From Hydnum rufescens UP504 (Eukaryota; Basidiomycota; Agaricomycetes; Cantharellales; Hydnaceae), in assembly GCA_014904985.1 (NCBI GenBank), contig MU129171.1, positions 1 to 64,000 of the forward strand: a stretch of 64,000 nucleotides of DNA, read 5' to 3'. This document shows positions 1 through 64,000 of the stretch, one piece after another (position 1 is the stretch's first letter; the number at the start of each line of letters is the position of its first letter). The notes beneath the pieces are model-generated. The model was given only the letters and a program-made list of their open reading frames with translations, was not told the origin of the DNA and did no database searches. The position numbers were made by a program, and so were the translations under genes.

Positions 1-245
1 ACAGGAACAGGAACTCGGCCAGGGGGTGAACCGGAAGCAATGGGAAATGAAAGGGAAATGAAAAGGAAATGAAACCAAGATAGGGTTGGACCAGAGTCAA
101 ACCGGAATCAAGCCGGAAGCAAAGTGGACTTGGGCGAGGGAAATAAGTGGAGAACCGGACTGGAGGTGGGCGGACGAGGACCGGAGTTGACCGGAGTTGA
201 CCAGAGTTGACCGGAGTAGACTGGAGTTGGGGGCGAACCCTGACA
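1..245 (-). repeat. LTR of family C, cut by the window edge
   Basis: On the minus strand this is the start of an LTR that begins TGTCAGGG at 245 and runs off the window at 1. The same sequence occurs complete at 29405-30079 (plus) and truncated at 61236-61816 (minus). It includes a run of 10-bp units of the CCGGAGTTGA type at 181-230. It is inserted in the reading frame of the adjacent RNase H fragment, so the last codons of that frame come from the LTR. Whether it is a solo LTR or part of a full element lies outside the window. Confidence 0.8.
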
Positions 246-904
246 GTTGCCGACATAAGCGTTAGATGCTGAGAATGGGTATATGGAGGGGAGGAGTGAT
301 CCACTTTTCGCTAGGGTGTCGGCTTTCTCGTTGCCCCTGATCTTGTGGTGACCCAGGACCCATTTCAACTTTGATTTTGCATGTGGGCGTTTGTCGAGGA
401 GCTTAAGGATGCACCCTCTGAAATGGGGTGATTGATTTTGGGCAATGCCTGGGGTGGTGGCAAATATGTGCTGGAGGGCTGCGCTGTTATCTGAGTAGAA
501 GACAATGTGCAGGGGGAGCATTGTCAGATGGTGTGTGTCTAGCCAAGATGTGAGGTGTTCAGCTGCTTGGGCGAGGCCCTCCATCTTGGCATCATATACT
601 TCCACATGAGGTCTGGTGCCGCCTTTGCCTTGGAGCAAAACATTGCCACAATGAAAGGCTGCATATCCAAATCCGGTTTTACAGGGGCTGCGGTCAAACG
701 AAAGTGATCCGTCAGTGTACATTAAGAAACAAGACTCATCGTTGGAAAGTTTCTTAGCCTCTTTCTTGCGCTCCAGTGCCCACTCCTTCTTTCATGATTT
801 CCCAGCTTTGTTTGTTGGGATAGTGAGTCTTAGGCAGTTGTCAAAATTGTTGAAGGTTCGTGCCCAGGGTGGCTTGCTCCAGAGTAGTGTAATTTCCACG
901 TCAC
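246..904 (-). pseudogene. RNase H domain fragment of a non-LTR (LINE-like) retrotransposon
   Basis: The minus-strand frame encodes a type I RNase H domain, as found at the C-terminus of fungal LINE polyproteins, which degrades the RNA strand of RNA-DNA hybrids. The acidic residues are visible in order: D in YTDGSL, E in KMEGLAQA, D in YSDNSAAL and D in GNEKADTLA, with WVLGHHKIRGN just before the last. Upstream in the same frame (about 904-723) is a charged linker ending KKEWALERKKEAKKLSNDES. An in-frame TGA at 792-794 (expected CGA) breaks it. No reverse transcriptase lies upstream, because at about 905 the sequence changes to the array's partner gene. Downstream it is cut by the family C LTR. 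It is therefore a dead fragment. Confidence 0.8.
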
Positions 905-1490
905 AGTCACCAGTTTCGCGGACCATTCAGTTCAGTTGGGATGGAGGCCGGCATTCGTTGGCCCCAAAGTGCTGCTGATATATTCATTGAAACTTGGAAA
1001 TACAAGGAGAACCAGGACTCCCAGAGACAGATAACCCTCACAGGTGGGTCAACTTTAGCCTCAGAGCTCAAGTGTCGACATGCTCAGTGAAAAAACACTT
1101 GTGAGAACTATTGAAAGGAATCAAACATCCACAAGTCGTTCACACCCCTTGCTGGGGTCTTGGACTGGAGGTACCATAAGACTTCGACCAAGACAAAGAT
1201 AGCACCCATATCCCATATTATTTTCATGGCAGACATGAACTTTCCCTGCATTGACCAGTTATCCAAATCCAGTTGATTGCCGGAACTACATGGAGTGTCA
1301 CCAAACCAGAAAGAGGTCAAGCAGTTGGGGCGTGAATTTGGTGGCGGAGCAGAGGTTCGATGTTGACCACAGTGTGGCAGCCCGCACTGAGAGTTTCTGG
1401 CCAACAGAATTCACCACAAGGCACTGCAGATTAGATCTGCACCCATTCCATTGTCTGCTCCTCACCAATCGATTTCTGTCTGCCAACACT
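905..1490 (-). pseudogene. Fragment of the uncharacterised partner gene, unit 1
   Basis: This minus-strand stretch aligns by eye with the partner gene found upstream of every NACHT-WD gene here (best copies at 8068-10215 and 53290-55390). The shared parts are the segment around 905-1090, equal to 43500-43690, and the segment around 1240-1400, equal to about 9890-10020. The middle of the gene is missing, replaced by the RNase H fragment and LTR. A 98-residue open frame at 1404-1108 lies in this stretch, but it is not the frame conserved in the other copies, so I do not call it a gene. The product family is unknown to me. Confidence 0.45.
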
Positions 1491-1504
1491 TCCCCATCAT
1501 CCAG

Positions 1505-4500
1505 ATGAAGTGGTCCCTCAACCCAGGGAAGATGGCCACAGGTGTCTCCCTAGCCATCCTTCAGCCCCTACATGACCTTCTCAATGCTATCCCTGTCCCA
1601 GGTGCCAAGACCGGGATTGGTATTCTCCTTGATGTCATTGAAGGCATCGAAGTCAGTATCATTTCCTCTCGTTTTGGAACTATCATCCCTCATTGCTCCT
1701 TGTGTCCTTCCAGAAAACTTCCCGAAACTGCTCGACGTTGCTAGAACTGGAAAATCATATTGGATTCCTAACCGATCTTCTGGAACCCCTGGCGAAAATG
1801 GACTGGAACAACATCTCATCTGGCCTCAAGGACAATGTATGGAGGTTGAGCAAGTGAGTACCAGCACTTTGATTGATAATAGGAATGTGCCACTAATACA
1901 TGCATTGTCCAACTTAGAGATTTGGAGCATATTTCATCCATTATCAAGTCAAAGTCTTCTGCAGGCGGTGTACGTTGCTTCCTGGAACAAAACAAAGATG
2001 AACATGATCTACCTACATTTTCCCAAAACCTCAAGGTGGCCCTTGAATGTTTTCAGGTGTGTTCCACTCCAATATCGTTGCTTTTGCATCTTTTTGATTG
2101 GCATGGACAATCCAGGTTAGCCAAATGCTCTGTCAAGAGCAAGAATTGCTTCTCGAAGTCAGATCCCCTCCCCTCCTGACTGTTCCTTCACTGAGATCGG
2201 CTTTCACAGAAAGATCTGCGGCCATCGTGTCTCTCCCTTGTGCCAATTCCGTGGCCTATGATTCGGGGCGTGAGGATGCCACGTCATCATGCCTCGAAGG
2301 CACCCGTGTTTCAATACTCACAGAGATTATGTCATGGTTCAAGAGCATGGAAAACGGGACACTGCCTGTATACTGGCTTGTTGGACTGGCCGGAATCGGC
2401 AAGTCGATGATTGTGAAAATGGTGGCCAAACAAGCTGAGGAGAATGGCATGTTAGGGGCGAGTTTCTTCTTTTCGCAAAGTGATGCGCCTTTGTGCGATC
2501 TGAACCTCGTCTTCCCGACGCTTGCTTTCCAACTTGCACAATCGGATAACGAGTTCACAAACATTATCAGGGAGGCAATTCAACAAGATGTGATGTTGGG
2601 CCATAAGAAGCCACTGGCCCAATTTGAGGGGTTGATCTTGAAGCCCCTTGGTCAACTCGACTCAACCTGACAGATGACACTTATCGTGCTTGATGCACTC
2701 GATGAGTGCAAAGAACAGGGGGCTGCCACAATTTTACAACTACTACTGTCTCATGCCTCATGACTGCCCTTCCTTTGTATCTTAATTACCAGTTGTCTGG
2801 AGCCACACATCTCGTCAGTCTTCACTGAGGCCAAAAACCTCACAAAGAGAGTTCTTCACGATATTGAAGCCTCTGTGATCAAGGAAGACCTCCAGCTTTA
2901 CATATGGTCTGAATTGGGGGCATTTCAAAGAATCTCGAGCTTACCAGCATTCTGGTTTGGATGGAGGGAGAAATTGAATCTCTGGTTGAGAAATCAGGGA
3001 AATTGTTCATTTATGCAGCCACATCGATTTGATTCATTGGTGACGATCGTGTTCGAGATCCTCGTGGTCATCTACAGCTTATACTGGATGCACAGCTCAG
3101 CAAGGAATCGGAGGCAACACCCTACTTGCAGCTGGACAGCTTATACGTTGGAGTCCTTCGGAACTCACTCTCGGATTCTAACCGGAAAGCAATTGTGAAG
3201 CGGTTTCAAATGGTGGTGGGCAGTATCATGTTGCTTCGGCAACCTCTCCCTCTCAGCTCGTTGGCACAATTTGTGCAGTGTACACTGGACAACGTTCATA
3301 CCACTCTCCATCACCTCCGTTCTGTGATCATCCCTCCATCCACTCCGGAAGAGGCCCCTCATATTTATCACCCCTCATTTCGCGACTTCATTACTGATCC
3401 TTCACAATGCGCTATCCACGACTTTGTGATTGTTGCCAGACCAGATCAAGAGCTGCTGTATGCATTGCGATGCCTTGAGCTTATGGCAACCTTCTTGAGG
3501 CAGGATGTTGCAGGGATCTCGAATGTGTCGCTTTTGAACAGCGAGGTGAAAGGATTGGAGGAGAAAGTGAGAGATGCACTATCTGCAGAGGTGCAGTACA
3601 TGTGCAGGTATTGGGGATCACATCTGTCATGTGTGGAATTGGGGGAGAAGTGAATGGTGGAGGCATTGGAAGGATTTTCGATGTGGCTAATTTTGATGTG
3701 GATCGAAGCAATGAGCCTGATTGGGAGTCTTTCTAGTGCTGTGGCCCTGATGGAAGAGGCCCACTGATGGGCAGTAAGTGTATTCACTATTGGCCGTCGG
3801 ATCAGCAATTGATTGAAGAGTGATTCTGATGACAGAAGAAATCACAGTGCGAGGCAATGGTGATTGCTTTGTTGGCCGATGCACAGCGATTCCTTCTCAC
3901 TCACCATGAACTGATACGGGGGAGTGCGCTGCAGGTGTATCATTCTGCCTTGGCATTCACACCATATGAGACTGCACTATACAAGACATATTCAAAAGAA
4001 GTAAAGAGTTGTATCAGAGTGCTGCAGGGTGTGGAGGCACAATGGCCACAGAGCTTGAGCACATTTATTGGCCATTCTTGTATAGTTTACTCAGTTGCAT
4101 TTTCACCTGATGGTCTATGGCTTGCATCTGGCTCAGAGGAGGGTATGCTCTGCTTGTGGGATGCAATGTCAGGAGACTGCATTTCAACTCTTCTGGGCCA
4201 TTCTGGGGCAGTTACCTCACTTGCACTCTCACCTGATGGTTTACAGCTTGCATCAGGTTCATGGGATGACACCCTATGCTTGTGGGATCCCATGTTGGGC
4301 ACACGCATCATAACTCTTCAAGGTCATTCTAGGGGCATCACCTCAGTTGCATTTTCACCTGATGGTTTAAGGCTTGCATTGGGCTCAGATGATCACACCC
4401 TACAGTTGTGGGATGCCATGCTGGGGATGCACACTGCAACTCTTCAAGGCCATTCTGATTCAGTTTCCTCAGTGGCATTTTCTCCTGATGGGTTGCAGCT

Positions 4501-5975
4501 TGTGTCAGGATCTAAGGATCATACCCTATGCTTGTGGAATGCAATGTCAGGCACCCACATTGCAACTCTTCACCATCATTCTGATAAGGTTTCCTCAGTT
4601 GCATTTTCACCTGGTGGGCTACACATTGCATCAGGCTCACATGATTATACCATATGCTTGTGGGATACTGTATTGGGTGTGCTCATTGCAACTCTTCAAG
4701 GCCATTCTGATTTTGTTAGATCACTTGCATTTTCACCCAATGGTTTGTGGCCTGCATCAGGCTCACATGATGACACCATATGCTTGTGGGATGCTATGTC
4801 AGGCACACACATTACAACTCTCCATGGCCACTCTGGGCCAGTCACCTCAGTCACATTTTCACAGTTTATGGCTTGCATCTGGCTCTGGTGATTGGACACT
4901 ATGCTTGTGGGATCCCATGTCAGGTACACCCATTGCCACCCCTCACAGCCATTCCAATTCAATTGTCTCAGTTGCATTTTCACCAGATGGTTTAAGGCTT
5001 GCATCAGGTTCACATGATCATACCCTATGCTTGTGGGATGCCATGTCTGGTGCACACATTGCAACTCTTCAAGGCCATTCTTCCTCAGTTATCTCAGTTG
5101 CATTCTCACCTGATGGTGTATACCTTGCATCTGGCTCATTTGATGAGACTGTATGCTTGTGGGATGTCATATCTGCCACACACATTGCCACCCTTCAGGG
5201 CCATTCTGATATGGTTATCTCAGTTGCATATTCACCCGATGGTTCATGGCTTGCATCAGGTTCACATGATAATACTGTATGCTTGTGGGATCCAATGTTA
5301 GCTGCACACATTGCAACTTTCAGCCATTCTGGCTGGGTTAGGTCAGTTGCATTCTCACCCAATGGCTTACAACTTGCATCAGGCTCAGATGATAAGACTG
5401 TACACTTGTTGGATGCTATGTCAGGTGCACACATTGCAACTCTTCAAGGCCATTCCCATTGGGTTACCTTGGTTGCCTTTTCACCTGATGGTTTATGGCT
5501 TGTATCATGCTCTTGTGATCAAATTGTATGCTTGTGGGATGCCACATCAAGGGTGTGCATTGCAACTCTTGAAGGTCATTCTAGGCTTGTTCTAGATGTT
5601 TCATTTTCCTTTGATGGCCATACCCTCATCTCCCAAACTCCTAGAAACACCTTTGCATGGGATTTGACATGCCAACCCCCTCACTTAGTCTCTTCCTCAA
5701 TTCTGGAGGTTTTACCTCCTACTATCAGCCTCAGTTCCCTTATGTGGTCTAGGGTGGGTGGGTGGATCCAGGCACTGGACTCACAGGGCCATTCTGTTGC
5801 ACATATATGCTATATCCCTCCCCATTATTGCCCAAAGACTGCACTTCTGGCATCAAGTCCACTCAATCAACCCAGAGTTGCAGTTAGATGTGGGGATGGT
5901 CATGTTATAATTGTGGATCTTCAAGATCATCCATTTGTACAGAGGCTTCAACATGCAGAAACTTCTTATAGATAG
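1505..5975 (+). pseudogene. NWD1: NACHT-WD40 NLR-like gene, inactivated
   Basis: First member of the array, a STAND ATPase with WD sensor repeats, the architecture of fungal NLR-like proteins. The start is ATG 1505 (MKWSLNPGK), conserved in NWD3 and NWD4. Exon 1 is 1505-1651, exon 2 is 1714-1853, exon 3 starts at 1918, and further short introns fall before about 2200. The P-loop GLAGIGKSM (Thr to Met) lies near 2385-2415 and the Walker B region LDALDEC near 2690-2710. Stops lie at 2668-2670, 2761-2763, 3651-3653 and 3765-3767, each TGA where a paralogue has CGA. There is also a 1-nt deletion near 2920-2930. The WD part starts after an intron near 3772-3849 and encodes 13 repeats. A 5-bp deletion near 4860 shifts frame between repeats 7 and 8. 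The tail ends at 5975. Clearly a pseudogene. Confidence 0.88.
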
Positions 5976-6390
5976 TATATTATTATTTTAACACCCTTTG
6001 TGTCTGCTTTGTGTCAAGAAACCAATATGTCTCATCTTCAACTGTAGAGATATCTTTTCAATATAAATGAATACAGGACCTTTTATTAGCAAGACCAAAA
6101 GGGACACAGAAAGAACAGAGCACCTTCTGGATTCCCTAGCTTTACTACTTCATCTGCATGAACATTGGCATGCACATACTTTGTTCTGGCACTGTGGTCT
6201 TGATGATTTTTTTTTCTCAGATGAACTCACCTGTGGGGATGTGGTGGCTGAAACCATGAATCTGCTCTGAGATAACAGCCATAGTGGGAATCATGACAGG
6301 CACAGACAACCCTTAGCAATTAAGGTGCCTTTCCTTTTCATGTGTTCCATCCCCTGAATAAAAGTCTCCTCTGAATCAACATTTAGATGT
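5976..6390 (+). other. 3' flank of NWD1, repeated after each array unit
   Basis: No gene seen. The sequence (AACACCCTTTGTGTCTGCTT near 5990, then an AATATAAATGAATACAGG stretch) recurs after NWD3 (50807-51215), NWD2 (split by the retroelement at 19231/40955) and NWD4 (59922-60160). The part around 6060-6270 is also a diverged relative of the 3' region of the minus-strand partner gene (8140-8370), including a shared CTTTTTTTCTC-like run and GAAACCATGAAT. Confidence 0.6.
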
Positions 6391-8067
6391 TAATTTGGGC
6401 ACATGCATCACAACCCTTCAAGCCCATTCTACTGAAATTGTAGCCATTGCATTCTCCCAAGATGGCCACACCCTCATCTGCCAAATTACTGTAATACAGA
6501 GGCCTTTGCATGGGATTTGACATCCTATCCTCCTCAATTGGTCTCTGGCTCAATTATGAAAACTTACCCCCCACTATAGACCTTAGTTCAATTGTGTGGT
6601 CTGGAGTGGGTGACTGGATCCAGGCACTGGATTCCCATGCCAATCATCTTAAGGTAGGCCTCATTCATACTCATCAAGTCTCCAGCAATTGCCAGATCAA
6701 TCACATGATGGGTTAGGGTTAGGGTTTAGGTGCTCAAATTTCAGGAACCCATAGCCAACTTTGATCTAGCTTTCCTAGGCTCTGGCTATGATGGTGAGCT
6801 ATGATTCTCCATTGAGTAAACATTATTCCTATCTAAGCTAAGCACTGATTTCTTTCTCTAGGTCCATCATTAGTGTGTCTGGGAGGACATGGTGACCCCA
6901 ATACTTTTTATTGGCCCATGCTGCTTGCATGCCATTCAGCCCCTTCTGGTATGCATCCATAAATCATGATGAATGGGTAAAAAATCTACTGGAGTGAATG
7001 AGGAGGGGTGAATTCTGTAGGGTGCCACAACTCACCGACACATTGAAACAATAGGAACTGAATTCTAGAGCACTTATCACATTCTGCTCCAGCTCCATCT
7101 GATTTGAAGACTCCAGATATACATGCTTTGTGTATCCCCAATTGTTTTCAATGAAATTGCATTCACAATGGAAATGAGGGTAGAAGATGACTTGCATGGC
7201 ATGATTTGACACCTGAGTCATCAATATGCTTGCCCAAAAAGGCAATAACAGAGATTGCCATTGCATCAGCAAGATCCAATTTCCTTTTTAGGAAGTGCTC
7301 AAAATCCCAGCTGCCCAAATCAAAGATGCCTAAAAAGTGATTCTGAAGCTTTTCTCATGATCACAATTTTCTTTGTCTATCTCCTCCCTTGTTGAAAAAA
7401 TCCATATTATGTAATGCAGCATTTTTCTCAATGTAACGACTTGGCCTTCATTATTATAGTAATGATGGCAATAATGGGCAATAATGGCTGAAAATGGGCA
7501 ATAACTTGATACAAAAACACGCCATGAAGTGAGCTGGAATGACCCAAGGCAGGAAGCAATGGGTAAAATGGGCTAAATAGCTATGAACCACAAGATCCTG
7601 CAGGATTCTGGACACAGCAAGACATATCATTATGCATCATCATGTGTTATCACAAGAATTATACACACAAAGCCATTTTAATGCCAAATTATGGTATATT
7701 ACATAATATGGATTTTTCTGACAATTTACTAAGGAATTTTTTCCAAATTCTTTCACCGCAGATTAGTAGATGGGATTCATCTCCATCATCCAGCAGTCTT
7801 ACATTGTAAATAAAGTGATTGTTGTTGAGAGTAGGGATGGGGTGGAGGTGACCGGTAGGTGCCGGAGACTTGATGAGTATGAATGAGGCCTACCTTACAC
7901 ATATCTGCTATATCCCTCCCCATTGTATTCTGAACTCGGGCTCTACTCCCCAGAAATCCAATCTGCCCCATCAATTCCAACTTGCTGTTGGATGTGGGGA
8001 TGGCCATGTTGTAATTTTAGATCCTCAAGATCATCCATTTGTACATAGACTCATGATGGCATCATAG
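6391..8067 (+). pseudogene. Relic of a second NWD C-terminal tail, split by a DNA transposon
   Basis: The stretch 6391-6651 encodes, with breaks, the last WD repeat and tail of an NWD gene (AHSTEIVAIAFSQDGHTLI, then AFAWDL and WIQALDS). The stretch 7896-8067 encodes the remainder (THICYIPPH, VGCGDGHVVILDPQDHPF). These match the NWD C-terminus in order and spacing. The gap of 1,244 bp between them is a transposon with TA target duplication. Joining the flanks at the TA keeps the frame through the CYIPPH motif. No NACHT or other repeats precede it, so this is an orphan tail, probably left by an older duplication or deletion. An equivalent relic lies at 51217-53290. Confidence 0.75.
6652..7895 (-). 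mobile_element. Tc1/mariner-like DNA transposon, degenerate
   Basis: The ends are inverted repeats of about 31 bp beginning AGGTAGGCCTCATTCATACT, with TA on both outer sides (6650-6651 and 7896-7897), as in Tc1/mariner elements. The minus strand between about 7272 and 6850 encodes the C-terminal part of a DDE transposase. The motif FYPHFHCECNFIENNWG holds the presumed third catalytic acid (E of FIE). It is followed by FMDAYQKGLNG and AAWANKKY, typical of fungal transposases of this class. A TGA separates RFFTHSS from FMDAY, and the upstream catalytic region is not readable, so the element is dead. The same insertion is present at 51485-53118 and, in error-rich form, near 12600-13870. Confidence 0.72.
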
Positions 8068-10215
8068 ATGGTATTGTATTATGTAGGATTTTTTTTAGCT
8101 GGTAATGAACCTGAGGCCTTGACAATTTGCATCAAAGAAACCAAGGTATCCCGTCTACGACTATGGAGCTATCCTTTCGATACAGACAAGTCCAGGAAGC
8201 TCTGATCTGCTAGGCCGGGGGAGACCACGTTCCACATTACCTAGCCTTGATGTTCTGTCTGCATTAACAATGTCAGTCGGGTCCTTCTTAGTGTGTAGTT
8301 CCTTTTTCTCAAGGACAAGATCACCTACGAGGGTGTCGCAGCCGAAACCATGAATTCGCCTGGAGACAGAGGGATTCATGACATAGGATTGATACGCACG
8401 GATATACATTAGTCAAAGCTTGCGAGTGCATTGAACCCACCAATACTGAGAATAATTCAGCAGTCAAGATATTTAGGGTCATTTAGTTTATATCACGTAC
8501 AGCATCGAGAGCACACCGCAGCTCTGTATCTGGGCAGGAATCCTCGGTTTGAGGGATTCAAGGATGCTCTTTCCAGAATACGATCCCCCGGCGATGGATC
8601 TTTGGGTGTCCACGTCAGAAGATTCATTGGCGGGATGACGTCGCAAAATGAGATGGCACCTTTCCAGTCAGAAAGCAATCGAGCGAGACCAGTACTAGCC
8701 TGCGTGGACATGAACGAGATTCCAACATGTTGGATGCCTGCTCCAGCACGCCCGCATCCATGAGAGGAGGCGGGGAAGACCTCTGTGGGAACGGAGGCTT
8801 CTTCTTGAATATCGACGGCAGCAGTGGCTTTCGACCGAAACGCAGAAAGATTCCTCTCACCGAGGAGCCTGGGGGTCATAATAGGCCACGTCTTTGGGAA
8901 TGAGAGGCGTAAATGAGATCTCTCCAACTCTTTCCCCAGGAAGACCAATGTTGTGGAGATAGGCTGGTGCCCCTGAAAGAGGGAAGTTATGATTGCATTG
9001 GAAACAGAGTCCATTCGTGGGGGAGATCACGTTCTCACCGCTTTGGGGGTTCATCCGGCTTCTTGATCAGCGTTAGGAGAAAGGCTCTATGCTCCTGATC
9101 GCCCTCGAGTGCCGAAAAGCCGGTGAATACGAAACCATCACTGAGAGCCCGAACTGACGTCACCTCTGTTTTAGGATACACTGAATCAGCGGAACGAGGG
9201 TGATATCGACGTTCGCTTCCTTATTCAAATTGAACTGATCCGTTGGGAACTCGAGGAGACCTTGACTGGAGCGACTACGGGCCAACAGATCTTTGAGAGT
9301 ATGATTCGACTCCGATTGCTCTGTCTCGGAGTCGTCACGGCTAACCAGAATCGAATATTGGTGCGATGACCATCTACGTCGGGGTGTATGTTTCGGGGAT
9401 GAGTTTCGAGAGCCTTGACACCATCATCCTCATCTGCTTGACGATATATCCGATGGCCATGGCGTGAGCCGTAGAAAGCGCTCTCCCTATCATTTTCGTC
9501 ACAAGACCAAAGAGCCGAGCGCCTGAGGCAGAAAGCACCAGCTCTGGATGGACGGTACTCAGAAACACCCCAGAAGGTGTCACGGCCCCAGCTTCATAAA
9601 ACATTCAGTTCGGGCGGAGATACATCGCGGGCTCTCATTGGTTTCGCCGATACTATCTTCTGGATACAGGAGGAACCAGGACGCCGGGTGGGGAGATAAC
9701 CTCTTGAATAAATATACATCGACTTGAGAGCCTCAAATGTCGACATATTAACATCGGAAGAAAGCAATATGGAGCAATCAAGGAGCGACAAATCCTCTGA
9801 AATGGACCGCATGCCTGAATACTGGGAATAGAGTGTGACAACCGACCGAGAATAGACCTAGTTAACGTGTGCCTAGCCAAAATCACTTGAGGCACCAAGG
9901 GGATCATGGAGGTCACCAAGCCGGAAAGAGAAAGGAGGGACCAGAGTCTTAATTTGTTGAGCAAACCAGAGGGGAGCGATGTTGACTACATTGTACCTGC
10001 CCGTATTCAGAGCGCGGACGGCCACGATCGAACCCAAATGAGGCAACGGAACTTCCCGTGACCACCAAGAAGCAAGGCCTCAAGGCAAGGTCATGACAAT
10101 CGATCCAGATCTTGCTCTCGTTAATCTCATTGAATCTTCCATCCGCACAGATTGAGGGCGACCTATAGTCATTCTATCCTTTTCTCCTCACGAATTCACC
10201 TCTGTTTACCAAGCC
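8068..10215 (-). pseudogene. Uncharacterised partner gene, unit 2, divergent from NWD2
   Basis: I do not recognise this protein. On the minus strand, 5' to 3', readable segments are VNIAPLWFAQQIKTL (about 10000-9950), MSTFEALKSMYIYS (about 9745), a hydrophobic stretch PELVLSASGARLFGLVTKMI (about 9555), FVFTGFSALEGDQ (about 9145) and a basic-rich C-terminal part ending near 8500. Frames change several times and in-frame stops occur. Some changes probably reflect introns and others decay or sequencing error. The 5' end faces the NWD2 start codon at 10231, so the pair would share a short intergenic promoter region of roughly 100 bp. The same arrangement occurs in units 3 and 4. No signal peptide or catalytic motif was identified. 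Confidence 0.5.
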
Positions 10216-10233
10216 TTCCCCATCGTCCGGATG
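10216..10233 (+). pseudogene. Stranded start codon of NWD2
   Basis: The sequence leading into 10231 (CTTCCCCATCGTCCGGATG) is identical to that before the NWD4 start at 55446. Immediately after the ATG, however, it jumps to sequence from the middle of the NWD1 WD region. Roughly 350 bp expected to follow (exon 1, intron 1 and most of exon 2) are missing from the window. Confidence 0.75.
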
Positions 10234-13200
10234 CACGCATCATAACTTCTTTCAAGGTCCATTTCTAGGGCTCACCTCAGTTGCATTTTCACCTGGATGG
10301 TTTAAAGGCTTGCATTGGGCCTCCAGATGAATCACCCCTTACAGTTTGTGGGATGCCAGCTGGGGAGCACACTGCAACTCTTCAAGGGCCATTCTGGATT
10401 CCAGTTTCCTCCAGTGGCATTTTTTCCTGATGGTTTCTAAGCTTGTTGTCAGGATCTAAGAATCATACCTATGCCTTGTGGGATGCATGCAGGCACCCAC
10501 CAATTGGCAACTCTTCACCATCATCTGATAAGGGTTTTCCTTCAGTTGCCATTTCACCTGGTGGGCTACACATTGCATCAGGCTCACATGATTATACCAT
10601 ATGCTTGTGGGATACTGGTATTGGGTGGTGCTCATGCACTCTTTCAAGGGCCATTCTGCATTTTGTTTAGATCAACTTGCATTTTCACCCAATGTTGTGG
10701 CTGCATCAGGCTCACATGATGACACCGAATAATGCCCTTGTGGGATGCTATGTAGCACACACATTTACAACTCTCCATGGCCACCTGGGCCAGTCCACCT
10801 CAGTCACTTTCACAGTTTATGGGGGGCTTGCATCTGGCTCTGGTGATTTGGGACAACTATGCTTGGTTGGGGATCCCATTGTCAAGGTACACATTGGACC
10901 CTACAGCCCATTCCAATCAATTGTCTCAGTGCATTTTCACCAGATGGTTTAAAGGCTTGCATCAGGTTCCTGATATACCTATGTGTGGGTGCATGTCTTG
11001 GTGCACACATTGCAAACTTTCAAGGCCATTCCTTCCTCAGTTATTCTCAGATTGCATCTCACCTGAGGGTGTATAACTTGCCATCTGGCCTCATTTGAAT
11101 GGACTGTTGTCTTGGGGGATGTCCAATATCTGCCACACACATTGCCCACCCTTCAGGCCATTCCTGATATGGTTTATCTCAGTTGCTATTCCACCGATGG
11201 TTATGGCTTGCATAAGGTTCACATGATAATACTGTAATGCTTGTGGATCCATGTACGCACACATTTGCAACTTTCAGCCATTCTGGCTGGTTTAGGTTCA
11301 GTGCATTCCTCACCCAAATGGCTTACCAACGTTGCATCAGGCTCAGATGATATAGAACTGGACCAACTTGTGGAGCTATGTCAAGGTGCACAACATTTGC
11401 AACTCTTCCCAAGGCCATTCCCCATTGGGTTCCTTGGTTGCCTTTTCACCTGATGTTTATGGCTTGTATCATTGCTTTGTGATCAATTGTAAATGCTTGT
11501 GGGAGCCACATCAAGGTGTGGCATTGCAACTCTGAAGTCATTCTTAGCTTGTTCATATGTTTCAATTTTCCTTTGAATGCCCATTACCCTCATCTCCCCA
11601 AACTCCTAGAAACACCTTTGCCATGGGATTTGACATGCCAACCCCCTCAAATTAGTCCTTTCCTCAATTCCCTGGAGGTTTTTACCTCCCTACCTATCAG
11701 CCTCAGTTCCTTTGTGGTCTAGGGTGGGTGGGTTGAATCAGGCACTGGACTCACAGGCCATTCTGTTGCATCATATATCCTAATATCCCCTCCCCATTAT
11801 TGCCCAAAAGACTTGCCAATTCTGCATCAAAGTTCCCATCAAATCAACCCAGAGTTGCAGTTAGATGTGGGATTGGTCCATGTTATAATTGTGGATCTTC
11901 AAGATCATCCATTTGTACAGAGGCTTCAACATGCCAGAAACTTCCTTTATAGATAGTATAATTATTATTTTAACACCCTTTGTGTCTGCTTTGTGTTCCA
12001 AGAAACCAATATGTCATCATGCTCTCACTGGTAGAGATATTCTTTTCAATATAATGGAATACAGACCTTTATTACAAGACAAAAAGGGACAACAGAAAAA
12101 CAGAGCACTTCTGATTCCCTACTTTACTATTCTATCTGCATGAACCATTGGCATGCCATAACTTTTTTTTCTGGCACTGTGGTCTGATGAATTTTTTCTC
12201 AGATGAACTCCTGTGGGATGTGGTGGGCTGAACCCATGAATCTGGCTTCCTGAAGATAAAGCCATAGTGGGAATCATGAAGGCAACAGACAACCCTTAGC
12301 ATATTAGGGTGCCTTTCCTTTTCATGGTGTTCCATCCCCTGAATAAGGTCTCCTCTGAATCAACATTTAGATGTTAATTTGGGCACATGCCCCATCACAA
12401 CCCTTCCAACAAGCCCTATTCTACTGAAATTGTAGCCATGGCATTTCCTCAAGATGGCCCACCCTCATCCTGCCAAATTATGTAATTACAGAGGGCTTTG
12501 CCATGGGATTTGACTTCCCTTATCCTCCTCAATTGTTTGCTTCAATTATGAAACTTACCCCCCACTATAGACTTAGTCAAATTGTTGTGGTCTGGGAGTG
12601 GTGACTGGTCCAGAGCACTGATTTCCCATGCCAATCATTTAAAAGGAGGCCTCCATTCATACTCAACAAGGGTCTCCAGCAATTGCCAGAAATCAATACA
12701 TTGATGGGTAGGGTTAGGGTTTAGGTGCCTCAAATTTCAGGAACCCATACCAACTTTGATCTAGCTTTCCTAGGCTCTGGCTATGATGGTGAGCCTATGA
12801 TTCCATTGAGTAAACTTATTCCTATCTAAGCTAAGCCTGATTCCTTTCCTTAGTCCATCATTAGTGTTCGGAACATGGTGACCCCAATAACTTTTATTGG
12901 GCCCATGCTGCTGCATGCCAAATTCAGCCCTTCTGGTAGCATCCATAAATCATATGATGGGTAAAAAATCTACGGGTGAATGAGGAGGGGTGAATTTGTA
13001 GGGTGCAACAACTCACCGGACACATTGAAACAATAGGAACTTGGATTCTGGAGCACTACCCACATTCTGCTCCAGCCCTCCCATCTGAAATTTGAGACTC
13101 CAGTAATACATGCCTTGGTGTATCCCAATTGTTTTCAATGAAATTGCATTCACATGAAATGAGGTAAAGGAATGACTGCATGGCATTGATTTTTGAACAC

Positions 13201-15050
13201 TGTCATCAATATGCTTGCCCCCAAAAAAGGCAATAACAGAGATTGCCATTTGCACAGCAAAGATCAATTTCTTTTAGGAAGTGCTCAAATCCAGCGCCCA
13301 AATCAAAGATGCCTAAAAAGTGATTCCCTGAAGCTTTTCTCATGATCACATTTCTTTTTATCTCCTCCTTGTTGAAAAATCATATATGTTTATCAATTTT
13401 TTCTCAATGTTAACGACTTGGCCCCCTTCATTATATAGTAATGATGGCAATAATGGCAATAATGGATGAAAAATGGCAATAACTTGATACAAAACACGCC
13501 CATGAAGTGAGCCTGGAATGACCCAAGGCAGGAAGCAATGGGTAAATGGGCTAAAAACCTATGAAAACAAGATCCTGCAGGATTCTGGACAAGCAAGACA
13601 TCATTATGCCATCTCTCCCATGTGTTTCCACGAAGAATTTATACAACAAAGCCATTTTAATGCCAAATTATGGTAATTACATAATTGGTTTTTCTGACAA
13701 TTTCTAAGGAATTTTCAATTCCCCTTTTTCACCGAGATTAGTGATGGGATTCATCTCCATCTCCAGCCAGTCTAATTGTAAAAAAGTGATGTGTTGTTGA
13801 GGAGTAGGGAGGGTGAGGGTGACAGGTAGGTGCCCGGAGACTTGATATGAGTAATGAATGAGCCCTACTTAACATATTCGCTATATTCCCTCCCCATTGT
13901 ATTCCTGAAAACTCCGGGCTCTACTCCCCAGAATCCAACTGCCCCATCAATTCCAACTTGCCTGTTTGGATGGTGGGTGGCATGTTTGTAATTTAGATCC
14001 TCAAAGATCCATCCCTTTGTTACATAGACTCATGATGGCATCCATAGATGGTATTGTATATGTAGGATTTTTTTAGCCTGGTAATGACCTGAGGACTTGA
14101 ACAATTTGCATCAAAGAAACCAAGGTATCCGTCTACGACTATTGAGCTATCCTTTCGATACAGACAAGTCCAGGAGCTCTGAATCTGCTAGGCCGGGGGA
14201 GACACGTTCCACATTACCTACCTTGATGTTCTGTCTGCATTAACAATGTCAGTCCGGGTCCTTTCTTAGTGTTATTCCTTTTCTCAAGGACAAAGATCAC
14301 CTACGAGGGTGTCGCAAGCCGAAACCATGAATTCGGCATGAGACAGAGGGATTCATGAACATAGGATTGATACGCACGGATATACATTAAGTCAAAGCTT
14401 GCGAGTGCATTGAACCCCCATAACTGAGAATAATTCAGCAGTCAAGATATTTAGGTCATTTAGTTTTATCACGTACAGCATCGAGAGCACACCGCAGCTC
14501 TGTATCTGGCCAGGAATCCTCGGTTTGGAGGGATTCAAGGATGCTCTTTCCGAATACGATCCCCCGGGCGATGGATCTTTGGGTGTCCACGTCAGAAGAT
14601 TCATTGGCGGGATGACGTCGCAAATGAGAATGGCACCTTTCCAGTCAGAAAGCAATCGAGCGAGACCAGTACTAGCTGCGATGGACATGAACGAGATTCC
14701 AACATGTTGATGCTGCTCAGCACGCCCGCATCCATGAGAGGAGGCGGGGAAGACCTCTGTGGGAACGGAGGCTTCTTCTTGAATATCGACGGCAGCAGTG
14801 GCTTCGACCGAAAGCAGAAGATTCTCTCACCGAGGAGCCTGGGGTCATAATAGGCAACGTCTTTGGGAATGAGAGGCGTAAATGAGATCTCTCCAACCTT
14901 TTTCCCCAGGAAGACCAATGTTGTGGATAGGCTGGTGCCCTGAAAGAGGGAAGTTATGATTGCATTGGAAACAGAGTCCATTCGGGGGGAGATCACGTTC
15001 TCACCGCTTTGGGGTTCATCCGGCTTCTTGATCAGCGTTAGGAGAAAGGA
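10234..15050 (+). other. Error-rich duplicate of 4303-9082, probable assembly artefact
   Basis: This tract follows 4303-9082 collinearly: NWD1 WD repeats 3-13, its 3' flank, the split WD-tail relic with transposon, and the 3' half of the partner gene. The differences are almost all one-base insertions or deletions, often in homopolymers, every 10-20 bp at first and sparser towards 15050. Substitutions are rare. It even shares the private 5-bp deletion and sequence variants of NWD1. This is the pattern of an uncorrected single-molecule read, not of evolved divergence. No genes should be called here. The junctions at 10233/10234 and near 15050 fall exactly where NWD2 exons 1-2 should be. Confidence 0.85.
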
Positions 15051-18000
15051 AGTTGAGCAAGTGAGTACCGACGCTTTGATTGATAATATGTGTGCCACTA
15101 ATATATGCGTCGTCCAATTAGAGATTTGGAGCATATTGCCTCCAGTGTCCAGTTAAAATCTTCCGCAGGCGGTGTACGTCGCTTCTTGGAACGAAAGAAA
15201 GATGAACACGATCTAGCTACTTTTTCCCAAAACGTCAAGGCGGCTCTCGACCGTTTTCAGGTCTGTTTGTCCACAATATTTGTGCCCCTCCATCCTCCTG
15301 ACTGGCGTGGACGATCCAGCTTAGTCAAACACTCCGTCAAGAGCAAGAATTGTTTCTCGAAAGTAAGATTCCTTCCACTCCTCACTGTTCGTTCGCTAAG
15401 ACCAGCTTCCACAGAACGATCTGCGGCCGTCATGTCTCTCCCTCGTGCTAATTCTGCGGCCTACGATTCCGGCCGCGAGGATGCCCCCTCGTCATGCCTC
15501 AAAGGCACTCGTGTTTCAATCCTGACAGAGATCATGTCATGGTTCGAGAACATGGAGAGCAGCACGCCGCCTGTGTACTGGCTCGTTGGACTGGCCGGAA
15601 TCGGCAAGTCGACGATTGCGAAAACGGTGGCCGAACGAGCCGAGGAGAATGGCATGTTAGGGGCGAGTTTCTTCTTTTCCCGAAGCGACGCGCCTTTGCG
15701 CGATCCAAACCTCGTCTTCCCGACGCTTGCATTCCAACTCGCACAATCGGATAACGAGTTCAAAAATGTCATCGGGGAGGCGATTCAACAGGACGCGACG
15801 TTGGGCCATAAGAAGCCACTGGCCCAATTTGAGGGATTGATCTTGAAGCCCCTTGGTCAACTCGACTCAACCCGACAGATGACACTTATCGTGCTTGACG
15901 CACTCGACGAGTGCAAAGAACAGGGGGCTGCCACAATTTTACAACTACTACTGTCTCACGCCTCACGACTGCCCTTCCTTCGTATCTTAATTACCAGTCG
16001 TCCGGAGCCACACATCTCGTCGGTCTTCACTGAGGCCAAAAACCTCGCAAAGAGAGTTCTTCACGATATTGAAGCCTCTGTGATCGGAGGAAGACCTCCG
16101 GCTTTACATACGGTCTGAATTGGGGGGGCATTTCAAAGAATCTCGAGCTTGGCAGCATTCTGGTTTGGACGGAGGGAGAAATTGAATCTCTGGTTGAGAA
16201 ATCAGGGAAATTGTTCATTTATGCAGCCACATCCATCCGATTCATTGGTGACGCTCGTGTTCGAGATCCTCGTGGTCATCTACAGCTTATACTGGGATGG
16301 CACAGCTCAGCAAGGAATCGGAGGCAACACCCTACTCGCAGCTGGACAGCTTATACGTTGGAGTCCTTCGGAACTCACTCTCGGACTCTAACAGGAAAGC
16401 AATTGTGAAGCGGTTTCAAACGGTGGTGGGCAGTATCGTGTTGCTTCGGCAACCTCTCCCTCTCGGCTCGTTGGCACAATTTGTGCAGTGTACACTGGAC
16501 GACGTTCACACCGCTCTCCGTCACCTTCGTTCTGTGATCATCCCTCCATCCATTCCGGAAGAGGCCCCTCGTATTTATCACCCCTCATTTCGCGACTTCA
16601 TTACTGATCCTTCACGATGCTCTATCCCCGACTTTGTCATTGTTGCTGTACCAGATCAAGAGCTACGGCATGCGTTGCGATGCCTCGAGCTTATGGCAAC
16701 CTTCTTGAGGCAGGACGTCGCAGGGATCTCAGATGTGTCGCTTTTGAACAGCGAGGTGAAGGGATTGGAGGAGAAAGTGAGAGATGCACTATCTGCAGAG
16801 GTGCAGTACGCATGCAGGTATTGGGGATCACATCTGTCGTGTGTGGAATTGGGGGGAGAAGCGAATGGTGGGGGCGTTGAAAGGATTTTCGATGCGGCTA
16901 ATTTTGATGTGGATCGAAGCAATGAGCCTGATTGGGAGTCTCACTAGTGCTGTGGCCCTGATAGAAGAGGCGCACCGATGGGCGGTAAGTGTATTCACTA
17001 TTGGCCGTCGGATCAGCAATTGATTGAAGAGTGATTCTGATGACAGAAGAAATCGCAGTGCGAGGCAATGGTGATTGCTTTGTTGGCCGATGCACGGCGA
17101 TTCCTTCTCGCTCACCGTGAACTGATACGGGGGAGTGCGCTGCAGGTGTATCATTCTGCCTTGGCCTTCACACCATATGACACTGCCTTATACAAGACAT
17201 ATTCAAAAGATGTACAGAGTTGCATCAGAGTGCTGCAGGGTGTGGAGGCACAATGGCCGCAGAGTTTGAGCACATTGGTTGGCCATTCTGGTGTGGTTAA
17301 TTCAGTTGCTTTTTCACCAGATGGTCTATGGCTTGCATCAGGCTCAGATGACTGTACCCTGTGCTTGTGGGATGCTATGTCAGGAGAGCAGATTGCAACT
17401 CTTGAGGCCCATTCTAATTCAGTTGAATCAGTAGCATTTTCACCCAATGGTTCATGGCTTGCATCAGGTTCATGGGATGACACCCTATGCTTGTGGGATG
17501 CCAAGTTGGGCAAATGCATTGTAACCCTTAGAGGTCATTCTAAGGGCATTACTCAGTTGCATTTTCACCTGATGGTTCAAGGCTTGCATCAGGCTCATGG
17601 GATGACACCCTATGCTTGTGGGATGCCATGTCTGGCATTCACATTGCAACTCTTCATGGGCATTTTGGTGTAGTTAGCTCAGTTGCATTTTCACCTGATG
17701 GTGTATGGCTTGCATCAGGCTCATGGGATGCTACCCTATGCTTGTGGGATGCCATATCTGGAAAGGCCATTGGAACTCTTCACAGTCATTCTGATCAGGT
17801 TTTCTCAGTTGCATTTTCACCTGATGGTCTACACCTTGCATCAGGCTCAAAGGATCATACCATATGCTTGTGGGACACTGTATTGGGTGTGCACATTGCA
17901 ACTCTTCAAGGTCATTCTGGTACAGTACGTTCAGTTGCATTTTCACCCAATGGTTCATGGCTTGCATCAGGCTCACATGATGAAACCATATGCTTGTGGG

Positions 18001-19190
18001 ATGCCATGTCAGGCACACACATTGCAACTCTCCATGGCCACTCTCATTCAGTCACCTCAGTCACATTTTCACCAGACAGTTTATGGCTTGCATCTGGCTC
18101 TGTTGATCAGACACTATGCTTGTGGGATCCCATGTTAGGTACACCCATTACCACCCCTCATGGCCATTCCAATTCAGTTCTCTCAGTTGGATTTTCACCT
18201 GATGGTTTATTGCTTGTATCAGGCTCACGTGATAAGACCCTATGCTTGTGGGATGTCATGTCTGGTGCACACATTGCAACTCTTCAGGGCCATCATGGCT
18301 CAGTTACCTCTGTTACATTCTCACCTGATAGTGTACAGCTTGCTTCTGGCTCAAGTGATCATACTGTATGCTTGTGGGATGTTGTGTCTGCCACACACAT
18401 TGGCACCCTTCAGGGCCATTCTGATGAGGTTACCTCAGTTGCATTTTCACCTGATGGTTTACAACTTGGGTCAGGCTCAAGAGATAATACTGTATGCTTG
18501 TGGGATCTCATGTTGGGTGCACACATTGCAACTTCTGGCCATTCCAGTGACCAGGATCTTGACCAGGTTCACTCAGTTGCATTCTCACCTAATGGTTTAC
18601 TGCTTGCATCAGGCTCCTGGGATTCTTCTGTATACTTGTTGGATGCTATGTCAGGTGCACAGATTACAACTCTTCATGGCCATTCTGATGGGGTTACCTT
18701 GGTTGCCTTTTCACCTGATGGTTTATGGCTTGCATCAGGCTCATTTGATCATACTGTATGCTTGTGGGATGCCATGTCAAGGGTGTGCATTGCTACTCTT
18801 GAAGTTGATTATAGGGATGTTTTAGATATTGCATTTTCCCTTGATGGTCATACCCTCATCTCCCAAACTCCTACAAATACCTTTGCATGGGATTTGACAT
18901 CCCAACCCCCTCAATTAGTCTCCTCCTCAATTCTGGAGGCCTTGCCTCCCACTATCAGCCTCAGTTCTCTCATGTGGTCTAGGGTGGGTGGGTGGATCCA
19001 GGCACTGGACTCACAGGGCCATCCTGTTGCCCATGTATGCTATATCCCTCCCCATTATCGCCCAAAGACTGCACTTCAGGCATCAAGTCTGCTCAGTCAA
19101 CCCAGAGTTGCAGTTGGATGTGGGGATGGTCATGTCATAATTGTGGATCCTCAAGATCATCCATTTGTACAGAGGCTTGAACATGTATAA
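15051..19190 (+). pseudogene. NWD2: NACHT-WD40 NLR-like gene, 5' end missing and frameshifted
   Basis: Homology to NWD4 resumes at the last bases of exon 2, followed by the GTGAGT intron 2 (about 15061-15119). The NACHT part is the best preserved after NWD4: P-loop GLAGIGKSTIAKT near 15590-15620, Walker B LIVLDALDEC near 15890, and ITSRPEPHI near 16000. No CGA-to-TGA stops were seen. Instead there are G insertions near 16085, 16120, 16295 and 16850 and a one-base deletion near 17550 in WD repeat 3. These may be true mutations or residual sequencing errors next to the artefact tract. The WD part encodes 13 repeats and the conserved tail (PTISLSSLMW, HVCYIPPHY, VGCGDGHVIIVDPQDHPF) and ends at 19190. 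If the indels are errors and the missing exons exist, this could be a functional gene. Confidence 0.82.
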
Positions 19191-19231
19191 CCCCTTCATG
19201 AATGGTATTTCATTACTTTGAACACCCTTTG

Positions 19232-21365
19232 TGTAATATAGAGCCCCAACTCTTTAAGTATATACTTGTTGCATCCCATTTGTACCTTACATAATAGTGT
19301 GGCTGCAAGGGTTCTAAGTCCCAGGGGCACTGGAATCAAAGCACTCTTTTGCCCAGACTTTGTAGCTCCCACTCAAACCATGAAATCAACGTAGCCACAC
19401 AGCAACTACGTGACCAAGTCGCATAACAAATCAACTGCATCAAGACCTGCAATCTGTTGCCATAGAGCATGGGGCAGAGACAGATAAAGGGAGTTGCATA
19501 TGAGCATGACTCAGTTAGGTAAGTACACTCCTCTAGTGTACCCGCTAACTACCCTTTTCCCCCCATAGATAGTAGCTGAGCCCTTTGGCCAGCTACTACC
19601 ATCTTCCCTTACCCATTCCCCCCTCTCCTCTCGCTTCTCCCCCATCTGAAGTGAAGCCAGTGCTTAGCTTCGTTTGTGGCCCTCCTGCTCGAAGCCAGTG
19701 CTTAGAGTGGTTGGATTGCCTTCCTCCTTCTGTTCACAGGTCCCTCGAATCTGCCTCGTCTAACAACAACAAATACCGTTATAGAAGAAGGATTGGGAGC
19801 TCTGATGACTGTCAAATCAAACTCTGGTTCAGCCAGTGTGTAGATGGGAGACTGTATTTCTGTTTTTATTCAATGGGCTGGTTCGCTCTGATGGTTGATC
19901 ACTCTCTAACAAGTTAGGTATGGTATTCAGTGGAGGATAAGATTGTGGTATGGACTAGCTATAGTCAATGATATATCGTGGGATGCTTGTGAAAGGCTTA
20001 TATGTGTTGTGTTGAACTGTTTACTGCTATTTGTGGGTACCTATTTGTGTCCTCCTGGTCAAAATGTGGATTCTAAAGAGGGCTCTAGATTAGTTTAAGC
20101 TTGATTTAGTATGTCAATGTGTTTCTCTCTTCTTCTGACTTAACTTTGTTTTCACTCACCTTTCCTTGGATGTCCAGCAACTCTAACCTTAGGTCCTGCA
20201 ACTATCCTTGGCTCAGTATTTCGCATAGTGGGCTTTCAGTGACTTAGTCTTAACAACCTTGTATATGACTTAGCTCCAGATGGCTTTCAGATCAGTACTC
20301 TCTTCAGATGCAAGCAGATTTGTAGACAGTAGTGTATTCCAGTAGTGAGAAGATGATGGGGGGATACAGGAAAATCTACCAGCTTTTATACCTTTCTGAA
20401 GGTGGCTGTGTTTTAAAGAATATGACTCACTCCTAGGTGAGTCATATGTGAGAACAATAGGGTTGTCAAGGAGGGTGAGTCATTCATAAAGTGGTTGCAT
20501 GATAGGTGAGTCATTCATAAACAGAACAAAAGGGTTGCTAAGAAGGTGTTATCTTTCATAAAGTGGTTGCAAGGAGGGCAAGTCATTCATAAACAGAACA
20601 AAAGGGTAGTCAAGGGAGTGTTATCTTTCTTATCAGTGAGGTTCTAGAAGTTATTTGTGGCAATGGGAGATGAAATCAAAGGATATTTCCAAGTTCTTGG
20701 AGATTAATTTGTTTGTAGTCCAGTGGTTAAGATGTTTTTGTTGCTGGTTGATAATGGGGACAAGTGCATGGGATGGATTGGATGCAGAAACAACAGTTTC
20801 CATCCGTAATAGACATATTCTATGGTTATCATTCGATGGCATAATAATACAACATCAGATAGGATAGATACAGCAAATATAGAGATAAAAACATAGAACA
20901 AAGAAACAAATATATTTAACAAGAGTAATAATAGATTCAATTTTGTATATGTAGTATCAGAAACAATAATATAAGACAATAGACACATACAAAAAGAACA
21001 GATATAAAATACAAATATATATAACAGGCACGGTTAGAAATAACCATATAGAGACAGAGCAGAAATTCGTTATGAATAACAATAAAACAGTAATAAGACA
21101 GAAAAACACACATAAATCACTTGAGGATAATCAAATATAAAGATACGGTGTTCCGGTATTTAAGGACAAAAAACAACATACAACAGATCAAAACATGACG
21201 GAGTTATAGAACGAATTTGATTTCTGCGTGTAGCCGTAATTGATTTCGTAATAGGTCACATGATCATTCCAATGGCTGGGATCAATGGATATTCACATTT
21301 TCTGATACTGGATGTTTTTATCTTCCACACTGTGGTCCCTCGAAGTTGAGGACCACATTATTACA
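19232..21365 (+). repeat. 5' LTR of element B, interrupted
   Basis: The stretch 19232 to about 19790 matches the 3' LTR 40376-40954. The last roughly 35 bp (TCCCTCGAAGTTGAGG... to ATTACA at 21365) resume after a 1.5-kb insertion. Next to the LTR end is TTGGTTCCCTCTAGCC, a candidate primer binding site, since TGGTTCCC would pair with a tRNA 3' end in GGGAACCA. The same bases follow the element A LTR. Confidence 0.8.
19790..21330. other. Unidentified insertion inside the 5' LTR of element B
   Basis: No coding region recognised. A set of imperfect direct repeats lies at 20430-20630 (GAGTCATTCATAAA..., AACAGAACAAAAGGGT, TTATCTTTCATAAAGTGG). A very AT-rich stretch lies at 20860-21130. No clear inverted ends or target duplication could be seen at the junctions, so the element class is open. 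Confidence 0.5.
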
Positions 21366-21459
21366 TTGGTTCCCTCTAGCCGACAAGGCAGTCGAACCAA
21401 CCAACCCTCTGCCATCACCAGACTCCCTGTCCCACTTGCTCCAATCCACGCCATGCAAT

Positions 21460-22440
21460 ATGAGTAAACAGGGTCAACCTTTGAAACCCAACGCTAATGA
21501 TGTGATCCCGCACCATGTCCCATTGTTGCAACATGACAACGTTCTGTATCACCCTGCAATGCATGAATGTATTGCCATTCCCCCACATCTCTGTTCTCTA
21601 GAACACTATCTCGAAATCACATGTAGATTGGATGAGCCAGTAGGCGACTATATGGACCTTTCTCTGTGGCCCCCATCACCACATACCAATTCTTGATGGT
21701 ATGGATGAAATTTGCTCCAGCGCAGTACCACACTGCCTATTTTCTGTTTGATGAAGAACAACAGAGATGGTTCATGGACAGGGAACTCATTATCATGATC
21801 CAGATAGCCCTGGAGAGGCTGCAGCATGTCATTACGGATGTCATAGGGATAGTGGGGGAGGAGCCACATCGCTTTGTAATAGATTGTGACTCCAAATTAA
21901 CAGAGCAATTGTGGATGTCCGATCAGCTCAAGGAGCTCATGATGGCTGATAGGCTGTTAAAATTGTGAGTCAACTTAACATTTGAGAGACTCGCCAAGCT
22001 CAGAAAGCTGCACCAGGGGGAAACTTTGTCAACTCCTATGGCTACAGAGGACTCCCTTCCCCCTACACCTGAATTGAAGGACCGTCTGCACAAAGCATGG
22101 CTTGATCCACATCTCCCTACCAAGAATGTGGCTCATTGGGCCCTCACTGTGGGATGGGAAGCAATTGAAGCCAATCTCAATGGCACTTGCCCTATCAACC
22201 AGGCCATGAGGTATCCCTTCTCAGGCAGCCAAGCCCTGAAGTACACGTACTATGACATTAGGCTGGAAGATGCCCTCGGAGTCCAACCTCTCCCCTGCAT
22301 AAACACAGATCCCCATGGCTTGGGGCTATTTCTCCCCCCAGATGAATTCCAGGAGCCCAGTGGAGATGCAAATCGTGACTTTTTGTGAAGTCCAAGAGCA
22401 GGTGCTGGCTCAATAATAGATTTGCCCACCTGGCCTGCAC
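21460..22440 (+). pseudogene. ORF1 of element B, first part
   Basis: Starts MSKQGQPL at 21460. Segments such as HDNVLYHPAMHECIAIPPHL and TYQFLMVWMKFAPAQY follow in two frames. The same protein is encoded by element A at 23108-24262, with matching segments at every point. I do not recognise a domain. By position it is an ORF upstream of Gag CA. It is broken by a frameshift near 21680, several TGA codons, and insertion of element A at 22441. The protein continues at 30883. Confidence 0.6.
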
Positions 22441-23011
22441 TGTAATATTGCATTACTTTATCTACCATCTGTACTCCATGTATATTACGTAAGAGCATGG
22501 CTGCTGAGGATTCTAAGTCCCCACAGCAGTGGAATCAAATTTACCTTTTTGCCTGGACCTTGCAGCTCACGCTCGAACTGTGAAACCGACACAGCCATGC
22601 CTCGACCCCATGACCAAGTCACATAACATCTATAACGCATCAAGACACACGATCCGTTGCCATAGAGCATGGGGCAGAGATGGATAAGGAGAGTCGTGTA
22701 TGAGCATGACTCTACTAGGTGAGTGCCATCTTTTAGGATCTAAACTAACCTGCCTCTTCATCCCTAGATAGTAACTGAGCCCCTTGGCCAGTTACTACCA
22801 CCTCCCATTCTCCAATCCCCTCCTCTCCTCTCATTTCTCCCACACCCAAAGTGAAGCCAGTGCCTAGCTTCGTTCGTGGTCCTCCTGTTCGAAGCCAGTG
22901 CTTAGAATGGTTGGAGTATCCCTTCTCTTCTATTCACAGATACACCAAATCCGCCTTGTCTAACAACAACAAATATCGCAGCTCCTCAAAGTTGAGAGCT
23001 GCATTATTACA
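22441..23011 (+). repeat. 5' LTR of element A
   Basis: 571 bp, TGTAATATTG to ATTACA, closely similar to 30316-30882 throughout. Followed by the putative primer binding site TTGGTTCCCTCTAGCC. Confidence 0.88.
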
Positions 23012-23107
23012 TTGGTTCCCTCTAGCCAACAAGGTGGTCGAACCAATTTCACCCACAACATCCCACAACTCCCAGTTAACTCTCTGTCTCCCCCCTTATC
23101 TCTTGAA

Positions 23108-24262
23108 ATGAGTAAATGGGCAAAGACACCCAAGTTAAACCCGCATATGGCGATCCCGCACCACATCCTGTTGTCCCAGCATGATGATGTGCTCTATCAT
23201 GCTACTACACATGAATGTGTGGCTATCCCACCCCAACTATGCTCAATGGAATGCTATTGGGAGATCACACAATGACTGGATGAGCCGGTAAATGAGTATA
23301 CAGACCCGTTCTCGGCTGCTCCTGTCACCACCTACCAGTTCCTCATGGTGTGGACAAAGTTTGCTCCAGCACAATATAACTCTACATACTTCATGTATGA
23401 CGAGGAGCTGCAGGAGTGGCACATGGATCGGGAACTCCTCATTACAGTCCAAACAGGCATCGAGAGGCTACAGAATGTCATCTCAGACATTATAGCTATA
23501 GTAGGAAATGAGGACCATCACTTTGTAATAGACTGTGAAGGGAAATTAGCAGAACAGTTGTGGATGTCCAAATGAATCGAAGAATTGAGGATGGCCAACA
23601 AACTGCTAAAGCTAAGGGTTGAGCTGACATTTGCTCGGCTCTATAAACTAAGGAAGTTACACCAGGGCGAAAGCCTATCCACTCCAATGGCCTCTGAGGA
23701 TTCCCTTCCCCCTATGCCTGAATTAAGAGAGCACCTATATAAGGCATGGCACGATCCCCACCTCCCCACAAAAAGGGTGGCTTGAAGAGCATTAGCTTCA
23801 GGTTGGGAAGCAATCCAAGGCGATATCGATGGGACACACCCCATAATACAGGTGATGAGGCACCTGTTCGCGGGCAACCAAGCCATGAAGTACGCGGAAT
23901 ATGACATAAGGTTGGAGGAGGCGCTGGACGTACAGCCACTCCCTAGAGTGGACACCGACCCCCATGGCTTAGGCCTCTTCGCACCAAGCTCAGACTTCGA
24001 GGAGCCTAGTGGGGATGATAGCTTCGACCCCTCCCATGGTCCGAAAGCAGGCCCTGGCTCTATCATAAATCTGCCAGCCTGGCCCACTCCTCCTTCCAAC
24101 CAGACAAGACTGGGGAACTCGTCCATGTATCGGGCCTCATCCATCGATCTTGGCGCATCCCCGTTGACATGGCAGGACATCCCCCTCCATGATTCGATGC
24201 CCGGGGAGTCAGCTACCCCCACGCTGAACCCTTGTAATTGGCTTGCGGTCCTCTCACAGTGA
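23108..24262 (+). pseudogene. ORF1 of element A
   Basis: Begins MSKWAKTPK and ends in the same way as the element B copy, with SSIDLGASPLTWQD and a final VLSQ stop at 24262. The product would be about 380 residues, aspartate/glutamate- and proline-rich, with no recognised domain. In-frame TGA codons lie near 23274, 23573 and 23783, where the element B copy mostly has sense codons. ORF1 is shared by both elements although pol is not, so it may encode a structural or packaging function. That is inference from position only. Confidence 0.6.
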
Positions 24263-24541
24263 GTTTCCACACTGGGGGACACCTGATGCTGTAGACTTAT
24301 TGCATCACATATGGTAACTTACCACAAGTTTTTTGCATCAATTACGGTAAGTTACCGTTACCGTGTTTTGATGCATCAGGTCAGCTGTTGCATCAGAGCT
24401 GTGGCAACCCTGGGCATTTTAATATCAGCCAATGGCTCAGTTGGGTTCTTAATGGATTTGCATCCAATCATTTCCTATTTAGGATAATTTCCATACTGGG
24501 TTTGGGGTGACTAAAAATATTATATAATGATTCCTAAATGG

Positions 24542-27500
24542 TATCCAGTTACATAATACACTGATTCCTATTGAAAAAAAGCCTAAATGCGGAAATTAAA
24601 TGAACTACATCCAAGAAAATTTTCCCCATCCAGCTTAATGGGGGCCCAGGACCAGGGGGTGGTGCCTGGGATGGATGGATGGACCCCTAGGGACCCTGAT
24701 ACAGTAAAAAAACCAGGCCCAGGGCCACTGGTTAGTGCCTGAAACAATGAGAACAGTAAAAACAGCACCGGAACCACCGGAAATTGCCGGAAATTAAGCG
24801 CTGGGCAGATGAGTCTGAAATTTGGCACATGATTAGAGACTATTAGGACTCAAATCATATCAAAATTTCAGCCAAATCCATGCATTACTTATAGAGATAT
24901 GAGCCAAACAAGTTTGGACATTAAAATTTGATTTTCTCCCCCCATAAAATAGCTAGAGACTTGAAGATTTACACAGAGTATGACATCATTATGAAGTAAT
25001 CATGTGCCAAAAATCAGCCCAATCCATGCACTTAAAGAGGGGGAACTGGGCAGGGGGACCGGAACCACCGGAAGATGCCGAAACTTAAGCGCTGGGAGGA
25101 CGAGTCTGAAGTTTGGCACATGGTTAGAGACTATTAGGACGCAAATCATATCGAAATTTCAGCCAAATCCATGCATTACTTATGGAGATATGAGCCAAAC
25201 ATGTTTGGACATTAAAAATTGATTTCCTCCCCCTATAAAATAGCTGGGGACTTGAAAATTTACACAGAGTATAAATCATTATAAAGTAATTATGTGCAAA
25301 AAATCAGCCCAATCCATGCACTTAAAGAGGGGGAACTGGGCAGGGGGACCGGAACCACCGGAAGATGCCGGAAAATAACCGCTGGGCGGACGTGTCTGAA
25401 ATTCGGCACATATTAGGAGGCCATTGGTACGCAAATCATATCAAAATTTCAGCCAAATCCATGCATTACTTATGGAGATATCAGCCAAACAAGTTTGAAC
25501 ATTGAGAATTGATTTACTCCCCCTACAGTCAAGATATGAACTTGAAATTTTACACAGAGTATATTCATATAATGGACTAAATCTATGCCAAAAATCAGCC
25601 CAATCAGTGGAGTTTGAGACATTCAACTCCCTTGGCAGGCAGAAAAGAGGAACAACCCCACCATAAATGTGAATCACCCCACACTGGGCCCAAAATAGGT
25701 GGAATTGACCTGTAATATTATGATACAGACTATATCCAAAAATGGAATGAATTGGATGTGTGGAAGTGGCTGAAATTGAGGGGGAGGGGAAGGATAATCA
25801 AAAGTGAATTACACAAGATGTAGAGCAGGCATGGATCTGATATTAGGCCACTAGTGTAATACAGATATGGGGAGCTCATATGCCAAATATCAGCCTAACC
25901 AGACTCCATTTAGGCATTGCTCCACATCATCCCCCCTTAACTCACAATTTCCTCCCCAGGGCCTTCCATCCATGCCATTACCCTGAAAACTCACAGTTGG
26001 CTCATCCAAACACATTCATAACATCCCTCAAAATTTCAGATTTCTTACTGCAATGTGAGATCTTGCAGAATATTTTCAAGTTTCACTGTAATACACCCTC
26101 CAGTGGGGACACTTCCAGTGCTCCAATGACTCTGATTTTTGTAGGCCACACCTGGTCACCATTTGAGGCCCAGGTGCAAAATTTCAGGGCATTCTAAGCA
26201 CTTCTGGAATTGGTCACATGACCCAGATCTTCCCCTCCCCCTGCTTTACTCAGTGATCCAATTTGCATGAACTTTGTGGCCATTTGTAGTAGTAGTAGGT
26301 GGCACCCCATGATTCCAATTTGAAGACATTCCATGGAATATTCATTGAGTTATTCAAGAAACATTCCAGATCAATTCAATTTGAGGTCAGAACCACAGTA
26401 TTTCCAGTAAATACCGTCATTCTGACCTCAAATTGAATTGATCTGGAATGTTTCTTGAATAACTCAATGAATATTCCATGGAATGTCTTCAAATTGGAAT
26501 CATGGGGTGCCACCTACTACTACTACAAATGGCCACAAGTTCATGCAAATTGGATCACTGAGTAAAGCAGGGGGAGGGAAGATCTGGGTCATGTGACAAT
26601 TCCAGAAGTGCTTAGAATGCCCTGAAATTTTGCACTGGGCCTCAAATGGTGACCAGGTTGGCCTACCAAAAAATCAGAGTCATTGGAGCACTGGAAGTGT
26701 CCCCACTGGAGGGTGTATTACAGTGAAACTTGAAAATATTCTGCAAGACTCACATTGCAGTAGAATCGAAATTTTGAGGGTTGTTTATGAATGTGTTTGG
26801 ATGAGCCAACCTGTGATTTTAGGGTAATGGCATGGATGGAAGGCCCTGGGGAGGAATTGTGAGTTAAGGGGGATGATGTGGAGCAATGCCTAAATGGAGT
26901 CGGTTAGGCCTGATATTTGCATAATGGAGCTCCCCATATCTGTATTACACTAGTGGCCTAATATCAGATCCATGCCTGCTCTACATCTTGTGTAATTCAC
27001 TTTTGATTATCCTTCCCCTCCCCTCATTTCAGCCACTTCCCAACATCCATTCATTCCATTTTGGATATAGTCTGTAATCATAATATTACAGGTCAATTCC
27101 ACCTATTTTGGGCCAGTGTGGGGTGATTCACATTTATGGTGGGGTTGTTTCCTCTTTTCTCCTGCCAAGGGAGTTGAATGTCTCAAACTCCACTGATTGG
27201 GCTGATTTTTGGCAATAGATTTAGTCCATTATATGAATATACTCTGTGTAAAATTTCAAGTTCATATCTTGACTGTAGGGGGAGTAAATCAATTCTCAAT
27301 GTTCAAACTTGTTTGGCCTGATATCTCCATAAGTAATGCATGGATTTGGCTGAAATTTTGTATGATTGCGTACCAATGGCCTCCTAATATGTGCGAATTT
27401 CAGACACGTCCGCCCAGCGGTTATTTTCCGGCATCTTCCGGTGGTTCCGGTCCCCCCTGCCCAGTTCCCCCCTCTTTAAGTGCATGGATTGGGGCTGATT

Positions 27501-27968
27501 TTTTGCAACATAATTACTTTATATGATTTTATACTCTGTGTAAATTTTCAAGTCCCCAGCTATTTTATAGGGGGAGGAAATCAATTTTTAATGTCCAAAC
27601 ATGTTTGGCTCATATCTCCATAAGTAATGCATGGATTTGGCTGAAATTTTGATATGATTTGCATCCTAATAGTCTCTAACCATGTGCCAAACTCAGACTC
27701 GTCCACCCAGCACTTAAGTTCCGGAAATTTCCGGTGGTTCTGGTGCTGTTTTTACTGTTCTCATTGTTTCAGGCACTAACCAGTGGCCCTGGGCCTGGTT
27801 TTTTCACTGTATCAGGGTCCCTAGGGTCCATCCATCCATCCCAGGCACCACCCCCTGGTCCTGGGCCCCCATTGGGCTGGATGGGGAAAATTTTCTTGGA
27901 TGTAGTTCATTTAATTTCCGCATTTAGGCTTTTTTTCAATAGGAATTAGTGTATTATGTAACTGGATA
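24542..27968. repeat. 3.4-kb imperfect palindrome with internal tandem repeats
   Basis: The left arm 24542-26391 and right arm 26421-27968 are near-identical inverted copies around a 29-nt spacer. The left arm holds three tandem units of about 290 bp (marked by CCGGAACCACCGG at 24768, 25059 and 25349). The right arm has one unit fewer, which accounts for the roughly 300-bp length difference. Outside both arms lie short repeated motifs of the type TTGCATCA...GGTAACTTACC (24300-24400 and 28130-28180), which could be subterminal repeats of a foldback-type DNA transposon. No coding frame is supported, and short ORFs inside are chance. Confidence 0.85.
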
Positions 27969-28204
27969 TTATCCAAGGTTATTATGGGATATTATCTAAT
28001 GCACCCTTCCTTATTGGGCTATCTAATTACCACATTTAGGGATATTAATATTATGAAATATATATTATTTAACTGGAATAATAATAATAGCCTGGATGCA
28101 AAAGGTTTAATGAAACGGGGTTACTGTAGCTTGATGCAACAGAGTTACCGGGTTTTGATGCAACCCTTCCACAGTAAGTTACTGTGTTTTTTTGCAAAAT
28201 ATTT

Positions 28205-30297
28205 ACAGCATGGGCTGGGCTATCACAAGCCCAGGAAAGTGGCTACTGGCCAATCCTACAGGAACTACAGGAATGTCTCGGAAAGGACACATTGCCGCTG
28301 TCCTGGTGGGCTGATCACGAAGACGCTAGTCCTCCCCTATTGCTGTTGTCACAGAACTACCCATTGTGTCAGGAGTGGTTAGAGCATCGAGGATTTGATT
28401 GGCAACAGCCCGAGTCACTCCCCGAAATCCAGCTGCACTACAAGCTCTCAGCACAACTGGTCGATCCGTCTTTGCACTCCCACGGCACCCCTCCCTCCTT
28501 GCTCACCCGTATGGAGGACTATGATCCTTATGTTGCTGCCGCCTCAGGATCTATGAGACATCCCCACTCTGAATTGCCACAAGAATGGTGTACCAGGCCG
28601 TGCACAGCCGCCCCCATGTATCCGGAGGAGGAACTCACTCCCTACAAAGACAATGATAATGCCTTGCTGACCACCGACTTCACCCTGCCCAAAGATGTCA
28701 GCCCCACAACTCGAGACCCCCAGGCCATAGAGGAAGCCCCCAAGGAGTCAGATCCCAACGAGGTATGGGGTCCTACAGATGACCGGACAGATCAGTTCCC
28801 AGTGGAATTTTATCTGTTCGTGTACCTGAGACCTGAGGCACACTTGGAGGAGGAATTGCTGGAAAGATACGGCTCAGGGGTCAAACAATGGCTCTACGAA
28901 GAGCCCCGTCTCACCCTTGTCTTCACAGAAAGGGATCGGGCATGGCGGGCGCTGGAAAGCCAAAGGCTGGCCACAAAGTTCTATCCTTCTGAGCCTTCAG
29001 CATATGCCTGACAGTACGAGGCCAGCCTTTACCGACCCTGGGGTCCTGAGGCTTCCGCATGGATAGTAGAGGTGCTGATCGAACGAAGCCGTAGGAGGCT
29101 AGAGCTGTGTCCAATCCCTCCAGCTACCTTAATAAAAGGCAGCCTCACTCGCCCCCCTGGCATGACCTTCAAGTCTGTGGACCTGGTTAAACTCCTCCAC
29201 CCAAACGGTCCTCCACAAGTTCAGGGACTCTCACAGAGCTTAATGTCCAGATACCTCCTCACTTCCCATGACCTCATCACTCTCCTAGAGAAATGGATTG
29301 AATACTTATGCCTACTCACGGCATTTGGTGCCCAGGAACTACTTGAAGCTACACAGAAACTGGATTCTCTGATAAGAAGGCACTCATCATACCAAGAGCC
29401 TGTCTGTCAGGGTTTGTCCCTCACTCCGGTCCACTCCGGTCCACTCTGGTCCACTCCGGCCCACTCTGGATCACTCCGGTCCTTGTCCACCCACCTCCAG
29501 TCCAGTTCTCTGCTTAGTTCCTTCGCCCAAGTCCACTTTGCTTCCGGCTTGATTCTGGTTTGACTCCGATCCAACCCTATCTGGTTTCATTTCCCTTTCA
29601 TTTCCCATTGCTTCCGGTTTGCCCCTGGCCGAGTTCCTGTTCCTGTTCCTGTTCCCGTCCCCCTTGTAACCACCCACAGTTTAGCGATCACTCCCCCGTA
29701 GTATAGTCATCATGTATAAGTAGTCCGAGAGCGAAGTCCAGAGACCCCAGCTTTGGTCTCTCAGGATTTCCACTGTTACTCCAGACTACAGGTCAGCCTT
29801 CATGTATTCCGTATTCATATTACATAATCTCAGGATTTCCACTGTTACTCCGGACTACAGCTCCGAGTATTATCCAGTCGACTCCACGAGCTTAAGGACC
29901 GCTGTGCTCATTTCCGCCTAGTCCCTTCTGGGCTGCTGGTCCGCTCCTCCGACATCCCTAACCTCCTTATCTCATTCTTGCCCAGATTCTTGCGGACTTA
30001 GCCGGACTTACACCAGACTTAGCCGGAATTATTTGTGTTTACATTTGTTTGGTGCCCTCGTTGCAGCATGGCCCTGACACTGTCAAATTCAACGTCCAGA
30101 TACCCTTCACTGGTCTGCACCAGACTATGCTGGAATGGCTGGCTCAATCCACCCCCAAAGTCGATCCCACATCTCTCATGGCTCATGGCACCTATGTGGG
30201 TGAGCAATTCCATTGGAATGGGTGGTTTGAGCATTATGAAATCATGCTGGACGACCTTGACCTCAAGGACATGGGCATCCTGCCAAAAGAATCCTAA
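28205..30297 (+). pseudogene. ORF3 of element A, interrupted by a solo LTR
   Basis: Encodes the C-terminal half of the ORF3 protein seen in full in element B (37612-40357). Matching segments are LQECLGKDTLPLSWWADHED, MEDYDPYVAAASGSM, DQFPVEFYLFVYLRPEAHLE and, after the solo LTR, TPKVDPTSLMAHGTYVGEQF and DLDLKDMGILP. The first half (to a stop at 29009-29011) is open for 275 codons. There is a frame change before 29072. The solo LTR 29405-30079 splits codons of the SYQEPV/KFNVQIPF segment. The product is hydrophilic and unrecognised. Confidence 0.65.
29405..30079 (+). repeat. Solo LTR of family C with 5-bp target duplication
   Basis: 675 bp from TGTCAGGG to CCCTGACA, flanked by CTGTC at 29400-29404 and 30080-30084. 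Removing the LTR and one CTGTC restores the local ORF3 frame as seen in element B. Internally there are 10-bp tandem units (CACTCCGGTC type) at the start, AGTTCCTGTTCCTGTTCC, and a duplicated block CTCAGGATTTCCACTGTTAC (29761 and 29832). No second LTR or internal region is present. Confidence 0.92.
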
Positions 30298-30315
30298 CGC
30301 CACAGTGGGGGGCAC

Positions 30316-30882
30316 TGTAATATTGCGTTACTTTATCTACCATCTGTACTCCATGTATATTATGTAAGAGTGTGGCCGCTGAGGATTCTAAGTCCCTGCG
30401 GCGGCAGAATCAAATTTACCTTTTTGCCCGGACCTTGCAGCTCATGCTCGAACTGTGAAACCGACACAGCCATGCCTTGACCCCGCAACTGAGTCATGTA
30501 ACATCTATAATGCATCAAGACATGTGATCTGTCGCCATAGAGCACGGGGTAGAGACGGATAAGGAGAGTTGCGTACGAGCGTGACTCTACTAGGTGAGTG
30601 CCATCTTTTAGGATCTAAACTAACCTGCCTCTTCATCCCTAGATAGTAACTGATCCCCTTGGCCAGTTACTACCACCTACCATTCTCCAATCCCCTCCTC
30701 TCCTCTCATTTCTCCCACGCCTGAAGCGAAGTGCCTAGCTTCATTCGTGGTCCTCCTGTTCGAAGCCAGTGCTTAGAACAGTTGGAGTACCCCTTCTCTT
30801 CTATTCACAGATACGCCGAATCCGCCTCATCTAACAACGATGAATATCGCAGCTCCTCGAAGTCGAGAGCCATGTTATTACA
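30316..30882 (+). repeat. 3' LTR of element A
   Basis: 567 bp, the pair of 22441-23011, preceded by the polypurine stretch GGGGGGCA. Confidence 0.88.
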
Positions 30883-31060
30883 CACACAGTCATCCAGGCA
30901 GGGCTTGCGAGGAAGCTCCTCCGTGCTCTGGGCTTCGTCTATTGATTTGGAAGCATCGCCAGCCGTTTGGCAAGATGTCCCTCTTGAGGATCAACAACCC
31001 CAAGAGAGTGTCCCCATCACCCCACATCCCGAGAATCGCTTCAAGGTCCTTTCCCAGTGA
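30883..31060 (+). pseudogene. ORF1 of element B, final part
   Basis: Continuation of ORF1 beyond the element A insertion. It reads SSIDLEASPAVWQDVPLED and ends VLSQ stop at 31060, parallel to 24150-24262 in element A. Confidence 0.6.
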
Positions 31061-31561
31061 ATCTCCACTCTCAGGGAAGGGTTAAAGAATACCCTCTGGA
31101 CCCCATCAAAGCTGCAACCACTGGGATTGAGTAGGGAGCCCACAGGAGCATGGGAAATGGGAGCTGTATTAGGCCAGATGGTCCGAAAATTGTCAAGCAG
31201 GATCACCCCAGCCTTAGGACTGACCCAACAAGTGCAGGGTCATTTGCCACATGCCAGCTACCTCATAGTGTGATCGAATGTGGTGGAGAATGCAAGGCTA
31301 CCTCCTGGCCAGGCATGGAACCCCGTCACTGACACGCCTGCCCTACCTGCCCCTGGAGCCACCAGAGCCCATGACTATTATTCAGGCCTAATCAAAGTGG
31401 CCCTGATGCCCCAGCTCAGCTCGCTCTTCACGAGTAACCCAATACAAGCCCCACTATCCAAACTAGGGCAAACCCCTGTCATTTCCCAAGCATCAAATGG
31501 GAATACACCTCCCCTGGGTCCCTCAAGGCGCGTGAGCCCCGAATCGTTCATGGGAGACCTA

Positions 31562-32887
31562 TGAGTCAAGGATCCACTGCCCTCTCAACCCCACAGTTTG
31601 AAGGGTAGTGGGGGTGGCCAGCTGGAAGGGGGCAATGGCAAAGGCCCTAGTGGAGGTGGAGGTCCAAGCAGTGGAAATGGAGGCCTGGGTGGTGGAGGAG
31701 GCCCAGGATGAGGAAGCCAAGGGCCAGGATCCCCTCCTAGTGGAGGTCCCTCAGGCCCCTCTGTTCCCACAGGCCCTCCTGGCCTGCCAGGCCCACCAGG
31801 TCCTCCTGGGCCTGAAGGACCGCCCTCCAATGCCCCGCCCTCTGGCATTGTGTGGGACAATAAACTTAAATGGTCCACCATACCTGAATGGGACAGAGCT
31901 CACGAGACAGCAATAGACTGGCTGTACAAATGTAACGATCTCACCAGTCTAGGCCCTATGTTGGAGGGCCAGTTGCCCATGATAGCGACATGCTGTTTTA
32001 AAGGAGCAGTAGCAACTGCTTGGTGGGTGCATTCTGTGCCCGTCAAACACTCAATTATCCAGTCATGGGACAACCTGCATGAGTGGGTCTTACATCACTA
32101 TCTAGGAGAGGTCTGGTACATGGCGCAGCGCCTCAAATACAATGAAGAGGTCTTCCATAGCACCAAGTACCCCAACGAATCACCTGCAGAGTACATACAA
32201 CAGCAAATCCTCCTCTCGCACATTTTCTTGCAATTCACCCCCAATAGTCCCAAGGAAATGGCTTTGGTCATGAACAATGCACCAACCAAATGGGATGTCA
32301 TCCTGAACTGGAGTGACTGACCCCTGATAGAATCAGTCCTGATGTCGGCCAAACAATTTGAAGCTGTGTTGATCACCCAGTGGAGATCTTCGCAGTACTA
32401 CCAACATCGTTTAGGAGCAAGGAGCTCCAAGAGAGCCAATCTAGCCACACAGGGGAACGACAAAGAAAGGGATGAGGAGGATTCCTTGCACTCCCCCTTT
32501 GAGGATGATTCCGAGGGAGCCTTCTACTACTCCAGTGAGGAAGCAGAAGGGAATAGGGCCTCCTCGACAGCATTTAACGTGGGAAAGCACCCGGCAGGCC
32601 AATCCTATTGCCCTCAGTGTTGTGTACCCCCCTCAAACAAGACAGTGGATAATGTTGAAAAGATGTACCTGTATCCTCAAGATGACACTGTGGTCAGCCA
32701 TAACAAGCCCAGCCAGAAGTGCTTTGCCTGTGGGAGTGAGAAGCATTGGGTCCGGGAATGTAAACACTATGGAGCATATTCCAACCATCTCAAGAGGAGA
32801 ATGCTCAAAAAGGAACACTGGCATTATGAGATGCCTAATTACAAAGCAGCATATTCAGCTGCCATAGATTCCAGCCAGGATTTTTAA
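31562..32887 (+). pseudogene. Gag of element B: collagen-like linker, capsid-like region, zinc knuckle
   Basis: One frame reads a Gly-rich tract, then a collagen-like run GPPGLPGPPGPPGPEGPP (near 31770-31830). A capsid-like region follows (WDNKLKWSTIPEWDRA to about 32320), with the spacing of retrotransposon Gag domains. Next is an acidic linker and a CCHC zinc knuckle, C-F-A-C-G-S-E-K-H-W-V-R-E-C at 32720-32761, which binds the element RNA. Two TGA codons interrupt the frame (near 31709 and at 32318-32320). The frame ends TAA 32885-32887, and the pol frame overlaps in -1 at a T run. Confidence 0.75.
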
Positions 32888-34053
32888 TTATGGGATGGAT
32901 GAACACAGCTTCACTGTCTAGTTCCCCTGTAACTTATCGGAAGCCCACATATATAGAGACTCAAGAACACCTGTTGCATAATGTAAACATAGCAACAAGT
33001 AATATACAGCCTCCCCCTCCCATGAGATCCTTCTTGGATCTGCCAAGAAAACCTCCTGAGAAGCAACACTCCTACGATTCAGGAGAAACGAGTCAGCAAC
33101 TCATAGCAGTGGCCGTGATGTCACAGCCAGTCAAGAACAGGCCCCTGGAATTACCAAAGGCCCTGAATGACCTTTCAGTGAAGGTCATTCGTTGCCTCAA
33201 GGCTAGAACTACACCCCCAGGGAAATCAGCCCTTGGCATTATGGTGCTCAGCATGTATGGTGGCCACTTGGGGTCACTCTCGAGCCCGGAAGTGCAGCTG
33301 TGACTAGATTCAGGTGTGGATATTACCCTGATATTGGAGGAATGCTATAACGCATTGGAACGGCGTCTGAGACTGCAAAAAGGAATGAAGCTTAGCCTTT
33401 TTGAACTCACCAATCAAGCAAAAATACTAGGCTACATAAATCTTCGAGTCTTCATGCCTATGATGGATGGCCAAATGCTAGAATTCATCGAGGAGGCATA
33501 CGTGATACCTGGAATGAATGTCCCAGTGTTGCTAGGAGAGGATTTCCAGGTCAATTATGAGGTCTCTGTACTAAGATTGGCACAAGGGACACGCCTGTCG
33601 ATCAACCAGCCAGGGGAACGATTCAATGTCCCAGCCCACTTGACTCCCCCTTTGATCAGAGATTTCCAAGTCCAGCCTCACCATCCTCCAGAGATAAAGA
33701 ATCACACTGTGTACCTAGCCACTTCCAGGAACCCTAACAATGACCAAGAACACCAGTGCACGCCCCACTTGCTGAAAGCTGCAAAGGACATGAGGATCCA
33801 TCCTGGTTGGGTCACCAGGGTTCCCATGGAAGGTCTAGCTAAGGGGCGCAAGGAGTGGTTCATGGAGAGGGTTACACTCCCCATGAGTAACAGGTGCTTC
33901 CTAGCAGCCCTGTCAGCACTGCTTAAGTCTAAAGAGCTCATAGTGCAAGTAGCCAATATGTCCCCCTCTGTGGAGTGGATTTGCAAGGGCAACGTACTAG
34001 GTGTTCTGCATGACCCGGAGCAGTATTTTGATAGGGCTGGGGATGACAAATGA
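32888..34053 (+). pseudogene. Pol of element B: aspartic protease region
   Basis: The -1 frame relative to Gag is open through MGWMNTAS at 32890. The retropepsin active-site motif is LDSGVD at 33304-33321, directly after a TGA at 33301-33303 where CGA is expected (VQL-stop-LDSG). Downstream are MNVPVLLGEDFQVNYEV, the usual end of a gypsy protease domain (ILG.D like), and a linker to 34053. It cuts the Gag-Pol polyprotein in functional relatives. One stop plus the shift at 34053 make it inactive. Confidence 0.72.
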
Positions 34054-35239
34054 ACACAGTGCTTGAGAGCCTATGCCCAGGTGGTGCAGAAGATTGCCTG
34101 AGGATTGCTAGGGGACAAGGATCTATCAGATCAAGCGTTAGTGAAGTCATGAGTGCTAGAGATCCCCCAGGACCTGATGATCCTGACGAGCTGTGGGGCC
34201 CTAAAATGACAGAGCTGGCGGACCCAACTACATACAACTCGAAGAAACTGGAGGAGCTCATAGATATCGCTCCAGATGCCCCTCCAGACATAAAAGTGAA
34301 GACCCTGGCCTTGATCAGAAAGCACATCCAGGCATTCAGGTTCGATGATCACCTGGGGACATTGGAGATGATCACCAGGATCTGCACAAAGGAGGAAGTG
34401 CACCCCGTATCCATGCCCATGTACGGGGCCTCGCCAGTGAAAAGACAAGTGCAGATGGACAAGTGGATCTGCCAGGAAGTGGTGGAACCTTTGAAAAGTC
34501 CCTGGGCCACCCCTGTAGTCATAGCATACCGAAATGGGAAGCTGAGATTCTGCATAGACTACAGGAAACTCAACACCATGACATACCAGATGAATTCCCA
34601 ATTCCCCAGCAAACAGAAATCAGATCGCAAGTCCTGTCCACCCTTGACACATTGGCCGGGTTCCACCAGATGACAATGGAGGAGGATAAGGAGAAGACAG
34701 CTTTTTGTTCTCATTGGGGGCTCTGGGAGTTCAAACAAATGCCTTCAGCCTTAGGAATGGTCCCTCAATCTTTCAAAGGATGATGCAAGCCATTCTCACT
34801 CCTTTTCTATGGATATTCTCACTGGTGTACATAGATGACATAGTAGTGTACTCAAAATGATACAAGGAGCACCTGGGGCACCTCGACCAAGTCCTTCGAG
34901 CTTGTGCAGAAGCTGGATTAACTTTAGCCCCAAGAAGTGCCACTTTATGTACACTTCCATCCTCTTGTTGGGGCAGAAAGTCTCTTGACTGGGGCTTTCA
35001 ACCCATAAGGAGAAAATTAAGGCCATCATGAGTTTGGCACATCCACCCAACAGGGTGACGCTACAAACATTCTTAGGAATGGTGGTCTACTTCTCACATG
35101 TCATACCGCACTACTCAAAATGAGCAGTGCCTCTATTTGAACTGCTATGAAAGGGCATGAATTGGATCTGGGGGGCTGAGCAAGAGCGAGCCTTTGAGGA
35201 TATCAAAGAAGGACCCATCTCAGCCCTGTACTTGGACAC
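34054..35239 (+). pseudogene. Pol of element B: reverse transcriptase
   Basis: The fingers and palm are readable in pieces: SPWATPVVIAYRNGKLRFCI and DYRKLN (near 34498-34575), DEFPIPQQTEI and LDTLAGFHQM (first catalytic D, near 34640-34670), KTAFCSHWGLWEFKQMP, and YIDDIVVYS (34828-34854, the two catalytic D). The frame changes near 34590 and 34785, and in-frame TGA codons follow (for example directly after VVYSK), so no full domain can be made. The thumb and connection region (HLDQVLRACAEAGLTL, TFLGMVVYFSHVIPHYSK) is also recognisable. Confidence 0.82.
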
Positions 35240-35785
35240 TTGATGCCTGCCAGGCCCTACCATATTTATTCCGATGCTTCTGACATAGTGATAGGAGCCA
35301 GTCTACAACAGGTACAGCTGATGGCAGTCAGAGATCTAAAGGGCATGAAAATATATGACAGGATCCTCAACGCCCATTCCAAAGGAGAATTGGTCCCGAG
35401 AATCGCCCATCAAATCTCGAAGAATACAAATGACGTGCCCAACCCTGACCCCTGGGCCGAAGACGTAGAAACTACAACAGTATATGTCAAGCGAGTAATA
35501 GCCTACTGGGGCAGATCCCTGAAGTCAGTGGAGTGGAACTATTCAGCAACAGAAAGAGAAGCCCTAGGGGTTAAGGAAGCGCTAGTGTGATTCCAACCCT
35601 TCATTGAAGGAGAAAAGAATATAGTGATCACAGACCATGCAGCTTTACAGTGGGCCCGGACATACGAGAATGCGAACAGGCATCTCACGGCATGGGGGGC
35701 AGTATTTGCAGCATATCCAGGCCTGGACATAGTGCATAGGGTGGGCATCATTCACTCGAACATCAACCCCCTCTCAAGGCTGTGA
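35240..35785 (+). pseudogene. Pol of element B: RNase H
   Basis: IYSDASDIVIGASLQQVQ gives the first catalytic D and the usual GA.L.Q pattern. WNYSATEREALGVKEAL carries the catalytic E. ITDHAALQW carries the next D. The domain ends HSNINPLSRL, the standard gypsy junction. One TGA at 35588-35590 interrupts it. Confidence 0.8.
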
Positions 35786-36129
35786 CAGATTCCGCCAAAT
35801 CAATCGCCTGTGGAGGATAACTCACCCTCCTTACCAAGTCAGCTCCCCACACAACTGGTATTCGCATGGGAGGATGCAGTGGAATGGAAGCCAGCAGAGT
35901 GAGCAGCGCTCCTCTCAACCTGAGCTCAGAGCAAGAAACAGGAGTCGCAGGGCACCAAGGAAGCCTCTGCCAATGCAACGGATGAGATAGAGCAGGCTGC
36001 CCAGCAAAGGGCTCAAATGGCAAACCCCCCTGGTCAAGAGTACACACCATGAATGCTGGACATTGAGATTAGTCCCCAGTGAGTGGAAGCATTCACCAGA
36101 GGGTACCAGGCTGACCCTAGCTTCCGATA

Positions 36130-37438
36130 GCCATGGATCAAGGCAGCAGCAGACGAATCGGAGCTCCTAGTGGCCCAGAGATTCTACAAGTCCAATGAGG
36201 GACTCCTGATCTTCCAAGATGCAGACTGGGTAGCACGATTATGTGTGCCAAAGTCAGAGGTACACAGGATACTCCAGGAATCCCATGAGTCACCTTGGGA
36301 AACAGCCCATGCTGGATCCTCGAGGTTATTCCATAAGCTGGCCACGCAATTTTATTGGCCAAAAATGTGGGCCAATGTTGTCAAATATACTAAAACATGC
36401 AATGTCTGCCAGAAGACCAAATCAGACAAGTGAGGGCCGATGGGAAAGCTTCTCCCTCATGCAATTCCACTACTCCCATTTGAGGTAGTGACCCTGGATC
36501 TTATCACGGGCCTCCTGAAGTCGGAGGGGCACAATGCAGTACTAGTGATAGTGGACAAACTTACTAAGTTTGTCCAATATGTTCCCACTACCTCAAGCCT
36601 TAAGCAGGAGGGTTTCACCAAGATGTTCATCCAGCATGTCGTCTGGAAGTATGGCCTTCCAAGGCAAATGATCACCAATCAGGACACCAGGTGGTCTCAA
36701 TCCTTTTGGGCATCGGTCGCCAAACATCTCAATTTAGATTTACTCCTCTTGACTTCCCATCACCTGCAGACAGACAGACAGACAGAGAAAGCCAATGATA
36801 CATTGGAAGTCACATTATGTGCATACATGGTGGGGAATTGCAGTTCCTGGGCCCAGCAGCTTGGAACACTCGTGATGGCCCACAACTCCACACCCCATAC
36901 CTCCACCGGTTATTCACCTTTCTTCCTTTTACATGGATACTCCCCTAGGACTAAAGCGACAGCCATGGACCCAGTAAGAAGAGGCATTAAGTGGGTTGAG
37001 CTCGACAATGCATCTGCTTCCTTGTTCATGGGTGAACTGGAGGCCCATTGTTCTTTAGCCAGGGACATGCTAGTGAGAGCCCAAGCCAGACAGGTGAAAG
37101 CCTATAACACAAGGAGACGTGATGAAGAATTCGAAGAAGGAGATGAGGTTCTAGTGGATCCCCATTCTCTGGAATTAGTGGACATGCAAGGCACAGGGAA
37201 GAAGCTAGTACAACAGTGCATAGGACCTTTCCAGATCTTGGAGAAGATTAACCCAGTAGTCTACCATGTAAATATACCACCTGAGTACAAGATGCATCCC
37301 ATCATAAATATACAGCATCTAACCAAATACCATCAGGATGAATGGGACAAAGGACAATCCAAGCTCCTGGAATTGAGAGAGCTAACCAAGGAGGAAGAAT
37401 ACGAGGTTGAGAGGATAGTAGGACATTGCTACAATTGA
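36130..37438 (+). pseudogene. Pol of element B: integrase
   Basis: The N-terminal zinc-binding HHCC pattern is H...H in VHRILQESHESPWETAHAG and CNVCQK (36259-36411). The catalytic core (long open frame 36440-37438, 332 codons) has D in VTLDLITGLL, D in ITNQDTRW and E in QTDRQTEKAND, the D,D-35-E arrangement. The C-terminal part contains the GPFQILEKINPVVYHVNIP pattern typical of gypsy integrase ends. A TGA near 36431 separates the zinc finger from the core. Integrase inserts element DNA, with chromatin targeting by the chromodomain that follows. Confidence 0.85.
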
Positions 37439-37601
37439 TTGAGAAGAAGGAAGGAGTATCTAGTGAGGTGGAAAGGATATGGGCCTGATCACAACACGTT
37501 TGAGCCTGAGATGGGCCTGTGAAATGCCTTCTCATGCCTCAGGGAGTACCATGAGACCCTGAAGGAACGTGGTGGTGAAAATGAGGACCCCATGCAGTCA
37601 T
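37439..37601 (+). pseudogene. Pol of element B: chromodomain
   Basis: After a stop at 37436-37438 the same frame reads RRRKEYLVRWKGYGPDHNTF, then EPEMGL, a canonical chromodomain (aromatic residues and LVRWKGY core) that binds methylated histone H3 in chromoviruses. A second TGA follows EPEMGL, where tryptophan is usual. The frame ends near 37601 after LREYHETLKERGGENEDP. Confidence 0.85.
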
Positions 37602-37611
37602 AAGGGAACCT

Positions 37612-40357
37612 CCATCCGCCCCTTCTCCTAGCATTCCTCTCCCCTCTCTGCAACCTCAACCTCAACCTCAACCTCAACCTCGAATCTCAACCTTCATTTC
37701 CACTGTGACAATTTTACAGATCGATCCCCCCTTCCCACTGGCAATCACGATGCAACAACCCAGAGCCCACAAACACAGGGGTATCAGACATGGATGCCGC
37801 TACGCAATGCCCAGAGACAATACCAACCCCATGGACCTCCACTATACACAGTATGGGGATGAGGAGGACAATCCGGAATGTCATCCAGTGGAATATCTCT
37901 CGACTCAACAATGTGCCTGCTTCTTCATATATCGTCTTACTGCGCTGAATCTTGCAGGGCCTTACCCCTGGGTCCAAGGGCTACCTCCATTTGCGAGTGA
38001 CCCTTATGGTTACCACTGGGAACATCTAGACGAGTGGGGATGGCTAGGGAAGTTCAAATGGACATACTGAACCCAACTGCTCCCCAAAGTTTATGCCTTC
38101 CCACTGCACCAAGCCTTCATCCCCCTCAATGTCCCAAAATTCAACTTTGACCCATGTATTCACCTTCTACAATCATGAGGCCCAAATCCTAACCTATGCT
38201 CCCTCTCACTAAAATTCCTCAAGGAGGTCTGATCAGCAGGAGAGACGATGCTACAATGCATAAGGTGGATAGACCAAGTGACAGCCTGCTTCCACATCAT
38301 CTTGCCATCCAGCTATGACCTGGATTGGCACTTCGGGTTGTCATGGCAGTATCTTCTCCAGCAAGGAACAACCCCAGCCCCCACGTGGAAAATGGCTCAC
38401 ATTGCACAAGAACTCAGAAGGTGCATGCTTGATGCTACCAGATTCGTAACCCTTGCCTTTCAAGTCATTCTCCTCCTCTTATGTTTCAAGGAGCAATTCC
38501 AACCTCCACGATTCAAAACTACCACGTGCCTGACAGGCCTGATCATCTCCAGTCACAATTGTCGCTCCATCCTCATTGGTAAGGGGCTCACAGAATTAGG
38601 AGCTCCTGTATGGTCATTGGCTATAGAAAACGAAACCCCCAGCCTTGAACTCTACCCCCAGGGCACCATGCAGTACTTGCCCCTTTGGACCGACATGGAG
38701 AAGGAAATCAAGGCCAGGCACCCTCACTGAGACTTACAGGATGCTTACATGCAGAAACTGATCTGTGAGTCCTTCGAGAAATGACTAGCAGACCTGGGAC
38801 ATCAGTGACTCATGAACCTGCCAGAGGAAATATGGGTGATGGAGGAGGGCATCCATGGGAAACTAGGATGACAGGTCCTTACTACTGTCACCACCCCTCC
38901 TACTTTCGTGCACCCCAGGGTCCCCCCAATGAGAATTACTTGGAGGGTCTCGTGCACTGGCTATCACACACTCATGAAGGAGGTTATCTGCCAATTCTGA
39001 ACAAATTACAAGAATGTCTTGGCAAGGAAACATTGCTGCTAACCAAATGGGCCAACCATGAAGATGCTAGTCCTCCCCATCACTGTTAGCCCAAAACTAC
39101 CCTTTATGCCAGGAGTGGGCTGAATGCAGGGGATTTGAGTGGTGCCAGCCTGAATTGCTCTCTATGCTGCAGCTCTGGTACAAGTGGGCTGCATGACTGA
39201 TCAATCCAGCTCTATGGTCCCATGGCACCCCTCCTACACTACTCACCCACATGGAAGACTATGATCCCTACATCGCTGCAGCCACAGGGTCCTTGTGGCA
39301 GCCCTGTCCTGAGTCACCACCAGGGTGATGCATCAGACCATGCGCGAATATAGTCAAATATCCTGAAGAAGAACTTATGCCCTACGAGGATGATGAACCG
39401 CCCCCTACCTCCAATTTCACTCTACCTGAGGACACCAGCACTCCAACCAACAATACCCTGGAGACAGCAGCTGGACCAACTGAAAAGGTAGACCCTGACA
39501 ATGTCTGGGGACCACTGGACATGCAGATGGACCAATTCCCAGTGGAATTTTACCCGTTTGTGTATCTGAAATTGGAGGAACACCTGGAGGAGGAGTTACT
39601 TGAGTGATATGGGTCAGGGGTTAAGCAGTGGCTCTATGAAGAGCCCTGCCTCACTCTCATCTTCATGGAAAGGGACTGTGCACATAGGGCCTTGGAAAGC
39701 CAGAAGTTAGCCACTAAGTTTTACCCTTCTGAGCCCTCTGCCCATGCTTGGCCATACGATGAAAGTCTCTACTGCCCATGGAGCCCTGAAGTTTCAGAGA
39801 GGGTGCTCAAGGTAATATCCTCATGAATCCACCAAAGGCTGGAGCTCTGCCCACTCCCACAGCCTATCTGGGTGAAGGGCAGCCCCTCACGACCCCCCGA
39901 TATGAATTTCAAATCCATGGACTTGAGCAAGCTCTTCCACCCCAACGGTCCTCCACAAGTTCAAGGGCTTTCTCAAAGTCTCATGTCCCACTATCTTCTT
40001 ACTTCCCAGGAGATCTTAATGCTCCTCGCTGAACGAATCGAGTATCTACATTTGCTCATGGTGTTTAATGCTAGAGAATTGCTTGAAGCCATGCAAAAAT
40101 TGGATTCCTTAATGTGGAAGCACCTATCCTATCAGGACCCTGTCAAGTTTAACATCCAAATACCTTTCAGGGGCCCCCACCAAATCATGCTCGAGTGGCT
40201 CACCTGGGCTACCCCTGGAGTCAATCCCACCTCCCTCACCACTTGTGGCACATATGCAGGCAAGCAATTTTGCTGGAATGGATGGTATGAACATTATGAA
40301 ATCATGTTCAATGACTTGGACCTCAAGGATATGGGTATTCTCCTGTTAGAATCCTGA
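37612..40357 (+). pseudogene. ORF3 of element B, downstream of pol
   Basis: A long degenerate coding region between pol and the 3' LTR. Readable parts include 37705-38070 (WVQGLPPFASDPYGYHWEHL, DEWGWLGKFKW), 38248-38730 (SYDLDWHFGLSWQYLL), 38941-39087 (LQECLGKETLLLTKWANHED), 39377-39607 and 39872-40357 (FCWNGWYEHYEIMFNDLDLK). Element A keeps its second half, so the protein is older than the two families. It is acidic and aromatic-rich. I saw no convincing signal peptide, envelope or membrane segment, apart from a short hydrophobic run VTLAFQVILLLLC near 38450-38490. It occupies the env position, but nothing shows that it is an envelope. A CTCAAC hexamer repeat (37648-37685) lies at its start. 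Function unknown. Confidence 0.6.
37648..37685. repeat. CTCAAC hexamer microsatellite
   Basis: About five to six copies of CTCAAC in a row between the chromodomain and ORF3 of element B. Confidence 0.9.
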
Positions 40358-40375
40358 TGCCATGCTGGGGGGCAA

Positions 40376-40954
40376 TGTAATATAGAGCCCCAACTCTTTA
40401 AGTATATACTTGTCACATCCTGTTTGTACCTTATGTAATAGCATGGCTGCGAGGATTCTAAGTCCCAGCAGCACCAGAATCAGAGCACTCTTTTGCCTGG
40501 ACTTTGTAGCTCCCACTTGAACCGTGAAATCAACATAGCCATGCAGCAACTATGCGACCAAGTTGCATAACAAATCAACTGCATCAAGACCCACAATCTG
40601 TCACCATAGAGCATGGGCAGAGACAGATAAAGGGAGTTGCATATGAGCGTGACTCAGTTAGGTAAGTACACTCCTCTAGTGTACCCACTAACTACCCTTT
40701 CCCCCCCATAGATAGTAGCTGAGCCCTTTGGCCAGCTACTACCATCTTCCCTTACCCATTACCCCCTCTCCTCTCACTTCTCCCCTGTCCAAAGCGAAGC
40801 CAGTGCTTAGCTTCGTTTGCGGCCCTCCCACTCAAAGCCAGTGCTTAGAGCAGTTGGATTGCCTTCCTCCTTCTGTTCACAGGTCCCTTGAATCCGCCTT
40901 GTCTAACAACAACAAATACTGCAGTCCCTTGAAGTCAAGGACCATGTTATTACA
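40376..40954 (+). repeat. 3' LTR of element B
   Basis: 579 bp from TGTAATATAG to ATTACA, preceded by the polypurine run GGGGGGCA and followed by target duplication CTTTG. Confidence 0.9.
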
Positions 40955-41529
40955 CTTTGTGTCTTCTTTGTGTCAAGAAATCAAACTCATCTTCAACTGT
41001 AGAGATATTTTTTGAATATAAATGAATCTAGGAACCTCTGTTCAGCAAGACCAAAGGAAACAGAAACAGCAGAGCACCTTCTGCATTATCTAGCCTTGCT
41101 ACTTCATCTGAATGAACATTGTCATGCCAATAATCTGTTCTGGCACTGCTAAAATCAATACACATGGATATGGACCAGTCAAAGTTTGCAAGTGTATGAA
41201 GACTAATTGTAAGTATTCAGCCATCACTAATTTACTAGATCATATCATGTATGGCCTCAAGAGCACCTGGCAGCTCTGTATTGAGCAAGAATCCTTGGTT
41301 TGAGTGATTTGAGGATGCAGCATTCCCCACTACACCTCAAGGTTAGTATTAATTCCAGCCCCCTTTCTGCATCATGATCTCCTAGCAACACACATCTTGT
41401 GGTCTCCAGTGAGGAGATTCACCAGTGGGAGAAGGATGTAAAATGAGACAAATGATGCATTTCCCATTAGAATGTAATAGAGGAAGATCAATACCATGCA
41501 TGGATATGGATGGGGTTCCAAAATGCTGA
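40955..41529. other. Rejoined 3' flank of NWD2 and 3' end of partner gene, unit 3
   Basis: 40960-41130 is the NWD 3' flank seen at 5985-6190 and 50815-51020. From about 41150 the sequence aligns with the 3' part of the minus-strand partner gene (53610-53930), for example CAGCTCTGTATT and GAGGATGCAGCATTCC against GAGGATACTCTTTCC. No functional frame remains. Confidence 0.55.
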
Positions 41530-42600
41530 ATGCCCAGTCCACTTCATCATATGAGCATACCCATATCTGGAAATCATGATGGGGATGGACAAACCATAGG
41601 AATTAAGGATTCCTTTCTTTTCCATGTATTCCATCCCTTGAATAAAAGTCCTCTAAGTTGACATTCAGATGGCCCCAATGATATACAACAATTGTAAGGG
41701 GAGTGGCATAGGATTACATCATCAGCTTATGTAAGTAGAGTGGCTATATAGGTGGAGGAAAACATTAGCAAGAGCCATGTTTTCTTCTGTCTATGAATGC
41801 CACTTTGGGTCATTTGTAGCATGGTTGATAAGCCTATAAGAATACACTAAGTACACCACTTACAACAATCCCATAGAGTCCAGAATATGGACATGATAAG
41901 GACTTACAATAATGCAATGAGGAATGAGCTCCCATCCCTCAAGTCTCAGCCCCCAGTTCTTGTATGCCAGATTGCCAAGCCTGACACCTCCCTCTGGTGC
42001 ATGGCTGATGTTCTCAGCAATGCTGCATCTAGCAGGAACCCAACTCACATTCTTCTAGACCCTAGGAATGTGTTTTCCATTTCACTTGAGGCTCACTGTG
42101 TGCTAACACCATGTTTGTCATTCATTCTGGCAACAGACAAATAATCTTTGACTTGGGCTTGTGAAATAAGGGGAGCAAATGTATTTTATGCATCTCAATT
42201 AGCTTGTTGCATCACAAAGTGGAGAACTGGATGTGAGGCAGAATGTATGGTGCATCATGCCTTGCAATCAATGGTTTCAAGACTACAAAGAATACAGCAC
42301 ATTTTCAGTGAAATTCATCAACCAGGAGGAAATAGAGGCAGAAATGCACATTTGGCATTTTTGTGGATGTCTACTTTGCAGCTATTTCATTTTGGTTGAG
42401 ATATGAATGAATGCCTGTCAGCTTTCTGGTATCATGAACCCCCTTCCAGTCCTGGAAAGCCAATGATATCAGTGGGAGCAGTGAAGGGCAGTGAGTAAAT
42501 TCATTGATGTGGAGAGTAAAACTGAAGAGATCATATATAGTGGATTGAAAAGAAGGATTGAGAACCCATAACCCTTACATGGCTCTGACTGAATCTAATG
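41530..42600. other. Unidentified insertion in the partner gene of unit 3
   Basis: This roughly 1.1-kb stretch has no counterpart in the other units. Two short open frames (41887-42144 and 42148-42399 plus) show no recognisable motif. No inverted ends or target duplication were found by eye. Confidence 0.4.
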
Positions 42601-44890
42601 GTAGGGTTATCAAACTGGGGCCCGCATTCTTGGCCACATCCTGCATCCTTCAGCTGCAGTCCCCACTGCACTCTTCTACTGCCCAGCATCCCTCACAGTC
42701 ACATGCATGAGAGGAAGTGGAGGGGACTACAAGAACCGAGGCTCCACCTTCAATCTTGACAAAAGTCATAACTTTCGATAGAAACACCCAAGGATTTCTC
42801 TCAGTACTCCCAGAAACATTAACCAAGGGGCCTGCGAAGCATAATGGGCCACTTCTTTCAGTTTTGTTGAGGAGAGAAGGAGGCCTAAATATGAGCCATC
42901 CAAATCTTTTTGTGAGAATACAATGTTGCGGAGATCAGCTGGAACCCCTGAAGGAGGTAGTGTTGGGAGTGGTTGCGACTGCCTCGGAAACAGAATCCAT
43001 TGGTGGTGTTCTCGCCACTCTCTGTATTCATCTTGACTTGAATTGCCAGCGGTCTCGTAGCATTGACATCCTTGGAACTGTCTTTGGGGTCCATCTGGTT
43101 TGTTAATTGCCAGTAGGTGAAGCACAAGGCCGAAAACTCTGAATATGAAACCATTACTGAGAGCTGGAATGAGTGATGCCATCTCAGTGAGATCTTGAGA
43201 TGATAGACAAATCTCCGCCAATATACTTTGAGTTTCATGGCTTATGTCTCGGAGGAGTCACTGAGAATGAGAACCAAATCTGCTTCGAAGAACACCTACA
43301 TTTGGGGCCTGTCCGGGGTTGACATTGTCCTTGTTTGCTCGGGGAGAAAATCGAGTGGTTTGACCCATCCCTTGGTAGTAATTTTGTCTCCCGACCAAAG
43401 AGCCAGGTGCCCAGATCAGAAAACATAGGTCATGCTGCATGAGGGCTAGAGTAGGAAGGAGGGCTCTGCCAAAGAAAGCAGTCGGAAACTGGAGTCCCTG
43501 CACCCCAAAGGGGTGACAACCACCAGTTTCGCAGACCATTCAGTTCGGTCGGGATGCGAGGCCACCATTCGTCGGCCGCCAAAGTGCCACAATAAATTCA
43601 TTGAAACTTCGAAATGCAAGAGGAATCAGGATGCCCGGCGACAGATAACCCTCATGGGTGGGTCAACATTAGCCTCAGAGTGTTGTAAATGAGATCTCCA
43701 ACTCCTTTCCTTAAGAAGGCAATGTCGTGGAGATCGGCTGGTGCCCCTGAAAGAGGGAAGTTACAATTGCATTGGAAACAGAGTCCATTCATGGGGGGGA
43801 TCACGTTCTCACTGCTTTGGGGGTCCATCTGGCATGTTGATCGGCATTAGGAGAAACACTCTATACTCCTGACTGCCTTCGAGTGCCAAAAAGCCAGTGA
43901 ATACGAAACCATCATTGGGAGCTTGAACCGCTGATGTCACCTCTTTTCTAGGATACCCTGAACAGGGGGAATGAGGGTGATGTCGACTTCTGCTTCCTTA
44001 TTCAAATTGAACTGATCTGTTGGGAGCTCGTGGAGACCTTGACTAGAGTGACTAAGGGCCGATGGATCTTCAAGAGTATAATTTGACTCCAATTACTCTA
44101 TCTTGGAGTTGTCACGGCAAACCAGAATCGAATCTGGTGTGATGAACATCTACATTGGGTTGCATGTTTCAGGGATGAGGTTTTGAGGGCCTTGACATTA
44201 TCGTCCTCGTGCTTGACGATATCTCTAATGGCGTGAGACACTGAAAGAGCTCTCCCAGCATTTTTGTCCCAAGACCAAAGAGTCGAACGCCCAAGGCAGA
44301 AAGCACCAGCTCTGGCCTGAAGGTGTCACGGCCCCGGCTTTCATAAAACATCGAGTTCAGGTGAGATGCATCACGAGGTCTCGTTGGTTCTGCCGATACT
44401 CTTTTTGGGATACAAGAGGAACCAGGACTCCCAGTGGGGGAACCCCTTGAGTAAAATACATCGACTAGAGAGCCTCAAGTGTCAACATGTCAATGTTGGA
44501 GGAAAGCAATATAGAGCAATCAAGGAGAGACCAATCCTCTGAAATTGCACCCATTTCTGAATATTGGGAACAGAGGTGTACAAGAACAATTTGTGCCTAA
44601 CCAAAATCACTTGAGGCACCAAGAAGATCACAGAAGTCACCAAGCAAGAAAGAGGAAGGAGAGACTAGACTGTTAATTTATTGAGCAAACCAGAGGGGAA
44701 CGATGTTGATGATATTGTACCTGCCCACATTGAGAGCGTGCGGACGGCCACGGTCACCAGGAAAATGAGCCAACAGAATTTACCATCACCACCAAGAAGT
44801 AGGGCCTTGAGGCAAGGTCATGACAATCGATCCCAATCTTGCTCTCATTAATCTCATCAAATATCTTATCCACACAGATTGAGGACAACC
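42601..44890 (-). pseudogene. Partner gene, unit 3, chimeric and decayed
   Basis: Minus-strand relative of 8068-10215 and 53290-55390. Recognisable segments are PELVLSALGVRLFGLGTKML (near 44320), a frame with NPDGPQ/NKPDGP (near 43100) and the Cys-rich FCFQCNRN-like region. The block APADLRNIVF...LGLL occurs twice (near 42930 and again near 43730), showing that two family members were joined. Stops and shifts are frequent. Product unknown. Confidence 0.45.
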
Positions 44891-46260
44891 TGTTGTTGGA
44901 GGGGCAAATCCCTACTATGTGCAAACCCTATCCAAGGATGATCTTTCAATTAAATGAACCATTTCTCATGTCAATCCGGATGTCAATTCCCACGTCGTCA
45001 TTCATTTGAGAACAAGCCTGAATCCCATATGCCTAGAATCCATGAATCCGTGTCATTCCTTTACCTATACACGAGCCAATTTATTGTTCATCCATGGCAC
45101 TTCAACAGGCCACCCTAAATTCCACCTTTTTATGCCATACCTCAATGTGGCAATAGCAATTCAACTTGCTTGCTTTGTTTGACCTTCAATCAGTCTCCAC
45201 TTCCAGTACATGCTTCCTGTTGCCTCAAGGGCGACTCTAATGAATTGTGATTATGTAACACAACGGATTACACACCCCGGGCCTTCGCAGACTTGTCACA
45301 TGACAAATAGGGGCTAATGCGGTGCTCTCAAGGAGTAAACACGGAATATCTCCCTCAGTTTTGACCGGATCGACTCGGCAAGATAGCGCCCAGAAGGCTA
45401 CGATTCACACCTTTCATACGATACCAAACACGAGCCGAACGAATCAAAACTGCACCTTCCAGGTCGATTTTACTATGTGTTTCATATATCCCTTCAGTAT
45501 TTTTCGATTTTCTCAGTCAGTTTTGATCCAATTCGTTCGGGACAAGCACGCCTAGAAAGCTGTCGACAGTTTTCATCCAATGGTACCAAGGGAAAAATGA
45601 GCGGATTAAAACTCGGCTCTCTACAATTTAACTCCCCCATGTCTCATTTCATTATTGCCTCCGCTTTTTTGATTATTAATGGCAATTATTCTCTGCCCCT
45701 CTTATATCCGACGAAGAGTACTTCTAGGACGACCAGTTCCACCATTCCCCAAGGGATTCTGTGCAGTAGGAGAGGAGGAATAGCTTGGTTAAGCCATATT
45801 CCCCTATTCTGACTTGATTTTGGAATATCTCCTTCAGTTTTGAAGCTTTTGACTTGATTTATTTTTCATCATTTTCGCCTTAACCCCACCTTTCTGCCGG
45901 TTACCATAGCATTTTTCTGTGATGTATATTAAGTGCAGGAGATGCGAATTTCTACAATTTTCCCCCTCCCCAGTTTTGAGGCACTGATGTATTGCCGCTG
46001 GTTCCTTGGGTGAATTCCACCAAGACTACTACACTTTGTCTAGGGCCTCAAGAGGAGAGCCTTAGGGTGTGGTTTTGTGACCCATATTCATTCTTTGTTC
46101 TATTGCTTGGGCAGGTGTTGCTTACAGCATTAGATTTCTATTCCAAAAGACCTTCCTTCCTTCGAGCCCTAACATTCGGATTGATCCTGTGGTCCCCTCT
46201 TTTCATTCTTGATTCCATATCGTGGACTGTGGCTGGATTCCTCCCCTTCGTTTCCCGCTT
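44891..46260. other. Extra 1.4-kb sequence between partner gene and NWD3
   Basis: The intergenic region of unit 3 is much longer than in unit 4, where about 75 bp separate the homologous points. I recognise no gene in it. Two diverged blocks around 45340-45480 and 45500-45620 share CAGTTTTGA(C/T)C, AAGCACGC/AAGATAGCGCC and GAACGAATCAAAACT/GAGCGGATTAAAACT. A third short start (TATCTCCTTCAGTTTTGAAG) lies at 45823. A block of ordinary intergenic DNA is possible. Confidence 0.4.
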
Positions 46261-46330
46261 ACACCGTACTCATTCCGTCCTTTGCTCCTCACAAATTCAC
46301 CTGGTCTGCCAACACTTCCCCATCGTCTAG

Positions 46331-49300
46331 ATGAAGTGGTCCCTCAACCCGGGGAAGACTGCCAAAGGTCTCTCCTTAGCCATCCTCCAGCCCCTCCACC
46401 ACCTCCTTGACGCAATTCCAATCCTGGGTGCCAAGGCCAGCATTGGCATTCTCCTCGATGTCGTCGAAGGCATTGACGTTAGTATCATACTCCCCTTGTT
46501 TTCAAACTGTCAGTCCTCATCGCTCTCTGTGTCCTTCCAGAAAATTTCCCGGAACTCCTCAACATTACTAGAACTAGAAAACCATATTCGATTCCTAACC
46601 AATCTCCTGGAGCCCCTGACAAAAATGGATCGGAGCAATATCTCATCTGGCCTGAAGGATGATGTGCGGAAGTTGAGCAAGTGAGTACCAATGCTTTGAT
46701 TGATAATATGTGTGCCACTGATACATGCCTCATCCAAATTAGAGATTTGGAGCATATTGCCTCCAGTGTCCAGTCAAAATCTTCCGCAGGCGGTGTACGT
46801 CGCTTCTTGGAATGAAAGAAAGATGAACACAATCTACCTACTTTTTCCCAAAACCTCAAGGCAGCTCTCGACCGTTTTCATGTGTGTTTGTCCACAATAT
46901 TTGTGCCCTCCATCCTCCTGACTGGCATGGATGATCTAGGTTAGCCAAACACTCCGTCAAGAGCAAGAATTGCTTCTCAAAAGTAAGATTCCCTCCACTC
47001 CCTACTGTTCATTTGCTGAGATGGGCTTTCACAGAACGATCTGCGGCCGTCATGTCTCTCCCTCATGCTAATTCTGCGGCCTACAATTCCGGCTGTGAGG
47101 ATGCCCCCTCGTCATGCTTCGAAGGCACTCGTGTTTCAATACTGACAGAGATCATGTCATGGTTGGAGAGCGTGGAAAGTGGCATGCCACCTGTGTACTG
47201 GCTCATTGGACTGGCCGGAATCAGCAAGTCAACAATTGCGAAAACGGCAGCCGAATGAGCAGACAAGAATGGGATGCTAGGGGGGAGTTCCTTCTTTTCC
47301 CGGAGCGATGCGCCTTTGTGCAATGCAAACCTTGTCTTCCTGATGCTTGCATTCCAACTTGCACTGTCGGATACCGAGTTCAAAAATGTCATTGGGGAGG
47401 CGATACAACAAGACCCGATGTTGGGTCACAAGAACACATTCTCCCAATTCAAAGGATTGATCTTGAAGCCCCTTGGTTGACTCAGCATAAGCCAACAGAC
47501 GAGACTTATCATGCTTGATGCACTCGACGAGTGTGAAGAACAGGGCACTGACACAATCTTACAACTACTACTTTCTCACGCTTCACAATTACCCTTCCTC
47601 CGTGTCTTAATTACCAGTCGCCTGGAGCCACACATCTCGTCGGTCTTCACTGAGGCCAGGAACCTTGCCAAGAGAGTTCTTCACAACATTGAAGCGTCTG
47701 TCATTGAGGAAGACCTCCGGCTTTACATTCGGTCTGAACTGGGGAAGATTTTAAAGAGGCTCAAGCTTGGCAGCATTCCAGATTGGACGGATGGGGAAAT
47801 CAATTCACTGGTTGAGAAATCAGGGAAATTGTTCATTTATGCAGCGACATCGATCCGATTCATTGGCGACGCTCGTGTTCAAGATCCTCGTGGCCATCTA
47901 TGCCTTATACTGGATACACAGCTCACCAAGGAATCAGAAGTAACAGCTTACTCACAGCTGGACAGCTTGCACATTGGAGTCCTTCAGAACTCGCTCTCAG
48001 ATTTCAACCATAAAGCGATCATGAAACGGTTTCAAATGGTGGTGGGCAGTATTGTGTTGCTTTGGCAACCTCTCCCTCTCGGCTTGTGGGCACAGTTTGT
48101 GCAGTGTACACTCGATGACGTTGACACCACTCTCTGTCACCTTCGTTCCGTGATCATCCCTCCTTTGGCTCTGGACGAGGCCCCTTGTATTTATCACCCC
48201 TCATTTTGTGACTTCATTATGGATCCTTCACGATGCTCTATCCCCAACTTTGTCATTGTGGCTGTACCAGATCAAGAGCTACGGCACGTGTTGCAATGCC
48301 TCAAGCTTATGGAAACCTTCTTGAGGCAGGACATCGCAGGGATCTTGGATGTGTCGCTTTTGAACAGCAAGGTGAAGGGATCGGAGGAGAAAGTGAGGGA
48401 TGCACTATCTGTGGAGGTGCAGTACACGTGCAGGTATTGGGCGTTGCATCTGTCGTGTGTGGAATTGGGGGAGAAGCGAGTGGTGGAGGCGCTGGAGGGA
48501 TTTTCGAAGTGGTTACTTTTGATGTGGATCGAAGCAATGAGCTTGATTGGCAGTCTCTCTAGTGCCATAGTCTCGATAGAAGGAGCGCACCAGTGGGCAG
48601 TAAGTGTCTTCACTATTGGGTGTCGGATCAGCAATTGATTGGAGAGTGCTTTCGATGACAGATGAATTCGAAGTGCGAGGTGATTGTGATCACTCTATTG
48701 GACAATGCACGGCAGTTCATTCTCGCTCACTGTGAACTGATACAGGAGAGTGCACTGCAGGTGTATCATTCTGCTTTGGCATTCACACCATATGACACTG
48801 CACTATACAAAACATATTCAAAAGATGTTAAGAGTTGTATCAGAGTGCTGCAGGGTGCAGATGCACAATGGCCACAGAACTTGAGCACATTGATTAGCCA
48901 TTCTGGTGCAATTAACTCAGTTGCATTTTTACCAGATGGTCTATGGCTTGCATCAGGCTCAGATGACTGTACCCTACAACTGTGGGATGCCATATCAGGA
49001 CAACACATTGCAACCCTTCAGGGCCATTCTGGTACTGTTGAATCTGTAGCATTTTCACACAATGGTTTATGGCTTGCATCAGGTTCATGGAATCACATCC
49101 TGCACTTGTGGGATGTGATGTTGGGCACATGCATTGTCACTCTTCAAGGCCATTCTGGGGCTGTTTCCTCAGTTGCATTTTCACCTGATGGTCAAAGGCT
49201 TGCATCAGCCTCACATGATCACACCCTATGCTTGTGGGATCCTATGTTGGGGATGCACATTGCAACTCTTCAAGGCCATTCTGAGTCAGTTTCCTCAGTT

Positions 49301-50806
49301 GCATTTTCACCTGATGGTTTGCAACTTGTGTCAGGCTCTGATGATCATACCCTATGCTTGTGGGATGCCATATCAGGTGCCCATGCTGCAACTCTTACCA
49401 GTCATTCTAAGGATGTGACCTCAGTTGCATTTTCATCTGATGGTCTTCACCTTGCATCAGGCTCACATGATGAAACTGTATGTTTGCGGGATGCTGTATT
49501 GGGTGTGTGCATTGCAACTCTTCAGGGCCATTCTGGTTTTGTTGTGTCAGTTGCATTTTCACCCAATGGTTCATGGCTTGCATCAGGCTCATGGGATGAG
49601 ACTATATGTGTGTGGGATGCCATGTCAGGCACACACATTGCAACTCTCCATGGCCTCTCTGATGCAGTCAACTCAGTCACATTTTCACCTGACAGTTTAT
49701 GGCTTGCATCTGGCACCCAGGATGGTGCCCTATGCTTATGGAATTCTATGTCAGGCACACCCATTCCTGCCCCCTATGCCCATTCCAATTCAATTAGCTC
49801 ACTTGCACTGTCACCTGATGGTTTGTTGCTTGCATCAGGCTCACATGATCATACTCTACACTTGTGGGATGTCATCTCTGGTGCACACATTGCAACTCTT
49901 GAAGGCCATTCTGGTCAGGTTACCTCAGTTGCATTCTCACCTGATGGTGTACAGCTTGCATCTGGCTCATATGATAATGCTGTATGCTTGTGGGATGCCA
50001 AGTCAGCCAGGCACATTACAACTCTTCTAGGCCACCATCATGAAGTTACCTCAGTTGCATTCTCACCTGATGGCTTGCGGCTTGCATCAGGCTCAACAGA
50101 TAGGAATTTATGCTTGTGGGATCCCATATTGGGTGCACACATTGCAACTTCTTACTGTTCTAATCTGGTTAAATCAGTTGCATTCTCACCCAATGGTTTA
50201 CAGCTTGCATCAGGCTCATATGGTAAGACTGTATACTTGTTGGATGCTATGTCAGGTGCACATATTGCAACTCTTCATGGCCATTCTGATTGGGTTACCT
50301 TGGTTGCCTTTTCACCTGATGGTTTATGGCTTGTATCTGGCTCATTTGATCACACTGTGTGCATATGGGATGCCATATCCAGGGTGTGTATTGCCACTCT
50401 TAATGTTGATTCTTGGAATATTCTAGATTTGGCATTTTCCTTTGATGGTCATACCCTCATCTCCCAGACTTCTACAAACACCTTTGCATGGGATTTGACA
50501 TCTCAACCCCCTCAATTAGTCTCTTCCTCAATTCTGGAGGCCTTGCCTCCTACTATCAGCCTCAGTTCTCTCATGTGGTGTATGGTGGGCAGGTGGATCC
50601 AGGCACTGGACTCAGAGGGCCATCCTGTGGCCCATATATGCTATATCCCTCCCCATTATTCCCCATGGACTGGTGTTCAGGCATCAAGTCCACTCAATCA
50701 ACCCAGAGTTGCAGTTGGATGTGGGGATGGTCATGTTATAATTGTGGATCTTCAAGATCATCCATTTGTACAGAGGCTTCAACATGCAGAAACTCCTTAT
50801 AGATAG
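46331..50806 (+). pseudogene. NWD3: NACHT-WD40 NLR-like gene, WD part fully open
   Basis: Start ATG 46331. Exon 1 is 46331-46477, intron 46478-46540, exon 2 46541-46680, intron 46681-46742. Two further short introns fall before about 47040, and a 74-nt intron lies at 48600-48673. Three stops, 46813-46815, 47256-47258 and 47478-47480, are TGA where NWD4 has CGA. The P-loop is GLAGISKST, with Ser for a key Gly, so ATP binding would be lost even without the stops. The NACHT second half is open from 47511. The WD part is open from 48674 to the stop at 50806, with 13 repeats of 42 residues of the pattern GHSxxVxSVAFSPDGLxLAS and the tail VGCGDGHVIIVDLQDHPF. The open WD part could still be transcribed from an internal start, but nothing shows this. 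Confidence 0.88.
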
Positions 50807-51216
50807 TATATTATTATTTTAACACCCTTTGTGTCTGCTTTGTGTCAAGAAACCAATATGTCTCATCTTCAACTGTAGAGATATCTTTTTAATATAAATG
50901 AATACAGGAACCTTTGATTAGCAAGACCAAAAGGGACACAGAAAGAACAGAGCACCTTCTGGATTCCCTAGCTTTACTATTTCATCTGCATGAACATTGG
51001 CATGCACATACTTTGTTCTGGCACTGCAGTCTTGATGAGTTTTTTTTCTCAGATGAACTCACCTGTGGGGATGTGGTGGCTGAAACCATGAATCTGCTCT
51101 GAGATAACAGTCATAGTGGGAATCATGACAGGCACAGACAACCCTTAGTAATTAAGGTGCCTTTCCTTTTCATGTGTTGCATCCCCTGAATAACAGTCTC
51201 CTCTGAATCAACATTT
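50807..51216 (+). other. 3' flank of NWD3
   Basis: Same flank as 5976-6390, with few substitutions. No gene. Confidence 0.6.
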
Positions 51217-51484
51217 AGATGTTAATTTGGGCACAAGCATCACAACCCTTCAAGCCCATTCTACTGAAATTGTAGTCATTGCATTCTCCCAAGATGGCCA
51301 CACCCTCATCTGCCAAGTTACTGTAATACAGAGGCCTTTGCATGAGATTTGACATCCTATCCTCCTCAATTGGTCTCTGGCTCAATTATGGAGACTTTCC
51401 CCCCCACTATAGACCTTAGTTCAATTGTGTGATCTGGAGTGGGTGACTGGATCCAGGCACTGGATTCCCATGCCAATCATCTTA

Positions 51485-53118
51485 AGGTAGGCCTCATTCA
51501 TACTCATCAAGTCTCCAGCAATTGCCAGATCAATCACATGATGGGTTAAAGTTAGGGTTTAGGTGCTCAAATTTCAGGAACCCATAGCCAACTTTGATGT
51601 AGCTTTCCTAGGCTCTGGCTATGATGGTGAGCTATGATTCTCCATTGAGTAAACTTATTCCTATCTAAGCTAAGCACTGATTTCTTTCTCTAGGTCCATC
51701 ATTAGTGTGTGTGGGAGGACATGGTGACCCCAATACTTTTTATTGGCCCATGCTGCTTGCATGCCATTTAGCCCCTTATGGCATGCATCCATAAATCATG
51801 ATGAATGGGTAAAAAATCTACTGGAGTGAATGAGGAGGGGTGAATTCTGTAGGGTGCCACAACTCACTGACACATTGAAACAATAGGATCCGATTCTAGA
51901 GCACTCATCACATTCTGCTCCAGCTCCATCTGATTTGAAGACTCCAGATATTGGCAATATACATGCTTTGTGTATCCCCAATTGTTTTCAATGAAATTGC
52001 ATTCACAATGGAAGTGAGGGTAGAAGATGACTTGCATGGCATGATTTGACACCTGAGTCATCAATATGCTTGCCCAAAAAGGCAATAACAGAGATTGCCA
52101 TTGCATCAGCAAGATCCAATTTCCTTTTTAGGAAGTGCTCAAAATCCCAGCTGCCCAAATCAAAGATGCCCAAAAAGTGATTCTGAAGCTTTTCTCATGA
52201 TCACAATTTTCTTTGTCTATCTCCTTTGTTGGAAAAATCCATATTATGTAATGCAGCATTTTTCTCAATGTAAGAACTTGGCCTTCATTATTATAGTAGG
52301 CCTGCTCAATTCTGGTGAAAGGAATTTGTGAATGGCAAACTTTTTTCAACTTTTTCTCACTTGGTGCTCTAAAAGGGAATTACCAGGTGAAATGAGGTGA
52401 AACAGAAATGTGCACAATATTTGTGAAGCTCCAACAAAAACATGAATAAAGCTGCTCAATCCCTGTGAAAGCTTGCTGAAAGGGATGGTAAAGAAATTCC
52501 TCAATAAACTCCAGTGTTTCTGGGGTCACCAGATCCAAAAAAGTTATCAACAAGAGTGAGAGTTGATGTTCACAACAGTTTTGATTGCATACAGGCATGG
52601 TGAAAGTTTAGATCCGGCTGAGCAACTTTCAAACTTTGTTGGTCTTGGCAAGACCCAAACTTAGATCAGAAAAAGATATTTTGGTCATTCGCAAGCAGAA
52701 TTAAGAAGAATTGAGCAGGCCTAGTAATGATGGCAATAATGGCCAATAACTCAATACAAAAACACACCATGAAGTGAGCTGGAATGACCCGAGGCAGGAA
52801 GGAATGGGTAAAATGGGCTAAATAGCTATGAACCACAAGATCCTGCAGGATTCTGGACACAGCAAGACACATCATTATGCATCATCATGCATTATCATGA
52901 GAATTATACACATGAAGCCATTTTAATGCCAAATTATGGTATATTACATAATACGGATTTTTCCGACATTACTGAGGAATTTTTTCCAAATTCTTTCACC
53001 GCAGATTAGTAGATGGGATTCATATCCATCATCCATTGTGATGTGTTGTTGAGTAGGGGATGGGGTGGAGGTGACCGGTAGGTGCTGGAGACTTGATGAG
53101 TATGAATGAGGCCTACCT
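51485..53118 (-). mobile_element. Tc1/mariner-like transposon, second copy, with nested MITE
   Basis: Same terminal inverted repeats and TA flanks (51483-51484, 53119-53120) as 6652-7895. The transposase relic on minus includes FYPHFHCECNFIENNWG near 52000. It is longer than the first copy mainly because a 423-bp MITE plus one target copy is inserted at 52299-52726. A small insertion near 51950 also adds ATTGGCAAT. Confidence 0.72.
52299..52721. mobile_element. MITE nested in the Tc1/mariner-like element
   Basis: The ends GGCCTGCTCAATTCT are inverted, 15 bp. The flanks TAGTA at 52294-52298 and 52722-52726 match the single TAGTA at the empty site in the other copy (near 7455). 423 bp, no coding capacity. 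The superfamily is not assigned. The element is absent from unit 1, so it inserted after the unit duplication. Confidence 0.8.
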
Positions 53119-53289
53119 TACACATATCTGCTATATCCCTCCCCATTGTATTCTGAACTCGGGCTCTACTCCCCAGAAATCCAATGTGCCGCATCAATTC
53201 CAACTTGCTGTTGGATGTGGGGATGGCCATGTTGTAATTTTAGATCCTGAAGATCATCCATGTGTACATAGACTCATGATGGCATCATA

Positions 53290-55390
53290 GATGGTATTGT
53301 ATTATGTAGGATTTTTTTAGGTGGTAATGAGCCTGAGGCCTTGACAATTTGCATCAAAGAAACCAAGGTATCCCGTCTACGACTATGGAGATATCCTTTC
53401 GATACAGACAAGTCCAGGAAGCTCTGATCTGCTAGACCGGGGGAGACCACGTACCACATTGCCTAGCCTTGATGTTCTGTCTGCATTAACAATGTCAGGC
53501 GTGTCCTTAGTCTGTAGTTCTTTTTTTCTCGAAGACGAGATCAACTACGAGGGTGTCGCAGCGGAAACTATGAATTCGCCTAGAGACAGAGGGATTCATG
53601 ACATAGGATTGATACGCACGGATAGTCAAAGCTTGCGAGTGCATTGAACCCACCAATACTGAGAATAATTCAGCGGTCAAGATATTTAGGGTCGTTTAGT
53701 TTATATCACGTACAGCATCGAGAGCACACCGCAGCTCTGTATTTGGGCGGGAATCCTCGGTTTGAGGGGTTCGAGGATACTCTTTCCAGAACACAATCCC
53801 CCGACGATGGATCTTGTGTGTCTACGTCAGAAGATTCATTGACGGGACGACGTCGTAAAATGGGATGGCACCTGTCTAGTCAGAAAGCAATCGAGTGAGA
53901 CCAACACTAGTGTGCGCGGATATGGACGAGATTCTAGAATGTTGGATGCCTTCTCTATTTCCCCATCCCTCACGCTTACATCCATGAGAGGAGGTGGAGG
54001 GGACCTCTGTGGGAACGGAGGATTCTCCTTGGATATCGACCCCAGCCGTAGCTTTCGACAGAGACGCAGAAAGATTCCTCTCACCGAGGAGCCTGGGGAC
54101 CATAATCGGCCACTTCTTCGGGAATGACAGGCGTAAAAGAGACCTCTCCAACTCTTTTCCTAGGAAGACAATGTCGCGGAGATCGGCTGGTGCCCCTGAA
54201 GGAGGGAAGTTACGATTGCATTGGAAACAGAGTCCATTCGTGGGGGGGATCACGTTCTCACCACTTTGGGGGTCCATCCGGCTTGTTGATCAGCGTTAGG
54301 AGAAACACTCTATGCTCCTGATCGCCCTCGAGTGCCGAAAAGCCGGTGAATACGAAACCATCACTGAGAGCCCGAACTACTGACGTCACCTCTGTTTTAG
54401 GATACACTGAATTAGCGGAACGAGGGCGATCTCGACGTTCGCTTCCTTATTCAAATTGAACTGATCCGTTGGGAACTCGTGGAGACCTTGAGGGGAGCGA
54501 CTAAGGGCCAACAGATCTTCGAGAGTGTAATGTGACTCCGATTGCTCTGTCTCGGAGTCGTCACGGCGAACCAGAATCGAATCTGGTGCGATGACCATCT
54601 ACGTCGGGGTGCATGTTTCGGGGATGAGGTTTCGAGGGCCTTGACATCATCGTCCTCGTCTGCTTGACGATATATCCGATGCCATGCGTGAGACACGTAG
54701 AAAGCGCTCTCCCTATCATTTTCGTCACAAGACCAAAGAGCCGAGCGCCTGAGGCAGAAAGCACCAGCTCTGGCATGGACGGTATTCAGAAACACCCCGA
54801 AGTCAGCCGCTTTCATAAAACATTCAGTTCAGGCGAGATACATCGCGGGCTCTCATTGGTTTCGCCGATACTATCTTCTGGGATACAGGAGGAACCAGGA
54901 TGCCGGGTGGGAGATAACCTCTTGAATAAATATACATCGACTTGAGAGCCTCAATGTCGACATATCAACATCTGAAGAAAGCAATATAGAGCAATCAAGA
55001 GACGAAATCCTCTGAAATTGCACCTATTCTGAATACTGGGAACAGAGGTGTAACAAAAGATCGAGAATGGACCTAGTTAACGTGTGCCTAGCCAAAATCA
55101 CTTGAGGCAGCAAGGGGATCATGGAGGTCACCAAGCCGGAAAGAGAAAGGAGGGACTAGAGTTGTAATTTGTTAAGCAAACCAGAGGGGAGCGATGTTGA
55201 CTACATTGTACCTGCCCGCATTCAGAGCGCGAACGGCCACGGTCGAACCCAAATGAGGCAACGGAACTTCCCGTGACCACCAAGAAGCAGGGCCTCAAGG
55301 CAAGGTCATGACAATCGATCCAGACCTTGCTCTCGTTAATCTCATCGAATCTTCCATCCGCACAGATTGAGGGAGACCTATAGTCATTCT
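53290..55390 (-). pseudogene. Partner gene, unit 4, best preserved copy
   Basis: I do not recognise the family. Minus-strand segments in order are: DEINESKVWIDCHDLALRPC (about 55340), a region with VDMSTLEAL-like sequence (about 54960), PELVLSASGARLFGLVTKMI (about 54776), SETEQSESHYTLEDLLALSR (about 54550), FNLNKEANVEIALVPLIQCI, FVFTGFSALEGDQEHRVFLL (about 54360), LINKPDGPPKW ending at a GTGAGA possible donor, and ELERSLLRLSFPKKW (about 54150). Several segments lie in different frames. Some joints look like short introns and others like indels, so intactness cannot be decided here. It is divergent from NWD4, with 5' ends about 60-100 bp apart, which would allow a shared promoter. Confidence 0.5.
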
Positions 55391-55445
55391 ATCCTTTTCT
55401 CCTCACGAATTCACCTCTGTCTACCAAGCCTTCCCCATCGTCCGG

Positions 55446-58400
55446 ATGAAGTGGTCCCTCAACCCGGGGAAGACCGCCAAAGGTCTCTCCTTAGCCATTC
55501 TCCAGCCTCTCCACCTCCTCCTCGACGCAATCCCAATCCCGGGTGCCAAGGACGGCATTGGCATTCTCCTCGATGTCGTCGAAGGCATTGACGTTAGTAT
55601 CATACTCCCCTCGTTTTGAAACCATCCGTCCTCATTGCTCTCTGTGTCCTTCCAGAAAACTTCCCGGAACTCCTCAACGCTACTAGAACTAGAAAATCAT
55701 CTTCGATCCCTAACCGATCTTCTGGAGCCCCTGACGAAAATGGACCAGAACAATATCCCATCTGGCCTCAAGGACGATGTGCGGAAGTTGAGCAAGTGAG
55801 TACCGACGCTTTGATTGATAATATGTGTGCCACTAATATATGCGTCGTCCAATTAGAGGTTTGGAGCATATTGCCTCCAGTGTCCAGTTAAAATCTTCCG
55901 CAGGCGGTGTACGTCGCTTCTTGGAACGAAAGAAAGATGAACACGATCTACCTACTTTTTCCCAAAACGTCAAGGCGGCTCTCGACCGTTTTCAGGTCTG
56001 TTTGTCCACAATATTTGTGCCCCTCCATCCTCCTGACTGGCGTGAACGATCCAGCTTAGCCAAACGCTCCGTCAAGAGCAAGAATTGTTTCTCGAAAGTA
56101 AGATCCCCTCCACTCCCCACTGTTCGTTCGCTAAGACCAGCTTCCACAGAACGATCTGTGGCCGTCATGTCTCTCCCTCGCGCTAATTCTGCGGCCTACG
56201 ATTCCGGCCGTGAGGATGCCCCCTCGTCATGCCTGGAAGGCACTCGTGTTTCAATCCTGACAGAGATCATGTCATGGTTCGAGAGCATGGAAGGTGGGAC
56301 GCCGCCTATATATTGGCTCGTTGGACTCGCTGGAATCGGCAAGTCGACGATTGCGAAAACGGCGGCCGAACGAGCGAACAAGAATAGGATGCTAGGAGGG
56401 AGTTTCTTCTTTTCCCGGAGCGACGCACCTTTGCGGAATCCGAACCTTGTCTTCCCGACGCTTGCGTTCCAACTCGCACAATCAGATAACGAGTTCAAAA
56501 ACGTCATCGGGGAGGCGATTCAACAAGACGCAACGTTGGGTCACAAGAACACATTCTCCCAATTTGAAGGATTGATCTTGAAGCCCCTGGGCCGATTTGG
56601 CTCAAGCCGACAGACGACACTTATCGTGCTTGACGCACTCGATGAGTGTGAAGAACAGGGCGCTGACACAATCTTACAACTACTACTTTCTCACGCTTCA
56701 AAATTACCCTTCCTCCGCGTCTTAATTACCAGTCGTCCGGAGCCACACATCTCGTCTGTCTTCACTCAGGCCAGGAACCTCGCCAAGAGAGTTCTTCACG
56801 ATATTGAAGCCTCTGTGATCGAAGAAGACCTTCGGCGTTACATTCGGTCCGAATTGAGGAGGATTCGAAAGAAGCTCGAGCTTGACAGCATTCCGGATTG
56901 GACAGAGGGAGAAATCAATTCTCTGGTTGAGAAATCTGGGAAATTGTTCATTTACGCAGCGATATCGATCCGATTCATTGGCGACCCTCGTGTTCGAGAT
57001 CCTCGTGGTCATCTACACCTGATACTGGATGCACAGCTCACCAAGGAATTGGAGGTAACACCTTACTCGCAGCTGGACAGCTTATACGCTGGGGTCCTTC
57101 GGAACTCGCTCTCGGATTCTAACCGTAAAGCGATTGTGAAGCGGTTTCAAACAGTGGTAGGCAGTATCGTGCTGCTTCGGCAACCTCTCCCGCTGGGCTC
57201 GTTGGCGGAGTTTGTCCGGTGCACACCCGATGATATTCATACTGCTCTCCGTCACCTTCGTTCCGTGATCATCCCTCCTTCCGCTCCGGACGAGGCCCCT
57301 CGTATTTATCACCCCTCATTTCGCGACTTCATTATGGATCCTTCGCGATGCTCTATCCCCGACTTTGTAATTGTTGCCGGACCAGATCAAGAGCTACGGC
57401 ACGCGTTGCGATGCCTTGAGCTTATGGCAACCTTCTTGAGGCAGGACGTCGCAGGGATCTCGGATGTGTCGCTTTTGAACAGCGAGGTGAAGGGATTGGA
57501 GGAGAAAGTGAGATATGCACTACCTGCAGAGGTGCAGTACGCGTGCAGGTATTGGGCGTCGCATCTGTCGTGTGTGGAATTGGGGGAGAAGCGAATGGTG
57601 GAGGTGTTGGAAGGATTTTCGAAGCGGTCAATTTTGATGTGGATCGAAGCGATGAGCCTGATTGGGAGTGTTTCTGATGCTGTAGCCCTGATGGAAGAGG
57701 CGCACCGATGGGCAGTAAGTGTATTCACTATTGGCCGTCGGATCAGCAATTGATTGAAGAGTGATTCTGATGACAGACGAAATCGCAGTGCGAGGCAACG
57801 GTGATTGCTTTGTTGGCTGATGCACGGCGATTCCTTCTCATTCACCGTGAACTGATACGGGGGAGTGCACAGCAGGTGTATCATTCTGCCTTGGCCTTCA
57901 CACCATATGACACTGCACTATACAAGACATATTCAAAAGATGTAAAGAGTTGTATCAGAGTGCTGCAGGGTGTAGAGGCACGATGGCCGCAGAGCTTGAG
58001 CACATTGATTGGCCATTCTGATACAGTTAACTCAGTTGCATTTTCCCCTGATGGTCTATGGGTTGCATCGGGCTCAGATGACCATACCCTGTGCTTGTGG
58101 GATGCCAAGTCAGGAGAGTGGATTGCAACTCTTGAGGCCCATTCTGATTCAGTGGAATCAGTTGCATTCTCACCTGATGGTTTACAGCTTGCATCAGGTT
58201 CATGGGATAAGACCATATGCTTGTGGGATGTCATGTTGGGCACATGCACTGTAACTCTTTGAGGCCATTCTAAGAGCATTCATTCAGTTGCATTTTCACC
58301 TGATGGTTTCAGGCTTGTATCAGGCTCAGATGATCATACCCTATGCTTGTGGGATGCCATGTTGGGGATGCACATTGCAACTCTTCAAGGCCATTCTGGT

Positions 58401-59921
58401 TCAGTTTTCTCAGTTGCATTTTCCCCTGATGGTTTGCAGCTTGTGTCAGGCTCATGGGATCATACCCTATTCTTGTGGGATGCAGTGTCAGGCACCCACA
58501 TTGCAACTCTTCACAGTCATTCTGATAAGATTTCCTCAGTTGCATTTTCACCTGATGGTCTACACCTTGCATCAGGCTCACTTGATCATACCATATGCTT
58601 GTGGGATGCTATATTGGGTGTGCACATTGCAACTCTTCAAAGCCATTCTGATTTTGTTAGGTCACTTGCATTTTCACCCAATGGTTTGTGGCTTGCATCA
58701 GGCTCAAGTGATCAGACCATATGCTTGTGGGATGCCATGTCAGGCACACACACTGCAACTCTCCATGGCCACTCTAATGCAGTCACCTCAGTCACATTTT
58801 CACCTGACAGTTTATGGCTTGCATCTGGCTCCTCTGATGATACCCTATGCTTGTGGGATCCCATGTTGAGCACACCCATTACCACCCCTCATGGCCATTC
58901 CAATTCAGTTTTCTCAGTCACATTTTCACCTGATGGTTTATTGATTGCATCAGGCTCACTTGATCATACCTTATGCTTGTGGGATGCCATGTCTGGTGCA
59001 CACATTGCAACTCTTGAAGGCCATTCTGATTGGGTTGTCTCAGTTGCATTCTCACCTGATGGTGTACAGCTTGCATCTGGCTCATGTGATGATACTATAT
59101 GCTTGTGGGATGTCAAGTCAGCCATGCACATTATGACTCTTCAAGGCCATTCTAAGATTGTTACCTCACTTGCATTTTCACCTAATGGTTTATGGCTTGT
59201 GTCAGGCTCCAATGACAATACTGTGTGCTTGTGGGATGCTGTGTTGGGGATCCACATTGCAACTCTTCCTGGCCATTCTGAGCCAATTGTCTCAGTTGCA
59301 TTTTCACCTGATGGTTTGCAACTTGTGTCAGGCTCCCGTGATCATACCCTATGCTTGTGGGATGCTACATCAGGCACACCTGTTGCAACTCTTGAAGGCC
59401 ATTCTGATCAGGTTACCTCAGTTGCATTTTCACCTGATGGTTTATGGCTTGCATCAGGCTCATGTGATTGTACTGTGCACCTGTGGGACACCACATCAAA
59501 GGTGTGCATTGCAACTCTTGAAGTCAATTCCAGGGACATTCAAAATGTTGCATTTTCTTGTGATGGTCATACCCTCATCTCCCAAACCCCTACAAAGATC
59601 TTTGCTTGGGATTTGACATCCCAACCCCCTCAATTACACACTTCCTCACTTCCAGAAGCCTTCCCTCCTACCATGAACCTCAGTTCTCTCATGTGGTATA
59701 GGGTGGATGGGTGGATTCAGACCCTGGACCCACAGGGCCATCCTGTTGCCCATATATGCTATATCCCACCCCATTATTGCCCAAGGACTGCCCCTCAGGC
59801 ATCAAGTTTGTTTGGTCAACCCAGAGTTGCAGTTGGATGTGGGGATGGCCACATTGTAATTGTGGATCCTCAAGATCATCCACTTATACAAAGGCTTGAA
59901 CATGGAGCAACTCCCTCATAG
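55446..59921 (+). pseudogene. NWD4: NACHT-WD40 NLR-like gene with a single in-frame stop
   Basis: Predicted exons are 55446-55592, 55656-55795, 55857-55995, 56055-56097, 56141-57714 and 57789-59921. Introns 1, 2 and 5 have clear GT...AG sites. The pair 55996-56054 and 56098-56140 is supported by an indel in the first of them in NWD3. The N-terminal region is helical (LDAIPIPGAK; LLELENHLRSLTDLLEPL), resembling adaptor bundles in other basidiomycete NLRs. The linker SCLEGTRVSIL leads to NACHT: P-loop GLAGIGKSTIAKT (56323-56361), LIVLDALDECEEQ, ITSRPEPHI. Thirteen WD repeats and the tail follow. The only break is TGA 58260-58262, in repeat 3. Such proteins are ligand-triggered switches. The C-terminal WD domain is the presumed sensor. 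Confidence 0.88.
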
Positions 59922-60429
59922 ATGGGATTTTATTATTTTAAACACCCTCTATGTCTTCTTGTGTCAAGAAACCAATATGTCTCATCATCAAATGTTGAGA
60001 TATTTTCAATATAAATGGATCCAGGAACCTCTGATAGCAAGACCAAATGAAAGAGAACACCAGACCACCTTCTGGATTACCTAGCCTTACCACTTCATTG
60101 TCATGCACATAATCTATTCTGGCACTGCACTCCTAGTGAGTTTGTTTTTCTCAGGGACAATCACTTATGAGGACCAGGCTGGTCAGCCAATTATCAGTAT
60201 CTAATTAGATATACAGCCCATGGGGCCCCTGGTGGCCCCTGTGGGCTAACTTGGATGGGCTCAGGGGGACCCAAGTACTGATCCAGTGGCCCCTCAGAAC
60301 TGCCTCCAAAGGCCTCATTTCAAACCCAAGTATTTTCTAAGTTCAGCTAGGGGCCCCCCACAATTAACTTAATGGTTTTGGTGGTTTCTGTATTATTTTT
60401 GCTAAGTACATATGTAGATAACATGGACT
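59922..60429. other. 3' flank of NWD4
   Basis: 59930-60160 is a diverged copy of the flank after the other NWD genes (AACACCCT, TGTCAAGAAACCAATATG, CTAGCCTTACCACTTCATTG). From about 60165 it changes to unrelated sequence with GGGGCCCCTGGTGGCCCCTG-like runs. No gene. Confidence 0.5.
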
Positions 60430-61235
60430 TAGTCTTCATCACTACTAGTCTCACTTCCCATATCATCAGAATGACCCTCATGAAGGAGGTCTGTAGCTGT
60501 GAGTAGGACTAGGTCAGCAATAACTGGCTGAGGCTCCAGCTCAAATTCTTCATCATCATCTGAGCCATCCACCTGGAGAAGCCCACTGTCCATTTGTCTG
60601 ACCTTGGCAACTTTGGGATTGCTGCTTGTTCAGCTAAGGACCCTGCCAACTTGGACAGGGGTTGGATAGGCACCCTGCAATCAAGCTGAGCCTTGGTCTC
60701 ACTAGTCAAGGCTCTGCCACCTCATTGAGGGAAATCAGTCCAAGAGATGCCATATTGAGGCATGTTGGATTGAGTGACATTGGATTGAGTGACCTCAGAT
60801 TGAGCGACCTTGGACTGAGCAACATTGCGGGCTAATGCATCAATGGAGCATCCCCACCTCTTGCCCAAATCTATAAGCCACTGAGCATGTTTCTGCAAGA
60901 AGAACTGGAGCTCAGCATCCTCTGTAGGTAGACTAAATTAGCACACCCTTCTGCCAGATATCACCCCCTTACCTTTGGAAGCTTGTAAAACAGCAATCAA
61001 CACTGCCAATTCATCATTGAACCAATGCTGCAAAGAGGACCATTCATGTTCACAGAGATATAGCTCATCATGGCAATTCATGATTTCTTGAACAATTTGA
61101 ATCCCATTTCAGACATCCTCATCCCCTAGCCAAGGAGGGACCTGTCCACCAAATTCATCATCTGCAAGTCCAATATCTTGCCAGATATCATTGTCCACAT
61201 CAAGACTAAAAAGACCCTCCATCTCAATGGGAGGA
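60430..61235 (-). pseudogene. Relic resembling the C-terminus of a KDZ-type transposase
   Basis: Minus-strand reading gives VPPWLGDEDV, then (after a TGA) GIQIVQEIMNCHDELYLCEH, LQHWFNDELAVLIAVLQ, AELQFFLQKHAQWLIDLGKRW and an acidic end GSETSSDED. The order P-WL-DE, GI, C-EE-like, LQ-WF--E and a Trp-rich helix is what I know from the tail of KDZ (Kyakuja-Dileera-Zisupton) transposases of agaricomycetes. The catalytic part is absent, cut by the LTR at 61236. Identification rests on pattern only. Confidence 0.35.
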
Positions 61236-61816
61236 TGTCAGGGCCATGCTGCGACAAGGGCACCAAACAAATGTAAACACAAATAATTCTGGCTAAGTCT
61301 GGTGTAAGTCTGGCTAAGTCCGCAAGAATCCGGGCAAGAATGAGATAAGGAGGTTAGGGATGTCAGAGGAGCAGTCCAGCAGCCCGGAAGGGACTAGGTG
61401 GAAATGAGCACAGTGGTCCTTAAGCTTGTGGAGTCGACTGGATAATACTCAGAGCTGTAGTCCGGAGTAACAGCGGAAATCCTGAGATTATGTAATATGA
61501 ATATGGAATACATGAAGGCTGACCTGTAGTCTGGAGTAACAGCGGAAATCCTGAGAGACCAAAGCTGGGGTCTCTGGACTTCACTCTTGGACTACTTATA
61601 CATGATGACTATACTACAGGGGAGTGATCGCTAAACTGTGGGTGGTTACAAGGGGGGACAGGAACAGGAACAGGAACAGGAACTCAGCCAGGGGGCAAAC
61701 CAGAAGCAATGGGAAATGAAAGGGAAATGAAACCAAGATAGGGTTGGATTGGAGTCAAACTGGAATCAAGCTGGAAGCAAAGTGGACTTGGGTGAAGGAA
61801 CTAAGCGGAGAACTGG
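61236..61816 (-). repeat. LTR of family C, truncated
   Basis: Matches 29405-30079 in reverse from TGTCAGGG at 61236 to about 61816, where the last roughly 95 bp are missing. It includes the GGAACA tandem run (61664-61681) and the duplicated block ATCCTGAGA. Confidence 0.85.
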
Positions 61817-62138
61817 CAACTCAGTCAGCCACAAATGTAGGTCTAGTTAGATATTACGAGCCTTGCATTTATATAGTCTAACTAGAGGTTTTGATGCTGG
61901 GGCCCCTGGGGCTGGCTAACCTGATTTCCGTGGTTCAGGCAGGGGCCCCTGGCTCTGAACTTAGAAAATGACCAGGGAGAAGTCATATAGGAGGGGGGTA
62001 TCAGGATAGGTGCTGGAAGGCCTGGGAAGGCCCCTGAATAGGTCAGTGGGCTACACGGGCTTATCGGGGACAATCACAGTTATTATTTTCTCATTGTTTA
62101 TGATGGGGAATCCCATGTTCATTCTTATTGACTTGTTT

Positions 62139-62175
<37 letters not shown>

Positions 62176-62196
62176 AAATTCACAGGAACTACTTAG
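61817..62196. other. Spacer with ATTT microsatellite
   Basis: No gene seen. A (TTTA)n run lies at about 62138-62174. It sits just beyond the last module of the hairpin array and, on minus, gives an AAATAAATAAATAA tract. Confidence 0.7.
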
Positions 62197-62308
62197 TAGC
62201 ACCACACACCCGCCTAGTGGGTGTGTGGTACCTTCCCTTGCCTCCATCGGGGGTTCAGCCAGTTTTCCAAAGGGGGGATGTCGCGGGCAGTATCTATTGT
62301 ATGATAAC
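62197..62308 (-). repeat. Array module 7, terminal exon-like block
   Basis: Begins after the acceptor at 62309 and contains hairpin B at 62201-62229. It has no clear donor (AAGTAGTT instead) and ends in AT-rich repeats. It may be the last exon of a minus-strand transcript. Confidence 0.55.
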
Positions 62309-62602
62309 CTAGATTAAATAAGTAAAAATAAGATTAATATGTTAGTAAAGGAAAAAAATTCGAAGGGAACGCCAAAAAGAGCAGCAGGTGCTGCTCTTTT
62401 GGCATCATGGTACACCTGATAATCAAAAAAACTAACCTAATATTGCCACACACCCGCCGAAGCGGGTGTGTGGTGCCGTATTTGTTTCGTGTTTCGTTGT
62501 TGCAGAAAATCGAGGGTCGGGGTATGGGGGGCGGCGTGGTCCTGTGTTTTGCTTTGGACCTGGTCTGCATTTGTCAAGTCGGATATCAGGCAGTGGAGAT
62601 AC
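62309..62602 (-). repeat. Array module 6
   Basis: Exon 62437-62602 (166 nt), donor G|GTTAGT, intron 62309-62436 (128 nt, longest, with ACTAAC at a greater distance). Hairpin A is 62371-62403. Hairpin B is 62446-62475 with TTCG loop on minus. Confidence 0.75.
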
Positions 62603-62877
62603 CTAGAATAATAGTATGTTAGTAAAGAAAAAAAACAAAGGCAATGCCAAAAGAGCAGTGGGTGCTGCTCTTTTGGTGTTGTCGTACACCCATAAGAAAG
62701 GAAACTCACCTAATATTGCCACACACCTGCTGAAGTGGGTGTGTGGCACTGTATTTGTTTCGTCCTCGTATATGTTGCCTGAAATCGAGGATCGGGTATG
62801 GTGGCTGTGTGGTCCCGTGTTTTGCCCCAGGCTGATCTGCGCATTCGTCGGGTCGGATATCACGCAATAAAAATGTA
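62603..62877 (-). repeat. Array module 5
   Basis: Exon 62710-62877 (168 nt), donor G|GTGAGT, intron 62603-62709 (107 nt) with ACTAAC upstream of the acceptor. Hairpin A is 62641-62681. Hairpin B is 62718-62747 (TTCA loop). The exon shares GATATCCGAC with module 6. Confidence 0.75.
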
Positions 62878-63145
62878 CTAGAATAATGATGTGTTAGTAA
62901 AGAAAAAAAATGAAGGCAACGCCAAAGAGCAGCCAGGGCTACTCTTTTGGCGTTGCGGTACACTGCGTAATAAAAAAAACTCACCTACTAGTTACCACAC
63001 ACCCGCTTCAGCAGGTGTATGGTACGTGATTTCATCGATCGTCGTTTCAGGGGGCAGGCACTGTGGCTTGGGTGGCTGCGCATTGAACGTTGCACTGGGG
63101 GCTCGTCCATGTCCTCGTCGGGTGGGTTTTCAAGTAGGAAGGCAC
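62878..63145 (-). repeat. Array module 4
   Basis: Exon 62985-63145 (161 nt), donor G|GTGAGT, intron 62878-62984 (107 nt). Hairpin A is 62916-62956 with two mismatches. Hairpin B is 62994-63023 with the loop in inverted orientation (TGAA on minus). Confidence 0.72.
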
Positions 63146-63402
63146 CTAGAAGATTGAATAATAATACATTAGTAAAAAAAAGAAAACAGAGGTGCTAAAA
63201 GAGCAGCTTCTGCTGCTCTTTGGCACCGGTGGGATTAGATGATGTACCTAATATTACCACACACCCGCCGAAGTGGGTGTGTGGTACGCGATTTCGTCAA
63301 TCGTTGTTTTGGGTGGCCGCAAGCACTCGGGGCTTGGGTGGCTGCACGTACTGGGGGCTCATCCATGTCCTCGTCGGGTGGGTCTTCGCGGAGGGAAGAG
63401 AC
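63146..63402 (-). repeat. Array module 3
   Basis: Exon 63248-63402 (155 nt), donor G|GTACAT (weakest of the set), intron 63146-63247 (102 nt). Hairpin A is 63191-63227. Hairpin B is 63256-63285, with TTCG loop on minus. One frame of the exon reads PPDEDMDEPPV, shared with module 4. Confidence 0.72.
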
Positions 63403-63653
63403 CTAGAAGAATGAATAATAATACATTAGTAAAAAAAAAGAAAATAGAGGTGCCAAAAGAGCAGCTTCTGCTGCTCTTTTGGCACCGGTGGGATTAGACG
63501 TACCTAATATTACCACACACCCGCCGAAGCGGGTGTGTGGTTCCGTCTGGGGTTTCTGGCATCTGCATTGTGCATCCCTGTTCCCAGGTTTTGTCTGGCG
63601 GGTTGGGGTTTTCGGTTCGCAGTTTGTGCGGTTTGTGGGTGCAGACGGACAAC
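63403..63653 (-). repeat. Array module 2
   Basis: Exon 63504-63653 (150 nt), donor G|GTACGT, intron 63403-63503 (101 nt). Hairpin A, 63449-63486, has perfect 17-bp arms and a 4-nt loop. Hairpin B, 63512-63541, is a perfect 13-bp stem with TTCG loop on minus. Confidence 0.75.
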
Positions 63654-63922
63654 CTACAATAATAAATCATACGTTAGTCGAGAGCCAAAAATAAATAAAA
63701 AAAGAAAAGCCATGCAAAAGGAGCAGCCTAGGCTGCTCCTTTTGCATGATGGTAGGTACTTACCTTGAAAACCAATGCACCCCTTCGGCGGGTGCGTGGT
63801 TCCTGTGGCTCTCATGGTCCTCTGGCGCAGTTTCGGCGGTTATGATTCAGGGGTGGCATGCAGGTTGTTGTTTTGGGGAGGGGGTTCGTTTGGCGGGTGT
63901 TTCTGGTGGTTGAGGCGATGGT
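63654..63922 (-). repeat. Array module 1
   Basis: Exon 63764-63922 (159 nt), donor G|GTAAGT at 63763, intron 63654-63763 (110 nt). Hairpin A, 63711-63748, is a perfect 38-bp palindrome (arm CATGCAAAAGGAGCAGCCT). Hairpin B lies at 63770-63798 with altered stem pairs (TGCACCC/GGGTGCG). Confidence 0.75.
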
Positions 63923-64000
63923 CTAGAATAAGAGTGATATGTAGTAAAAATTAAAACCAGCCCAAAAATAGCAGCATTGGTGCTCTTTGGGTTTAGAGGT
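63923..64000 (-). repeat. Array module 0, partial intron
   Basis: The acceptor AG is at 63923-63924, with a degenerate hairpin A at 63961-63991 (CCCAAA...TTTGGG with AGCA/TGCT). It continues beyond the window. Confidence 0.6.

Follow-up and report, generated by a model that had tools for sequence, protein, structure and literature searches.

An array of intron-bearing modules at the window edge

When exon-like and intron-like sequences are repeated together in tandem, each with its own stem-loop, the question arises what kind of locus amplifies both at once. Such an array lies at the right edge of the window, by which we mean the whole analysed stretch of 64,000 nt from contig MU129171.1 of Hydnum rufescens. 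The preliminary description of this DNA had considered a non-coding RNA gene, an amplified introner-like intron or a repeat-protein gene in decay. The tandem modules that it proposed on the minus strand are real, and repeats of ~257–274 nt were also found independently. The six donors (the upper limits of introns 1 to 6 in Table 1) and the seven acceptors (the last G of AG, which is the lower limit of each intron and of the intron part at the window edge) are all present where they had been placed. The branch motifs are of the ACTAAC/ACTAAT type as described, with ACTAC instead in the module at the window edge, and each module contains two hairpins, one ahead of the donor and one within the intron. 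From intron 1 to intron 6, the predicted lengths are 110, 101, 102, 107, 107 and 128 nt, and the predicted internal exons measure 150–168 nt; the module at the window edge is partial. While the contents of the array had been described correctly, its limits had not, because the array belongs to a transposon that runs from 61817 to beyond the window.

A covariance model of the exon hairpin and the intron was built from 35 modules of copies fetched from the genome (none in the window, three from the neighbouring copy on the same contig). It recovered the six window modules at E values from 6e-18 to 2.5e-26 and also matched the terminal exon hairpin and the cut module at the window edge. Since all rows of the model are paralogues from within this genome, it locates the window modules and is no independent proof of them. 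Weaker plus-strand matches in the window are due to the palindromic nature of the hairpins. At gathering thresholds, no Rfam family matched the 64,000-nt window. The window also carries NACHT and WD40 genes.

Table 1. Features of the array element and its surroundings, in window positions.
Feature	Position	Strand	Remarks
End of KDZ type, CAGGCTGGTCAGCCAATTATC, of a separate element	60175..60195	+	1.6 kb from the array element
Transposon copy, window part (3′ half)	61817..64000	-	continues to contig position ~65393
3′ terminal inverted repeat, TTTGTGGCTGACTGAGTTG	61817..61835	-	8-bp target duplication expected in the next 8 bases outward
(AAAT)n tract, possible poly(A) signal region	62125..62174	-	downstream of the last exon
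Terminal exon, predicted	62190..62308	-	3′ limit approximate; hairpin ~62199-62231
Intron 6, predicted	62309..62436	-	donor GTTAGT, branch CTAAC, acceptor TCTAG; hairpin near 62375-62404
Exon, predicted, 166 nt	62437..62602	-	exon hairpin 62446-62473
Intron 5, predicted	62603..62709	-	donor GTGAGT; hairpin near 62645-62676
Exon, predicted, 168 nt	62710..62877	-	exon hairpin 62719-62746
Intron 4, predicted	62878..62984	-	donor GTGAGT; hairpin near 62921-62951
Exon, predicted, 161 nt	62985..63145	-	exon hairpin 62993-63024
Intron 3, predicted	63146..63247	-	donor GTACAT; hairpin near 63191-63224
Exon, predicted, 155 nt	63248..63402	-	exon hairpin 63255-63286
Intron 2, predicted	63403..63503	-	donor GTACGT; 17-bp hairpin 63449-63486
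Exon, predicted, 150 nt	63504..63653	-	exon hairpin 63512-63541, UUCG loop
Intron 1 in the window, predicted	63654..63763	-	donor GTAAGT; perfect hairpin 63711-63748
Exon, predicted, 159 nt	63764..63922	-	degenerate exon hairpin ~63780-63806
Intron 3′ part, predicted	63923..64000	-	acceptor TTCTAG at 63923, branch ACTAC; decayed hairpin; truncated by the window edge

The array forms one half of a dispersed DNA transposon

The window array corresponds to the 3′ half of a DNA transposon of 4.6–5.3 kb that is dispersed in the genome. A search of the genome (63.2 Mb in 539 contigs) with the array gave 321 matches, with 40 of 1,276 candidates scored, and the best matches elsewhere extend over 1.8 kb at 95% identity. 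Comparison of 20 fetched loci showed that the dispersed copies share sharp common limits. In the window, homology to complete copies ends exactly at 61817, where the 3′ end reads ...GTGGCTGACTGAGTTG. This copy lacks its 5′ end and stretches from 61817 to contig position ~65393; upstream of it, a second truncated copy is situated at the contig end.

The ends of the family are CAGCCTGGTCAGCCAATTATC at the 5′ side and TTTGTGGCTGACTGAGTTG at the 3′ side, with CA..TG termini and an imperfect inverted similarity to each other over ~100 bp. Eight of the nine complete copies measure 4.6–5.3 kb, and one (L041), which surfaced when longer end pairs were examined for an autonomous copy, measures 8.6 kb with a long run of N. 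The 8-bp flanking duplications are perfect in eight of the nine, with 7 of 8 bases matching in the remaining one. A Helitron, which the terminal hairpin had suggested, was dropped in view of these duplications and the inverted ends. With at most 3 mismatches, the genome contains 300 3′ ends and 284 5′ ends, compared with 4 and 0, respectively, in a reversed-sequence control. It also holds 4,654 exon-hairpin sites (pattern with at most 2 mismatches) and 2,884 units of a donor AGGT with an intron hairpin, with no control matches in either case. If every exon hairpin represents one module of ~270 bp, the family is estimated to occupy roughly 1.3 Mb, or ~2% of the genome.

Divergent arrays flank a central palindrome

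Complete copies carry a second, mirror-image array. In L023, the order is an end, an AT-rich tract, six antisense modules, a palindrome, eight sense modules, an (AAAT)n tract and the other end. The central palindrome is near-perfect and ~640 bp long, and its arms measure 312 bp (L023) and 324 bp (L038), with at most 1 mismatch between them. Over 11 centres, the two arms of an element are on average 96% alike (range of 89–99%), and the arms of the L038–40 group are 74% alike to those of the rest. Because they are alike within elements and unlike between families, the arms evolve in concert. The 22 arms share CCAATCCACT, which is CCAAT-like, as well as TATA-like stretches, oriented outward.

In one listing, the modules of L023, L028, L038 and L042 all point outward from the centre. 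By another scoring, this orientation was found in L023 (14 of 14) and L038 (11 of 11), and at least one module each was reversed in L028 and L042; the reversed modules show up as over-long first exons. The units contain 3–10 predicted introns in the copies examined, and the elements L023 and L038 11–14. Strand order was also counted genome-wide at 97 sites (100 matches listed, with 3 overlapping duplicates dropped). Among these, neighbouring modules at most 2.5 kb apart ran minus-to-plus in 13 cases, plus-to-minus in 7 and on the same strand in 46. Some plus-to-minus pairs resemble chance hits to the acceptor complement, and others may be neighbouring elements.

The 5′ end relates the element to KDZ transposons

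A first reading, made from the 8-bp duplications, assigned the element to the hAT superfamily. The genome contains at least 90 hAT dimer domains, and it is rich in KDZ (Kyakuja-Dileera-Zisupton) domains (584 first-look candidates, of which 150 were scored, with 154 matches; 150 of these matches were used for measuring the proximity to ends). A CAGG variant of the 5′ end, CAGGCTGGTCAGCCAATTATC, is one base off the array type and occurs at 75 sites in the genome. At 16 of the 75, a KDZ domain lies 1.7–3.0 kb inside the end and reads towards it, compared with one site where such a domain lies outside within 4 kb. For a wider end motif (212 sites), KDZ domains were found inside at 12 of the 100 matches listed, four of them being the same CAGGCTGGTCAGCCAATTATC sites, and outside at 2. 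Among the 85 matches listed for 5′ ends of the array type (CAGC), the corresponding numbers are 1 inside (C142) and 3 outside. The 3′ end shows no KDZ link, as a KDZ domain was present within 5 kb of only 1 of the 100 matches listed and lay outside the element. Domains of the hAT type lie within 4 kb of 3 of the 75 CAGG ends, on scattered sides, and of 3 among the 100 3′ ends listed, in no common orientation. The hAT assignment was dropped, as the 5′ end variant tracks KDZ and not hAT domains.

The sequence common to array elements and KDZ-coding elements amounts to 20 of 21 nt and is confined to the 5′ end; the other end of the KDZ-coding elements did not come to light. Complete copy L023 has no open reading frame (ORF) longer than 120 aa from stop to stop, and the KDZ transposase domain (PF18758) is absent from it. 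Since a transposase is missing from the array elements and one of their ends is shared with KDZ elements, we class them as KDZ-type and non-autonomous, and the array element is at most a non-autonomous member of KDZ. To judge from the shared end, it would most likely be mobilised in trans by a KDZ transposase.

In an account of fungal transposons (PMC12730594), the target duplications of Zisupton measure 8 bp; those of Kyakuja-1/-2_LB from Laccaria measure 7 bp, and these two families have CA..TG ends but lack inverted ones. By this account, KDZ elements are marked by 7–8 bp duplications and CA..TG termini, both of which the array element has; its duplications are of the Zisupton length, and it differs from the two Kyakuja elements in this length and in its inverted ends. 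It is set apart from KDZ elements by the missing transposase and long ORF, and by a body that is made of intron arrays.

Splice signals are ordered and conserved

The fetched copies contain 227 intron hairpins, of which 205 could be clearly oriented by splice signals. After 18 of the 227 modules had been dropped (ambiguous orientation, weak donor or short flanks), the remaining 209 were reduced to 54 clusters and aligned. The alignment reveals four conserved islands, namely the exon hairpin (ACCACACACCCGC..GCGGGTGTGTGGT), the donor (AAG|GTRAGT), the intron hairpin (GCGCAAAAAGAGCAGC..GCTGCTCTTTTTGCGC) and the branch point with the acceptor (ACTAAC..TTCTAG). Little information is found in the exon bodies and intron linkers of the 54 clusters. 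The exon bodies are poor in U (A 32, C 37, G 21 and T 10%; T 9.6% before rounding), whereas the introns contain 37% T.

As tallies of splice sites are biased when scores are maximised, the test was redone on units picked by their hairpins alone. Among 145 such units, AGGTRNGT is present in 72 and missing in 73 (shuffles: mean 2.0, maximum 5), and CTRAY..YAG is present in 130 (mean 20.6, maximum 29). The 39 reduced units gave 23 (mean 0.8, maximum 2) and 33 (mean 4.9, maximum 9), respectively. With only AGGT fixed, the 100 matches listed contained GTRNGT in 72 cases, GTRAGT in 47 and G at position +5 in 85. Donor, branch point and acceptor are ordered and occur above chance, as in spliceosomal introns, and from these signals we infer that the modules are spliced. 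In recent copies, the donors show little or no variation in 5 of 8 introns and are variable in 3.

Hairpin structure and what it may reflect

The most common stems measure 13–15 bp in exons and 16–22 bp in introns, with loops of mostly 4 nt. In an alignment of 35 modules (A1; one of the 36 chosen was left out), the two helices are 91.9% paired, compared with 85.8% in shuffles and 31–54% when the helices were slid. Changes on both sides of a pair number 68, versus 23.5 in shuffles and 6–18 when slid, and both hairpins covary, with a score of 0.218 versus 0.115. Constraint on RNA is expected to favour G.U over A.C mismatches, which repair of a palindrome in DNA or neutral decay is not. In the 35 modules, G.U and A.C mismatches number 18 and 25 in the exon stem, and 28 and 13, or ~2:1, in the intron stem. 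For the unique hairpins of all copies, the counts are 43 and 44 in exons (n = 121) and 95 and 77 in introns (n = 142). These counts do not establish RNA-level selection on the stems.

Two window modules fold as RNA with z-scores of −9.2 and −4.6, and the plus strand of the first reaches −10.1; as the sense strand is no more stable than the antisense, folding stability does not tell the strand. The loops are strand-biased, with UNCG in 31 cases versus CGNA in 8, and GNRA in 29 versus its reverse complement in 2. At the same time, TTCG/CGAA loop inversions occur between copies of the same module. The gap between exon hairpin and donor is most often 8 nt (45 of 161; range of 0–14). Exon junction complexes are deposited ~20–27 nt upstream of the junction, and a hairpin that ends 8 nt before the donor covers this region. 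Hairpins of recent copies do not evolve more slowly than exon bodies, the rates being about equal. We read the recent copies as decaying neutrally, with constraint exerted on those lineages that continue to transpose.

The hairpins could instead be palindromes that, like the central one, are perfected at the DNA level by template switching or gene conversion and have no role as RNA, with the intron-like signals as inherited passengers. Such an origin agrees with the exon stem, which lacks an excess of G.U over A.C, and with the weak excess in the intron stem, as it does with the equal stability of the antisense strand, the loop inversions and a central palindrome that is near-perfect in both families despite their ~26% difference. 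However, it leaves unexplained why the order of donors, branch points and acceptors is kept throughout 54 clusters that can no longer be aligned in their exon bodies, and why U-poor exons alternate with U-rich introns. The strand bias of the loops also speaks against it, although shared descent could be the source of that bias. On balance, we consider an origin of the hairpins in DNA alone unlikely.

In an amplification of the introner type, the exon hairpin and the intron together would form a mobile unit that was repeatedly inserted into a host element. The conserved block corresponds to exactly this unit, with unrelated exon bodies in between. Those bodies, however, share a length range and the U-poor composition, and repeated insertion seems quite improbable to us. 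In a further reading, the array is a small-RNA precursor, from which Dicer would cut exonic or intronic hairpins into regulatory or anti-silencing small RNAs, and many regular stem-loops are present in exons and introns alike. As Dicer substrates, however, the common stems of 13–15 and 16–22 bp, mostly with 4-nt loops, are short, and the Rfam search of the window was negative; we regard a precursor of this kind as very improbable.

Coding potential

The long consistent open frame that the preliminary description had named as the mark of an ordinary repeat protein was looked for in the exons, and none is constant. Internal exon lengths are distributed 26/16/16 modulo 3 (58 exons, with 8 intervals of at least 330 nt left out). 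A stop is present in 13 of the 21 frames of seven exons (5–18 copies each), and six of these exons possess one or more open frames. Every stop codon needs U, so that in U-poor exons open frames follow from composition. Substitutions are uneven by codon phase in three of the seven exons, with a different phase favoured in each; two of these three alignments contain indels. Spliced models contain ATG-initiated ORFs of up to 199 aa and of low complexity. A repeat-protein gene whose repeats span one or two exons each, intact or in the decay that had been suggested, could account for these ORFs and for the exons with open frames, but it is hardly credible and was rejected on the frame and substitution evidence, since exon lengths are not kept modulo 3, stops interrupt most frames and no constant frame or common codon phase exists.

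A transposon that probably makes two spliced non-coding RNAs

Combined, the sequence features make it probable that the element is a non-autonomous, protein-free transposon with KDZ-type ends that gives rise to two divergent spliced non-coding RNAs. Of the non-coding RNA gene considered at the outset, the spliced, hairpin-bearing non-coding unit is retained as the best reading, and the lone locus is not, as the unit is half of a dispersed transposon. In the proposed sequence of events, a KDZ transposase supplied by other elements, as the shared end suggests, would bind the ends, move the element and leave the 8-bp duplications. Mirror-image promoters in the palindrome, to which the CCAAT- and TATA-like motifs point, would drive transcription outward to the poly(A)-like tracts near the ends, and each unit would be spliced at several introns. 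The intron hairpin may fold out ~42 of 109 nt, which would bring the spacing of donor and branch point into the range that is ordinary for fungi. The mature RNA would then be a chain of U-poor exons with a stable hairpin at about −38 to −9 before each junction, at the site of the exon junction complex.

In the basidiomycete Cryptococcus, introns are reported to raise mRNA accumulation cumulatively (PMC3744415). With hairpins at these sites, an untranslated multi-intron RNA might escape decay and gain an expression boost from its introns. The gain to the element, if we may speculate, would probably be sustained transcription or an escape from silencing, by which the ends stay accessible to the transposase. 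Whether the RNA is the active product of this protein-free selfish DNA, so that a borrowed KDZ transposase and two divergent hairpin-studded spliced RNAs keep up expression and mobility, is a possibility that we put forward tentatively.

The usual view of non-autonomous transposons is that of empty ends and filler. The element described here has no long ORF and nevertheless keeps 11–14 ordered introns, two classes of hairpins and a symmetric promoter-like centre in families that are ~30% diverged (L023 and L038). This persistence of ordered introns and hairpins suggests that a transposon may be selectable for its spliced RNA. The family lends itself to a natural test of why introns promote the accumulation of basidiomycete transcripts, and of the interplay between splicing and the silencing of transposons.

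Relation to known elements

No description of such an element was found in the open-licence literature searched. Introners and sister stwintrons likewise comprise many similar spliceosomal introns in one genome; here, the introns are repeated along with exons inside a transposon.

Foldback elements such as FB and Galileo have two arms in inverted orientation, which are built from tandem repeats and surround a centre. The array element likewise has long inverted arms of tandem repeats, which are homologous at the module level only. Unlike in foldback elements, spliceosomal signals are present in its arms, and its middle is occupied by a separate promoter-like palindrome.

Giant MITEs, large non-autonomous DNA transposons, have ends without a transposase and reach a high copy number. 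Their interior is filler or captured gene fragments, whereas that of the array element is a conserved, ordered and structured array.

Genomic surroundings of the array copy

The non-autonomous transposon copy carrying the intron-module array, whose 3′ end lies at 61817, is located beside or inside a different dispersed repeat: the 581 bp adjoining that end (61236–61816) match L022, a locus elsewhere in the same genome, at 94%, and near-identical direct repeats are present at 61452–61487 and 61521–61556. A separate element is also found here, and its KDZ-type end, CAGGCTGGTCAGCCAATTATC, is 1.6 kb away from the array element.

The window further contains four tandem arrays with a 126-bp unit, each of about 12 units. 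Together with the NPHP3_N/NACHT-type domains preceding them, these arrays point to a group of neighbouring STAND-type genes, all encoded by the plus strand. In addition, the ORF with the Tf2-1-like SH3 domain is probably the remnant of a Ty3-type retrotransposon.

Repeats, domains and other features in the window
Feature	Position	Strand	Basis
NPHP3_N/NACHT-type domain ahead of array 1	2098–2670	+	
126-bp tandem array 1	4090–5544	+	
NPHP3_N/NACHT-type domain ahead of array 2	15102–16118	+	
126-bp tandem array 2	17296–18779	+	
Tandem repeat (290-bp unit, 2.9 copies, 87% matches)	24767–25605		
ORF with Tf2-1-like SH3 domain	36434–37438		
Partial NPHP3_N match ahead of array 3	47481–48638	+	
126-bp tandem array 3	48897–50376	+	WD40 by Pfam
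NPHP3_N/NACHT-type domain ahead of array 4	55837–57753	+	
126-bp tandem array 4	58011–59468	+	
Region with the KDZ-type end of a separate element	60175–61400	+	End sequence

Related copies elsewhere in the genome

When the complete copy L023 (5466 and 5748, in element orientation) is compared with locus L028 (5258 and 5542), the same module can carry its hairpin loop either way round, as TTCG or as CGAA, which suggests small inversions between the hairpin arms. On another contig, C16, two 5′-type ends face each other with 4.7 kb between them (257725–262387); judged by end positions alone, they may delimit a candidate element in which both ends are identical.
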